64,000 bases of DNA. Origin: Parietichytrium sp. I65-24A. Its lineage: Eukaryota > Sar > Bigyra > Thraustochytrida > Thraustochytriidae. Position numbers and translations under genes: made by a program. Of the stretch, positions 1 to 64,000 are shown piece by piece. The notes under the pieces were generated by a model. The model was not told where the DNA came from, made no database searches, and saw only the letters and a list, made by a program, of their open reading frames with translations. The stretch is from assembly GCA_012862575.1 (NCBI GenBank), contig BLSF01000024.1:374843-438842 (forward strand), given 5' to 3'. The stretch's first letter is position 1; each line of letters starts with the position of its first letter.

Positions 1-270
1 AGCCTGCGCCTAGCACTGCTGTGAAAGCAGCCTCTTGAATAACAGCTCCATGGCCAAGCAATTTATGGGATGGATTCCTTTTAGACTACAACAAGAATTG
101 ATTTCGTTTACTTTTCTTCACCTTTTTGTTGGTCCTCCTCGTTTTCTTCTTTTTGAAATCTCCACTGTACTACGCATACTACGCATACACATAAACCATT
201 TTCACGTTAGCAGAGTCTATCGAATTGCAACTATATATATGTCAACCTCGGATGTCTGAACAACTGAATA

Positions 271-370
271 GGCACGATGCCCGAGCGGTCTAAGGGGTCA
301 CGTTAAGGTCTTCATTAGGAAGGTTCAACCGTGATGCGAAAGCGCGCGAGTTCAAATCTCGCTCGTGTCA
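271..370 (+). tRNA. tRNA-Leu (anticodon AAG) with a 20-base intron
   Basis: The sequence folds as a class II tRNA. The acceptor stem pairs GGCACGA (271-277) with TCGTGTC (363-369), followed by discriminator A370. The D-arm has a CCC/GGG stem. The anticodon stem is TCACG/CGTGA. The loop starts TTAAGG, which places the AAG anticodon after U33. About 20 extra bases sit between position 37 and position 38, the canonical site of eukaryotic nuclear tRNA introns. A short extra arm (TGCGAAAGCGC) and a T-arm GCGAG-TTCAAAT-CTCGC follow. The extra arm and the anticodon both fit leucine. The intragenic B box GAGTTCAAATC lies in the T-arm. The 3' CCA is not encoded, as expected for a eukaryote. Confidence 0.93.
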
Positions 371-651
371 AGTTTTTTTTCCTTTTTTTTTCCAATCAAT
401 TGGCTGTATTGCACAGTCGTATTGTTTTCGAGAAAACTAGGAATCCTATTCGGAAGGCGCAAAAAAGGTGCGCATTCCAACGCACCAGAATGAAAATAGA
501 GAATTATCAAGACTATGCTTCATTTTATTGTGTTGTCAGGGAAAGTAATTTCATGAATGATACAAGTCTATACGTACAAAGAGTCCACCTTTCTACTTCT
601 CTTTGAGTGTCTGCCATCCCGTCTCACTGAGAGGTGCGACGGCCAAACAAG
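371..651. other. Intergenic, tRNA to first protein gene
   Basis: Beyond the Pol III terminator I see only T-rich sequence and short open frames without protein-like composition. Confidence 0.5.
373..380 (+). terminator. RNA polymerase III T-run terminator
   Basis: A run of eight T begins two bases after the tRNA discriminator base, with a second T-run a few bases further on. This is the usual Pol III termination signal. Confidence 0.8.
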
Positions 652-2226
652 CTACGGATTCCAGTTGTGAATAATATCGGGCCCTCCGATTTTCCCAGCA
701 ACATTCTCCAGGGCGGTCCATAAGGCAGGCTCCTCAAAGTCAACAAAGCTTTCATCCCACACTGAGCCCCATGTAGATTCTTCGGGAACCCCGGCCTGCA
801 TTTGCTGGTAGGAGATGGAGGTCACAGATGGCCCAAAACTTGAAGAGGACGATGCTTGAGATGGATGAGGGTTTGGGTAGCCATGCCCGTGGCCACCATC
901 CGATTCACCATGTAGCCGAGGTTGAGGATACTGCGGTTGCTGTGGTGGAGGCGCTGACTGATAGACGGCGTTTCTCGCTGAATCGGAGTGCCTCCAATGT
1001 GAGTGCTGCTCGTGCTCATGTCGCTGCTGCTGCTGCTGCTGCTGCTGCGGTGCACTCGTTTCTGAGACGCCCCCATGACGATTGGCATCCATTGAAAAAT
1101 TAATTTGCTGCAATCCTTGAGGTGGTGAGCGCGTCGACTTTGGGTAGTCAGAGCTGGTAGTGCCCGTGTCCCCAAGCTTCACATATGTGGGGTTGACCTT
1201 GGAGGCGCCTTTAAAGATCCGTCGTCTTGAAAAAATATCTGGCCTCGACGCCTGCAAGTGGCTAAATTCTGCTAATTTCCTGTGCGCGCCTTCACTGGTG
1301 GGCGCCAGATTTTTAAATCCGAAGATCATGTACACCAAATAACCCTTTGCGTTGAACTCGCCCTCCTCATAAAAAGTCGCGGTGTATGAATTTCCAAAGC
1401 GATCCACGACATCTAAGGGCTCATCACTTTCAAAGCTCCACCGCACCTGGTCTTTTCCCTCGGGTTCTGGGGCAAGAATCATGTGCATGAACAGGCGCGA
1501 GATGAATTTATCAGCTTCCGCCTTATTCACCACGAACGGTTTCCAGAACGATATGTGCGGATTCTCCGTATCTTCCACGATCGCAGAACCTGAAGTTTCG
1601 GTGAAAAAGAAGTCAAAGCCAGGGCTAGTCAACAGATCTCTGGACCCGTTTTCGTGTCGCACTACGAAAAATGCGCTCCGATCCATGTAAAAGCACCTAC
1701 TTTGAACGGCTTCGTCGTACCTGCGAATGTCGGCATCCGAAAGCGGAGATTCTTTCAGCGACAGAAAGCTCACATCTATCGGAGCATCCGTCGACACTGC
1801 CAGCGTGGTCGCAGCATGCAGTCTACTCACGGACTTTTGCTCAGAGGCCATGAGAAACAAAAGATTGCAGAACCATTTTAGACTTGTAGGAGGCTTTTCC
1901 AGTCCGAGCCCCTTGTAGGTTTTCACACAGGCAGCAGCCGCCGAGTAATGCACCGCGGCTTCGGGATTGGGTTCCAGAATGCTCAACGACCTGAACGCCT
2001 CGAAATTCAATGACTTTTTCGGCGAAGTGCCTTCTTCCGCTGCGTTCCACTCGGGCTGGTTGGCTTGAGAAGCTTTGCCGCGGAGAATAATTCTCGGTGT
2101 GCATACTCTATTATGTTTGACGCATCGTTCGCACCTCCCCTGTCTGTCCGTTTCTACGGAGTATGTGCACTTCACTCGCGAGTCATAGCACGCCTGACAG
2201 GCGTTCGGCTTTTTACGTTTCAACAT
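652..2226 (-). CDS. Zn(II)2Cys6 putative transcription factor, paralogue A
   Basis: A 524-residue protein in one exon. It opens with a basic MLKRKKP, then six cysteines (C10, C13, C20, C32, C35, C42) spaced C-x2-C-x6-C-x11-C-x2-C-x6-C. That is the binuclear zinc-cluster consensus of fungal-type DNA-binding regulators. About 240 residues after the cluster are clearly related to the protein at 8706-10991; both contain KSV(S/G)RLHAATTLAVST and a VRH-x4-RD block. The block looks vaguely PAS-like to me, which is inference. The C-terminal third is low complexity, with polyQ near residue 395 and many H, S, P and Q. I start at the ATG at 2226 because the cluster follows at once. An in-frame ATG at 2328 would add a hydrophobic 34-residue leader that makes little sense for a nuclear factor. 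A regulator role is likely; targets are unknown. Confidence 0.82.
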   Translation of the reverse strand: MLKRKKPNACQACYDSRVKCTYSVETDRQGRCERCVKHNRVCTPRIILRGKASQANQPEWNAAEEGTSPKKSLNFEAFRSLSILEPNPEAAVHYSAAAACVKTYKGLGLEKPPTSLKWFCNLLFLMASEQKSVSRLHAATTLAVSTDAPIDVSFLSLKESPLSDADIRRYDEAVQSRCFYMDRSAFFVVRHENGSRDLLTSPGFDFFFTETSGSAIVEDTENPHISFWKPFVVNKAEADKFISRLFMHMILAPEPEGKDQVRWSFESDEPLDVVDRFGNSYTATFYEEGEFNAKGYLVYMIFGFKNLAPTSEGAHRKLAEFSHLQASRPDIFSRRRIFKGASKVNPTYVKLGDTGTTSSDYPKSTRSPPQGLQQINFSMDANRHGGVSETSAPQQQQQQQQRHEHEQHSHWRHSDSARNAVYQSAPPPQQPQYPQPRLHGESDGGHGHGYPNPHPSQASSSSSFGPSVTSISYQQMQAGVPEESTWGSVWDESFVDFEEPALWTALENVAGKIGGPDIIHNWNP

Positions 2227-5200
2227 TCTCGCCCCACCTCCAAACCTGGGCAAGGCCAATACAACCAGCCAGATAGAGAGAGCTTGACCGCGAGCAAGCA
2301 CTCTAACTACCAGACCCTTTGCGATCAATCTCCGAATTAATTAATGCTTCAAGCTCGAAACCATTCCAGCGCCAGTTTAACTTTTTTTTTTTTCCCAAAC
2401 ACCAGCGACAGCCCTGCGCCGCTCTGCCTCTGTCTCACTGTTATGATTCTTCGCCGAGTCTCGAGTCCCCTTGTCTACTCAAAGATCATGCCAACAACAA
2501 AGGTGAATTTGTGCGAGGTCTCCAGCTGGTCGTCTGCGCGGCGGGGTTTTCAGAGCGGTCGGTCAGAGGCAGCCCACCAAACACACACCAAACACACGCC
2601 AAACACACGCACAAACGCTGCAGCGGAGACCGGCAGGAGGCGGCTTGCACGGCCGCGCCTGCTGCTCAAACACGGGTCACGTCCCCACACGTTTTGCGCT
2701 TTCGAGCGGTCTCGCACGCGTCGCCCAGCCAGTTTGCAGTGCTTGCAGTGCTTGCTATTGCCGCAGAGTGCTTGAAGTTCTGTGAGAAGTGAGAGAATGT
2801 GAGAGGGGATAGATAAAGGGCAGAGGTGGCAGAGGTGAGTGAGACACCTAGCTCGCTAGTGTTGCTTCTAGTCCATCAAAGCTGTCAAGCTTGCGGGTTT
2901 TCTGGACTACAAAAACACTCGCTCCTAGTACATTCCCGAATTGTTTAATCTGAACTCTACCAGTCCAAGCTCACCAAACCGGAGCTCTGCGCCGATGCTA
3001 CCGATTGGCGTTGATTGGCAGTAGGACTGTGTTGCGCTGCGAGGAGAGAGCGGAGAAGAGGAAGAGGAGGAGGCGGAGGAGCAGAAAGGGGAAAAGGAAG
3101 AGGAGAGCACATTCATAGTATTGTTCACCAATTGCGACTACCCTCTTGAGATTGAAGAGTTGACTGTGAGTTAAAGAATTTAGAATTTAGAATAGTCAAG
3201 TAGAATTCTGGATTAATTATTTGAACACTACTGGTAGTACTCGGTACTACTGCAGATCGGCACAGAGTGGAGTGAATTCTCACGACGAATGCGAAAGATG
3301 CTCAGAGCTCTCAGAGCCCATATTCTTCCAACCACAGCTGCGAGTGCACCGCAGGACCTCATACTTTGCATAGCGGACAATCCTGGGTGGCGAGTTGCGC
3401 AATACACCTGCATACCCAATCCCGGAATATTTTTGGTTGCTGTAACGACTGCTCGCTTGAGAGAGCCTTTTAGTAAGCAGTAGTAAACTATTGTTCCGAT
3501 TTTTCCTGTTCGCTCTGTGCTCGTTACCGAGAGATAAGGTATTACTAGCTATTATCGTCGTTTTTTCCAACCTTCTCTTGGTCTTCGGCAGGTGTTTCCT
3601 GGCTTTTTAGACGAAACCCTTTTATGACCACGGTACCACTCAGTACCAAGAGCAACATAGAGCAACTCAGATTTGCTGTTCTGAATTCCGGTACTAGGGC
3701 ATTAGTGCCGAGAGTCTGAGACAGACCGAGTACGTGCGAGTGTTTGATGCCTTTTTATTTTTTTTTTGGGGCGATTCTTGTATGCGCATCTGAATTCTGA
3801 CAATTTTTTAACAATGATTTTTCCTCTCTGTCATTGACAACGTTAGGTTTCCTTAGATCTGTGAGTCATCCCAGCATGACCCTCGTAGTCCTCGTCGCGT
3901 CTCACTCATCCCGTCTATCAAAACAAAACTACGGGCCTTGTCAGACCTTCTCAATCTTTCGGCTGCAGCTTTGAGAAGCGATTACTATTGCTCGCTGTCT
4001 TTAGCTGAAAGATGCTGAAAGCACGTTCTCTTGTGAAGTGTTCACCAAGTGAAGAATGAAATAAGTTGATGCATGCACAAGGCAATGAAAGAGAACCGGC
4101 CATCTCAGATCCATCCACCCTTTGCCGACAAGCGTGTGACAGCCTGCGAGTCGACCGATTGGCTGTTCTCGCCAAGAAGAAGACTGTAGCTGCGTCGACA
4201 GTGCCGACACTCTCAATCGCGTCGCGTTCTCCAGCATGAGAGGAGCCATAACGCGATGAGAACTTCTGGCCGTAAGTCGTTGCCGGGCAAGTTCAGAATT
4301 GACCATGAGTGCAGGAATGTGTAAGTCTGTATTCCGTTGAATTTGAGGAGACGGTGACCGCGGCCGGTGACGGCGACTTGAATTCTTCATTTCTGCATTC
4401 TATTCGGCAAAGTGTGGCTTTCGGAATTCTGCGTTCCTAATTCCGCCACTATAAGGTCCAAGATGGACCAGGTACAAGTGCATACACCTGGCTCTGCTGG
4501 CTGGCTCCGCATTTGGTCCAAAGAGCTGAATTGCGGAAATTTGTATCCATCCCCACTTGCAATGCAATTAATTGTGAGGGCAGTAGTTGCTCAGAGATAC
4601 TCAGAGTCACTGCTTGTGCCACACTGAGTGCGAGGTGCAGACTGCTTCCCGCTGGTTCTCGACTTTCCCTCAGGCATCCTCAGGCTCAAGCCACCAGCTA
4701 CGGTATGCTAACTTACTTGTACCGGTACTTCAAGTTGCGAGGACTAGGACTAGGTAGCGGACGAGGTCCAGCTCTCGAGTGGGACGCAGGAATAAGGGGA
4801 GCGGAAAGAGAAGGTCTCTTTTCATTTTTTTACCTTTTCGGAGCTTTCTTATGTTTTCACTTCTGTTTTCTCGTGGACAAGTTTTGGAATGAAAATTTCA
4901 AGCGTTGGCTTCGGGTGGGAAATGTGTCCAAAACGGAAACCGCAATTTTCGCAGCCATTCCAAAACAGGATACAATCACGCACAAGGTACTGAGTGCTGA
5001 CTGTGAGTAATGGCACCTCTTATCCTCTCTTCCACCTTCAGCTGTCAATTTCCGAACTAAACTTAAGCGAATTTCTTTACCGCTCTGAGCAAAGGCTGAG
5101 GGTAATAGTACTCGAGTACTCTGTACATGGCTCAAGTCTTTTTTTCGCGAATACATCATAAATGAGTCTGCGGTAGAACAGTGTCACCGCAAAACGCGAA

Positions 5201-6808
5201 GATGGGCGACTCGTCGCCGCAAATTCCCATCACCACACTTTTCGAACCGCCACGGGAGCAACTACTGCCTCATCCTAGTACTCCTAGGCTCTTTCCGGTA
5301 CCTCTGCTCAGTGAGGTCCTAGCGTTGAGCATACAACCTAGGCGATTAGTATGTGTCCTACAAGGGCTAGAGGGGTGCACATCAGAATCATCGATACGGG
5401 ACCAGCGACGAGTGCTATTGCATTCTGTAATGACTTCTTCCAAATTGTCGACCGAGGAAAAGAAAGGGGACGTTATCATTAACTGGCAGGTCTTAGGTTA
5501 GGCGAACCTGTGACGACTGGGAAAAATGGATACTGTTTCAAGCGAAACAAAAACGTGAACAAAATGAAAATTTATAACCTGCTTGTCTGGCTCTTGCTGG
5601 ACTGTTCTCGTAACGATAACACACCATCTCTCCGTTCTATTTCGATCTGCCGCTTTTGCTGACTTTTTATATGTACTGAGTAACCTAAGATTGACGAAAC
5701 GAACATTCATCTGACGATGCTCTTGAATGCTCTTGACATTGATGACTGCTGCTTGCGAAAGACTCCCCTCCCCAATGCGAACAACCCTTGAACGGTTTTC
5801 CGAGAACTTTTGAAAGCGGCTAATTTTTCATACATCAGACAAAGACGTCACACAGCGACCAGCGCCGGTGGCCAGGCTTCGGCTAGAGTCCATTTCAGTC
5901 CTTCGCCTTTCTTGCTCAAATTTGCCAACTCTTCACTCTGTCAGAGAGTTCGCGCCGTAGACAGGCTGTCGTTTACAAATAGAAGACTCGCGCCCGTGAG
6001 CTGCAGGTGACACTTGCTGCGAGGTCTTTCGCTTCATTTTGACTGGCTTTTTCAAAGTTAAATCTCGATTTTGTTTCAAGGTCGAAAGGGTGCATTGTGG
6101 TGCGCGCACCTGCAGCGGCGGAGCTCGAGTCGAAAAGTTCTTCAACCAACCGTGACGTTCTTGAAGAATAGCAGCTTCTGAGTACGATGGGTCCGACGAA
6201 CACGGTTCCAACTGTGTGAGAAGCGGGCTTGCAAAGTGGAAAGGAACATGTGGGTGAGAATCCGCTGTGAACTTGGAGGAGACTGTGATCCATGAGACAG
6301 GTATGCTTTGCTCTCCCAAGGTTGCACTCAGGACAATACTCGTTCCCGGGCTACAAGGGAGCTTGCTCTTCGCTCAAAGGGCATGAGGATAAATGCCCAG
6401 ACGTTGCACTTGGTTTGCGAGTGTTTGCGAGTGTGACTTGGCCGCCCAAGAACCCAACCTTAATTCTTTTTAACTTTACCATGACCGCATTTCCCCACTC
6501 GAGTATCCCCAGTCAGTGCCGTGTGTTCACAGTAAAGTTTTTTTTTCCTGCCAGTCGAATCCAACCGACCAAAGTTGCAACTCCAAAGTCCTCACTCATT
6601 CTTGCATCGGAACCGGCATTGAGAACCGCAAGGGAGGGTTCTCAAGCATGCGGCCACCGAACCAACACCCGCCGGTTCTGATGCACAACGTATCGAGCCT
6701 GTCTGAATCCCTCCGATTAATTCCGATATGTGGTCTCCAATGAACGAAAAGGACTGACTGTGAAGAAAAGGATGGAGGGATAGATTGTCTTTTCTACCTT
6801 TCACCACT

Positions 6809-6850
6809 GCGAGAACTGCGAGAACTGCGAGAACTGCGAGAACTGCGAAC
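6809..6850. repeat. 9-base tandem repeat (GCGAGAACT)n
   Basis: Four full copies plus a partial one of GCGAGAACT in direct tandem, about 290 bases before the oxidoreductase start codon. Confidence 0.9.
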
Positions 6851-7086
6851 ACCATTTCATTTGGCACTCGATGCGCGTACCGGTACCGGTACCCGTACTG
6901 ACTATGAGTTCCATTCGGTAACTGGTACATACTGGTACTCATCCGAGTCGTCAGTGAGTACAGTGCTCGCGTCCCAGTGCGGTCTCCACAGGCAGTACAA
7001 CTGAATACGTGCGCAAGTCTTGGCGGTTCGGCAGTCAGCGTTCAGGGTGAGCTGCTCACTTGGCAAGGCGGCTAACCAACTCTACG

Positions 7087-7126
7087 CGGCAAGTCGGCAA
7101 GTCGGCAAGACGGCAAGACGGCAAGA
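7087..7126 (+). repeat. 8-base tandem repeat CGGCAAGW in 5' leader
   Basis: Five tandem copies of CGGCAAGT or CGGCAAGA end eight bases before the chosen ATG at 7134. The repeat could be translated only if an upstream non-ATG start at 7020 were used, so I place it in the 5' untranslated leader. Confidence 0.85.
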
Positions 7127-7133
7127 CTGCGCG

Positions 7134-8213
7134 ATGGCGTCTTCGATGGTGTCTGCCACAGCTGCTGTCATAACAGAGTGGGGCGCGGCTCCCGCTCTGC
7201 GCCATCTGAGCCTGCCCGGCGCAAAGGCCGGCCTCGTGTGCGTGCGCGTGCAAGCCACCGCTCTTCATAGGCTCGTACGCGCGCGAGCGTCTGGCAAGCA
7301 CTACTCGGTCAAAGGGCCGGGCAGCCTTCCGCACGTGCCTGGTGTCGACGGCGTTGGGGCGGAACTTGCAACGGGGAAACAAGTGTATTTTTCTACTCTC
7401 CTCGGCGCGCCACGGATCCCTCTGCCCGCGGATTCGGCGGATTCGGAGGCGGCGGACATGGCTGCTGGATCGTTCTTGACCCACGCCATCGTGAACGAGG
7501 CGGATGCCATCCCAATTCCGGTGCCGTCCTCGCCGGACCAGGAGGGACCATCGCCCGCAATGATCGCTGCCATGGTCAACCCAGTCATGGCCTCGTGGAT
7601 GGCGCTCAGAGTCCGGGCCGACCCAAAGCCATCTGAGGGGTTTTCAGTTCTAGTACTTGGCGCTACAGGTGTGTCCGGCCGAGCGGCTCTGGGCGTTTGT
7701 CGTGCTTTGGGTGCATCGAATATAATTGCAGCTGCGCGTCGGGGATCTCGGATAGAGTCCCTTCGCGCGGCGAAACTCGCGGACGGCTTTGTTTGCTTGG
7801 AAGACCTACAGTCATCAAACAATAACTCTGCGCTCAAATCGATTGCAGAGGTGGACTACGTGCTTGACTTTGTATGGGGCGCAAATGCGGGAGAGCTTAT
7901 GAACCAGATGATACATTTACGCGGGGATAAGAATCGATTGATACAGTGGGTGCAAATTGGAGGGACGGCAGGGGAAGAGACAACCTTACCGTCTGCTGCT
8001 CTTCGAAGCGGAAATATCCGTCTCATTGGGTCCGGGTTTGGGTCATTCTCCTCTGATAGTCTCCGCGAGCAAATTCCGCACATGCTGAGTGCCATTGTCA
8101 ACCAGCCCGACCTCACCAAAGATGTAGAGCTTGAAGAGCACCCACTGGAAGATATTTCAAATGTATGGGAGGCAGCCCTCAACGGTGACCGACGCGCTGT
8201 CTTCTTGCCTTGA
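7134..8213 (+). CDS. Medium-chain dehydrogenase/reductase family oxidoreductase (quinone reductase-like)
   Basis: A 359-residue protein of the MDR superfamily. An N-terminal GroES-like part (residues 1-150) includes a PHVPGVDGVG-type segment. A Rossmann fold follows, with the nucleotide-binding stretch VLGATGVSGRAALG near residues 173-186 and a GASNIIAAARR segment where the cofactor ribose is usually read. I see no catalytic or structural zinc ligands, so it belongs with the zinc-independent quinone oxidoreductase-like members that usually use NADPH. The substrate cannot be inferred. The ATG at 7134 begins MASSMVSATAA and matches where the family fold starts. No targeting signal is obvious. 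It sits between the two Zn2Cys6 paralogues on the opposite strand and is convergent with paralogue B. Confidence 0.85.
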   Translation: MASSMVSATAAVITEWGAAPALRHLSLPGAKAGLVCVRVQATALHRLVRARASGKHYSVKGPGSLPHVPGVDGVGAELATGKQVYFSTLLGAPRIPLPADSADSEAADMAAGSFLTHAIVNEADAIPIPVPSSPDQEGPSPAMIAAMVNPVMASWMALRVRADPKPSEGFSVLVLGATGVSGRAALGVCRALGASNIIAAARRGSRIESLRAAKLADGFVCLEDLQSSNNNSALKSIAEVDYVLDFVWGANAGELMNQMIHLRGDKNRLIQWVQIGGTAGEETTLPSAALRSGNIRLIGSGFGSFSSDSLREQIPHMLSAIVNQPDLTKDVELEEHPLEDISNVWEAALNGDRRAVFLP

Positions 8214-8705
8214 GCAGTGAGCGTTGGCCGGCCTGATCACGAGTGGCTAACTTTGTCCTTGGATTGCACGCGCATCACTTTATATACCTTTTCCAACACC
8301 CTCTTTTTGTGTGTTTCACTGCAGCGTGCTGGAATCCCAAAGATTGAACGCGCTCATTTGCGTAATTACGGCCAGCTCCAGTCAAGATTGCTGGCAAGCG
8401 CGCGACAAACAGAGTGTACTCTCCGACGTCATGCATTTTACTTCAAATTAAAGATGGCGGAGTCACGAGTTGGAAAGAGAGACATGAGCGATAATAATTC
8501 CCATTTACCATTTTTTTAAAGTACACGTTTGAAGCTCCAGAATTCAGAGACGGCAGAATAAACCGAGCGCTTTCGTATACACAACCAATTAGCGTGGAAA
8601 AGCAAGCGAAAGAAGATTCAAGTCTGGTCAATAGTATCATTTGTCCTCGGTATACATACATTTTGCTTTGGAAAAACACACAACTGCTCTGTAGTTCCGA
8701 GCACC
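8214..8705. other. Convergent intergenic space
   Basis: About 490 bases between the convergent 3' ends of the oxidoreductase and Zn2Cys6 paralogue B. I see no feature beyond a short T-run and no protein-like frame. Confidence 0.5.
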
Positions 8706-10991
8706 TCACTTGCGTTTGCGAGGCTTCGAAGATGCCGAATCAGCATGCGATGCACTTATTGGTGGCGCTCCAACGAAACCTTGCGACTGATTTGCATAAT
8801 ACGGATAACCCGGTACTTGACCGCCCGGAGGATACTGGAACTGTACCGAAGGGGGTGCCTGCATTCCCATGTGGCCTGGCATTGGGGCCTGATATGGTGG
8901 GCCGCTGTAATACGCAGCATTGCCCATCATGGCGCCGGGATTGGGGGGGGCGCCATTGATAGATTGTTCAGGCCTGCTTTCTGCTGCAGACTGTGAGTTT
9001 GAGGAGGCACCAGGGGCGAGCTTTTCTACCTTGACCTTCTTCGTCGCCGACCCACCACTACGAGAACTAGATTGTGACTTTTGGGAGACTGAACGATGAG
9101 GAAACGGCAAAGAGTTCCCGCCACCCTGCATCATTGGTGCATATTGTTGCCCGCCGTCGTGCTGCTGCTGCTGCTGGGAACGATATGCATCACCATTGGG
9201 CGCCGGGGGCGGAACCTGCGAAGAGTAATGGTATTGATAAGAAGACGGTCCACCGTCGGGCCTCTGGCCCCCCATCACATATCCAGGAGGTTCAGGCATG
9301 ACATTTCTTTCCCCAGGGTCTGGATACGACATATGGGCAGCGTGCACGGGGCGGGTGTTAGGCTGCATGTGCGGACGAAGCCCTATCTGATCTTGCTGTT
9401 GTCGTAGTCGGGGGTGTGGTGGTAACTGATTCTGAACGTGAACATTGGGAGGCTGAAAGCTGTGCGAAGATTGGCCGTTCGGATCTCGAGTATGTGTGAA
9501 ATTTTGTGTAGACATTTGTTGCTGGCGAACCTGACCGGGCGGCATTGACCCTGAGGGAGGGGATGGCCCTGTTTGCCGTCTCTCCCCTTGACCCGGACGA
9601 CCAGCGTTCCAACCCTCTCCTGTGTAAGGTGCAACAAAACCGCTGCTTGCATCTGGCGGCGGGAGCATCGTAGGAGGCGAGGGCCTCACGGGTTGCAACA
9701 TTCCATTCGGCGGGGACTCTGTGGATTGCCGAGAAGAAGAGGGCTGTGGACCGACGCTCTCCGGCTTTATGCGATGATAACTGTAATTCTTCAAATCGAA
9801 ATCTGCTTCAGAAGGTTGCTTCTGAGTTTCCTGGGAAGGGGTCCGGAACGGCACGCGAAGAGCGTGGAGCCTTCCAGCTCCAGAGTCATCCAGAGGCTCC
9901 AGGTTTCGGAACCCGAGCACCATGAAATTCAGAAATCCAGCCTTTGTGTAATACCCGGCTTCAAAAAGCTCGGCTTTGTAGGGAAAGCCCCGGTTGTCCC
10001 TGATTTGCACAGTTTTAGAATCACGTACATCCCATGCAAACGAGTCTCCCACCAAACCCTCTCTCCTCTCTGCCTTTATAACACCCTGAATCATCTTGGC
10101 AGAAAAGGCGTCCGCATCTTTGGGATCCACGACAAACTGCCGCCATATTTTGAAATGCGGCTCAGAATTCCGAACGTGAGATTTCGCGATTGATGCAGCA
10201 TCGATAAAGAGCTCTTCAAAGTCCATGGTAGCGATTACGTCCCGGTTGCCAGCATCGTGGCGAACAATAAAGCAAGCGCCAGCTTCTCGGCCTTCGAGGT
10301 ATTTGCCATGTATGTATTCCTGGAGTCTCCACTTCTCAGCATCCGTTGCTGGAGCGTCCTTGGAATTTAACAGTGTCATATCTATCTCCACGCCGGTCGA
10401 AACCGCCAACGTCGTGGCAGCGTGCAACCGCCCGACCGACTTGTCTTTCGTCGCCACCAGATACAACGAATGAATGAACGCTTTCAAAGAGTCCGGAGGA
10501 GAAGTGTAGCCCAACGCTTTGTAAGTCTTCACAAAAGCAGATGCCCCATTGTAGTGTTGCGTCAAATGAGGGTTGTCCTCGATGATCTCTAGGGCCTTGT
10601 ATGCATTCAAGTCCAGCTCGCGCGTAAACGAGCCACCTTCACTTCCCGGTTTGCAGCGTATTATCGCACGCGATTTGCACTCTCGGTTTTGTTTAAGGCA
10701 CCTCTCGCACTTGCCTCCGTTTGACTGAGCTGCACTAAAGACACATTTTACTGCAGAGTAGATGGAAATAAACCGCTCAAGTTAGTATTTTTGGCCTCCC
10801 TCAATCCACAAACCCAACCCCAATCCCAAGAGAAAAAAAGCTGATAGCGACCGGTGATCTCGATGAGACCGCGCGGTGCCCGCGAAAACAGAACAAACCA
10901 GCACACAGCACCAGACGGGAAAACGCCAAAGGATCAACTCACCTCTGCTAAAGTAGCAGCTCTCGCAAGCCATGGGCTTCTTCTTTTTCAT
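8706..10991 (-). CDS. Zn(II)2Cys6 putative transcription factor, paralogue B (two exons)
   Basis: Exons are complement(10943..10991) and complement(8706..10750), giving 697 residues. The intron (10751-10942, 192 bases) has GTGAGTTG at its donor, a perfect TACTAAC branch motif and a CTGCAG acceptor, and it splits the zinc cluster after YFSR. The spliced reading gives C9, C12, C19, C31, C34, C41 with exactly the spacing of paralogue A, which confirms the junction. The shared middle region (KSVGRLHAATTLAVST, FIVRHDAGNRDV) follows. Residues from about 330 onward are a long disordered tail rich in Q, P, S, G and N, ending in the basic SSKPRKRK, a plausible nuclear localisation signal. DNA binding and nuclear action are inferred from the cluster; targets and effector are unknown. 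The start ATG at 10991 opens MKKKKP, parallel to MLKRKKP in A. Confidence 0.85.
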
Positions 10992-11295
10992 GGTGGATAG
11001 AGCCCAACGCCCGAGCTCTTCCTCCTCGCCCCGCGGGCCAAACCCACGAGCGCACACTCACCACCCTACCTACTACCTACCGCCCTGCGCGCTCCCTTTC
11101 CTTTTTCTGTATCCTCTCCTCCTGCCTCCCCACCGACTGCGCGCACTCTCTCTCTCTGGCCCTCAGACACTGTGGGCAGGTGCTGGTTGCTGGGTGCTGG
11201 GTGCTGGGTGGATGGGTGGAGTGTGGAGGGTGCGTGGGTGGGTGGGTGTGTGGGTGGAGGGACGAGTGCCGCGAGTGCCACGAGTGCCACTTGGC

Positions 11296-11338
11296 TTGGT
11301 ACTCTGTACTCTGTACTCTCTGTACTCTGTACTCAGTA
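11296..11338. repeat. GTACTCT/GTACTCA short tandem repeat
   Basis: Five to six near-tandem units of GTACTCT and related sequence, an example of the GTAC-rich intergenic style of this genome. Confidence 0.8.
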
Positions 11339-11409
11339 CGCTGGCGTCTGCAGGGAAGCGGTGTAGGTAGCTAGTGGTTCATAAGTCGTCCGCGGCGTAG
11401 GGAGTAGAT

Positions 11410-11500
11410 GGGCGCTACTACTCGCGTCTCTTTCTCTCTTTTTCTCTTTTTCTCGTTCTCTCTTTCTCTCTTTCTCTCTTTCCTTCCTTCCTTCCTTACT
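11410..11500. repeat. CT/CTTT-rich low-complexity tract
   Basis: About 90 bases almost only of C and T on the plus strand, grading from TCTCTTT to CCTT units. It lies upstream of Zn2Cys6 paralogue B and is purine-rich on that gene's sense strand. Confidence 0.85.
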
Positions 11501-12291
11501 GCCTCGCTTCCTTGTCACTTGGCACTTTCGCTGCCCGCTTGTGATGGTCTTTTTTCTGTGTTTCTGTCTCTTTTCCTTTCCTTCTTTCGCGGTTCTGCAT
11601 CCTGCATTCTGTATTTTGTCGCGTTTCTTTTCGGTTGTTTGTCAGAGTTGTCAGTCCACTCACAGTGGCTCCGTGACTCCAGGAGATGTGTAGGAAGGAC
11701 TGTGAGGGCAGTAAGCTAAGCTGCGTCTTTTCATGTCTTTTCGTTCTTTTCTTTCCTCTCTTTCCCTTTTACTCTCTCTGTTACGCTATTCTTTTCTCCT
11801 TGGTTTCTTCCTCCGACTGATCCCCCTTCCCTAGCACTGGCCCATGGACACACTATGGTCACTATTAGACTAGCGCTGTATGATGTTAACGCTATAGAGT
11901 GCTACAATTGAGGTGTTAGGCCCCATTAGATATCGCTAAGATAATTGTACGCGTGTGTGTCTCACGCCGCTAAGCACTATTATTACTAATCACGATTCCA
12001 TTCCACTATATCCCACTCGTCTCACAGGCCAACGAAGCTGTCTATAGCTGATAATAGTGCCTACCGCACCTGCCCCTAATTCTCATTGGTTAGATTGCAG
12101 TTCGGAGTAATCCCAGTAAGAGCGATCCAATAGAGTGGAGTAACAGTGAGTTCTCCTCCCACTAGCAGCAAGTTGGAGAGGGAGTTTTATCAGCGAATGC
12201 CGTAGGGAGAACGCAGTATGCCTTCCCAAAGGAATGATGACTGGTGAGCACCTGCTATCTAATCCGCTCTCTTTCAATCAAGAAAAGAGAA

Positions 12292-12401
12292 GTAAGTTAA
12301 GTCTTTGGAATAGAATGGAGGAGATTCACAATGGACGTTCTCAAAGTCAGTTCTAAGTTTACTACATTTTATTTCGGCTTCCTTTTGTTTTTGTTTTACA
12401 G
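12292..12401 (+). other. Orphan intron-like element in gene-poor DNA
   Basis: A GTAAGTTAAG donor at 12292 is followed 110 bases later by a long pyrimidine tract ending TTTTACAG. The acceptor is stronger than that of several coding introns here. The branch is weaker (CTAAG rather than CTAAC). Joining the flanks gives a frame of about 48 codons from an ATG near 12233 to a stop near 12488. It has no recognisable product. It could be a short coding gene, a spliced non-coding RNA or chance. Confidence 0.35.
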
Positions 12402-15400
12402 AACAGAATTCAAAGAACAGCTTTTCATTTCAACTGATGTCCTGGTACCAGTACATACAGCGGCCTAGCGTTTTGGCAGTGGAGATCTAAGCCTTACCGA
12501 TAGCAGGTTGGCTAATGGACTGCTATGAGAGCTTTGCCGGATCTGGTGCAAAACAAGGACCATTGATTGAAAAAGTGAGAATCCACTTCTTTTTTTTTTT
12601 GCTCTTGAAGGACTAGTAGCTAGAGGCACTGTGCAGACACTCAGTCCTTACGCGTGCCACTTCAATCGTTGGCGCAGTTCCCGCTGAGTGTGTGTGCCCC
12701 CAGTTTATTGACTCTGAATTTTGAACTGAAAAATTACACAAGTTAGTCGTCTGTTTTCGTTTCTCTCTCTGTCCCGTCTGCTCTCTCAGTGTCCCCACTT
12801 CTTCTCTCTTCCTCCCCTTCACAGGCCTCCTTTCCCTCCTCCCACTGCACTCCCACTGAGCGAGGCTTTCAGACATCCTATTATTCCATGTAACAGAGAG
12901 TAGCTTGTAGCTTGTGCTGACAGTGTTGAGTGGTGTTTCTGCTCCTATCCCTCTGGTTGATGTTAGAGCTCTACTTAATGCATTCTACGTCCATTTTAAG
13001 TTCCAAATGAAATCAATGATGAGAGGGAAGAATGCAAAGGCCTATGGTCTTGCTATGCACATCGGTACGATGGCGTAGTACTTAGGGACTCACAGTTTCA
13101 CTACAGTCTCCCCAGTTTCACTCAGTCTCCCCAGAGTCTCAGGAAAGCTCTCCTCAGTTATCCTCAGTTGCTCAATCTGAACTCTGGCTCTGTGCTCTTG
13201 AGACTTTTGATTGCTCTTGAGACAGTTGAGGCAGTGTGAGTGGCAAAGCAAACCCAAAAAGCTAGTAATAAACGCAGATGCTTGGCTGCTGTGTTGAGTT
13301 CTGTTAGCGAAAAGGCAATTTCGTGCTGCGAGACAGGAGATTTCCAAATTCTCCATCCGTCGCGCTCCCTCTTCTCCTCTCCCTCAATAACTTGCGAGAT
13401 GCTATTGGTTTTGCCAGTGCATGTTCAGCAGTATCTGTTCAGTACGATCATTAGCACAACGTCAACACTGCCCCTACGGTTGTACTCACAGTCATAGTTG
13501 CTGTTAGGAGTTGCGAGCAAGGAATAGTAGAACTGGCTCACTCTCAATCAAGATAATCGAGCATCAAGCTACAAAGTGGATTCTGAGTTGGGGTAGTTGG
13601 AGACTGGGCGTTGGGAAAGGCATACTCCGAGTCTCTGCACGGGATCGACCGTGAATTTCTTCTGCTCTGCTTCACAGCTCCTCCACTCCTGTCTAACGAA
13701 TTGACTCACAGTCAGTAGCATTGGAGCAGCTTCGCCATTACGATCGCGTCAGAGCATGCGCAAATCCTTGCGAACAAAAAAGTTGGACACAGGACGTGAG
13801 CGCCTTAGCGGGCGACTACCGGAATTGATGATGAGTACTCTAGTCCAATGTTTCCAATGTCGTCAAGAGCTAACCAGAGCAGTTCGGGGAAACTCTATTA
13901 TGTTTGCTGCACTAGTACTCAATACTTAATACTGGTGGAAGAGTGGAATGGCTTTGCTTGAGAGTTTGAGGGAAGGAGATGAGAAGATCTCAAAATTCAA
14001 CTTTTGTTTGTGAGTGATAACAATCTGTTCGCTTTCGCGGCCGTTTGGCTTGCTTTGCGCAACGTTTTACGTTCACCAAGTTCACCAGAGCAGAACAGAG
14101 CAGCCTTCACGTTACATGCCACAATTCGCCACCACCGGAAATTTGATTCAGGGGAATTGCGTAAAGATCCTGCCTACTAGCTAACTAGCTAGTAGATTAA
14201 CTAGCTAGCTATTAGAGTTCGAATAATCTACTTACTTCTGATGTATACCCCTCACCCATCATCACTCGCACTACCTACAGTGATTTAGCTTCCAAGAAAT
14301 AAGCAGTCCTCCTACTCCTGCTAATCAATACTACTATTATATAGCTAGCCAGCGTTGGCCTTTTGGGACAAGCTTCTAGTCGCAGCACTCAGCAGTAGCA
14401 GATCCCATAGGAACCGAAGGACCTGGTAGCACCTAGTAGCAAGTCTGTTTTTTTTCCAAGATAGTTCATTTTGAACAAAGATGGTGAGATGTGACAGTCG
14501 AAAGTCGGAAATGTCAGTCAGTTGAATATGGCCGTTGAAAGGCAAGCCAACTTGTTGAACTTGAAGCCTTCGAAGTTGGAATAGCTGCTGCAGCGGCATC
14601 GCACTGTATGCATAGCAGCAACCTTTCCCCTCGGTGGTCAATCTGAACAGCACCAGACACTCGCCTGCTAACATCTCGGACGTTACATACATGCAATGCC
14701 TAAGCAGTGGGAACCCACCCTGGGCCATCTGACAGCTCTCTCGACTTGGGGAAACAGGAAACTGAGAATTGAAATCATGGCTCAACGCCAGGGTCGCACT
14801 CTAATCAGCTTGTGCGGCAGCCACTGCCTTTGCCGCAGTGCCGCCGCGGCCTAAGCTAAGCCAAAGCCTTTCCCCTCTCCATAGCTAAGTTGCCAGATGC
14901 TTCTGCTCAAGATGCTCAAGTCACAGTCAGTCAGCCGTTGGCGGGTTTGGATCGCAACTGCTGCAACCGGTCTTGTTTGGTCTCGCAGCTGTTACAGCCT
15001 GCAACACACGAATTGCGTCGGCCTCGTGTCAGAGTCCACCGCTCTTTTTCTTTTTCTTCCAAACTGCCAACCCCGAAAGCTGAAAAAGGGTTGAAGGTCA
15101 CTGGTCGAGATGCAGAGCCCGCGACCTCTCCGACCTAGAGCAGAAAAGGCCCACCGTCACCGTCATTCACCGTAAATCACGTCATTCACCTTAATAATTC
15201 ACCATCGAGATCTGAGAACTTTCAGTGTTGGACTGCCCTTGCGGCTAAAAGTGCGACCAAAGACTCCATGTTGTCGGTGTTTTGGGACGAGGTGGTGTAG
15301 AGGAGCAGAGCTACCACTCGCTGTCCAAACGCATTCGTTTTCTTCCGCCTTTGGGCAAACGCAAGATAGTTTGTGGTGAGCTCAGCATACTTGAAATTCC

Positions 15401-15794
15401 CTTCACTGTCACAACATAAATGGCCGTTTCTGAGCGAACAAGGAGCATGTTCGGAGAACTCCAATTGCCTGTGTTACCCCCATCCACTCATCCCACCTAC
15501 CCATGTTTCTACCCAAACCTTACTCTCCAGCCTATCACCCGCAGTAACACTCCCTACCACATCAGCTTACCTCCTCTTCCATATGGATACTACCATAGTA
15601 GTACCGTAGCGCTAACTCCAAGTCTGCTTCGCAGCCACCCGCTCCATATATCTTCCTTTACTACCACAGCATACCACAAACAGTAGCACTGCGCTGGGAA
15701 GGGCAGTGGGGCACTTTGGGACCAACCAAATTTTACATTTTACTGCCAATCTCAATCGATCACATGATAGGTCACGGTGCGCTGCCAACCAACA

Positions 15795-15852
15795 GTCATC
15801 AGTCATCAGTCATCAGTCATCAGTGAAAACAGTGAAAACAGTGAAAACAGTG
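15795..15852. repeat. CAGTCAT and CAGTGAAAA tandem repeats
   Basis: Four copies of a CAGTCAT-type unit run directly into three to four copies of CAGTGAAAA. A further GATTGAC tandem (15921-15948, four copies) lies closer to the gene. Both are in the presumed promoter or leader of RRP9. Confidence 0.85.
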
Positions 15853-15981
15853 AAGAGTGGTGAAGAGTAAAGGGTGAGGAAGGTTCAATCAAGGAGGTTC
15901 GAGCGCGGCTGGCGCACAGAGATTGACGATTGACGATTGACGATTGACGACAGACACAGAACAAGGCTCGCATCGGCGACC

Positions 15982-17805
15982 ATGTCCAAGCGCCAGGGCA
16001 ACAGGTCTGCTTCCAAGGTGAGTTGTGAGTTGGCGCTTTGGCGCTCGTGGTTGGGTTGTGTGCCGCAGGGCTCGCTGGGGTCCGTGGAAACAGAGCGCGC
16101 GAGGATGACGACGTGATGACGGACCAGTGAAGATCATCTTTCAAGGACTTATAATGGAATTCCTCGTTTCCGATTTCTCTTCGGAGGAAAGTGAGACAGT
16201 CTTTGAGATCGGGGTGACCCGGCCTGAGGTCTATGTCGTCTTTGTTCGCGGAGCTTGAATGCCTATTCGGCACTCTGCCGCTCTGCTTCTGTTCTGTGTT
16301 GTTTGGCTGCTGTTTCTTGCTTTTGCGAGCGGGAGCGCTAACTTTAATGTGCCTTTCTTGATTTCTTGCTTTGTCAATAACAGCCCAAAAGGCAGCGTAG
16401 GAGTGAGGACATCAATGTCGACTGGGAAGAGCGCAGCGATGTAGGCGGTCTTTCGGACGACGACGCTGGTGATGCCGGCGACGTTGCTTCCGAGGATCCG
16501 TTTGAAAATGAAACGCCAGAGGAAAGACGCCTCCGACTTGCGAAGCAGATGCTCTCCAAGTATGATGCACTGAAAGCCGGCGATAGCGACTCTGACGGTG
16601 AAGACGGCTCGGATGCAGAGGACGGGGGCAAGCCTCAGTTGGACCCGCTCTCACAACGCATTCACGAAGACCTCCTTCGCTCCGAGGGCCGGCTGCGTAT
16701 GGATGTTGCACAAGAGCTGGACGTTTCGAAAATCTCCACGCTCACTTGTGCTAGAGCTCACAGATTCACCCTCACCTCGGTTGCCATGAGCGACGCTGAG
16801 GATTTTGTTTATACTGCATCAAAGGATTGTTCGATTATTAAATGGGACCTTGAGACCGGTAAGAAGCTGGCTGTCTATCCAGGACACCCCGGGGCTCACA
16901 AGCACTTGTCCGACGAAACCGACGCCCCGGTCGGCCATACTGACCAGGTGCTCGCCCTTGCGATTTCCTCGGACGGCCGCTTTCTGGCTAGCGGCGGAAG
17001 AGACAAAGTTATTAAAGTCTGGGACACTCGCACAGACAAACTTTTGGACTCCATCAAAGGTCATCGGGACACCGTCTCGGCACTTGTCTTTCGCAAAAGC
17101 ACCCATATGCTCTACTCTGCTTCGCATGACAGAAGTGTTCGTGCTTGGAGCGTGGAAGAGAGTGCTTTCATAGAAAGCCTGTTTGGTCATGTAGCTGAGA
17201 TCAACGGCATTGATAGTTTGTATAGGGAGCGCGCTGTGACTTGCTCCGTGGATCATACGGTTAGATTTTGGAAGATCCCGGAAGAGTCTCAGCTTGTTCT
17301 TCAAGGCGTTCACAAGATGTCACTAGATTGCATCAAGATGATTGACGAGGCACACTTTGTCACCGGAGGACAGGACGGCGCTTTGGCGTTGTGGTTCAAC
17401 GGCCGCAAAAAGCCCGTGTGCGTCATTCACGAGGCCCACGGAGGGGCATGGATCATCTCCGTCGCATCTATTCCCAACGCGAACGTTATAGCGTCTGGCT
17501 CTTCGGATGGATTCATTCGATTTTGGCGTGTTGACCTTGATAACAAAAAGATCATCACCCCTCAGATCGCGCAGCTTCCTATGCCTGGATTCGTCAATGC
17601 TCTCGCCTTCAGTCCTTCCGGCAACATCCTTGTTGCTGGATGCGGGCAAGAGCATCGCCTCGGCCGTTGGAACAAGGACAAGACTGGGTCCAACAGGTTG
17701 CACATTTTCCGCTTAAACTTGACCAGTGCCGAAGAGGAGGCCGAGTCCAAGGAGGACGAATCCCTGCAGTCAGCATCTGAGAGTGGAACGGAAGATGAAG
17801 AATGA
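15982..17805 (+). CDS. RRP9: RRP9/U3-55K, U3 snoRNP WD40 protein (two exons)
   Basis: Exons 15982..16017 and 16384..17805 encode 485 residues. The first exon gives only MSKRQGNRSASK. The 366-base intron has a GTGAGTTG donor, a GCTAACT branch and an AACAG acceptor. Family marks are a basic and acidic N-terminus, the signature ETPEERRLRLAKQML just before the propeller, and about seven WD40 blades (for example GHTDQVLALAISSDGRF, SGGRDKVIKVWD, GHRDTVSALVF, SASHDRSVRAW). In other eukaryotes Rrp9 binds the B/C motif of U3 snoRNA and acts in the nucleolus in 18S pre-rRNA processing. The acidic tail ending in SGTEDEE is lineage-specific. Length is close to the human and yeast proteins. The exon join is supported by the frame and by the conserved signature lying right after it. 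Confidence 0.93.
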
Positions 17806-18683
17806 GTACTAGCAGTACCTGTGTGTGTGTTGGGGCAAGATTTGTTGTGCGAACAATACCGCCCCGCCAACTCGACGATCACTAATTAATCTTGTACATT
17901 TCTTTTCATACATAATAAAACCTCTCTCTTTGTTGTTCGCGTGCAGTTTTTATTGTTTTCAATCCGCCTCGCTCGGAATTGGAGAATGGGAGCTATGTGA
18001 GCTAGCTCCCAATGCAAGAAGAGCTCATCGTTGTTCCCAATAGCCCTCCTACAGGGACGCTAGGACCTCCGGACATCAGCGGAACGCATTCCAAACGGGT
18101 AATGTCGGTTATGTGGCGACTAGCTCGTCGACGATCCGTTGGCAACTTGACTTTCGAAGTTCAAAAGTTCGAGTTCATTGAATGAACAAAGTTTCTATTC
18201 GACTCGTCGGTGTCAGAAGCTGTGTGTCCATCTGGGTGCTAACAAAGTAAATCGCTCATGACCAAGCAGAATTGCATTTTCAACCAACAAACCAACAAAC
18301 AAACCAAACACATAAATAAATGAACAAACAATCAAACAAGCAATCTGCCAGCATCGCAGCAATCCGAAAAGCGAAGGAAAGAAGTGGATCACGCTCAGGT
18401 TACCTCTCTGCTTCTGCCCCTTGTGAATTGTGAGTTGTGAATTGTGAATTGGGTGAACTGTAATTGGGGGCGCCCGACGCCTAAAGCATTTTAGCAGAGC
18501 AACAAGCAACTCCTCCGAACAAAGAAATCGAGTGCTAGGCAGGGCGTATCAAGCAGCGGGTTAACTGCGAGAACGCGCTGCAGAAACAGCGGGCGAGGCG
18601 ACCAGAGGATCGCTGCTGCTGATTGACTGATTTTGCTGGCTTTGGTTGAGTTGTCGCGGTTGGGGACAAGGCCAATTGCAGCG
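17806..18683. other. Intergenic with AC-rich and TTGTGAAT repeats
   Basis: About 880 bases. It contains an ACAA/CAAA-rich tract (18278-18345) and about four imperfect copies of TTGTGAAT/TTGTGAGT (18420-18460). I see no gene. Confidence 0.5.
17914..17919 (+). promoter_or_regulatory. Possible AATAAA polyadenylation signal of RRP9
   Basis: AATAAA lies 109 bases after the RRP9 stop codon and is followed by T-rich sequence. Other genes in the window do not show the hexamer consistently, so its role is uncertain. Confidence 0.35.
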
Positions 18684-21600
18684 ATGGACGTGCGCCGCAG
18701 GAGCCGGGGGACGAGCTCCACAGACGAGCTGTCCGAGCAGTTGCACAAGCTTGCCAGCGAGTTTTTCACAGAGGAGAGGCTGAAGGACTTTTCGCGGACC
18801 AGGAGAATGCAGGAGACCAGGGCCGAGCCGGAGGCTGAGCAACGGGATGCTCTTGCAACGGAACGGGGTTGCCGACTGCTTACAATTCCAAGCCACAAGA
18901 CCCCGTTTGAAGCGCGATGCTTTATATACGAGCAGGCCGGAAAGAGCATCTCGCGGCAGCTTCTCAATGGCACGAGCTTCACGGGCGTTCAGCTGTGCCC
19001 CGACGATCTGGACGGTTCGTATTTGTGGGGGGAGCCAAGTCTCGGGAGACTCAAGATCACCTCAATCGCGCCAAAGCTCGTGCAGGGACAAGGACGGGGC
19101 GCCGATTGCACCTCCGCAGACCACGAACTCGTGGAGGAGGCCAAGTGCGACGGCGATGATGAGCCCGCAATCGAATACGAGGAATTTCCAACAAGCCACG
19201 GTCTCCTTCCCCGAGTCATGGAAGATCTTTTCTCGCATAAAAATATTGCCGTGCACGTCTTACATCAAGACAACTATTGGCTCCAGGTGGAGAGTGTGGA
19301 TCAGGCGTTCTTAGTGTTGAGAGAAAAGTATCCATACCAGAGTACGCACTCAAAACCGTGTGTTCTCCATGGTCTCAGGGTGCATCACAAAACTAAAAAG
19401 GACGGTCACACATACGCCTTCTTCTTGGAGACGCGCGAGCCACAGTCGTTGGCAGAAGAGCAACAAATTCTCGAGTGCGCCAAGGACCTGCACTTCACTC
19501 TGCCAAGAGCGGCGAACACGCCCGCCAACTTTGAGAAGTGGCTTGCAAACTCTTTCCTTTCTGTCCGCGGATCCCTCTTCATCGCACCAAGCAGTCTCGA
19601 AGAAGCAGCTGAGCAGATACTTCAAGTTGCTAACCAGGACCACAAAGACTCGGGCTCATCGCATATTAACCCTTCCTTTCCAGAGGCAAGCTACAGTGAG
19701 CACATCATCAGATTCAACCACTGCTTGCTCAAGCTTCATTTGCGGAAGCCCTCCATCCAGAGAGTCCGACGGAAGAGCAACAATACCATCGTATACCCGC
19801 CGTCGCAGGACCTGGACGACACCTCGGCCGATGCGACAAAGATGTCGGCTAGAGGCATTGGAGGAAAACTACGTGTACAAGTTATCTCGCAAGTGGCAAA
19901 GTCCGAAGTGAATAGGATCGTGAGCTTGGGGAGTCTGCAAGCTGACGCGATGATTCAGCGAAGAAGGCTGCGCGAATCGTTTCGGTCACGTCTGCAACAG
20001 AGCATGGAAGAGAATAGCGCGCTGGTGGAGCAGATTCAGCAACTCCAAACGACTTGCTTTGATCTGGAGTCTCAAGTACTGCAGCAGCAGCAACAACAAC
20101 AACAGCAGCAACAGCAGCAGCAGCAGTCACGAAACGAACGATCGAGCGACGGCAGCGATGCAACGTCAGCGACCAACACGAGCGATGTACCAGAGATCAT
20201 CCGCAAGTCAGCGAGTCTGGAAAAGTCTTTGGGCAAAATGATCCACTCGAGGCAAAAGTCAAAAGAAGAGGACGCAGGAGGCAAGAATGCCAAGCAGTGC
20301 GCCTTCCTGGCCGACGTTCGCGCAGTCTGCCAATCGCTTCGCGAGAAGCTAGTGGCGGCATTAGAGGAGAATAGCGCTCTGAAGCAGCCGGCGACACCAG
20401 TCGCTCCTGCGACCAAAGTCGAGGCCGTGCCTGATCATTGCGGGCCCCAAAAGCCCGCGGGTGGAGGCAAGCGAGGGCACAGTCATCGCGCACCTGCAAG
20501 GTCAGCTGCGCGAGCGATGCGCGGACGTTGAGCTCCTGAAGGCCGAGCTGGAGGCAGTGACGCGGTCGCATGTCGGTATGGGCGGTAGCTCCGACTCCGC
20601 GCTCTTGCGGCTCAAGGTGAAGGACTTGGAGGAGCAGCACGAGTCGCTGTTGGAGATGTGCGAGGAGAACGCCGACGAGCTGGACTCCGTGCGGAGCCAG
20701 CATACCGCAGTGCAGCACGAGTTGGCGGACTGCAGAGCTCGCTGCGAGGAGCTCTCTGGCCAACTCCGCGCGGCCGAGCGCGACCGAGACGCTGCGCGCA
20801 CGGAGCAGCGCAGCCTCAAAGCAGAGCTGCACATCATGCGCCACCGCCTTCCGAGCGCGGACAGCCAGCACAGCCAGCACAGCCAGCAGAGCGACGAAGC
20901 CGATCCCGACGCCGAGCATGCGGACGGCCAAGAGCACGGCAAAGCGGACGAGGACGGGGACGAGGACCAGGACAAGGACCAGGACCAGGACAGTCTCCGT
21001 TCCATCATCAACTCGTGCGTGTCGAGGCGGCTGCGCGAGTCGCGCGGCGCGCAGATGGTGGTGCAGTCGCTGGCCAGCGCCGAAGCGCGCATCGCGCTGG
21101 AGCTGACCCGCGCGGAGTCCGAGGCGGCGCGCTGGCGCAGCGCTGCCGAGCACGAGCGGCAGGTGTCGCTGCAAGCGCTGGACCAGGCCAGCGCTGCGCA
21201 CGCTCAGCTGGAGCACCTCGCCGCGCACCGCGACGCGCAGACGCACGTGGCCGCCGACCTCAAGGCGCAGCTGCACCGCCAGCACACCATCCTCGCGGAC
21301 CTGCGCGTCGAGATGGAGCACTACAAGCGCCAGTGCTCCGACTCATCGCGCCGCGCGTCCGATCTCCAGGCCGCCCAGCACGCCCAGCACGCTCTCCCGC
21401 GCGCGCTCTCCCTCTCCGCCATGCCAGCCATGCCGGCTGCCTCGCTCGCGTCCCCGTCGTCCCCTCCCTCCGCGTCCTCGCGCATGCTCCCGTGCGCGCG
21501 CCATCCCCGCCGCCGCCGCGCATCCTCCGCCGCCGCCGCCGCCGCGTCGCGCCGCCAGTCCCCGCCGCGCACCCCGCGGTCCCCGCCGTCCCAGGCGTCC

Positions 21601-22701
21601 CAAGCGTCCCAGGCGTCCCAGGCGTCCCAGGCGTCCCAAGCGTCCCAGGCGTCCCAGGCGTCCCAGGGGTCCGCGGACGCGTGCTGCTGGGAGTGCGCGC
21701 GGGAGGCGCTGCGGCGCGCGCGGGCGCAGATTGTGTTCGAGCAGGCGAGCAAGCATCTGGCGGTGCGGCTGGCGGCTCGCGCGGGGAACGTTGCGGGGAA
21801 CACGGGGAACGTTGCGGGGAACGTTGCGGGGAACATTGCGGGGAACACGGGGGTAGCGGGCACGTCGACGCGCGAGCAGGGCGCGCAGACGGAGGAAGGG
21901 CGCGCGAGCCTGGCGTCGCGAGAGGAGGTGCTGGCGGTGGGAGAGGAGCTGGCGAGGATCCGGGAACGTGCGGACGAGGCGCTGGTGCAGGAACGGCGCG
22001 AGCAGGAGGCGCAGGCGGCGGAGAACGGCGCGGCGCTGGGAGAGGCGTTCGACAAGATACAGGTGCTCCTGCTGCTCAAGGAGCGCTGGAAGCTAAAGTT
22101 CATGCAGCTGAGCCAGCGCGAGGGAAGCTGGGCGGAGCTCATGCAGGCGCAGCTGGACAAGAAGACAGCGCAGCTGGAGGAAGCCAGGAAGCAGCTTAGG
22201 GACGCCAACGTGGACTTGCACCACGCGGCTCGCCTCTCGCAGCTCTCACAGCCCTCGCAGCTCTCGCAGGCTCCCCAGGTCCCTGCAGTCTCGCAACTGC
22301 CGCAACTGTCGACGGTGCCGCTGGTGTCGCTCAAGACTGGCGCGGAAGACCCCAAACCACACCAGCCGCTCGTGCTTCCGCAACAGCTGCGATTGCGCCG
22401 CCGGGAGGACGTGGCGCTCGAGTTGCAGCAGCAACAGCAGCAGCTGGTGCTACTGGGCGAGGATCAAGATCAGGACCAGGACCAGAATCAGGATCAGGCA
22501 GAGCGAGTTGAGGACCAGGACGGAAACGAGGACCGATTGACGGCCAAGCCCAAGACGGTGGCTGACCTGCTTGCCTGCTTTGAAGTCTCGCCGTCCGTGC
22601 GTGAGGAGAAGCGCGACCGCATCTCACGTATCTTGCAGGATCTCAAGTTTACCTTACTGGCCATCACGCCCTACCTGGACACAGCTCGCTGCTTGCCGTG
22701 A
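18684..22701 (+). CDS. Large coiled-coil protein, unknown function; reading frame changes in mid-gene
   Basis: Two long same-strand frames overlap: 18684-20531 (615 residues from MDVRRRSRG) and a second, open from 20383 and ending at 22701 (at least 746 residues). Both sides of the overlap are coiled-coil, and the second has no good start of its own (its first codon in the overlap is GTG), so I read them as one protein of about 1,340 residues. The first 400 residues are globular and unrecognised. Then come heptad-like helices, a polyQ tract (20080-20126) and, in the second half, long E/Q/A/R-rich helices broken by low-complexity insertions: repeated QAS, GNVAGNTG-type repeats and DQDQDQ runs. 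The second half is much more GC-rich than its neighbours. The role is unknown; a cytoskeletal or centrosomal scaffold would fit the shape, but that is only inference. Confidence 0.62.
20080..20126 (+). repeat. CAG/CAA polyglutamine microsatellite
   Basis: A run of CAG and CAA codons inside the coiled-coil gene encodes about 15 glutamines. Confidence 0.9.
20383..20531 (+). other. Frame-change zone inside the coiled-coil gene
   Basis: The upstream frame is open to 20531 and the downstream frame from 20383, so the switch lies between. It needs one net base skipped, or an intron of length 3n+1. No GTRAGT donor or CTAAC branch occurs here, unlike the other introns of the window. The homopolymer cluster GGGCCCCAAAAGCCC at 20442-20456 is the likeliest place for a single-base sequencing error. 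A real +1 frameshift cannot be excluded. Confidence 0.7.
21590..21668 (+). repeat. 9-base in-frame tandem repeat (CAGGCGTCC)n
   Basis: About eight copies of a 9-base unit encoding repeated Gln-Ala-Ser within the coiled-coil gene. Unit length is a multiple of three, so copy-number change keeps the frame. Confidence 0.9.
21784..21850 (+). repeat. 12-base-type in-frame repeat (GGGAACGTTGCG)n
   Basis: Imperfect tandem units of GGGAACGTTGCG, mixed with GGGAACACG, encode GNVA and GNT blocks in the same protein. Confidence 0.85.
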
Positions 22702-22755
22702 TCCCGCTCTCTCCGTTTGTCCATCCTGTGCCAGGACCCCAGGGGCGAACCCGCA

Positions 22756-23190
22756 ATGCCGAACAACAATAACAATGAGCATTGGAGTGATGGGCGGTGG
22801 ATCGTCGTGAAGGCAAAGAGCAAGAGCAAGTGGGAGCTCGTGGATCTTCTTGCGAACAACCGCCACCAAAGAGATCAAGTGCGCCAGACGCGCACAGCTC
22901 CCGCGCCACGTCCCAAGACCCGGAACGCCTTGCTTGAGGCTACTGTGCATCGCGCACAAAGCCGCCTTGCAGAGTCACGGGCACGCGTCGAGGCAGTGCT
23001 GCAGCTCAGGCGTCAACAGGAGGTCGTTCAGGCGGTTCGTGATGGCTACGCCTACGTCGATCCTGAGGCCTGCGGCAATGTAGGCGACGATCTTCTCCCG
23101 CCGGTCGAAGACATTATTCAGCAAGCCCAAAGAACACTTGCAGAGCTCAACATGGCGGCTGCTCCGGAACAACACAACACCATTGTATAA
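22756..23190 (+). CDS. Small hypothetical protein
   Basis: A frame of 144 residues starting MPNNNNNEHWSDGRW, only 54 bases after the stop of the coiled-coil gene on the same strand. Composition is protein-like: an N-terminal basic stretch, a central Arg/Gln/Ala-rich segment with heptad spacing, and a C-terminal LLPPVEDIIQQAQRTLAELN helix. I do not recognise a family. An in-frame ATG at 22717 would add 13 residues. The tight spacing raises the possibility that it belongs to the same transcription unit as the coiled-coil gene, but no splice pair joins them in frame. It could also be a chance frame in GC-rich DNA. Confidence 0.55.
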   Translation: MPNNNNNEHWSDGRWIVVKAKSKSKWELVDLLANNRHQRDQVRQTRTAPAPRPKTRNALLEATVHRAQSRLAESRARVEAVLQLRRQQEVVQAVRDGYAYVDPEACGNVGDDLLPPVEDIIQQAQRTLAELNMAAAPEQHNTIV

Positions 23191-23635
23191 TAGAAAAAGT
23201 TATGTACTTTGAAGTGACTTTGTTTGCTTGCTCTCACCCTTTTCCATTTAAATCTCACCATATGTCCCCAGTAACGACGCAGGTTTTGCAACATCATTGT
23301 CACCGTTCGAAGTCGCTGGCAAACACCACAACATCCAGGAAAAAAGGTGCATGCAGGAGGCTTACTAACGCTTGTGTTGGTGGGATGTCACTGATGTTTG
23401 CCTCACACCAATTCTAGCTTAGTGGCTGGCTCAAGCTGGAGAATCGGGTTTATGATCAATCAAGACAAATTTCGAATTTCGATCGAGTGCGAAGAAAAGA
23501 AAGAATGGGGTTACTTTAGTTCTGAGTTAAAAGTAAGACAAGCTTTGGGCCTCCTTGCCAAGCAAGCGAAGGCCACGACACCGTTGATTTTCTTTTTGTA
23601 AATACAAATACAAATGCACATAGGACCTTTTCACT
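23191..23635. other. Convergent intergenic space
   Basis: About 445 bases between the small unknown gene and PINX1. I see no feature beyond short frames. Confidence 0.5.
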
Positions 23636-24259
23636 TCAGGAAGATGCGGCTTCGATTGCTTTATAAGTGTCCCTCACTTGACCTGCAACTCCAAGAATAG
23701 CATTAAGATCCATTCTGGAGAAGTTGCTAACGTCTTTGGCACGAACAAGCTTGGCGTGCGCTTTCCTAGACACCGATACCTGCACACCAGACGCCGTCTT
23801 CTTGTCCTTCTTCTTGTCCTTCTTTTTGGAGGCAGATTCCGAGTCAGAGTCGCTCTTTCTGCTCTTCTTGCTCTTCTTCTCCTTCTTCGCCTTCTTGCTC
23901 TTCTTCTTGCTCTTACTGCTACTGCCGCTACTGCTGCTCACTTCCTGCCCATCGCTCTCTTCGTCCCCGCTATCGTTGCTAGCCCTGGACCGCTTCTTAC
24001 TCGGGCGATGCTCCGCATTGAGAGAGCGGAGCACATCATTAAAGTTAGAAATCTGCCCCTGGAAAGCCGCATTGCCCACACCGTCTTCCGTCATGCCAAG
24101 GCCAAGAAGCTCCTGCCTCTTTTCCGTTTTAATGTGCGAAACAATCCCGTCCTCATTCTTGCCCATGCCTTTGCCTTCCTGCCATCCAAGCTTTTGCAGG
24201 AACTTGAAACCGAATTTCGACTTGTCCTGCGCCCATCGCAAGTTCTGAGTGTTCGCCAT
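23636..24259 (-). CDS. PINX1: PINX1/Gno1-like G-patch protein
   Basis: A 207-residue single-exon protein. The N-terminal NLRWAQDKSKFGFKFLQKLGW (first part, with the W and FG spacing of the family) runs into a G-patch (about residues 14-60, GKGMGKNEDGIVSHIK). Next is a Lys/Ser/Asp/Glu-rich stretch (about 88-155) like the KKE/D region of yeast Gno1/Pxr1. The C-terminal segment SRKAHAKLVRAKDVSNFSRMDLNAILGV matches the conserved tail of PINX1 in kind. In yeast and human the protein activates the DEAH helicase Prp43/DHX15 in ribosome biogenesis and has been reported to affect telomerase. Nucleolar location is expected. The presumed 5' leader (24262-24310) is strongly purine-rich on the sense strand. 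Confidence 0.9.
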   Translation of the reverse strand: MANTQNLRWAQDKSKFGFKFLQKLGWQEGKGMGKNEDGIVSHIKTEKRQELLGLGMTEDGVGNAAFQGQISNFNDVLRSLNAEHRPSKKRSRASNDSGDEESDGQEVSSSSGSSSKSKKKSKKAKKEKKSKKSRKSDSDSESASKKKDKKKDKKTASGVQVSVSRKAHAKLVRAKDVSNFSRMDLNAILGVAGQVRDTYKAIEAASS

Positions 24260-25152
24260 CTTGTGCCTTCCTTCTTTCCTTCTTTACTTCTTTACTTTCT
24301 TATTTCCCTCTCCTCAAGCAACGCGCTTCCTGTGCTGAGTGCTGACTGTTTATTTGAGTGAGTGAATGATTGATTGATCGAAAGGATCCGCAACTCGGCT
24401 TTCCACTCTCAACACGCAAGTTCCTCTCAGCTCCGGCGAACTGCGAAACCCTTTTACTGTCCCCTTCGCTCTCTTCTCTCTTCGCTCTTCTCTCTCTTCG
24501 CTCTCTTTGCTCTCTTTGCTCTCTCTCGCTCGTTCGCTTTGCACACGTGCTTGCAGCGTCCACCACCCACAACTCGCTAGCAGCGGTCTACTGGCGCCTA
24601 GCACTAGTTCTCTGTTCACGATCAGCATTTTGTTCCGTGAAGACGGGTTCCTCGGTGTTCGTGATCTGTTCTTTTGATCTCTGGAGAGAATGTTCCTAGA
24701 CGTTCGCGAGCAGCTCGCTGTTCCCTGGTGAGAAGAGTCGTTCTCTATTGTTCACTCTCTGCGCCTAGGAAGATTTCATTAGGATAGCAGGCTATCCACT
24801 GGTAGTCCCTGGTAGCGTGTCGTTATTGGATCTTATGGAGAAGAGTAAGAGGAGCTCGGTGGTAACGTTTGTTTGTGAGAGGAAAAAACAGCCGAGCAGC
24901 GAGGACACTCTCCCTCCAGCTGTGGGGACAGGTGCAAGTAATAAGTACTTAGTGCACGTAACTACCCGCATAACGGCTTCCAATTTTTGCACTGAAGCTG
25001 CTCCACACCGATCGAGAGCTTCCGAAGAGAGAGAGAGAGAGAGAGAGAGTGCGACGTTGAGAAAGCTGACGGAGTAGGAGTAGGAGCAGAAAAAAGAAAA
25101 AAGAAAAAAGAAAAAAGAAAAAAGAAAAAGGGAAAAGGGAAAAGGAAAAAGA
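24260..25152. promoter_or_regulatory. Divergent promoter region, PINX1 and RAD6-like
   Basis: About 890 bases between two divergent start codons. Sense-strand purine tracts abut both genes: CT-rich on the plus strand at 24262-24310 and 24470-24540 for PINX1, and (GA)n at 25027-25050 then (GAAAAAA)n at 25088-25150 for the E2. No clear TATA box is visible. Confidence 0.45.
25088..25150 (+). repeat. (GAAAAAA)n purine tract before the E2 start codon
   Basis: About five tandem GAAAAAA units grade into GGGAAAAGGAAAAAG and end two bases before the ATG at 25153. Confidence 0.9.
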
Positions 25153-25931
25153 ATGAGCACGGAGGCCTCTTCGAGCAGCAGCAGCGCCACGCCCGGGGCT
25201 GGGGCTTCGGCGGCGTCCAAGCAGCGACTGATGACGGACTTGAAGGAGATGATGAATGAGCCGCCTGAAGGTTGCAGCGCGGCGCCTGCCAACGAGAGCA
25301 ACTTGTTCGTGTGGAATGCAAGCATTATCGGCCCGGATGAGTCCCCATGGGAGGGCGGCATTTACGGCCTGCGTCTTCACTTTCCTTCAGAATGTGAGTT
25401 GTGAATCTTTTCGAGCTGTTGACTGCGCTGGCCATTTTGTGGATGGAGTGAGTGAGTGAGTTCGAGTGATTGAGTGAGACTAACAGAGCTCTGTGAACGC
25501 AGATCCATCTAACCCGCCCAAGGTGAGATTCACCTGCGAGATGTTTCACCCTAACGTGTATTCGGATGGTACGCTGTGCTTAGATATCATTCAGGTAAGT
25601 TTTCACACGGTCCATGTGCGCTCCGTATTCATTTCAAGTCTCACAGAAGAAAAAATTGCCCTCTCGCGCCACAGGATCAATGGAGCCCTATTTACACAAC
25701 CAGTAAGTTCTCCCGGTTTGACACCAAGGCTCTGGATTCGTATTGGCTAACGGATTCGACTGGTTTTCTGTTCTCTTAATAGGCACAATTCTTACCTCTA
25801 TTCAGAGCTTGCTCACGGACCCAAACCCGAATTCTCCGGCAAACCCTGAAGCTGCTAAACTCTACACAACAGACGTCAAGGAGTACAAGAAGCGTGTAAG
25901 GCGTATCGCTTCGAAGAGCTTGGAAGGCTAG
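25153..25931 (+). CDS. RAD6: RAD6/UBE2A-type ubiquitin-conjugating enzyme E2 (four exons)
   Basis: Exons 25153..25393, 25503..25594, 25675..25702 and 25783..25931 join into 169 residues. The three introns (109, 80, 80 bases) have GTGAGT, GTAAGT and GTAAGT donors. The product has HPN at 96-98 and the catalytic cysteine C106 in [10 protein letters not shown]. It ends [19 protein letters not shown] and a short tail, which marks the RAD6/UBE2A-B group rather than UBE2D or UBC13. In other eukaryotes this E2, with RAD18 or BRE1 ligases, ubiquitinates PCNA or histone H2B. The first 18 residues, rich in Ser, Ala and Gly, are extra relative to the yeast and human enzymes. It lacks the acidic C-terminal tail of yeast Rad6. 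The third exon is only 28 bases. Confidence 0.93.
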
Positions 25932-26371
25932 GTAGTGTATTTACGAGGAGACATAGGGACTGAAGACTGTCGGTCAAATGAATTGGAATTGCACAGCCAA
26001 TTTGCCCCGGTGACGAAGCAAATCAAGAAGAACAGTCAGTGAGAACGGCAGCGCAAAGCTCTGCACTACCGCTCGTACTACGAAACACGAATATTGCAAC
26101 TATTTTCTGCTTTCTTTTTCTTTATTGCTCTCTCAAACCATTCAATCTTTCTATTTTTCCAATGAACATTAGTCAAGCGCAAGGATCCAAGCCTTTCTCG
26201 ACTTGTCATCTACCAAATTTTCTTCATCTTTTTTTCTTAATTCTTTTCAAATAGAATTTTTACATGAAACAGCACACATACGGCATCAGGACAAAAGCTC
26301 AGCAGCAAAAAAACTCAAACTTGGCCAAAAACCTTCTTCAAGGTGATGTGAGGAGCATAACTTCTTGTGGT
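25932..26371. other. Convergent intergenic space
   Basis: About 440 AT-rich bases between the E2 and the PH-ankyrin-FYVE gene. No feature is recognised. Confidence 0.5.
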
Positions 26372-28729
26372 TTAAAACAAACCAAACCAGCTTGCCTTCT
26401 TCTCCTCCCTCTCGCGAAGTTGCCGAGCAAGTGATGAGAAATTTGCTGCGTTATTGCTCATCTCGGCAGATTTGTCCGACAAACGCGTGAGCTTCTCGCC
26501 ACGCTCTGCGAGGGTTTGTTGAGCTTGCTGAAGGATGTCTTGCGTCCTCGATACAAGCCCAGAAGCCACGCCTTCCTTCTTCTTTTGCTCTGCGCCATCG
26601 CCATCAGCACCAGCACCAGCGCCTTTGCTTCTGTCCTTGTCAACCGTCAATTTGCCAAGGCTTTTAAAGAGAGCAGCTTTTTCGTCTTCAAAATCACCCG
26701 CACTTCCAGAAATTTCCTTGGCTTGCAGCACAATCTCACGGCACGTTTTATTAAAGCAACCACAACAAACCTTCCCTTTAACAACTTCTCTAGTGGGTTT
26801 CGCTTGCTTGCTAGGGCTTGAGGCGCCTGCTGCTTGCGAAGGGCCAGAGAGCGTCATCGACTTGGCGCAACACGTTGAACAGAAGATTCTCCCACAACGG
26901 CGGCAGTGATGCCGGCGAACCATCATCGAGAACTCCGTTCCGCATGACATACACTCCCTTGCGGACGCATCGTCCTGCCACAACGGACTGCCCTGATCCA
27001 CCGCGCGAGGCAAACTGTCTCGATCATATCGCACGATTTTCGACACACTCGCGGGCTCCTCCTTGTTCGCCCACACCTGCGCCCAATTCGAAAAAGGGAG
27101 ATTGTGGGCCTTCAAGAGTGTTTCGGAGGACACGCCGTACAAATTCGCAATGTCCATGCGCGCCCCAGATACAACCAAGTCATTTGCGGTCGCAATAATG
27201 TCCTCGTTCACCTTCGCCAGTGGGTTGCCGTCATCATCAGTCAAGACCAGATGCAGCGCCGTACTTCCCGCCGAATCCCGGGTATTTGGGTCAGCGCCCC
27301 ACAGAAGGAGCTTCGAGACGAGCGGCAAACACAGCGGCCGGGTAGCGCAGACGAGCAAAAGTGCAGATCGGCCATGGCTTTCAACAGTCTCATCCACGCG
27401 AGCGCCATTGCGCAGGAGCACGTCCACCAGGCCCGGGTGCGCATTTTTAGCTGCGATGTGTAGAGCGAGCTCCCCGTCCATATTCCTGGCGTGGACATCC
27501 GCGCCATGTGCAACGAGAGCCTGCACAGTTGCTGCGGCCAATTCAGAGCTTTTCGACCCGGCGATAGACTCCATCTCGCAATCACTGACAAGCTTACACG
27601 CCTCCGATACGCACGTGAGCAGAGGCGTTTCATCCTGCAGGTCCTTCAGGTCGGGCTCTGCGCCAGCTTTGAGCAACGTCGTTGCACAAACAGACTGTAA
27701 CTTGGCACAAGCGTAATGCAGCGGAGTGCGAAGTTCGTTGTCCATCGGGCTTGGTGTTGCGCCATTCATGAGTAACTGACGCATGACCAGAGACCGCCCA
27801 TACCATGCCGCCAAGTGCAACGCAGTGAGTCCCTCCTCGTCCACGGCGTCCACGTCCGGCGCACCAGTCAGAACACCACTGTCTCCTCCGTCATTCTCCT
27901 CCCCGTCGCGCTCGCTTTGCAGGACCCTGAGTATCTTCCCAGCTTGGTACACATCTCCTTCTACAGCCGCGGCCCACAGAGTTCCGCGCACGACCGTGTG
28001 CACCGCGCCTTTGTCCACTTTCGCCGAGCTGGCGTCTCCGACTTGGCCGACTTGGCCGACTTGGAGCGCTTCTGCGATTGCGCCAATCCACGCTCGCTTC
28101 TCCGGACCGGACCCGCAGTCCACGAGAACCCTGCGCCGAGAACCGCGCTCCAGGATCTCCACCGCATTCTTGCTCTCGGCGGTAGCCAGTCTTAGCTCTC
28201 GCTCTCGCTCTTTGTCGGCGTCCGCATCGTCCGCATCGCCGTTTTCGACGCCCGAGTTGTCGTCATCATCTACGTTCTCGTCACTGTCATCGCTGTCAGA
28301 GTCCTCCAGCACGAAGAACCCGCTGCCCACGTCGCGGACGGAACCCGCTCGCACGGCCGCCGCCGGTTCTTGGTTCTCCTCCTCCACCTCCTGAATCCGC
28401 ACCTGGATTTCCCCGCCCGCCTCCACACTCACCCACGCCTCCGCCCACGTCGCGTGCGCGCAAAGAGCGTCGCGGACGTGCGCGAACACAGGAATGTTCC
28501 CCGTCTGCTGGCCGGCCACTTGTTGTTGTTGTTGCTGTTGCTGCTGCTGCTGCTGCTGTGGCTGGGGTTGTGCGCGCCGCCCGCGACCCAGCAACGCCAT
28601 TGGCCAGGAGATGGGCTGTGCATTCTGCGCGGGAAGCGGGGTCTCCGCAGCGACGGGATCTACCAGAGCTGCGCGCAGGAACCCGCGGCGCAAAACGGGT
28701 TCTCCGCTCTGCGAAGACTGTGCGTCCAT
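26372..28729 (-). CDS. PH-ankyrin-FYVE domain protein
   Basis: A 785-residue single-exon protein. After a Pro/Gln-rich start with polyQ (about residues 57-69), a PH-like fold begins [15 protein letters not shown]. It is interrupted by a long acidic DSDDSDEN...DDDDN insertion and closes with the typical C-terminal helix [13 protein letters not shown] near residue 215. About six ankyrin repeats span residues 295-545 ([45 protein letters not shown]). A FYVE finger at about 590-665 has CMSCG, the RRHHCRRCG signature for PtdIns3P and four Cys pairs. A C-terminal coiled segment follows. The signature predicts binding to early endosomal membranes. A similar ankyrin plus FYVE layout is known in ANKFY1/Rabankyrin-type proteins, but that one has BTB rather than PH, so orthology is not claimed. 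Confidence 0.88.
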
Positions 28730-29231
28730 CCCCTCAACAAATCACTCCGCTGATCGTACGCGCGGAGATAGGATTTATATACTCGCTTGCTAGTACCCTT
28801 CGTCCCCGCGCGCTGCGCTCCTCCCTCTGAAAATTCTCTCTCTCTTATCTATCGAATTAATTATTTCGACAATTTCCTCACCCGCCTTGCTATCGTTTTA
28901 TTTATCTCACTCTACTAATCCCAACGCCCAAATCCCGGGTCGGTAGTTCGTGGCTAATGGATAACCTAGTACTCAGTACTTTTGTTTCAGGTTTGGGGCA
29001 TCAGATATGGTAGAACAGCTCCTTGATCCTTGGCCATTCTATCAGTTTCTAGCAGGCGTGGGTAAGACAAGAAGGTCGAGATTCGTAGTGCTATAATAAG
29101 GTAGTGCTATGGAAGAGAGCCTCGTAGGTGTGGGAAGTGGTGCGAGGACACGTTGAAAGGCAGAAAGGAAGAAGGGAATACGGAAAGAGGAAAGAGGAAA
29201 GAGAGAAAGAGGAAAGAGAGAAACGGAAAGA
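28730..29231. promoter_or_regulatory. Divergent intergenic promoter region
   Basis: 500 bases between divergent starts. It contains an AGTACTCAGTACT-type palindrome near 28970 and a GA-rich tract (29155-29228) directly before the next plus-strand gene. A TTTGTTTCAG acceptor-like sequence at about 28981-28990 might end a 5' leader intron. Confidence 0.4.
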
Positions 29232-29923
29232 ATGTTCCAGGACGAGGAAGATGGGTTCATGATCAGTTTGGACGACGAGGAGGAGGTGGGTGATGGCACT
29301 GTTCAAGGCGGAGAAGAGGAAGAGAACGAGGAGTACTATAACGGGACGCACAATGACAGCAGCTCCAATCTCATGCAACAGCAAACACAACAGCAAGTGC
29401 AAGTGCAACAGCATCAACAGCAGCATCAAGAGCAAATGCCACAAGCTACCGACACCACCAGCCCGAAGAGGCTGACGAAGAGGCAGTCTGTGTACAAAGA
29501 CCCGAACATTTACAATCTCACACAGTCATCGACAGAGCTCACTAGGAACTATGTTGTAAGTTTATTTGGCGGCGTAGACGCTGATGTCCTCGAGGAGCTG
29601 ACGAGGCGAAATTTCCCACTAACGAGTACTTTGGATGCTGAATTTGTCAGGAACTGGAGAAAATCGTGGGCAGCATGCTCTCCAATAACGGGGACCCCGC
29701 CGCCTTGGAGAAAGCTTGCTTGGAAAAGCTTGAGCAAGTCAATAAAAAGTGTGATCAATTGTGCAGAAGAGTGAAAAGAAAGCGTGATATTTTGGCAGTG
29801 GAACGGTTCATCATTCGGCGCAGAGAAGAGGAAATGCAACAAGGCCCGCACGACTTTATTTCAGTAGTTTCCGAAAACCTCTCCGTTTCGCGCTCTGCTT
29901 TCCAGAAAGTTCTTATGGATTAA
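29232..29923 (+). CDS. Conserved-looking hypothetical coiled-coil protein (two exons)
   Basis: Exons 29232..29555 and 29651..29923 give 198 residues. The 95-base intron has a GTAAGT donor, a CACTAACG branch and a TTTGTCAG acceptor, and joins RNYV to ELEKIVGSML in phase 0. The N-terminus is acidic (MFQDEEDGFMISLDDEEE) followed by a Gln-rich stretch. The C-terminal 110 residues are helical and basic, with heptad-like Leu spacing, and look like the conserved part. I do not recognise the family; the overall shape recalls small subunits of kinetochore or transport complexes, but no motif supports a name. A purine-rich leader ends directly at the start codon. Confidence 0.75.
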
Positions 29924-30170
29924 ACGCTTCGACAGACAAATGTGAATTCTTAAGTTAGTTTTGTTTTTAACACAATTATTTTAAACGAAGAGACCACGCT
30001 TAAAAGAACAAGGGGAACGGCTGACTCCAAAAAACGTTAAATCGCTGGCCGTGATGAAGCACAGTGTACTTGGCTTTTGAACCTTACCACTTGATCATGT
30101 CGCGCCACTTTCTATGACATCCATCATTCCAAATTAACTACTAACGACCGCGGCACTCGCAAAGAGACAT

Positions 30171-31847
30171 CTACCAGGCGTGATGAGAGTCCATACCCAC
30201 CACCTCTTTTCCACTACTCGATCTCCGACGTGTTGCTCCGGCGTGCGCGTCACTTTCTTTCGGAGCGCCACTAGCATGGTTTTTCTCGTCAATTTCTTCT
30301 TCAGGAATGCGAGCGCCTTTGGCGCCTTCACAAGAATCCAAACTGCCTCGAGACGCCCCCTTGTGGTACAGCTTGGAGTCACTCTCAGAAAAATCTTCCC
30401 TTAGATCTGGAAGCTTTCTCAGCTGAGGCATCTGATCCATCGAAGCTATTCTACGACTGTTGGTCCGGTCCGGAGTGTGCAAAGTGTCTCGTAATGCGTT
30501 GTAAAGGTCGCTCATTGCCAACGAATGATACTGCAAAGAGAGAGGCATCGGCGTAGGTGGCCTCTCAAAGCTGGAAACCTTTCCGCTTGCCTCTTTTGGG
30601 TCACCCTCGGTTGCACCGTCTTTACCGTTTGGCAAAATACGATTTGGGTCTTCGCTGCTGTCGGGCGAAACCTTTGTAAGATCTGGAATGTCGTGCTCAC
30701 GTTGCGAGAGCAATAATACCCCGAATACTGTGGTCAATACACCGGCAAGGAACAGGCATTTGTGCCACAATTCCAAATTTTCGAATTCATCGAAATAAAC
30801 TCCTCCTCCGATTACGCCGCCAGTAATAAAAAAGCACTGGAAGACTGGAATCACCAAGACCGCGTCAAAGTCTTTTAGCCCGACTGCAAGCCAGTGAAGC
30901 TGATTGAAAATCGTGAAAAACATGCACAATATAATAAGGTAGGTCTCGAAGCGACCAAACTGATTGCTGCCGGCAAATGTCATCTTGATCAGTTCTGCAG
31001 AGCATTTCGCAAACAATACGGACTGAGCCCCGAGGATCCCAGAGAGTGCTGCTGGAAAAATAGGATGAAACTTTCTCCACCGGACATACGCCTTGCCATT
31101 TCGATCGACCCGCCTCAGTTTATCCAGATACTTCAGCACCCCGTATATCACGAGTCTAAGCGAGCCACTCCCGAGTTAGTCAAGTTTCTCAGAGGGCTCA
31201 AATGTCACCTATCCACCCAGAAAAAAAGTAAACTTACACGACGAAGACCACCAAGCTTGCGTACACAGCAAACGACACCCGAGTATATAGCTCTAAGAGG
31301 CACTCAAGCGAATAACTTTTTTCTGTCTTGTCCGCGCTAATGGCCACTAAAACGACACCAACGATGACGAAACATGTGGCGATCAGATCTCTTTTGGTTA
31401 GCTTCTCCTTCAAGAAGAAATGCGCAAAAAAGAGATTTGCGACCATTGTGAATCCTCCCACCGGTGTTGCAAGGGACTGCGCCGCAAACCCGAGCGCTGC
31501 AAAGTCCCCAACACTCCCGCCGATAACGAGAAGCAGACCAAAGAGCCATCTGCATGCGATAACTTTCTTGTTAGGAAGACTTTCTCGTCTTTGCTTGTCT
31601 CGAGGATAACTTACGTCTTCTGTAAAATATAAGGCTTCTCCCGATAACCTGGTTGCGATTGTACCAGCCTCATTTCTCTCATCATGGACATCTTTTGCAC
31701 GTTTACACCAAGATTCGAGGCGATACTTGATATTATACTTAGAATGACACCGACGTACCAAAGCCCGCTCAATAGCTCCGCATCGCTCACTTGAGTGAAC
31801 TCGCATGCTGAAGTGGCATTAAGCTTTGCCATCGTGTTGAGCCCCAA
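30171..31847 (-). CDS. NIPA-type magnesium transporter family protein (three exons)
   Basis: Exons complement(31615..31847), complement(31238..31549) and complement(30171..31155) give 509 residues. Introns of 65 and 82 bases have GTAAGT donors and CTAAC branches. The joined product has about nine hydrophobic helices. It shows family marks of NIPA (DMT superfamily): LLVIGGSVGDFAALGFAAQS, ATPVGGFTMVANLFFAHFFL then KEKL, and the later HPIFPAALSGILGAQSVLFAK. The C-terminal 150 residues are cytosolic, polar and Ser-rich. NIPA proteins are reported to carry Mg2+ in animals; plant members are on endosomal membranes. The exact substrate here is inferred. An in-frame ATG 15 bases after 31847 (MAKLNATS) is an equally good start. 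Confidence 0.88.
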
Positions 31848-32667
31848 ATATAATTTGCTCGCTGCCTCGGCCAGAAATTGGAAATGTTACAAAGCACCAG
31901 ACAAGCAAGAGACCCACCAGCGCCGGTTTGGGGCCGACAGTAGGGGGGGACACGGCGCAAGTGTCAAGTTGTTTCCGATGTTGACTTTGTCACGTTCACC
32001 TGCTTAGCATCCTACTCGCCTTTGCTCCCCTGCAGACTGTTGAAACAACGCGCGAGGTCTCCGAACTCTGCCCTGCTCAGATCACGCGTCCTCCTGGGTG
32101 AAAGGGGTTTGAAGGGTGTGGTGTGTAAATACGATAGGTCTTGCTGCAACGCCGCTCTGCACGAGTCGCAGAAAGCTGGCTTGAGGGCTGCGGCTACGTC
32201 TGCGTCGGCGCGTCTCTCCGGCTCTTTTCACCTCCCGCTCTTCCGACAGTCTGCCTGGCAATAGTCTTCCCAGCACCCAATTCGACTGAGGGTAGTACTG
32301 CAGGCACTGCCGACACGACGCGAAGAAATGGTGCCACTTACCTACCTGTGAGAGGCAGGGGACTATTGCATTTGGCGTACATTCGACTTCTTCATTTTCA
32401 GGCAATGAACGAAAACACTACTGACTAACATTAGTTGGACTCCTTGTACGTTCGTCTCCTCTTCTTCGATTTGGGCCGACGAATCGGCGGTTTTGGCAAT
32501 TCAGAAAAAACAACCAACCTCTAGTGCTCAACACTTGGCCTCACCAGAATCTATACGTTCAGGCGACTCAAACACAATCTGACGTCATACATGACTTGCT
32601 TGTAACGCCCCTGTCGCTGAGCGAACAGACAGTGAGCCTAGCATTTTCATACCGTGCTCTCTTTCTC

Positions 32668-32964
32668 GAGGGCAGGCTTGCGTGCGAAATTTCGAACAAG
32701 TGCAGATGGGAAATGTATTGGCCAATGAGTGCGCCGACCAGCTCATCGACAATCGTGAGACAGCGGTGTGGAACGATACAGATGGTCACCGTCACTCATT
32801 GCAAAAGTGAGCGGTCGCAATGGTCGCACTGCTTGAACTGTCCGTGCTGTCTGATAGGTAGCTAGTATCCCACTCAGCCGTGAACAGTGCCCCGCTCTGC
32901 AAAAGAACGTGTTAGGAGATCTCCGCTGCATGCTGGCAGCAATTTCGCACGCAAGCCTGCCCTC
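32668..32964. mobile_element. MITE-like element with 24-base perfect terminal inverted repeats
   Basis: Bases 32668-32691 (GAGGGCAGGCTTGCGTGCGA then AATT) recur exactly as the reverse complement at 32941-32964, enclosing 249 bases with no coding frame. The 10-mer CTCTCTTTCT occurs on both outer sides (32657-32666 and 32969-32978), one and four bases from the repeats. It could be a target-site duplication, but its low complexity weakens that. A perfect 24-base inverted repeat at this spacing is unlikely by chance. A non-autonomous DNA transposon is the simplest reading; a hairpin-forming RNA or a regulatory cruciform are alternatives. Confidence 0.5.
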
Positions 32965-33583
32965 AACACTCTCTTTCTTTCTTCCCTTCCCTCCTTCTCT
33001 GAATAAACTTTCATCTGTTGTCTTTGTCTGACGGTAGTGAATCTTGGTTGGGCTTATATAATTTGCGCATCAACACGTGAAGAATCAACTTGTGAAGAAA
33101 GAAAAAGCTCCTCTAAACACTGTAAAAACGCTCCAGGATAGCTTCCCAAGCCGGAGTTCAAGAGCCGTTGAACGGACACCTCGCTGTGGTCTAGACAGCA
33201 ATAACTGTAAGACCCGAATGACAGATTGAACAGTGCCAATCGCTGGCCTATTTATCGTTAGGCATAGGTGGCTAAGCCAGCATAGGCCAGCTCTAGCTAG
33301 CTAACTAGAGTAGACCCGCCGGAAAGAGTGTTCTAACCGACGGGGTGGGTGGTAGCGAGAGCACTAATCCTTACTTAGGCTGCTCTCAGATTGGCTATTC
33401 GCAAAGCAAACGGTTCTCTCATTTGAGAGGCAAAATTGTCAGCTCAGAATTCACAAAAAAAAATGTATTGCTGTTGCGAGAGAATCGCAGACCATAAAAG
33501 TGCGATTGCTTGACTGTGTGAAGATGGTTCTGCCTAATTTAATTCTTTCTTTCTTTCTTGTTGGATTCCTGGAATTCTGTTTT

Positions 33584-33625
33584 GAATTCTGAATTCTGAA
33601 TTCTGAATTCTGAATTCTGAATTCT
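33584..33625. repeat. (GAATTCT)n 7-base tandem repeat
   Basis: Six tandem copies of GAATTCT. Shorter runs of the same unit occur at 62425-62440 and in the 3.7 kb area. Confidence 0.9.
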
Positions 33626-34124
33626 CAAAGCACCGTCAGAGCACTGCCTTAGGAAAGTAGGAAAGGGGATCGAAGTCGATGCCCAGGGTCGACTCGGACC
33701 CCAACAACCTCAACCCCATTCTACTTAAAGAGAACAGTAAATTGAAATAAATGAAAACCGTATTGAACGCGCTGTAATGATTCCCGTCGGCCTAAGCAAT
33801 TGACATCACGTCAAACGTCCAATTTGACGTCATTTCTTTCTTTCTTTCCTTCCTTCTTCATCTCTTTTCATTATTCATTCATCCTCATTCATTTACTATT
33901 TTCGTTCCGCTGCTAACCTCTCCGCGGTGCTCCAGCGACCAAGTCCGCTCAGCCCGCCGGCCGCCCTCGAAAGCGCTGTGGCGCCGCCCGCGCGAAGGAG
34001 ACGTTACTAGTACTCACAGGCCGAGCCACAGCTGAGTCCGAGGAGCCCTAGGCGAAGTTAGAGCTGGCTGGCTGGCTGGCTAGCCGCTTGGACAGGGGAG
34101 ACGAGTACTGAGTACGTGCTCATT

Positions 34125-34243
34125 GTGCTCATACTTGCTCATTCTTGCCCATACTTGCTCACACTTGCCATCACTTGCCCATACTTGCTCACACTTGGTC
34201 ATACTTGCTCATACTTGCTCATACTTGGTGGCACTTGGTCATA
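34125..34243. repeat. 10-base phased minisatellite, consensus TTGCTCATAC
   Basis: About twelve consecutive 10-base units, each keeping CTTG or a close variant at the same phase and varying elsewhere (GCTCATA, GCCCATA, GCTCACA, GGTCATA). The array ends about 225 bases before the armadillo ATG. Its period is near one DNA helical turn. Confidence 0.9.
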
Positions 34244-34468
34244 GAAGCGCTCGCGCAAGTCGCAACGCAAGTCGGTGTCGAGAGTAAGCGTGCAAGAAAG
34301 GACACGGCCTGGGGAGCCTGGGGAGCCTGGGGACTGTGTTTTTGGAGAGACTGGGAGACCGGAAGACCTGGCAGTTGCTGATCGACTGTGTGGTTGGTTG
34401 CTGCAAAGTGGTAAAGCGCTCGTCGGCGGGAGCTGTGCGACTGGCTGGTTCCAGAAGAGCGAGGCACG

Positions 34469-37400
34469 ATGGCCAAGGTGCTGGAAACGCTGATTGCCAG
34501 GGGCCGCAGAGTGCGGCGGCCGAAGGAGCAGCGCGAAGTGAGCTTCGGCCTGGCAGAGCTGTCCACAAACCCCGAAATTCACGTCAAGATGGTGCTCAAG
34601 GGGGCGTGTAAAACTCTGGTCAAACTTCTCGACCGGAGTGCCGACCTGGAGACACAGCGCTTCAGCGCGCTCGCGTTGGGCAACATGGCGTCGACGTCAG
34701 AGAACAGGGTGCCGATGATGCAGGAAGGGGTGGCAAGAAGCGCGATCACTTACATTGCGAACGAAGAAGGGGACTCCATAGGAAGGCAATACGCTGCGCT
34801 GTGCCTCGGCAACCTTGCAGCGAACCCTGCCAACTTGGAAGAAATAGTAAAGTTGAATGCGATCGAATCGCTTATTACGCTCTTGCGCTCGGAGGACATA
34901 CAATGTGGAAGGTATTCGGCATTCTCATTGAGTAATATCGCGTCAAACGACACTTATAGGAACCAGATTGTGGAGGAAGGTGGAATTGCTCCGCTGGTTG
35001 AGCTAGCTTGCAGTGACGATGCAAACGCGCAGCGCCAAGCACTTGCTGCGTTGCGGGCCATTGCAATTTCCCCTGAACACCGTCCATTGATCGTGAAAGA
35101 AGGCGTTCTTGATCCGCTTGTCTTGATGGCACGGTCGGAAGACGTGTTTATTCAGCGCGAAGTGGCAGCAGCCTTGAACTCCCTGTCGTCTATGGAGGAG
35201 AACAAAACAGAGATTGCAGACCGCGCGATCTCGACAATCATATCTCTCGCACTTGCGGGCGATGTGGAGGTGGAACGCCAAGCTGTGTGCACGATTGCAA
35301 ATTTGATGGAAATGGTGGAACTACATGACATATTACTCGCCGAGTCAGGGCTGGCGCCGCTCATCGCTCTCAGTGTTAGCGAGGATCTGAGCACTAAAGG
35401 AGAATCCTGTCGCGCACTTGCAAACCTGGCTGCAAACCGCGACGTGCAAGCGCACTTGATGAGAGAAGGCGCAATTCGGCCCCTTATCAACGCGTTGCAC
35501 GTAAACGACGTAGCTTGTCAGCGTTTCTCTGCTTTGGGTCTCGCAAACCTGGCAACAAATGTAGCATACCAGGTGAAAATCGTCCAAGAGGGGGCGGTTC
35601 CACCGCTTATTGACTTAACTGGCAACCCGGAGAGAGAGATCGAGGCACGCCGATATAGCGTCCTGTGTATCGCGAATCTTGCCGCAACGACAAGCAACCA
35701 TCCGGCGTTGCTCGAAGAGAATTGCTTACAGGCGCTCTACTCTCTCTCAAATGCTGCAGATGTCATGTCACAATATTATGTTGCATACGCTCTCGCAAAC
35801 TTTGCGTCCAATTGCCGCAACCACCAGGTTATGGTGGAGATGGGAGGTTTACAGCCTGTCATCACCTTGCTGTACAGCAGAGACCCAGACGTGCATCATC
35901 AGGCAGCTGCGGCGATTCGTGGGCTCTCCGTGAATGATACTAACAAGTATAAGATTGTCCAGGAGGCCGGGCTGGAACCTCTCGTGCTGCTGATGAAGTC
36001 GAGAGATGTGGAGGTCCTGCGAGAAGTTGTTGCCGCGATTTGCAATCTTTCCATATCGGACGAAACTAAATTTGAGCTCGCGAAGAGCGCGGCAATCCCT
36101 CCGCTCATTGAATTATCCAAGTCCGAAGACATGGAAGTCGCGAGACAGGCTTGCGCCGCTCTCGCCAACATCGCCGAAGTTGAGTCTAATCAGGTAAAGT
36201 TGGCTGAAGAAGGCGCTGTGGAGGTTCTGATATCGGTCTTGCGGTCCCCCTACGTGGAGGTGCAGAGAGAAGCAGGAAGAGTTGTAGCGAATCTTTGCTC
36301 CCACCCTTCGAACCAATCGCTAGTCGTGGAAGGCGGTGGCCACCAGGTGTTGATTTCTTATTTATTGTCTCCCGACACTGCGTCACAGAGAGTGGGGTCC
36401 CTTGGAATCATGAATCTCTCTACGAATGAAACACACCGAGTGAAACTTATCCAATCTGGCGCGCTGGAACCTCTCATGAGTCTTGCGAGGTCCGAGGATT
36501 TGGAGCTCGAAATCCAGCGATACAGCGTTCTGGCGATTGCAAACTTAGCCTCCTCGGTGGACAATCACACCTTTCTCGTTGACAACGGCGCACTTCCGCT
36601 ATTAATTTCGCTTTCCAACTCTCAGGACGCCGAAGTTCGCCAGTATGCCGCGTTCGCGCTGGTGAGAATTGCTCACAACGCAGAGATTAGGAAGAAGCTT
36701 ACTGACGAAGGCGGCTTGGAGCCTGTCCTCTTTCTTGCGAGGACAAATGACTCCGAAATTCACTGCGAAGTCCTGCCAGCTCTTTGTTCCTTGTCGTTTG
36801 CTGACGCCAATAAACTCGAAATCGCCAGACATGGTGGGCTTGAACCTCTTGTTCAGCTATGCTCCTTGGAGGACGACATGGAAATGGCTCGCCAAGCATG
36901 CTGCGCACTTGCAAATCTTGCGGAAGAGGTAGAAAACCAGCACCTAATTGTTCAGAGGGGGGCGATTCCTGAGCTGATAAAGTCTCTCGAGATGGAAGGA
37001 TTTCCTCAAGTGAACCGTGAGGCAGCCCGATGTCTAGGCAACCTAGCTGCAAATTGCGAGTATGGAAACGAGATGTTTCGCTGCGGGGCTGTCGAGCCGC
37101 TCGTTCTGATGCTTCGCTTCACTGACATCGGCTGCCAGCGAATGGCTTGCATGGCTCTTTCCAACCTTGCAACCAATGTGAAACTTCAACCCCGCCTCAT
37201 AAAGCTTGACGTGGTGGAACCGATGGTAGCTTTGGCATCGAAAGGCCTTGACCAGAACACCACTTCAGACGCAGAGACGGAGAGATATGCGCTTCTATGT
37301 TTGGCAAACTTGGCGTGCTCAAAAGGAGAGGTGCAAACCTTTTTGATTGAAAACGGGGCGATGGATCTCGTTATTGGCTTCTCAAAATCTCGTGACGTCG

Positions 37401-40400
37401 CATGCCGCCAGCATGCCGTTTTTGCAATAGGGAATTTCGCCAGCGATCCAGCAAATATTGAAGCTATTGTTGCTGGCGGGTGCTTGCGACCAATAATTTC
37501 AGCGGCATTTCCAGGTGATGAAAATGTACGCTTTCAAGCTGTCGCAACATTGCGAGGCTTAGCCGTCAACGCCGACGTACGACTAGCGATTGTTCGGAAT
37601 GGTGGCCTCGAACCTCTGATTCTTGCTTGCCAATCTGACAATATTGAAACCCAGCGAGAATGCGCGGCAGCTCTGGTGAATCTCACCCTCAACGAGGAAA
37701 ACAAGGTCACTATTGGCAAGAGTGGATGCATTCCTGCGCTGGTGCAGCTGGCGCAATCTAATGACAGAGAGCGGGAGTTGCATGCCGTGACGGCGATTGC
37801 AAATGTTGCGGAAATGGTGGAAGGAAGGACGCAGAGCATCTTGATCGGAGAAGGCTGCCTGGGAGCGCTGATGCGACTCGCGAACGCAGATCTGCAAGAA
37901 GTGCAGCGCGAAGTTGCGAGAGGGCTGGCTCTCTTTGCTTCCAACACAGAATCTCAAAAAGACGTCGTCAGCTGCGGTGGGCTCTCGCAGATCTTGGCTT
38001 TTGTCAAAAGCAAGGACATCAAGTGCAAGAGATTTGGCTGTTTGGGTCTTGGCAGCTTATCGCTGCAGCATGAAAATCACATGGACCTCATCGACAATGG
38101 TGTTCTGCCGACCTTGGTCACCGCTGCCGCTGACACTTCGGACCTGGAGACTCTGCGGTGTGTGAGCTTTGCTTTTGAGTGCCTTTGCGCCAACGAGGCC
38201 ACACACAGCCTCTCCGATAGGGTCGGCATTGTGCAGCCGCTAGTCAATCTCGCCTTGCACGAGGATCCTGACACTCATCTACATGCTGTCATTGCTGTGA
38301 GGCATTTGGCCCTCAACCCGCGGAATCGTTTGCGATTAGTCGACTTAGGAATCCTTCTTCCTTTGCTAAAGCTTGCTGGCAGTGAAAGTGTGGAGGTGCA
38401 AAGAGAAGTTGCTGCCGCATTGCGAAATCTTAGTCTTTCCGAGGAGAACAAGAGCATTCTTGTGAAACAAGGTGCATTGGAAGCTCTGGTGAACTTTGGA
38501 CACTCGGGAGATGCCGAAGTTGCGCATCAAAGCTGCGGGGTGCTGGCAAACCTCGCAGAACTCGCGGAGAACCAAAGTGCTATGGTTGAAGCTGGTGTGC
38601 TGCAACATTTGAAGTTTGTACTACGATCAAAGTCAATCGCTGTTCAGCGGGAGAGCTGCAGGGCAATCGCGAATCTCTCTGCGGAGTTCTCGCAATCAGC
38701 TGAAATTGCGTCAGGAGGAGCTTTGCCGCCTTTGACAGCAGCTCTATCTTCCCCAGATGTCATGACACAGAGATACGCCGCCATGGGAATTTCTAACTTG
38801 GCAACTCACCTCTCAAACCAGGCCAAAATTATCAGCGAAGGCGCCCTGGACGCGTTAATCAGCTTGGCGAGTTTCTCGAACGGCGACCTAGAGTGTCAGA
38901 GGTATGCGACTTTTGGCCTATGCAACTTGAGCTGCACTCGGACAAATCACCCTGCACTCATACAAAGCGGACTGCTCCCGCTCTTGGCCCAGCTGATGGA
39001 GCATGAAGATAGCGAAGTGCGCAACGCAGCTTGCTTTGGTGTAGGAAACTTTGCTGCATCTGCTGACAACCATCAGCTTCTTCTCGAGGAATCCGTCATC
39101 GAGCCGTTGGTCTACTTGGTGGGGTCTGATGATCCGGAGGCACAGCTAAGGTCAACGGCAGCGTTGCGCGGTCTATCATGCGACCCCGTCATCAGAAACA
39201 GGATCATCGACGAAGGGGCGCTAGAACCACTGTTGGAGCTCGCCAAGTCTGAAAATTTGGCTGTGCAGCACGAAGTGTTAGCGTGCCTTTGCAACTTGTC
39301 GTTGAGCGGTTGTTTGGGAGACAATCACGCTCAGGTGGCCAGAGCGGTGAATGTACCGGCTTTGGTGTCATTTTTATGCTCTGCCGATACTACCTACAGG
39401 CTCTTTGGAGCCGTAGCACTCGGAAACTTGGCTTCTGCAGAAGAGCATCACGATGACATGGTAAAGAACGAGGCCATTGCTCCGCTCATCACTGTCTCAA
39501 ACGCCTCCGATCTGGAAACCCAGCGCGCGATCGCATACGCACTGTGCAATTTGGCTACAAACGAAGACCACCGGACCGCAATCGTGCTCAATGGAGGACT
39601 TCCACCCATCATTTCACTGGCTTGCTCAGAAGATATTGAAGATATGCGCACGGCAACATCTACCTTGCGTGGCCTGGCAGCTGCACCAGCGTCTCGAGAG
39701 CGCATCATTGAAGAGGGTGTGCTGGAGGCTCTGGTCCTCGGCTCAAGAACTCGAGATAGAGCAATATGGACGGAGCTCTGTATGTGCGCCTGCAATCTCG
39801 CATTAAATGAGAAGGTGAAACTCGAGGTCGCAAGATCTGAGCTACTTCCAGAACTTATTCGGCTCACGCGCTGCGGATATGACGATGTTGCTCAGTACGC
39901 GCTTGGAACGATTGCAAACCTGTGCGAAAACTTTATGGCGCACGAATTTGTCACTGCTATAGAAGGCACCATTTTTTTGAATAACTTGACCTCAAGCCAG
40001 GGAAAGGTGACTAGCTCGCACATGGTCCATCGAGAAGCTACCCGCGTGATATCTAATCTTTCGGCCAATTTGGACATGCAAGAGCTACTCGTTCGAAATG
40101 GAACCCATTTTGGATTAGTCCAAGCCATGTGCCATCCAGAAGATGCAATTACGCGTCGGCTCGGCGCTGTCGGAATTGCAAATTTGACTACTAAGCAACA
40201 CCTTCATGATCAGGTCGTGCAGAAGGAGACAGGCTCGCCTGATGACCCGGTCTATCTCGGAGCTGTACACGCCCTTGTAGAACTCGCCAAATTGCATGTC
40301 GATAATCTAGGAAGGCTAGATCTCACCAAAGACGATGCTCAGTCTCGTCGATATGCTGTCTTAGCGCTAGGCAATCTGTGCTCAAATTCCATGATGCACA

Positions 40401-43400
40401 CAGTTTTGATGGAAGAAGAGGCTCTTGGTCCTCTTGTGATTTCTCTTGGCCGGCCAGGAATTGTGGACGATCCGGAAACACACTTTAACGCTGCTTTTGC
40501 TATTGGAAAGCTGGCGAAAAACCAGGCATTGCTAGAATCGATTGGTCGTGCAGGAGCACTTGCACCTTTAACGACGATCGCGCTTGAAGGACCGACTGCA
40601 CAGGCACGATGTCAAGCCATTTCTGCGATTCGTCGAATGCTGAATGAAGAAAGAAACCGAGATGAGGCAATCGAAATGAAGCGTCGGTTGATTCCCGCTC
40701 TTGCCGCAGGAGGAAACTCTTCCGACCTCGAGCTCCAGCGTGAGGTGAGCGCTGCGTTTTGCAATTTGAGTGTCAGCGACATTGCCAAATTTGTCCTCGT
40801 TGGGAAGTCACCGGATCGTGGCCGCGAAGGAGGATGGGCGTCAGTCGAAGGCTTGCAGGTTCTCTTGCAGCTTGCACAGTCCACAGACGTGGAGGTGTCC
40901 AGGCAAGCGTGCGCAGCAATTGGAAACATATCTGAGGAGCCCGCAACGCATCAGCTGATCACAGACGAACAGGGAATTCACTTTTTGACTGTGCTCATGC
41001 GCTCGAGAAAGACGGAAGTTTACAGAGAGGCGTCTCGCGCAGTGGCCAATCTGTTGTCTTCTATTATGGTAACCCATAAGCCGTTTCACACAGAAGATGG
41101 ACTCGCAAGCGTGTTCCGCGTCGCCAAAGCTTCCGACTTGCAATGCAAGTTCCACGCTGCTCTATGCTATCGCAAGCTGACTCCGAACACCCGTTTTCAT
41201 AATGAAATCTGCGCTTCGGCTGGTATCAAGCCACTCTGCGCGCTTATCTTACGTGCGGACGAACCCCTCATCAAACTTCATTCCGTTTCAGCTCTGCGCG
41301 ATCTCTGCTCCAATCCAGAGGTGAAGTGGACCCTTTACAAGGAAGGCGCTTTGTCAACGCTCATCGAGCTACTTGATCAGCAGAATGGCATCACCAAGGA
41401 GATTCGGGAAGCTCATGAAAAGCACAGCAAACGAGTTAAAGCCAGCGCTACTTTAGATGAAATCGACGGAGCGATTGATCCTCAGACTGGCATATCGAAG
41501 AATCTTTTTGTCACTGAACTCTGTGCAATCACCGTTGCGGCTTTAAGACATCTTGCGCTGAATGATCGCTTGAAAAGGAAAATCTCGGAGGAGAGCGGAA
41601 TGGCAGCTATTATCGAAACTGCACAGCACGCAAAAGATGTTGATCTGATTGTGCAATGCTCAGAGAGTCTCGCAATCTTAGCGGAACAACCTGACAACCA
41701 AGTTACCATGGTGGAGGAATCCGGGCTTGTTGCACTCGGGCGACTCAGTATGTCCAAGAGTGAGGCTGCGCGGGAGGCCGTAGCAAGGTGCCACGCTCAC
41801 CTTACTTCCAACGCTCAAAATCAGATCGATGTTTACATGAAGGACGACATCAAAGGCCTCATCCGGCTGAGCTGGTCACCTTCTGAGCTTACATCGAGGT
41901 ACTCAGCGATGTCACTGGGTAATCTGGCAGTGATTCAGAAGAATTCTGATACCATCGCAAGCTGTGGAGGTCTGGCACCGCTCATCCACATGCTGCAGAG
42001 CCCCTTTTCATCATGTAGGTACATGGCAGCGAGAGCGCTTTATCGTTTAGCAACTTCTGAGGAGAATCAGGCGCGAATTAATGAAGGAGGTGGTATTCCT
42101 CTCTTGGTTCGCTTGCTAGGATTCGATCAGGAAACCGAATGCCAAATAAGCGCAGCAATGGCAATTACAAACTTGTCAAGTAACGTGCGGCTGCAGCGCT
42201 ACATGGTGGAGGAAGCTGGCGCCCTCGAGCCTCTCGTGAACTTGCTTCAAAACGGGAACGAATTTGGCAAACGCTACGCCTCCATGGCATTGTGTAATCT
42301 AGCAGAGAACAGCGCAAACCAGCGGAAAATTCTGCTCAGCGGTGCAATTCCCGCACTTATAAGCGGTGCCATGTCCAACGCCCTTGCTGATGTGGATCTG
42401 CAGAGGTATTGCGGTGCATGCCTTGCAAATCTGAGTGTTGATCAGGAGAACCGCAGACAGATGGTACAGCTTGGCGTGATCGAGCCACTCGTGTTACTTG
42501 CCAATTCGCCACGTTTAGAATGCCAACGAGCTTCAGCACTGGCTATGTACAATCTGAGTTGCCTACGAAGTAATCATGAGGCAATCGCCGGAGAAAGGGG
42601 TACATTGCCACTCATCCAGCTTGCCCAATCTTCCGATGTGGACTGCAAGCGATACGCTGCCATGACGCTGGCAAATCTGGCAGCAAACTCTGAGACTCGT
42701 GCTAGCGCGTGTAAGTCAGGCGGTTTGCAGGCTATGATTCTTGTTGCAAAGGATCCTGATCCAGAGGCGCAGCTGTACGGCATAATTGCTCTGACAAACT
42801 TGGCATGTGATGCACAAACCCAGGTGCAGGTGATCGTGCATGGTGGCCTTCAGCCCATCTTGGATGGTTGCGACTCAAAGAGCGTGGATAAGCAAACTTA
42901 CGCGGCCATGGCCTTGGCGAATCTCAGTGCAAACGAGCAAAATCACTCCACCCTGCTCGCAAAAGGAGCGCTCGAGCGGCTCATTAAATTGGCCAAAGAC
43001 TTGGACAATGACGACTTGGCTCAATATGCTTGCTTTGCATTGTGTAATATGGCAAGTAATGCAGAAGTCCTGGCTTCCTTGGGCGAGAGCGGGGCTTTGC
43101 CACCGCTAATTGGTCTCGCCTTTAGCGAGGATTCCAACACACGACTGCTAGCTGTAGCAGCCCTTCGCCGCTTGGCGATGGCTGCGGCAAATCGAACGCT
43201 ACTGGTCGAACAGGGCTTACTCGGTCCTCTCAGCTTAGCTGTCAAGGACGACAAAGCAGCGCAGGAAATTCAGCGGGAAACAGCTGGTTGTTTATCGTCG
43301 ATTTCTCTCAGCGATGAAAACAAGGTTGCTATTGCTGCAAGCGATGTCCTCTCGGTTTTGGTGACGTTGTCGCAGAACAAGGACGTTGAAATAGCACGCC

Positions 43401-45838
43401 ATGCTTGTGGTGCAATCGCGAATATTGCCGAAGACCCCGACACTCACAGATTTATTTCCGAAAAAGGGGGTGGCGAGTTCATGGTGGGGCTCATGCATCA
43501 CACCAGTCTGGATGTGCACCGCGAAGCTAGCCGCGCGATTGCGAATCTTCTCACTTCCTTTGGCAATCACATGGACATCATTGAGCACGGTATCCAAGGC
43601 ATTGTTCACTTGGCCCTTTCCCAAGACGAGGAGTGCATGTACAACGCGAGCTTGGCCTTCCGAAAGCTCGCACCCAACATTTCTTCTCACGGACCCCTAA
43701 TAGCTTCCGGCGGACTCCAATCTCTATTTTACTTGATCTCTTGCAACGATATCAAAATACAGCGACAGGCAGCACTAGCGCTTCGAGATATTGCAGCAAA
43801 CCCAGAGTTTTGGCAGCGTTATGCTGAGGAGGGCGGCGTGAATGCTCTCATTAAGTTGTGCAGATCGGACTCCACAGAATTACGAACTCTGGCTGTGGCA
43901 TCCCTCCGGCACTTGTCTCAGCACAATCTCATCAAGAAACTGGTCATACGCGAAGGGGGCCTTCCTCCAGTTCTTCGGTGTTGCGGCTCCCTCAATCTCC
44001 AGTTACGATTGCAATGCGCGGGCCTTTTGGCAAACTTAAGTGAGGATCTCGAGAACCAGGTAACGCTTGTAGAAGAAGGCGTCGTGCCACACCTTGTAGA
44101 ACTGGCTCACGTCAACAGTGACGAGATACAGCAAGACGTGTCGCGATGTTTTGCAAACTGCACTTCGAACGAGGAAAATGTGCTCACGGTGTACAAACAG
44201 GGAGCATTGCGGGCCTTGATAAAGCTCACAAATTCTGCAGACACCGTGTGCCAAAGGTATTCTGCAATGGGGCTTCGCTTCATGGCAACTCATGCGGAGG
44301 TGCGTCTCAACATTGTCCGTGAAGGGCTCTTGCAGCCTTTCCTAGCTCTTGCGCAATCTCCTCTCTTGGACTACCAGAGAACCGCTGCGGCTGCACTATC
44401 ATCGTTCAGCCTGAACGAAGCGAACAAGACCAAACTTGTACAATGTGGTGGCCTCTCGCAGCTTTTGAGCTGCATGAAGTACGATGACCTAGAAGTTCGT
44501 CGTGACTGCTCGGATGCGATGGCAAACATATGCGACTCTCCAGAGTATCATTTGGATGTCGCCCGAGAAGGTGGTGTCGAAATCCTGGTTCAAGTTGGAC
44601 TTGATGAAGATGCCAGGGTCCAAAGAGCCTGTGGGAGAGCCTTTGCATCTCTCTCAGTTGGGACCGACCTCAAAGCCCTTCTTGTACAAAGGAATGTCCT
44701 GCCCACGCTCTTCGCACTCGCCAGGTCTCTGGACATTGCAACTCAACGATTTTCAGTCCTCGCGCTTTGTAACTTGTGCGCTGGCGACGACAAAGTAGCG
44801 ATAGTAGATGCTGGGGCTGTGCGGCCGCTCCTCTTTTTGGTTCGATTCCCCGATATCGATATTCAGCGTACGGCCAGCTTGGCTATTGCCGGTCTGGCGT
44901 TAGGTGATCACCGCGATAACAAGGTCCGGCTCGTGGAGGAAGGCGCGGTGAGCCCATTGATAGACCTGATTCGCTTTCCGGATGTCAGTGTGCAAAAGGC
45001 AGCCATTCTTGCTCTCACAGCAATCGCTCTCGGCAAGCACGCGACTACGAAACTTGCTATTGCGCAAGCGGAAGGCGTAGTCCCTGTTCTATCCTTGGTT
45101 GCGAATTCGAGGGACAATATCGCCGTCAGGGCTGCAATGTACTGCATTGGCTGCATGTGCGAGAGCGATGAGGTAAAGGCTCGCTGCATGGAAGCTGGTG
45201 CTCTCGTGACGGTTTTGTCGCAGCGCAGGTCTGGAGATATGGAGGTGAAGCGAAATCTTGCCTACATTCTTGCCTTGCTATCGGAGGCAATTTTTTTCCA
45301 CGACGACTTGGTTCGAGATAACGGTGTCGACACGATTATCGACCTTGCCGCTTTGGAGGACACTGAGTGTCAAGAGTACGCTTGTTTTTCGCTTGCCCAC
45401 CTGGCCTCGAATCGTGACTTGCAGACCCTTTTAGTTGAGCGTGGAGCGTTGCAGCCATTAGTGTCGATCCTGTCGACAAGAGCAGAGGCAAGCAACTATG
45501 CCGGTCTAGCATTGCTAAAGTTGGCCGATAATTATGAGAACCATCAAAAAATCGCCGCAGAGGGAGGGATCCAAGCGCTCCTTCGATTGGCCAGGTCGAG
45601 GGCTACCGACCAAGAGTTGCAATATAAGGCCGCACTTGCTGTAGGCTCCCTTGCATCAAATGCAGTCAAGCTGCTACCACATCAGTCCGGCAACGGTATC
45701 CCGACAGATGCGCCTGAGACCGGCGGTGGTTTACCAAGTTTGAACGCGGCAAAAGTACCTGTTGGCTCTATCGCCAGAAGTGGAGCTCAAACAAAGACTG
45801 AGAACTTTTTGGAAAAGTCAATCAAAAAGTCGCGCTAG
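34469..45838 (+). CDS. Giant armadillo-repeat protein (3,789 residues)
   Basis: One uninterrupted 11.4 kb exon. From residue about 20 to about 3,730 the protein is wall-to-wall armadillo repeats of 41-42 residues, about 90 by length. They have the usual pattern of a Gly-turn, LVxLL-type helix, DxExQR and AALxNLA helix (for example DLETQRFSALALGNMA, EVQREAGRVVANL). No kinase, U-box, F-box, ankyrin or transmembrane segment is visible. The last 60 residues are polar and Ser/Pro/Gly-rich. The N-terminus is short and basic (MAKVLETLIARGRRVRRPKEQRE). The closest general resemblance is to Vac8-type and other ARM-only scaffolds, but those have about 10-12 repeats. ARM superhelices bind extended peptides, so a multi-site scaffold is the natural inference; the partner is unknown. 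The ATG at 34469 is preceded by untranslated-looking sequence. It is convergent with the FGDF-repeat gene (186 bases apart). Confidence 0.93.
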   Translation: MAKVLETLIARGRRVRRPKEQREVSFGLAELSTNPEIHVKMVLKGACKTLVKLLDRSADLETQRFSALALGNMASTSENRVPMMQEGVARSAITYIANEEGDSIGRQYAALCLGNLAANPANLEEIVKLNAIESLITLLRSEDIQCGRYSAFSLSNIASNDTYRNQIVEEGGIAPLVELACSDDANAQRQALAALRAIAISPEHRPLIVKEGVLDPLVLMARSEDVFIQREVAAALNSLSSMEENKTEIADRAISTIISLALAGDVEVERQAVCTIANLMEMVELHDILLAESGLAPLIALSVSEDLSTKGESCRALANLAANRDVQAHLMREGAIRPLINALHVNDVACQRFSALGLANLATNVAYQVKIVQEGAVPPLIDLTGNPEREIEARRYSVLCIANLAATTSNHPALLEENCLQALYSLSNAADVMSQYYVAYALANFASNCRNHQVMVEMGGLQPVITLLYSRDPDVHHQAAAAIRGLSVNDTNKYKIVQEAGLEPLVLLMKSRDVEVLREVVAAICNLSISDETKFELAKSAAIPPLIELSKSEDMEVARQACAALANIAEVESNQVKLAEEGAVEVLISVLRSPYVEVQREAGRVVANLCSHPSNQSLVVEGGGHQVLISYLLSPDTASQRVGSLGIMNLSTNETHRVKLIQSGALEPLMSLARSEDLELEIQRYSVLAIANLASSVDNHTFLVDNGALPLLISLSNSQDAEVRQYAAFALVRIAHNAEIRKKLTDEGGLEPVLFLARTNDSEIHCEVLPALCSLSFADANKLEIARHGGLEPLVQLCSLEDDMEMARQACCALANLAEEVENQHLIVQRGAIPELIKSLEMEGFPQVNREAARCLGNLAANCEYGNEMFRCGAVEPLVLMLRFTDIGCQRMACMALSNLATNVKLQPRLIKLDVVEPMVALASKGLDQNTTSDAETERYALLCLANLACSKGEVQTFLIENGAMDLVIGFSKSRDVACRQHAVFAIGNFASDPANIEAIVAGGCLRPIISAAFPGDENVRFQAVATLRGLAVNADVRLAIVRNGGLEPLILACQSDNIETQRECAAALVNLTLNEENKVTIGKSGCIPALVQLAQSNDRERELHAVTAIANVAEMVEGRTQSILIGEGCLGALMRLANADLQEVQREVARGLALFASNTESQKDVVSCGGLSQILAFVKSKDIKCKRFGCLGLGSLSLQHENHMDLIDNGVLPTLVTAAADTSDLETLRCVSFAFECLCANEATHSLSDRVGIVQPLVNLALHEDPDTHLHAVIAVRHLALNPRNRLRLVDLGILLPLLKLAGSESVEVQREVAAALRNLSLSEENKSILVKQGALEALVNFGHSGDAEVAHQSCGVLANLAELAENQSAMVEAGVLQHLKFVLRSKSIAVQRESCRAIANLSAEFSQSAEIASGGALPPLTAALSSPDVMTQRYAAMGISNLATHLSNQAKIISEGALDALISLASFSNGDLECQRYATFGLCNLSCTRTNHPALIQSGLLPLLAQLMEHEDSEVRNAACFGVGNFAASADNHQLLLEESVIEPLVYLVGSDDPEAQLRSTAALRGLSCDPVIRNRIIDEGALEPLLELAKSENLAVQHEVLACLCNLSLSGCLGDNHAQVARAVNVPALVSFLCSADTTYRLFGAVALGNLASAEEHHDDMVKNEAIAPLITVSNASDLETQRAIAYALCNLATNEDHRTAIVLNGGLPPIISLACSEDIEDMRTATSTLRGLAAAPASRERIIEEGVLEALVLGSRTRDRAIWTELCMCACNLALNEKVKLEVARSELLPELIRLTRCGYDDVAQYALGTIANLCENFMAHEFVTAIEGTIFLNNLTSSQGKVTSSHMVHREATRVISNLSANLDMQELLVRNGTHFGLVQAMCHPEDAITRRLGAVGIANLTTKQHLHDQVVQKETGSPDDPVYLGAVHALVELAKLHVDNLGRLDLTKDDAQSRRYAVLALGNLCSNSMMHTVLMEEEALGPLVISLGRPGIVDDPETHFNAAFAIGKLAKNQALLESIGRAGALAPLTTIALEGPTAQARCQAISAIRRMLNEERNRDEAIEMKRRLIPALAAGGNSSDLELQREVSAAFCNLSVSDIAKFVLVGKSPDRGREGGWASVEGLQVLLQLAQSTDVEVSRQACAAIGNISEEPATHQLITDEQGIHFLTVLMRSRKTEVYREASRAVANLLSSIMVTHKPFHTEDGLASVFRVAKASDLQCKFHAALCYRKLTPNTRFHNEICASAGIKPLCALILRADEPLIKLHSVSALRDLCSNPEVKWTLYKEGALSTLIELLDQQNGITKEIREAHEKHSKRVKASATLDEIDGAIDPQTGISKNLFVTELCAITVAALRHLALNDRLKRKISEESGMAAIIETAQHAKDVDLIVQCSESLAILAEQPDNQVTMVEESGLVALGRLSMSKSEAAREAVARCHAHLTSNAQNQIDVYMKDDIKGLIRLSWSPSELTSRYSAMSLGNLAVIQKNSDTIASCGGLAPLIHMLQSPFSSCRYMAARALYRLATSEENQARINEGGGIPLLVRLLGFDQETECQISAAMAITNLSSNVRLQRYMVEEAGALEPLVNLLQNGNEFGKRYASMALCNLAENSANQRKILLSGAIPALISGAMSNALADVDLQRYCGACLANLSVDQENRRQMVQLGVIEPLVLLANSPRLECQRASALAMYNLSCLRSNHEAIAGERGTLPLIQLAQSSDVDCKRYAAMTLANLAANSETRASACKSGGLQAMILVAKDPDPEAQLYGIIALTNLACDAQTQVQVIVHGGLQPILDGCDSKSVDKQTYAAMALANLSANEQNHSTLLAKGALERLIKLAKDLDNDDLAQYACFALCNMASNAEVLASLGESGALPPLIGLAFSEDSNTRLLAVAALRRLAMAAANRTLLVEQGLLGPLSLAVKDDKAAQEIQRETAGCLSSISLSDENKVAIAASDVLSVLVTLSQNKDVEIARHACGAIANIAEDPDTHRFISEKGGGEFMVGLMHHTSLDVHREASRAIANLLTSFGNHMDIIEHGIQGIVHLALSQDEECMYNASLAFRKLAPNISSHGPLIASGGLQSLFYLISCNDIKIQRQAALALRDIAANPEFWQRYAEEGGVNALIKLCRSDSTELRTLAVASLRHLSQHNLIKKLVIREGGLPPVLRCCGSLNLQLRLQCAGLLANLSEDLENQVTLVEEGVVPHLVELAHVNSDEIQQDVSRCFANCTSNEENVLTVYKQGALRALIKLTNSADTVCQRYSAMGLRFMATHAEVRLNIVREGLLQPFLALAQSPLLDYQRTAAAALSSFSLNEANKTKLVQCGGLSQLLSCMKYDDLEVRRDCSDAMANICDSPEYHLDVAREGGVEILVQVGLDEDARVQRACGRAFASLSVGTDLKALLVQRNVLPTLFALARSLDIATQRFSVLALCNLCAGDDKVAIVDAGAVRPLLFLVRFPDIDIQRTASLAIAGLALGDHRDNKVRLVEEGAVSPLIDLIRFPDVSVQKAAILALTAIALGKHATTKLAIAQAEGVVPVLSLVANSRDNIAVRAAMYCIGCMCESDEVKARCMEAGALVTVLSQRRSGDMEVKRNLAYILALLSEAIFFHDDLVRDNGVDTIIDLAALEDTECQEYACFSLAHLASNRDLQTLLVERGALQPLVSILSTRAEASNYAGLALLKLADNYENHQKIAAEGGIQALLRLARSRATDQELQYKAALAVGSLASNAVKLLPHQSGNGIPTDAPETGGGLPSLNAAKVPVGSIARSGAQTKTENFLEKSIKKSR

Positions 45839-46024
45839 AGCAGAAGGTCTGCACGAACAGACTTGAGTTGGGTCCGGCGCATCCGTCTACATGAAATTGA
45901 ATTGTAACATGAACTGCTCTGCACTTTAATACTTTGTGTTTTTTTTTTAAGTCCTCGATTGATTAATGAAAAGGTAAAATTGACACCCAGAGCAGGGGAA
46001 GTACAAAACAGCACATTTGTAAAA

Positions 46025-49000
46025 TTACAACGCAGAGAACGGATCATCGTCGTCAATCCCAGTGGGTCGCAAAGAGCCCGATGCTTGGCTAGAGAGGGTG
46101 GCCATCGGAAGCGCGAGACCTTTGGAGAGCATGAAGGAGAGATCGGGAGGGCCGCTTGTTTCGGCGGGGGCCACTCTTGCTAAAATTTGGTTCAAGAGCT
46201 CTTCTCCTTCGTTTGAGAGCTCCCCTTTCCCTTTCATGCTCGCAAAGAGCTGATTCATGTTACTGCTTGATTCAGGTTGTGTTTTTTTCTCAGGGAGAGC
46301 TAAAAATGACGAGTTATCAATCTCGCCACCGGCATCCCCTCCTTCGTTGTTAGGCTTTGAGAGCCAAGAAGAAAACATGTCCATGTCAGAGGTTTGAGTA
46401 TCAGCTGGCGGAGCCGCATTCACTGGAATTGACGGTGTGAAATCGCTTGAGCCGCTTGAAACAAATGCGTTGAAGTCCATCTCTTCGGTTTCCTCTGACA
46501 TCCCTTTCAGCATACTCGATCCTGTTAAATCATTGTTATAAGAAGTGTCCTCATTCTTCACACTCGCCGCTTCACCGGACGAGAATTCCGGCTTGGCTTG
46601 TTCGGCCTCAAGGCCCGGATCACCTTCCGACGAATCCCCGTCGCGATCATCTTCTTCCTCGCTGAGTGTCAAAGGCGAACTTCCGTTTTCGCCGCCAAAG
46701 GAACCGAAGCTCTCCTCGCTGCTAAAGTGCGCCAGTCCGGTGGAATTTTCTGCGTTTTTACTTGGAGAAGGTTCCTCGTCAAGATTGTTCTGAGTTGGAT
46801 TGCTCACCTCTCTTGCACGCGGAGGCGGAGGGGGCTGCACCTCCACTGAATCGTTGATTGCCGAGTGGAAATTTGTGCTTCCCAGCAGCATGGAGACGGA
46901 GTGCTCGCCATCTGAGGAGAGTCGCTGCTCCAAAACAGTAAGACCTCGTTGGCTTCCATCTTTCAGTAGAGTGCGTTTGAGTGCTTGCGCGGGATTTCCA
47001 TATTCTTTTGGCCTAGAGGTGTCCGTTCCTATGAGCGCCGCGCCGCAAGGCAAGCAAATCTTGGAGAGATGCCTTACCATCGCCCCGCACAGCTTGCATT
47101 TAGATGGACAAAATAGCTGATCAGACGAGCTGGAAGAGAAAACTTTTACACGAAGCTGTGATGTCGCTGGTGGGGAAAACTCTGGCACGGAGTCCGCCAT
47201 TTTGGAACTGGAGCCGAGGGAACCAAATAGTTTCGAAGCAGCTTGCTCGATGGTCTTAGCTGGCAATTTTACGAAACCCAAGAGCTGATCTTGGTGACCC
47301 TTGTTCGGCACCGCGTCACTTGTGCTCGTCGTCGTCGCCTTCGCTTCGTCCTCAAACGCGGGTTCAAAATCTTCGAAGTCGCCGAAGTCATCATCGGAAC
47401 TACCCGGGCGATCCGTTTCTTTTGCGATATCTGCTTGATCCTCAAAGTCCCCAGAAAAGTCTCCAAAGTCATCTTCATCATCCACGTCGTTGGCGAGGCT
47501 TCCCTCCATAGTCTGTCCTCGCTCTTGCAACGTTTGCGATGGTTGCTTGTGGCTCTCATCAAAATCTGTAAAGCTTTCGTCATCATCTTCTTTACCACCC
47601 TGAGCTCCAAACCCATCAGCAATACCAGATTCCGAGGAAAAATTGGGCTCACTATCCTCTGGCTTGCTCAAATCGCTGCCCACATCGGATCGCGCAGTGC
47701 CGCCGTCTGCGCGAACTTCAAATGGCTCACTCGCGTCAAAGTCACCAAAATCATCGTCTTCGTCCTCAGCTGGTGGGCCGCCGGTTTTTCCCTGTGATAC
47801 AGGGTCGTTCTCTGGATCTCCTTCAAATGGCTCGTTGGATCCATCCGCCGATTTGCTTGAGCCAAAGTCTTTTGAGTGAATGTGCTTTGTATCCTCGTTG
47901 TCAAAGTCTCCAAAGCCATCGTCTCCATCCTCTGCCTCTGCCACGTCACTCTTTAGTGCCTTGCCCTCATCGTCTAGCTCGCCTCCAAATGGTTCGTTCG
48001 AGACAGCTTCGGTTGTATTCGACCCGAAGTCTTCCACCTGACCTGGCTTTTCATTTTCCTCTCCAAAGTCATCGTCTCCAACCTCTGGCGGTGGAAAGTC
48101 ATTTTCTTGCGACTTGGTACCGGCTGCGAGCTCGCCACCGAATGACTCATTCGATCCATCCACCGATGTGTTAGAACCAAAGTCTTCTGATTGGCTTGTC
48201 TTTACGTTCTCTTCGCCAAAGTCTCCGAAGCCATCGTCTCCGTCCTCTGGAGGTGGGAAGTCGTTTTCTTGCGATGAGATATCAGCCGCAAGCTCGCCTC
48301 CAAATGATTCGTTCGAGCCAGCTTCGGTGATATTCGACCCGAAGTCTTCCACCTGACCTGGCTTTTCATTTTCCTCTCCAAAGTCATCGTCTCCAACCTC
48401 TGGCGGTGGAAAGTCATTTTCTTGCGACTTGGTGTCGGCTGCGAGCTCGCCACCGAATGACTCATTCGATCCATCCACCGATATGTTGGAACCAAAGTCT
48501 TCTGATTGGCTTGTCTTTACGTTCTCTTCGCCAAAGTCTCCAAAGCCATCGTCTTCGCCCTCTGGAGGTGGGAAGTCGTTTTCTTGCGATGAGATGTCAG
48601 CCGCAAGCTCGCCTCCAAATGATTCGTTCGAGCCAGCTTCGGTGATATTCGACCCGAAATCTTCCGCCTGAACTGGCTTTCCAATTCCTTCTCCAAAGTC
48701 ATCGTCTCCAACCTCTGGCGGTGGAAAATCATTTTCTTGCGACTTGGTGTCGGCTGCGAGCTCGCCACCGAATGACTCATTCGATCCATCCACCGATGTG
48801 TTGGAACCAAAGTCTTCTGATTGGCTTGTCTTTACGTTCTCTTCGCCAAAGTCTCCAAAGCCATCGTCTTCGCCCTTTGGAGGGAAGTCATTTTCTTGCA
48901 ACGACATATCAGCCGCGAGATCGCCTACAAATGATTCGTTTGAACCGGCTTCGGTAATATTCGAGCCGAAATCTTCTCCCTGACTTGGCTCTCCATTTTT

Positions 49001-50173
49001 TTCTCCAAAGTCATCGTCTCCAACCTCTGGCGGTGGAAAATCATTTTCTTGAGACTTGGTGTCTGCTGCAAGCTCGCCACCAAATGATTCATTCGATCCA
49101 TCCACCGATATGTTAGAACCAAAGTCTTCCGATTGGCTTGCAGTTACGTTCTCTTCCCCTAAATCTCCAAAGTCATCATCTCCAGCTTGTGCTGAAGAGA
49201 AGTCACTTTCTTGCGACTTGATATCGGCCGCGAGCTCGCCACCGAATGACTCGTTCGATCCATCAACCGATACGTTCGAGCCAAAGTCTTCTGATTGGCT
49301 TGTCTTCACATGCCCTTCGCCAAAGTCTTTCGGGGACTGGCTCTCCGCGTGATTTTCATTCCCAGACTCCTGCACATCCTCATCATTTAAATCCGCGAAA
49401 GAAGGTCCATTTAACACTCCATCTGAAGCGCTCAGCAGCCCTGTGTTTTCGAGGTCATTTACAGTCGCAGAAGCAGTCGAAAATCCCTGGCTACCTTCGC
49501 TCTCAAGCCGACGGGCAGGTGAAATTTCGAACACGGCATTCATCTCGTCTCCCGCTGGGGAACCAAGTAAATCTTTCTCGAGCTCCATAGACAAAGCCTC
49601 AAAGTCGCTCTCCTCATTCTCGTCCTGCACATCGGGCGTCGTTTTTCCTTTGACACTGTGCTTGGCTTCATCGTAATCCTCTTCATCGAGGACTCCCAGC
49701 GCTAACTCTACATTTTCCTGCGAGCCCGGATTTTCACTCGACTCTTGCTCCTCTTCTGCGTGCTCCAGCATTGCAATGTCCTCCTCTAGCTGTCTCTCTG
49801 CGCGCTTGAAATCGCCGTCTTCGTCCACATCAACATCAGCATTCACATTCGGGGTTCCATCAGTTCTCAACTGGTTCTCAGTATATGCACCATGAGCGTC
49901 AGCACTCGAAACCTGGAAACCTTCTCCAGCTAATTCCAGAGGAGTTTGTTGCAAAATCTCCTGCTCGAGCTCGCGCTCCAGAGCAAAGTCTTCTTCTTGC
50001 TCAGCATGAGCAGCATCTGTCTGGCGCATTTCAGCCGTGATAGCGCTGTCATTTGCCAGCTCAAGCGCCAAATCACCAGGCTCATTCGGCAGCTCAGATG
50101 CTTCTTCCAGAATTTCGGTCCCGAGCCGCGAGGAAAGCGCCGCAAACTCAGCTTCTTCGTCCGTGTCGCCCAT
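46025..50173 (-). CDS. Acidic FGDF-repeat protein with tandem 105-residue repeats and a zinc ribbon
   Basis: A 1,382-residue single-exon protein starting MGDTDEEAEFAALSS. The first third is acidic and helical. From about residue 280 to 730 it is built from tandem 105-residue units (315 bases, one of 312), each made of two related 52-residue halves: EDFGSN(I/T)SVDGSNESFG and EDFGSNITEAGSNESFG, followed by ENDFPPP and DDGFGDFG or DDDFGEEN. Acidic DDDFGDF motifs continue to about residue 900. FGDF in acidic context matches the aromatic-G-[DEP]-aromatic motif bound by AP-1 gamma-ear and GGA ear domains (aftiphilin, gamma-synergin). Near residues 1015-1040 a CKLC-x10-CLPC pair looks like a zinc ribbon. 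A disordered C-terminus ends in DDDDPFSAL. A clathrin-adaptor accessory role is inferred from motifs only. Repeat number may be wrong because of the adjacent assembly problem. Confidence 0.85.
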   Translation of the reverse strand: MGDTDEEAEFAALSSRLGTEILEEASELPNEPGDLALELANDSAITAEMRQTDAAHAEQEEDFALERELEQEILQQTPLELAGEGFQVSSADAHGAYTENQLRTDGTPNVNADVDVDEDGDFKRAERQLEEDIAMLEHAEEEQESSENPGSQENVELALGVLDEEDYDEAKHSVKGKTTPDVQDENEESDFEALSMELEKDLLGSPAGDEMNAVFEISPARRLESEGSQGFSTASATVNDLENTGLLSASDGVLNGPSFADLNDEDVQESGNENHAESQSPKDFGEGHVKTSQSEDFGSNVSVDGSNESFGGELAADIKSQESDFSSAQAGDDDFGDLGEENVTASQSEDFGSNISVDGSNESFGGELAADTKSQENDFPPPEVGDDDFGEKNGEPSQGEDFGSNITEAGSNESFVGDLAADMSLQENDFPPKGEDDGFGDFGEENVKTSQSEDFGSNTSVDGSNESFGGELAADTKSQENDFPPPEVGDDDFGEGIGKPVQAEDFGSNITEAGSNESFGGELAADISSQENDFPPPEGEDDGFGDFGEENVKTSQSEDFGSNISVDGSNESFGGELAADTKSQENDFPPPEVGDDDFGEENEKPGQVEDFGSNITEAGSNESFGGELAADISSQENDFPPPEDGDDGFGDFGEENVKTSQSEDFGSNTSVDGSNESFGGELAAGTKSQENDFPPPEVGDDDFGEENEKPGQVEDFGSNTTEAVSNEPFGGELDDEGKALKSDVAEAEDGDDGFGDFDNEDTKHIHSKDFGSSKSADGSNEPFEGDPENDPVSQGKTGGPPAEDEDDDFGDFDASEPFEVRADGGTARSDVGSDLSKPEDSEPNFSSESGIADGFGAQGGKEDDDESFTDFDESHKQPSQTLQERGQTMEGSLANDVDDEDDFGDFSGDFEDQADIAKETDRPGSSDDDFGDFEDFEPAFEDEAKATTTSTSDAVPNKGHQDQLLGFVKLPAKTIEQAASKLFGSLGSSSKMADSVPEFSPPATSQLRVKVFSSSSSDQLFCPSKCKLCGAMVRHLSKICLPCGAALIGTDTSRPKEYGNPAQALKRTLLKDGSQRGLTVLEQRLSSDGEHSVSMLLGSTNFHSAINDSVEVQPPPPPRAREVSNPTQNNLDEEPSPSKNAENSTGLAHFSSEESFGSFGGENGSSPLTLSEEEDDRDGDSSEGDPGLEAEQAKPEFSSGEAASVKNEDTSYNNDLTGSSMLKGMSEETEEMDFNAFVSSGSSDFTPSIPVNAAPPADTQTSDMDMFSSWLSKPNNEGGDAGGEIDNSSFLALPEKKTQPESSSNMNQLFASMKGKGELSNEGEELLNQILARVAPAETSGPPDLSFMLSKGLALPMATLSSQASGSLRPTGIDDDDPFSAL
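47990..49330 (-). repeat. 315-base coding tandem repeats in the FGDF protein gene
   Basis: The plus-strand marker CTCCAAAGTCATCGTCTCCA recurs at 48061, 48376, 48691 and 49003, that is at 315, 315 and 312 bases. Identity between units is very high, so recent expansion or ongoing homogenisation is likely. Confidence 0.92.
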
Positions 50174-50332
50174 TTTCCCTCGAGGGCCAAAATGAAACCC
50201 GTAGATATTCAATATTTAATATTTTCAGCGTCGGCTCTCGTCCCAACCCCAATTTTTTTAAAACCAGGAAGCGCAATTCAACACACACACACAAAAGAGA
50301 AGCTCGACAATGAACGGAGCAGAGATCAAATG

Positions 50333-50333
50333 N
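50333..50333. other. Assembly gap (single N) between two contigs
   Basis: One ambiguous base joins the upstream flank of the FGDF gene (ending AGATCAAATG) to sequence from inside the same gene (starting TTTTCTTG). Both joined ends occur elsewhere in continuous form (51624 and 49044), so this is a contig junction and not natural sequence. Confidence 0.95.
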
Positions 50334-51464
50334 TTTTCTTGTAGACTTGGTGTCTGCTGCAAGCTCGCCACCAAATGATTCATTCGATCCATCCACCGAT
50401 ATGTTAGAACCAAAGTCTTCCGATTGGCTTGCAGTTACGTTCTCTTCCCCTAAATCTCCAAAGTCATCATCTCCAGCTTGTGCTGAAGAGAAGTCACTTT
50501 CTTGCGACTTGATATCGGCCGCGAGCTCGCCACCGAATGACTCGTTCGATCCATCAACCGATACGTTCGAGCCAAAGTCTTCTGATTGGCTTGTCTTCAC
50601 ATGCCCTTCGCCAAAGTCTTTCGGGGACTGGCTCTCCGCGTGATTTTCATTCCCAGACTCCTGCACATCCTCATCATTTAAATCCGCGAAAGAAGGTCCA
50701 TTTAACACTCCATCTGAAGCGCTCAGCAGCCCTGTGTTTTCGAGGTCATTTACAGTCGCAGAAGCAGTCGAAAATCCCTGGCTACCTTCGCTCTCAAGCC
50801 GACGGGCAGGTGAAATTTCGAACACGGCATTCATCTCGTCTCCCGCTGGGGAACCAAGTAAATCTTTCTCGAGCTCCATAGACAAAGCCTCAAAGTCGCT
50901 CTCCTCATTCTCGTCCTGCACATCGGGCGTCGTTTTTCCTTTGACACTGTGCTTGGCTTCATCGTAATCCTCTTCATCGAGGACTCCCAGCGCTAACTCT
51001 ACATTTTCCTGCGAGCCCGGATTTTCACTCGACTCTTGCTCCTCTGCTGCGTGCTCCAGCATTGCAATGTCCTCCTCTAGCTGTCTCTCTGCGCGCTTGA
51101 AATCGCCGTCTTCGTCCACATCAACATCAGCATTCACATTCGGGGTTCCATCAGTTCTCAACTGGTTCTCAGTATATGCACCATGAGCGTCAGCACTCGA
51201 AACCTGGAAACCTTCTCCAGCTAATTCCAGAGGAGTTTGTTGCAAAATCTCCTGCTCGAGCTCGCGCTCCAGAGCAAAGTCTTCTTCTTGCTCAGCATGA
51301 GCAGCATCTGTCTGGCGCATTTCAGCCGTGATAGCGCTGTCATTTGCCAGCTCAAGCGCCAAATCACCAGGCTCATTCGGCAGCTCAGATGCTTCTTCCA
51401 GAATTTCGGTCCCGAGCCGCGAGGAAAGCGCCGCAAACTCAGCTTCTTCGTCCGTGTCGCCCAT
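50334..51464 (-). pseudogene. Truncated second copy of the FGDF-repeat gene 5' part; probable assembly artefact
   Basis: Bases 50344 to about 51622 repeat 49053 to about 50331 at a constant offset of 1,291, up to a length-variable CA tract. The ORF starts at 51464 with the same MGDTDEEAEF and runs about 370 residues until the gap cuts it off. I see two substitutions in the first 1.2 kb (T49755/G51046, giving Glu versus Ala; and 50182/51473 in the leader) plus length change in the CA tract and one SNP nearby. This allele-level difference and the N favour two unmerged haplotype contigs over a true duplication. Confidence 0.8.
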
Positions 51465-52563
51465 TTTCCCTCAAGGGCCAAAATGAAACCCGTAGATATT
51501 CAATATTTAATATTTTCAGCGTCGGCTCTCGTCCCAACCCCAATTTTTTTAAAACCAGGAAGCGCAGTTCAACACACACACAAACACAAACACATACACA
51601 AGAGAGAAGCTCGGCAATGAACGGAGCAGAGATCAAATGTAAGCAAGCTTGAGCCAAAGCACACACAACAAGAGTATGTCAAAGTCACGCAGCGCAGTAC
51701 TTCCCTAGCTTCACCCACAACGAATCCGCAATAATAAGAAGAAGAAGAATAATAAGTATGCTCGCTTCTCTCCAAACTCTTTCGCTGTAGTCTCCCACAC
51801 TCCTCGCCAGCCTTTACGCTAATAGTTGGTTAGCCCTCTTCAGCGCGTACCCTTCGGAAAACTAACACTGTGCGCGTATGCTGCTCTACCGCTCTATTAG
51901 TTGATTGGAGTAATTAGAATGCCTAATGGAGGTTAGGATACTCTAAAATTAAGTAATAGAGGTGTCGCCTAAGCTCCGCTACCCTGTATCTTTACTATGA
52001 TACCTTGGTATGAGGTTATTGGCTAATGAAAAGCCTATGTATAGAATAGAAGTAATTTGAGGAAGAACCCAGTGCGAGATGACTAAATGACTATGAATGA
52101 CTAATGAATGACTCCGGTTCCAGCGAAGAACCCGATTCCAATAGTAAATCCGTTCCGCAAACGCTCTCGTGATCGCTGTACCGCTACCCTTATTCACTCG
52201 CTACTACAAAAGTAGAATCCGCTCGTACAGCCAGCTCTCTACCGCCTCCAGCTACGAACAAACAGCAGTAATAGTGAAACAATTTCAAACTCAAAAATCA
52301 TCGCAGAACACATCTCAGAGCACCTACCAGTCATCTACCGATCCCTTAACCACCTTTCTCCCGCCAAGTCCCTCAAGTCCCACAAGTCCCACCACACAAG
52401 TCCCACAAGTCCCACAGGTCTCTCTAAATTGCCGCACAGACGTCCTCGCCCACGGTCCGCGCACAACGCAAAAAAAGTTCGCAAGCGAGACACACCATTA
52501 CCAAAAAAGAGCGACAGAGCGAAAGAGCGACAGAGTGAAAGAGGAGGGAGGGAGGGAGAAAGA
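51465..52563. other. Intergenic, about 1.1 kb
   Basis: It holds the true upstream flank of the FGDF gene, a CA/CACAAA microsatellite (51571-51602), CAAGTCCCA-type short repeats (52368-52412) and a GA-rich tract (52500-52560) directly before the next gene. No other gene is seen. Confidence 0.5.
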
Positions 52564-53533
52564 ATGGGCGGGTCGCGAAAGCGTGCGGAGAACCCAGCGA
52601 ACGCGGAGAACCCGCGCGCGCACAAGAACCGGCGACTGAGACCGGTTCCCGCGGCGCTGGAGGAGTTCGTGGCGTCGGTTCTACACGGCGTGGCGCCCAT
52701 CGTATTAGCGGAAATGGGGGATCGATTTCACACCGACACTGGCAACGCCGCCATGCGCCAATTGTCGCGCGCGATGGACAGGGCGCACGAGCTTCTCGCG
52801 GAGGAGACGGTGCCACCTCCCAGGGCCGTGCATGCGGATGATTATGTGGGGCTGTCGAGACGGATCAAGTAAGTGATCGAGTGGTTTGTATGTTTAGATG
52901 TTTGGATGTTTGGATGTTTGGATGTTTACCGTGGTGCTCTGGTGATCTGGTGATCTGGTGATCTGGTTGCTTTGAATGTGGCTTTCCGTTGCGTCTTGCG
53001 TGCTTGGAATGAATATGGGATTGCTTTGCATTGGGATGTATTGCGTTTCTTTCATTTGCGTCGATGCGCGCGGGCCGGGAGGATGATCGCAAGTCTGGCG
53101 GTTGGGTCCTTGGGTTTGGTGTGTGGCCAAACGTGGGAGATTTGAAGATTCGTCGCTGGGTTTGGTGTTGGTACTGACGAAAAAGGTTTTTACGTGTTAT
53201 GCTTGATGACTTTTGAACAGGGAGGTACACGGGCAGAATGTGAGGAACGCGAGGCTCCTAGAGGGTCTGAAAAACGAGATTGAAAAGCAAAAGATAGAGC
53301 TGGAAAAGGTGGAGCACGAGCGCGTGGTAGTTGATCGAGCGCTTCAGAGCGCCGTACGGATCGAATCAAAACTCAAGGCGACGGAAAAGCCAATCGCAGT
53401 TAAGGTTCCTGAGCATCTATTGCCGCCAGAAATGTACAGCGTTCAAGAAATCAACGTGCCGCGGAATGAGCTCACAATAAATCCTTGGCGCGCAGCTCAG
53501 CTTGGGCGCATGGAACGCTTACGGCTTCTTTAG
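52564..53533 (+). CDS. Hypothetical coiled-coil protein (two exons)
   Basis: Exons 52564..52868 and 53221..53533 give 205 residues. The 352-base intron has a GTAAGT donor, TACTGAC as likely branch and a TTTTGAACAG acceptor; the join restores ...SRRIK-EVHGQNVRN. The N-terminal 30 residues are basic (MGGSRKRAENPAN). Residues 40-100 are helical and amphipathic, and the second exon encodes a long coiled coil (LLEGLKNEIEKQKIELEKVE) and a C-terminal Pro-containing tail. I do not recognise the family. A small subunit of a multi-protein complex is a plausible but unsupported idea. The GA-rich leader reaches the ATG. Confidence 0.75.
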
Positions 53534-55508
53534 CAAATAGCTGGGTTTGTTTTCAAAGCCGCCATTGTCACCCTTGAATGATGTACCTAATTTTCGCATA
53601 TAGAGTGTCATTAAACGCACTGCGATCCTCCTTTTACAAAGTTGATCTTCTTCTCTTATTAGTATCATTTTTATTTAATTATCAATGCTGGAATACAGCC
53701 GGCAGTCAGAGACTGAAAAGTATTCTGGATTAACAACGAGTTGAAGTGCGTGGTGTCGCTTTCACAGAACAGAACCTCAGTTCACAGGATTTCCAACAAC
53801 ATACTTTGGGAAAAGACTCAAAAGCACCCCTAGTACACCGCATGTCTCCAGTAGATCCTGTGTGGTGTCTGGAAAGGTAATTTCCAGCACTTCTAGTTTC
53901 CAATTCTTGCGTACAAAATTAGCGCGATACTGTGCACTCGGGGAGTACCTCTGCTCGCTTATCAATCCGCGGCGTCCTCGGCACTTTCGCTAAAACAGCC
54001 AAAACGGTTCTCTTGTCAACCCATCGCGACTTAAAACAGTTGAGAGGCATGTTAGGCGGTGAAGAACTTTGTTTCTAAAATGCCAAACTTCAATCAAGCT
54101 GATGTACAAGCACAACGGCAAGCGGTTCGCCGCGACAATGCAAGCACACTTTGGCAATGCCAAGGCCCAGCGGATTGCACGCGAAGTGCTCTCGAACCAC
54201 GCTATAAAAGTAAAAAATCAATTCCAGCTATGGAAATGCGCAAAGTCGCTGTGCGGACAGAGGCATCTAAGCCAACACTTTTTGTTCCAGCAGATCAAAT
54301 CATTATAGAACAAGGCAATCTTGTAAGAACCCTGACGATCGGGCACGATGAAAAACTCTTCTCGCTTGGCGATACGGCGAAGTCTGGGTGAAAGGGGATG
54401 GCCTCCGCCTCCTTGACGATCATGATGCCATGGTGCGCTGCGACCGAAACGCTGTTCTGCCCACTTTCTCAGCTTACGTTTGGATCTTTAGTTTAAAAAA
54501 TTCTAAATTAAAATGATCAAAGTTTCCCTTGTTCCCTCCAGTCAAATGAACATTCAATGGCATTTTTCTTTCCATGCACATGCCACTCATTGGTTGACCC
54601 GCGAGCTACGTCCACGTCGTAATCCTAAAGTAAGTACTATCAACTCTTAACATATGTTGCAAAAAGTTACCGTTACGAGTCTTTGTTGAACTCGAACAGT
54701 GGCACGAGGAAAGCTCATTATTAGGGTAAAGGAAGGAGCCAAGAGTAGAAATGAAAAGGAAGATGATGGCAGAAGCATTTGCCGAAGCGATTACAAATTT
54801 GCTTGTGAGAATCTCAAAACCGAAGTAAAATTAGGCAATGATAAAAAGAAGGTCGCGCTCGACTTCATGTTCCTTTCGTCTTGGTGATCCAAGGTCGAAC
54901 GAACGAAGCCAAATGCGTTCAAGACCTCCGGCTCAAGCTCCCGCATGGGCAAAGGTTTTGCAAGGCATGGATTGCATGAATGACTGACAAACGCGGCTCT
55001 GCTGGCTGTGAGTGCAAATTGCAGCACTGGTACTCACGATCCATGCCTTCCTTCGTCCGTGACGCTGGCCAGGTTGTAGATAGCAGTCGACTGTGCAATG
55101 GTACAGTCAACTAAGTTAGAGTCCGGCGAGAAACTGTGCTCTGAGTCCTATTCAGAGTCTCTCTCTGTCAGAACGGGTACCTAGTACCGGTGCGAGTGAT
55201 CTCACAGCCAGCTCGCTGCAAACGGTGAGCCATTGTAGAGATTGTGCACCCCCCCCACCTTCCTTTCGCTCAGCTGCTCCTACGCTCTGCGCCACAGTCG
55301 TCGCGCAAGGCCTGCTCTTGCGACGTCCACGATTCAAGTCCAAGGTACAAGGTGAAAGGCGAAAGGTCGTGTCTCCCGCTCGCACAGAGTGAGCGAACAG
55401 GTGGTCCACGAGAGGCGTCGTGAAGCCAGGTTTGGCTGACTGTCTTTCTCTATCTCTTTCTCTTTCTCTGTTGCATTGTTTGTTTGTCCTTTCCATCTTC
55501 GCGGAGAA
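53534..55508. other. Ambiguous 2 kb stretch with splice-like signals
   Basis: No product is recognised, but the stretch is not blank. A plus-strand frame (54059-54391) holds a GTAAGA at 54323 with a TTTCTCAG acceptor at 54472. A second GTAAGT at 54630 pairs with CTTAAC and ACAG at 54699. On the minus strand a 63-codon frame (53777-53965) has protein-like composition. These could be a rapidly evolving small gene or relics of one. A CT-rich tract (55440-55475) precedes KAP. Confidence 0.35.
54630..54699 (+). other. Candidate 70-base intron whose removal creates an ATG
   Basis: Donor GTAAGTACT, a CTTAAC branch-like site and a CGAACAG acceptor fit the local intron style. Splicing joins A (54629) to TG (54700), forming an ATG that opens 62 codons (MARGKLIIRVKEGAK...) ending at 54887. 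There is no family match and no evidence of expression. Confidence 0.25.
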
Positions 55509-58187
55509 ATGTACAGCAGCTATGGGTCCGAGCGCGCCGAGGCGGCAGACGCGCCAAAGTATTTGAAGCGCAAAGTGAAAAGCGGCGTGGTGTCGCTGAC
55601 CCCTGACGGAACGGATTTGCTCGTGAGCTACACGATCGAGGCGAGCGTGATTGGGGACAGTGGAAAGGCAATGCAAACGGAGAGCAAGGCGCACCAGAAG
55701 AAACTGAGGGTGAAGGTGGACAAGCACACCGACTGCCTGGCCTATGCTCAGCAGATCGTAGACAACAACGAGCTCATTCCGAGCAACAAAGTGGACTATG
55801 TCTGCTCGTTGCTGGAGGAGCTGAAAGACAATGCGTTGAGGAATCGATCGCGGTCGGACTCGGTCCGAAAGGTGCATCGCGACGCGGAAAAGAGGATGAA
55901 GGAGGAGCGCCGCAGAGAACGGAAGGAAGAGAAGCGCAGGGTCGAGTCCGAGAGGGCGAAGGAAGAAACGCGCGAAGCTCGCATGGATGAGCTGGAGGAC
56001 TACGTGGAGATGCTATACGACGACGTCGAGAAGCTTCAGGGCGCGACCCTTATCCTGAAACTAGCCAGCGAGGCTGTCAACCTGGAGGATCTCTTGGAGA
56101 ACGAATCCATGATCGGCGCCCTGTCGCGGACGCTGAAAGAGGACTTTAAGAAGAGCATCGAGCTGACCGTCACTATCATGAATGTGTTCTTATGCTTTTC
56201 CAACTTTTCGCAGTTCCACTACGCACTTCACAGCAATCAAGTGGGGAACAACACCATGCAGATCATCAAGTGGGAGCTCGAGCGCTATACTGCCCGCGAG
56301 AAGGAGATGGACGTCTTGGAGCAGATCGCAGCTGCTCAGGAGCGCGGAGAGGACTTCGATCCTCGCAAGGGTAAAAAGCAAGGCGAGCCGGTGAATTTGA
56401 GCGCGGAAAAATCGAAGACCAAGAAACTCGTTCGCAAACAAGACAAACTCCTCTTCGTGTGCGTACATGTTCTTCTCAACCTGGCTGAAGATGACAAGGT
56501 GGAGAAGAAGATGGCAAAGCGCGGCTTAGTAGAGGACGTTGCCAAGCTCCTAGGTGAGCGCCAAAGCAACAGCTCGGATCTGCTGATCTTAGCTTCAACC
56601 TTTCTGAAGAAACTGAGCGTCACGAGGGAAAACAAGAACGAACTGGTTGGTCTCGGCATCGTGGAGTCCTTGTTCAAGTTCCTGTCTTGCTCCAACGATA
56701 CCCTGAAGAAAAACGTGCTCTCCATTTTGTTCAACCTTTCGTTCGACCCCGTGATTCGCGCTCAAATGGTGGAAGAGTCTATGATCCCCAAGATGGTCGA
56801 GCTCCTGCAGGAAAAGCAATTTCGCGGGATCGCTATCCGACTTTTGTACCACCTTTCCAAGGAGGACAACTGCAAATCTATGTTTACGTACACCGACATC
56901 ATCCCGTACATCATTCGGATGATTTCAGACTTTCCTACCGAGCACGTTGGCAAAGAGCTTGGCGCTCTTGCCGTCAACTTAACCTTGCATCCTCGAGTGT
57001 GCATGATGATGCTTTCAAGTGACAACTTCCGCCAAGTCATCGAGCGCGCGCTGAGGAGACGTGACCCGCTCCTCCTGAAAATGGTGAAGAACATATCTAG
57101 GTTCACACTGTCCGTCCAGGAGGACATGCCCGACCCGGGTTCGGAGAGAGAGGTCACCAACGTGATCGAAAATGGCGAAGAGGAGGGCAAGCTGGAAGAC
57201 CGCATCCGTGCAGTCAAAGAAGAGTACAAGCAGCGCAAGCAAAAGGAGAACGAGTACAAGTATCGCAAGTTGTGGGAATCATACATCAAGGACATTGTGA
57301 AGCTGGTTCGCTCTTCTGACAGCATGGCGTCTTTTGAAGCGGTGGGCATTCTCGCGAACATGACCGAAAAGGACTTACCTAAGGGCACAACGTTCGCGGA
57401 TTTGATTGTTGAGAATGATTTGATTGAGTTTATCCATAAGCAGCTCCTGCCAGGATTCGCAGAGGATGACATGATTTTGGAGCTCATCATTTTGGTTGGT
57501 CAGTTCTGCACGAATGTGGCTGCAGCTCAAATGCTGGCAAACTCCCCACTCATCAAGCTGATCTATGATCTGCTGCATGAGAAGCGCGAAGATGCGGAGG
57601 TGGTGCTGCAGACCTTATTTACTTTCCACAGGCTCTTACGCTACAAGGATACTGGATACAGTCTCTTGTACGAGACGCAGATGCCTCGTGATGTCTGCGA
57701 ACTCCTGTTGCACCGGAATAAAGTGGTACGCGTTTTGGCCGACACTCTGCTCGATCAAATAGTAGACCACGACGAGGCGAACGAGAATGCGATGCACTTT
57801 AACCGCAAGCTCGCTCGCAAGGCTGTTCGGTCCGAAGCGCGAAAGGGTAAGAGCCAGAGGGGCCGCGAGGAGGTCTTTAGTGACCAAGAGGATGAGGAGG
57901 AGGACGACAGCATCGGGCCAGAGACTGACGGGTTCTCCGAGGTTCGAGGAAGCTTGTCAAAGATGATTCGCGCCAAGAGATTCGAGATCTTGAACAAAGA
58001 ATGGGTGGAGCTGGTTGCGCAGGAGGACTTGGACGATCTGGAGGACGATGAAGAAGACCCGCAGTACGATTCTGGCTCTCCATCAGCATATAACAGTTAC
58101 GCCATCCAAGGGCATGCAGGTATGAGCGACGTTTCAGACGAAGAGCTTCTGAGCGATGGCGACGATCTTTCCACCGAGTATTCGTGA
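55509..58187 (+). CDS. KIFAP3: Kinesin-associated protein KAP (kinesin-2 accessory subunit)
   Basis: An 892-residue single-exon protein. The N-terminus KYLKRKVKSG, then DLLVSYTIEASVIGDSGKAM and the KVDYVCSLLEEL stretch align in kind with KAP3 of animals and flagellates (human begins with YLKRKVKGG). A charged, coiled segment (about residues 120-180) links to an armadillo array from about 180 to 780 (for example VLSILFNLSFDPVIR, LLYHLSKEDNCK). A 100-residue acidic tail follows. KAP forms heterotrimeric kinesin-2 with two motor subunits and serves anterograde intraflagellar transport in cilia and flagella. Its presence implies that the organism builds flagella at some stage. I choose the ATG at 55509 (MYSSYGSERAE) over the in-frame ATG at 55476, which lies in the CT-rich leader. 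Confidence 0.92.
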   Translation: MYSSYGSERAEAADAPKYLKRKVKSGVVSLTPDGTDLLVSYTIEASVIGDSGKAMQTESKAHQKKLRVKVDKHTDCLAYAQQIVDNNELIPSNKVDYVCSLLEELKDNALRNRSRSDSVRKVHRDAEKRMKEERRRERKEEKRRVESERAKEETREARMDELEDYVEMLYDDVEKLQGATLILKLASEAVNLEDLLENESMIGALSRTLKEDFKKSIELTVTIMNVFLCFSNFSQFHYALHSNQVGNNTMQIIKWELERYTAREKEMDVLEQIAAAQERGEDFDPRKGKKQGEPVNLSAEKSKTKKLVRKQDKLLFVCVHVLLNLAEDDKVEKKMAKRGLVEDVAKLLGERQSNSSDLLILASTFLKKLSVTRENKNELVGLGIVESLFKFLSCSNDTLKKNVLSILFNLSFDPVIRAQMVEESMIPKMVELLQEKQFRGIAIRLLYHLSKEDNCKSMFTYTDIIPYIIRMISDFPTEHVGKELGALAVNLTLHPRVCMMMLSSDNFRQVIERALRRRDPLLLKMVKNISRFTLSVQEDMPDPGSEREVTNVIENGEEEGKLEDRIRAVKEEYKQRKQKENEYKYRKLWESYIKDIVKLVRSSDSMASFEAVGILANMTEKDLPKGTTFADLIVENDLIEFIHKQLLPGFAEDDMILELIILVGQFCTNVAAAQMLANSPLIKLIYDLLHEKREDAEVVLQTLFTFHRLLRYKDTGYSLLYETQMPRDVCELLLHRNKVVRVLADTLLDQIVDHDEANENAMHFNRKLARKAVRSEARKGKSQRGREEVFSDQEDEEEDDSIGPETDGFSEVRGSLSKMIRAKRFEILNKEWVELVAQEDLDDLEDDEEDPQYDSGSPSAYNSYAIQGHAGMSDVSDEELLSDGDDLSTEYS

Positions 58188-58874
58188 TTGTGAAAAGCAA
58201 GATTTTGTTGCAAATGTCCAGTATTTGATACTCTCTTTTTGGTTTCTTTTGTCCTTCCACTCGGATGGAAAAAGCAAAATGATAAGCGGCGAACGAACTT
58301 TCGGAAGAGAATGACGACATCTACATGAATATATTCTCAATTGAAATCAAAAATGTTGAATTTTGATTGTTTGACTGTGAAATACTGTTGGAGTTTTGCA
58401 CCACGATCCTTCTCTCTCTTCCCCCACAAACAACAACAACAACTACTACTACTACTACAGAAGACGAAAAGACGAATGACGCTGGGCCAGAAGAAAAGAA
58501 TGGAGACGAAAGAATGACAGAAAATATATGTAAAAAGGGCAGTCAGATTCCTTCTGGTATAGCCTTGCTAAGATACACACCGGGCTGGCCCTCTACAAGG
58601 CCAGAAGAACAGTGAAAGACGAGAAAGGCACTGCGAGAGTACAAACGTGAAGGAGCGTAGAAGCGAAAAGAGAATGATCACAGAAGGGAAAAGAGAGCTC
58701 GTCGTCGCAAACGCGGCGCTTAGACGCGTGATGGCAATAGAGATGCCATTTGTTGTCTGGGCACCCGTGCTGTGATGGCCCCGGGAAGGAAAAGCTGACG
58801 GAAGAAGACGCGAAACTACTACAGTCGTCATCAAGGATCACGCGCAGCACTCTAACCAGTGCAGCTGAAGCGGC
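58188..58874. other. Convergent intergenic space
   Basis: About 690 bases between KAP and the AGC kinase, with a short CAA/CTA microsatellite (58430-58460). No gene is seen. Confidence 0.5.
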
Positions 58875-60731
58875 CTAAGCTACTTGGAGGAGAGTAGGAG
58901 ATGTCACCGATACCTCCGAGGGCGAAACTGGGGAATCGGAAGCTGGGTCCTCTATGGTAGTAGACACCGAAGGAGATTGTGGGCCAGTGTGTGCAGCTTT
59001 TTCGCGAACATCAGCGCTGGTCTCACACTCGGGCCTTCTGTCTGTGTCACTTTGCGCGGTTTCGTCCTGGCTCTCCGAACAAGTTTCAGGCTGTGCAGGC
59101 TCTATGTCTTCCGAGACAGGCGGCATGTGAGGACTCACAGCACTCTCTACTTGAGGCTCTGATGATTCCAAAGGATGCTCCTCATCGATAAAGTCCCAGT
59201 CGTCAAAGATGGGCAAGTCCGTTTTGCTGGTGGAACTGGAGCTCGTCATTGCGCGCACTAGTCTGGCAGGGGTCATGGCAGGAGGAACGGAAACGTCCTC
59301 CACCGGAAGATTTTCTTCCACTGGAGACTCCGTGAAGTCGGTGTGGAAGTTTTTCACACTGAATCGCTCGGAAGCGGCGAGCTGTTGACGTTTGTTGGAC
59401 TTGTTGTTCGAATCGAGCGAAATGGCTGCGGCTTTTGTCGCGTTGGTCTCCAAAGAGCCCCACTCCACAGACTTGAAAAACGGATGGCTCATGAGTCCCT
59501 CCGGGCCATTGGTGCCAGAAGAGCCGAGACGCTGATCTGGGTTTCTTGCAAGGAGTTTTCGCATGAGGTCCTTCACGTCGGCTGAGATGCGGAAGTTGGC
59601 GGGAAACACAAGCGGCTTGTTCAAGATGGCGTCGCACATCTTGTCCATGTTGGTATCGTAGAAAGGAGGCTGGCCACAGAGGAAGTCGTAAATCAAGGTT
59701 CCGAGGGCCCAGTAATCCACCGTGTACCCGTAGCCGGGCTTGTTGCGACCTCCGAGACGGATCATCTCGGGGGCGATGTATGCTGGTGTGCCGCAGATGG
59801 ACTGGGCGCCTTTCCACTCTGTGACGCTAGGCGCAGCGAGTCCAAAGTCAGCGAGCCGGATGTGACCGAGGGAGTCGAGTAAAAGGTTTTCGCTCTTCAG
59901 GTCGCGGTAGGCAATATGATTTTTGTGAAGGAAGAAAAGTGCACTGGAGATCTCGGCAGAGTAGAAGCGCACCTGCGCCTCCGTGAAGCGCCCGGCTCTG
60001 TCAAGATGAAAGAAGAGCTCCCCTCCAGAGCAAAAGTCGGACACCATACAGAGGTAGTCCGGGGTCTGAAACGCATGAACAAGGGAGAGAATGAAAGGAT
60101 GCTTGGCGCCAACCATCATTACATAGCGTTCGTCCAAGACGAGGCGCTGCTTGCGAGTGGATCCGAGCATATCCTTTGGGAGCACCTTGATCGCGCAAGG
60201 GGTGTCTCCCTTCTTCCCGAGAAATACCTTTCCGAAGGAACCTTTGCCAATCAGAGAGATGATTTCGTACTCCCCAATATTGGTGTGCGTTTGTCCGTCG
60301 ATGGACACGCTGCGCTCGATGCGGCGAGAGTTGCTGTCCGCCTTGAGCAGGCGAGCTCTTCTTGCTGCGACGGCCTCATCTGATTCAATGTAGGCGGACT
60401 GCGGCCTTCGAATTTCAGCGCCATCGAACCTCGCGATGAGGCCATCGTTATTGTTGCGATTGCTGTGCGCAGGGGAAGAGGCCGGGCTGGAGCTAGTGCT
60501 TTCCGAGCCATCGGTGTGTTCCCTGCTCGCGTTCTCCTCGTTTCGCCTCGTGAGAGACGGCCTGGAGGTAGACTTTGTTTTCTTCGAGTTGTGCTTGGCC
60601 TTGCGAAGGAATCGAAAAGGGTGCAGGGACGGCAGGCACCCAGTGGCGTTGCCAACCTTGTCCTTTTTCGTCTTTCGGCTTGCATTCTTGCCGGCGGGCG
60701 GCACCTGCTGCTGCTGAATTTGTTGTTCCAT
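58875..60731 (-). CDS. AGC-family serine/threonine protein kinase
   Basis: A 618-residue single-exon kinase. The N-terminal 150 residues are basic, Ser-rich and without a recognisable PH, C1 or C2 domain. The catalytic core has GKGSFG (162-167), the ATP-anchoring K182, YRDLKSEN (D277), DFG (295-297), an activation loop GAQSICGTPAYIAPE with Ser311 in the PDK1-site position, and APE (320-322). The C-tail has HPFFKSVEW, a NFHTDFTESP turn-like motif and FDDWDF (509-514) as hydrophobic motif, so the AGC tail is complete. The core is closest in character to the AKT/S6K/SGK/PKN side. The last 100 residues are Ser/Pro/Glu-rich and probably disordered. I start at MEQQIQQQQ (60731); an in-frame ATG at 60833 would add 34 residues and is less likely. 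Confidence 0.9.
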   Translation of the reverse strand: MEQQIQQQQVPPAGKNASRKTKKDKVGNATGCLPSLHPFRFLRKAKHNSKKTKSTSRPSLTRRNEENASREHTDGSESTSSSPASSPAHSNRNNNDGLIARFDGAEIRRPQSAYIESDEAVAARRARLLKADSNSRRIERSVSIDGQTHTNIGEYEIISLIGKGSFGKVFLGKKGDTPCAIKVLPKDMLGSTRKQRLVLDERYVMMVGAKHPFILSLVHAFQTPDYLCMVSDFCSGGELFFHLDRAGRFTEAQVRFYSAEISSALFFLHKNHIAYRDLKSENLLLDSLGHIRLADFGLAAPSVTEWKGAQSICGTPAYIAPEMIRLGGRNKPGYGYTVDYWALGTLIYDFLCGQPPFYDTNMDKMCDAILNKPLVFPANFRISADVKDLMRKLLARNPDQRLGSSGTNGPEGLMSHPFFKSVEWGSLETNATKAAAISLDSNNKSNKRQQLAASERFSVKNFHTDFTESPVEENLPVEDVSVPPAMTPARLVRAMTSSSSTSKTDLPIFDDWDFIDEEHPLESSEPQVESAVSPHMPPVSEDIEPAQPETCSESQDETAQSDTDRRPECETSADVREKAAHTGPQSPSVSTTIEDPASDSPVSPSEVSVTSPTLLQVA

Positions 60732-61747
60732 TGTCTCGCCAGGGGTCTTTCTGTCTTCAGCGGGTCCAACACAGAAACCACCAATATATGTATGTATGCG
60801 GAAACCAAACACGATCAAAGAGAGTCCTCGCAAAGCGCCGACGGACCCTCGAGGCAGATTCTTACGCAGCCGCTTCGCCCGTGCTCATGTGTCGCGCAAT
60901 GTGCACGCTCCTCCGCAAATCAGCGTCCCAAATCAAAATGAACAGCCAAACGCCGCAAACCACAAGCTCCAAATCAATCAATCAATCAATCAATCGATCG
61001 ATCCGGCAATTGACTGACTGTGAAAGATTTGAATGCGATTCGCAAGCACAAGCACCCGCAAGTACTCCAGAAAGCAAGAAAAGACTTTTGACACCTTCCA
61101 CCTCAGAGTGACCGACCATACAAAACCCGTCAGTCTCTCGCTCCGTCAATGGACTCCGACCACTGCTCAGCGCTTTTGAACTTTTGCACTTTTGACCTTT
61201 TTGATTTGATACTTTCGCACCACCACACCTGCGCCGAGTCTGAGCCCCGTAACAGAAAATGAAAAAGACAGACGCCCCTCTCTCTCGCAAACCTAACTCT
61301 CTCTCTCAAACCTAACTCTCTCTCTCTCTCTCTTCTCCTCTCTCTCGCGTGGCTGTCTGCGCGCACTCTCTCTCTCTCGCCCTCGCTCTCTCTCTGCGCT
61401 GCTGGTTGCTCGCAGAGTGAGTGACAGAGTGAGTGACAGAGTGAGTGAGTGAGTCGCAGTTTTATTTTTCTCTGCTTTGGTTTTGTTCTTCTGCTCTGCT
61501 CTCTCTGCTCTGCTTTGTTCTGTTCTGGTCGCACACTGGGATTGTTGTGGCAGTCAGTTAGTGGCTGGCAGTAGTCGCAGTTGTGGTTGTTCGATTTTGT
61601 TTTGTTTGTTTTGTTTTTTTTGCTTTTTGATTTTTGATTTTGGCTCTCGGGGATTTCGTTTTTTGTTCGCTTATGTTTCTCATCGGCGGTGCTGTTCGTG
61701 CGTGCGTGCGTGGATTGTGCGTGGCTGTTGGTTTCTCTTTCTTTCCT

Positions 61748-61779
<32 letters not shown>

Positions 61780-61847
61780 TTTTTTCCTTCTTTCTTCCTT
61801 CTCCTCCGACGCGATGTGATGGATGGACGAGTGGAGCGGGAGGAGGG

Positions 61848-61887
<40 letters not shown>

Positions 61888-64000
61888 GAGAGGGAGAGGG
61901 AGAGAGATGGGATAGAGAGATAGAGTGGGAGAGTAAGAGTGGGAGGGTGAGAGTTTACTTACTGTCACTGATAGCTAGCTTGCTTTCGGGCTTAGGACTG
62001 GGGTTAGGTTGAAGATGCCATGCAATAGTACTCTGCCTATGTCTTCGCCACCTGAACTTCTGCTCGCCACAAAAGAAATGGCTTACTTCTCTTCTACTAC
62101 CATTGATAGGAGTAGCTGTCGGGCTATCGCATCCTAGCCTGTTGAGGCGTGTTCCAAGGCACAGTCTGGTGAGATGTCTAACGGACTGGTAGGTTCAGTA
62201 GGCGTTTCCTATGATGAGGACCCACGCGACGTAGATGGGCTTAGGGACTATTGGGTAGGACTTAACTAGCGTCCAGTGGCGAGGCTGTGACACTCCTTGC
62301 GTCCCCTCTGTTTCTCCTCTCTCTCTCGTCTTCTCTCTCTCTTTTCCCCTCTCAGAAAGAGAAGCACGAGGCAGATTCAGCTCATCTTGCTTCTCGCTTT
62401 TCCCTCTCGGCGTTTTCTGAATCCTGAATTCTGAATTCTGCTTTCCCCGGACTCACCCGAGAGAGTCAGGCCTCCTGTGATGCAACCGAGATGACTACTA
62501 AATGCTACTCATTTCACTAGTCCTTTCGAACTGTGTTTCTCCGAAACAGTCTCTGCGCCGCGAAATGTACGCGGACTTGGGAGAGAAGAGAGAGAGAGAG
62601 AGAGAAAGATGACGATGCGGAGGAGAGTCCAAAATGTGGACTCTCAGTGAATACGCTAGACGACTCATACTAGCGGCTCATGGATGCCGGGAAAAGGGGA
62701 ACAAAAAAGGAGAGCATTTTGCACGTTACAGAAGTAGATTCTTTCCCCTAACGATCGCCCTGTAGTAGACACTATCACCTCCACTACCCCTGTACCCCCA
62801 CACTATGCATAGGCGTAGGTGGGGCCTATCAACCGGCCAGGCTCGTCTTCTATAGAGTGCTAAAGGAACCGCTAGACAGTGCGACGCCGCTTCCTGGCCT
62901 TTTCTCTCACGACTCATCACGAAATGGCCGTCTTGTAGCATTGATTAGTGTTTATATAACTAGAGATATCGGACCCTTATGTACCTATGGCACAAATTGG
63001 CCATTAAGAGTGGATATGTGATGGATAACCACGATGTGCGTGTCGGAGATGTGACGCAGAGTGCGGAGTCGATTTCCTCACAGCAAGAAGAGGACCTCCG
63101 GCGTACGAGTATCTAACTAACAACTATGCGATTATACGATGTGGAGAGAGAACCTCTGACAGGTGTGCATTGTCGGCAGTGCTAAATAAAAGGCGCTAAT
63201 ACTTATTGCCGTTCAGTGGCAGTTCTGTAGGACGAACAATAGGAGGTGGGACGGGATTACGGTCCGCTGGCGACTCCTATAGAATACCACTATTGCAGTC
63301 TTGTCACTGTTAGTCCCCAAGGCACAAGCGCATAAGAATTTTGATTTGGTTTTGTCCCGACAAACTATGGACAATCTAAGTCTCACTTTTCATTTTCCAG
63401 TCAATTTGAATTGTGTTGAAAGTACATTTTGCGACTCGACAATTTACAAATTGAAAAATTGACAGTGTCGGCGTTGGATTCTGGTGTTCGGACGCGCTTT
63501 TTACATTAAAAAGTGAAAAGTTCGCATGTGATTTTTCCGCGAGAAAATGGCGCGGATAGTTTACGCACTCAGCGCCAGTTCCACGTACCAGTACCGTAAT
63601 AGCCATTATACCCTCCGCCGTTAGTACTCCTACTGAAAGGCCGGGGAAACCGGCACAATACGCAGGGAAAAAGTCCAAGTGCTACCTTCGTCCTTGATAG
63701 TGCTAAGAGTTGTTGCTACTTGAGGTGAATGGGATTTTCCGCGGTTGTTTTCGATCGTGCAGCAATTTTGTCCCGCAGACTCGTATACTTCCGAGTAGGC
63801 ATCCAAGTACGGTTTGCGCCGCGAGACGAATGTGGCCGCACCAACGGAGGTGCTCTCTCGTTGATCAATTTTGAGATAACTTATTTTGAGGCTGTGACAA
63901 GAAACTCCGGAATGCTATGTGAATTGAGATGAGCAGCCCGGATGGACACACATGAATGAAAATGGGCCTCCTCAAGTGATCCGAATGCTCCTCAATTCCT
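60732..64000. other. 3.3 kb gene-poor, microsatellite-rich window end
   Basis: Long CT tracts (61260-61400), (CTTT)n (61741-61795), (GA)n (61850-61925) and GAATTCT units (62425-62440). From 62000 to 64000 no frame longer than about 100 codons and no tRNA-like fold is visible. The sequence is unique-looking and of unknown role. Confidence 0.5.
61741..61925. repeat. (CTTT)n and (GA)n microsatellites
   Basis: About 55 bases of TTTC/CTTT tandem, then 60 bases of GA/GGGA tandem, about 1 kb upstream of the AGC kinase start. Confidence 0.9.

Follow-up and report, generated by a model that had tools for sequence, protein, structure and literature searches.

A giant armadillo-repeat protein of Parietichytrium with 88 units and a seven-unit order that sits mainly in groove columns

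Introduction

Vac8 has about 12 armadillo (ARM) units and its N-terminus bears an acylation signal; importin-alpha carries an N-terminal importin-beta-binding domain, and in designed ARM binders each ARM reads two residues. According to the available text of PMC4756613, conserved Asn residues on the concave side of the designed binders bind the main chain of the peptide, for whose binding Glu30 and Trp33 are also important. Longer natural arrays are described in the available text of PMC10125020, namely HUWE1, an E3 ligase with 34 repeats, and GAC of Toxoplasma, a giant ARM protein of Apicomplexa with 53 ARM/HEAT-like repeats and a PH domain, which binds F-actin; the range of 10-12 units that the first-pass annotation of the present locus had given for known ARM scaffolds is too low as a ceiling. 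Super-repeats are described in the available text of PMC7109182 and PMC7427331 for two other giant repeat proteins: in nebulin seven simple repeats correspond to the troponin-tropomyosin arrangement, and in titin the D-zone super-repeat has seven domains and the C-zone super-repeat, which is matched to about 43 nm, eleven.

The gene described here lies in a 64,000-nucleotide stretch of contig BLSF01000024.1 of Parietichytrium sp. I65-24A (the window) and encodes 88 ARM units with a seven-unit order. Neither this protein nor an array of 88 units, a seven-unit groove code or any ARM super-repeat was found in the open-licence literature, among the matches listed, long ARM arrays being already known; in the available part of PMC7155890, "super-repeat" beside armadillo repeats is a family name. 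GAC (2,639 aa) is likewise a very long, nearly pure ARM array, and its role as a connector of multiple partners, F-actin and adhesin tails among them, offers a model; however, it has 53 units rather than 88, it ends in a PH domain that Pfam does not find here (whole protein at E <= 0.001, last 91 residues at E <= 1), its available description in PMC10125020 holds no seven-unit code, and its fold match is loose. The importin-beta-binding domain of importin-alpha is absent, as ARM begins at residue 4 and the first 88 residues match ARM/HEAT models only. Designed ARM proteins and importin-alpha have groove positions that correspond to columns 20, 23 and 27 of the units described below; designed proteins repeat one unit, whereas the code here differs by unit within a seven-unit frame. 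Nebulin and titin share the seven-unit super-repeat in a giant repeat protein, a functional likeness and not kinship; their folds are other than ARM.

The reading frame and its ARM units

34469..45838, + strand: gene for the 3,789-residue, 88-unit ARM protein (open frame, Pfam Arm, all-helical solenoids in AlphaFold2)
45683..45835, + strand: tail of about 51 residues at the C-terminus, beyond the ARM array (sequence; unit calling places no unit there)

On translation the gene is a single stop-free frame of 3,789 aa; the frame is open upstream from 34415, its first ATG is at 34469, and the protein begins MAKVLE. It belongs to the Armadillo-repeat family by PF00514 (Arm; E 3.1e-264, 846.3 bits against a cut-off of 20.6), and at E <= 0.001 the whole protein matches 15 Pfam families, all of them Arm or other ARM/HEAT-type solenoid models, with no non-ARM/HEAT domain at that threshold. 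Searched alone at E <= 1, the first 88 residues match ARM/HEAT models only, and the last 91 match only Arm, weakly (E 0.078), in the last unit before the tail. A profile trained on the protein itself gave 86 unit hits, of which one was re-anchored; two were added by eye and the boundaries of seven units were adjusted after profile calling, which brings the total to 88, most of them 41 aa long, covering residue 4 to about residue 3738. The first-pass annotation had proposed one exon with about 90 ARM units and no other domain, which agrees with this count; the protein is best read, from its sequence, as a putative giant ARM scaffold without a catalytic or other Pfam-recognised domain. A six-frame scan of the window found no further ARM exon, bar a trace (E 0.46) in a KAP3-like gene, and Tandem Repeats Finder reported no array within the 88-unit gene.

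AlphaFold2 models were made of units 6-31 from a three-row alignment (mean pLDDT 84.4 for the best of five and 72.6 for the worst, pTM 0.46) and of units 59-87 from a two-row alignment (78.6 and 61.0, pTM 0.45). Both are all-helical solenoids with three helices per unit; the pTM of 0.45-0.46 means that superhelix geometry is not fixed by either model. Solved fold matches include designed ARM proteins, importin-alpha, Vac8, beta-catenin, ODAD2 and CAND1, and in the fold-match lists designed ARM proteins and importin-alpha rank above the axonemal ARM chains. For the C-terminal half, Foldseek places the GAC chains 8c4a and 8bt6 at ranks 10 and 16, with CAND1 higher; the GAC chains superpose only loosely, with TM 0.23-0.25 by query and an rmsd of about 60 A.

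A seven-unit module along the array

Unit order is far from chance, as self-alignment of the string of 88 units scores 34.0 and no more than 11.1 is reached when the order is permuted 60 times. The strongest unit lags are 37 (z 5.2), 19 (3.9), 13 (3.6), 7 (3.3) and 6 (3.1), the 95% bound for the best of all lags being 3.35. The building block is a module of seven units of classes A-B-C-D-E-F-G, which runs through the array as follows.

34469..35101, + strand: units 1-5, array start partway through a module; G at unit 5, D/E/F-like classes at units 2-4 and no class at unit 1 (class scores)
35102..35965, + strand: module M1, units 6-12, A-G (unit calls, self-alignment, class scores, MAFFT)
35966..36709, + strand: module M2, units 13-18, A-F, with the loss of a unit at the F/G junction (deletion scan, MAFFT gap)
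36710..37600, + strand: module M3, units 19-25, A-G (unit calls, self-alignment, class scores, MAFFT)
37601..38347, + strand: module M4, units 26-31, A-B-C-D-(E/F)-G with an E/F-like unit, one unit lost at E/F (deletion scan, MAFFT gap)
38348..39214, + strand: module M5, units 32-38, A-G (unit calls, self-alignment, class scores, MAFFT)
39215..39715, + strand: shortened module M6, units 39-42, A-x-x-G with the two middle units weakly classed (self-alignment, class scores, MAFFT)
39716..40684, + strand: module M7, units 43-49, A-G with F and G weak and longer loops (unit calls, class scores, MAFFT)
40685..41095, + strand: units 50-52, A-B-C (class scores)
40418..42088, + strand: units 48-59, first of the two copies made by a second duplication, at a lag of 19 units (self-alignment)
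42965..44446, + strand: units 67-78, second copy of the 19-unit-lag duplication, with G-A-B-C at units 68-71 (self-alignment, class scores)
43955..44692, + strand: units 75-80, B-C-D-A-B-C by groove code, not used in defining the classes (units 72-88, p = 0.016)
44813..45073, + strand: units 82-83, adjacent pair, the sole clear local duplication

Units 28, 29, 30, 40, 41, 48 and 49 are weak scorers that were classed by position, as was unit 34, whose top score is A. The six-unit modules have lost different units: the deletion scan of M2 scores 412.4 for a loss at the F/G junction against 363.7 at E/F, with the MAFFT gap at the same place, and that of M4 scores 290.3 at E/F against 271.6 at F/G, again supported by the MAFFT gap. 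A basic block of 13 ARM units, which had been proposed from the alternating spacings, is not supported in view of these differing sites of loss, the similarity of modules being a weaker point; the module tree is weakly supported throughout and its branching is undecided on block size. Growth by duplication of a large block, claimed at the same time, is partly supported, in so far as a block was probably multiplied, one of seven units and not 13. The observations behind that proposal were sound: the six occurrences of its marker fall on units 6, 13, 19, 26, 32 and 39, and its spacings of 864, 744, 891, 747 and 867 bases are the unit boundaries found here. Its second marker, class B in the present scheme, follows the first in five of six cases but is missing after unit 39. 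The register had been called irregular after 39.3 kb; the marker itself continues at units 43, 50, 69 and, more weakly, 78. Units 53-67 have no code order (p 0.324).

In the second duplication the self-alignment run from 48:67 to 59:78 still scores 20.3 with the six code columns described below masked (null maximum 11.0), so that this duplication is visible outside the groove columns too; units 50-57 and 69-76 are 35.7% identical. With columns 14-31 masked it alone exceeds the null (13.4 against a maximum of 9.3), the lag-37 run falling just below (9.0 against 9.3).

Groove columns that carry the module

With column 1 set at the G of GALEPL and 41 columns per unit, the seven-unit pattern sits mainly in six columns: 20, 23, 26, 27, 30 and 35. 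In units 1-50 these have the highest periodicity per column, in the order 23 (z 9.2), 20 (6.3), 30 (5.3), 26 (3.8), 35 (3.3) and 27 (3.0); column 17 reaches 2.6, and columns 1-13 are all at or below 1.7. The 3-4-3 spacing of columns 20, 23, 27 and 30 corresponds to one face of the long helix, and in a PDB alignment counted by eye the Glu30, Trp33 and conserved Asn of the designed ARM repeats of 6sa8 align to columns 20, 23 and 27. The classes differ in their groove residues: A has Glu20 and usually Lys35, B has Glu30, C has Glu20 with Arg23, D and E have mostly a hydrophobic residue or Tyr at column 20 and Leu, Met, Val or Phe at column 23, F has an aromatic residue at column 23, and G has Arg26 and lacks the ladder Asn of column 27. 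Among 52 classed units Arg23 is found in 8/8 of class C and 0/44 others, Arg26 in 8/8 of class G and 1/44 others, Asn27 in 0/8 of class G and 36/44 others, and Glu30 in 8/8 of class B, counts that are partly circular because the classes were set from all columns. When the tested column was left out and class was assigned by the other 40 columns from other modules, Arg26 was found in 11/13 units of its class versus 5/75 others, Glu30 in 8/11 versus 5/77, Glu20 in class A in 10/15 versus 8/73, and Arg23 in 4/4 versus 8/84, just four units reaching class C without column 23; the six columns were themselves selected from these data, and such tests lessen the circularity while some remains.

Scored against units 6-31, the six columns place 23 of 26 other labelled units correctly and the other 35 columns 15 of 26. 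Columns 23, 20, 30, 26 and 35 are in the top eight with either unit set alone; column 27 is there for one of the two sets and absent with units 6-31 alone. Read through the six columns alone, with each unit's own module left out, units 1-52 give.DEEGABCDEEGABCDEEABCDEFGABCEEGABCDEEGAE.GABCDEFGABC (F frequently being called E), and units 72-88, which lie outside the class definition, give E.GBCDABCEAAFBEE. (p = 0.016, 500 permutations). Self-alignment on the six columns alone reaches 38.2 (null maximum 10.6), a value that is not evidence as the columns were picked on the same data; with the six masked, the N-terminal register falls to 7.1, the level of permutations (null mean 6.2, maximum 11.0). 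Even with these columns removed 36 of 52 units still reach their class, which favours shared descent over convergence. Class information is also held by column 21, beside the groove face (z 5.8), and is lacking in the core columns 6, 25 and 38 (z -0.5 to -0.1).

The ladder Asn of column 27 is present in 52/88 units and Trp at column 23 in 0/88; importin-like Trp pockets are therefore absent, and the Trp-Asn ladder of importin-alpha is not reproduced. Runs of five or six units with this Asn occur in M1, M2, M3, M5 and M7, and the longest, of eight, spans units 60-67, where module order is absent; the Asn ladder alone is therefore not the code and is not tied to the module.

Age and mode of growth

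At shared four-fold codons, third-base identity is 0.284 (n=647) between units of the same class and 0.304 (n=2,924) between units of different classes; silent sites are saturated between modules. Third bases at background indicate that the duplication is old and that amino acids, not DNA, were kept; together with the lack of a Tandem Repeats Finder array they also show that the array is no assembly artefact of near-identical copies. The groove amino acids were probably kept by selection, as judged from the units of one protein because no relative was found outside the genome in the viral and prokaryotic collections searched.

Neighbouring units share 26.5% identity and any two units 26.6%, which gives no sign of recent growth by the copying of neighbours, units 82 and 83 being the clear exception. 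The top lag of the raw residue autocorrelation over residues 1-1700 is 1083 residues (26 units), above 41; unit-index tests were used instead of this measure, which hides the 6-, 7- and 13-unit lags because unit lengths vary.

Relatives and other ARM arrays of the genome

The genome searched comprises 42.5 Mb in 172 contigs. No second copy of the gene was found in it among the 17 of 73 candidates scored, the best match elsewhere having 29% identity (122.7 bits). A single-protein query, which reaches close relatives only, gave no pattern match among the viral sequences of IMG/VR and two, of which none was confirmed, among the prokaryotic contigs of GTDB. Among the best 60 of 163 PDB sequence matches, Vac8 is the best natural protein (155 bits) and ARMC4 reaches 105 bits; GAC is absent among the best 60 of 163 and the best 60 of 147. 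The chains of ODAD2/ARMC4 (1,044-1,048 aa) and 7n6g_0A (499 residues), the ARM chain of the C1 central pair that we take to be PF16/SPAG6, are also ARM arrays, ARMC4 matched by sequence and both by fold; they are far shorter than 3,789 aa.

The groove code was scored in 15 other ARM frames of the genome (34 loci; at least five units, duplicates dropped) and in Vac8. One frame, L028, gave p 0.038 and none fell below 0.01; A-G order in Vac8 is not significant (p 0.09). Descent of the module from the last three units of Vac8 (G-A-B) was considered and is suggestive only, as the best triples, at 5.7 and 5.4, stay below the 95% bound of 5.9 set by permutation.

The same genome holds long ARM frames of 1,811 (C12, L029), 443 (C98, L030) and 980 aa (C142, L032), in which the units are of 43 residues and much more alike, a mode of growth that differs from that of the 88-unit gene; the C12 frame ends, by eye, in a RING-like stretch. 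As a control, the lag test finds in C12 (30 units recognised) a single lag, 23, that exceeds its bound (z 4.1 against 3.43), so that block duplication is not unique to the 88-unit gene, and none in C142 (22 units).

Other features of the window

KAP3 is an ARM protein of the intraflagellar-transport motor kinesin-II, and a KAP3-like gene lies 9.6 kb downstream of the ARM gene. It and the other features of the window are as follows.

55440-58187, + strand: KAP3-like kinesin-associated protein (PF05804, E 2.5e-135)
46025-50215 and 50148-51470, - strand: acidic protein with many FGDF/DDFG motifs
26372-28738, - strand: protein with ankyrin repeats, a FYVE zinc finger and a synaptobrevin-like end
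652-2340 and 8706-10781, - strand: two frames with a common CERC(V/L)K(H/Q)NR start and LHAATTLAVST further on
20001-22000: island of 68.5% GC (46-55% in other 2-kb stretches) with many short repeats

The FGDF/DDFG protein contains a 315-base unit in about four copies (91% match) and has no Pfam family at E <= 0.001. The frame next to it is a near-exact repeat of its first few hundred residues and includes one unreadable codon, which points to either a partial gene duplication or an assembly join. The two frames at 652-2340 and 8706-10781 likewise have no Pfam family at E <= 0.001 and possibly form a lineage-specific family.

Possible function of the super-repeat

The explanation to which we give roughly even confidence is that an old seven-ARM block was multiplied and that selection kept its groove chemistry, producing an array of similar peptide-binding sites. 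The multiplication of a seven-unit ARM segment would lie far back, and losses of one or several units would have shortened the array afterwards; most surfaces would have drifted, with concave-groove residues staying bound to their position in the module, and each module would offer much the same ordered groove. If importin-alpha, beta-catenin and designed ARM proteins are a guide, an extended peptide may lie along each of the five- or six-unit Asn runs of M1, M2, M3, M5 and M7, and class G, with Arg26 and without the ladder Asn, would break the groove and part neighbouring sites. Multivalent binding by the scaffold is likely on such analogy, and the simplest ligand would be several copies of one peptide motif, or a partner with repeated sequence, spaced along the rod. 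A multi-site ARM reader is a doubtful further reading, in which about 8-10 copies of a seven-ARM peptide frame, with class G as spacer, would serve a repetitive partner; columns 20, 23, 26, 27 and 30 would provide the specificity residues, and the partner would have a period of about 14 residues if two are read per ARM.

It is somewhat unlikely that the super-repeat is a mere fossil of block duplication, its groove residues having been kept for helix packing or superhelix twist and its ligands being varied or few. The class signal that survives outside the six columns (36 of 52 units; 15 of 26), the informative column 21 adjoining the groove face and the several shortened or degenerate modules are consistent with such a fossil; however, the groove columns hold most of the information and the core columns 6, 25 and 38 none, and with third bases at background recency does not explain the retained residues. 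The differing module lengths (4, 6 and 7 units) should be forbidden in a strict molecular ruler or stiffener that, like nebulin or titin, sets one super-repeat against each repeat of a cytoskeletal or axonemal polymer, which makes this an improbable account despite the seven-repeat super-repeat of nebulin and the seven- and eleven-domain super-repeats of titin (available text of PMC7109182 and PMC7427331). Its further support comes from F-actin-binding GAC among the fold matches, from ODAD2/ARMC4 and the central-pair chain 7n6g_0A among the sequence and fold matches, and from the KAP3-like kinesin-II subunit gene downstream; gene proximity in a eukaryote is weak evidence, however, and generic ARM proteins outrank the axonemal chains by fold. 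Least probable is a giant connector of the Vac8 or GAC type that tethers membranes or adhesins, the repeats mainly supplying length: Vac8 is the best natural sequence match among the best 60 of 163 in the PDB, and the fold search with the C-terminal half brings up GAC chains, but the GAC match is loose and its PH domain is missing here, and Vac8, with about 12 units to the 88 here, has no significant A-G order. The MAKVLE start also lacks an acylation signal of the Vac8 type.

Implications

If the reading of a multiplied block with conserved groove chemistry is right, module order would be a residue code, defined by position and unit, that sets the specificity of such a giant array; were the multi-site reader true, it would be a natural equivalent of the modular peptide binders made by design and an analogue of nebulin built from ARM units. 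The view that ARM scaffolds have no more than about 12 units is corrected. Groove residues can still reveal a super-repeat in a solenoid when most of the sequence has drifted, and other giant ARM/HEAT proteins, GAC among them, may be open to the same approach.
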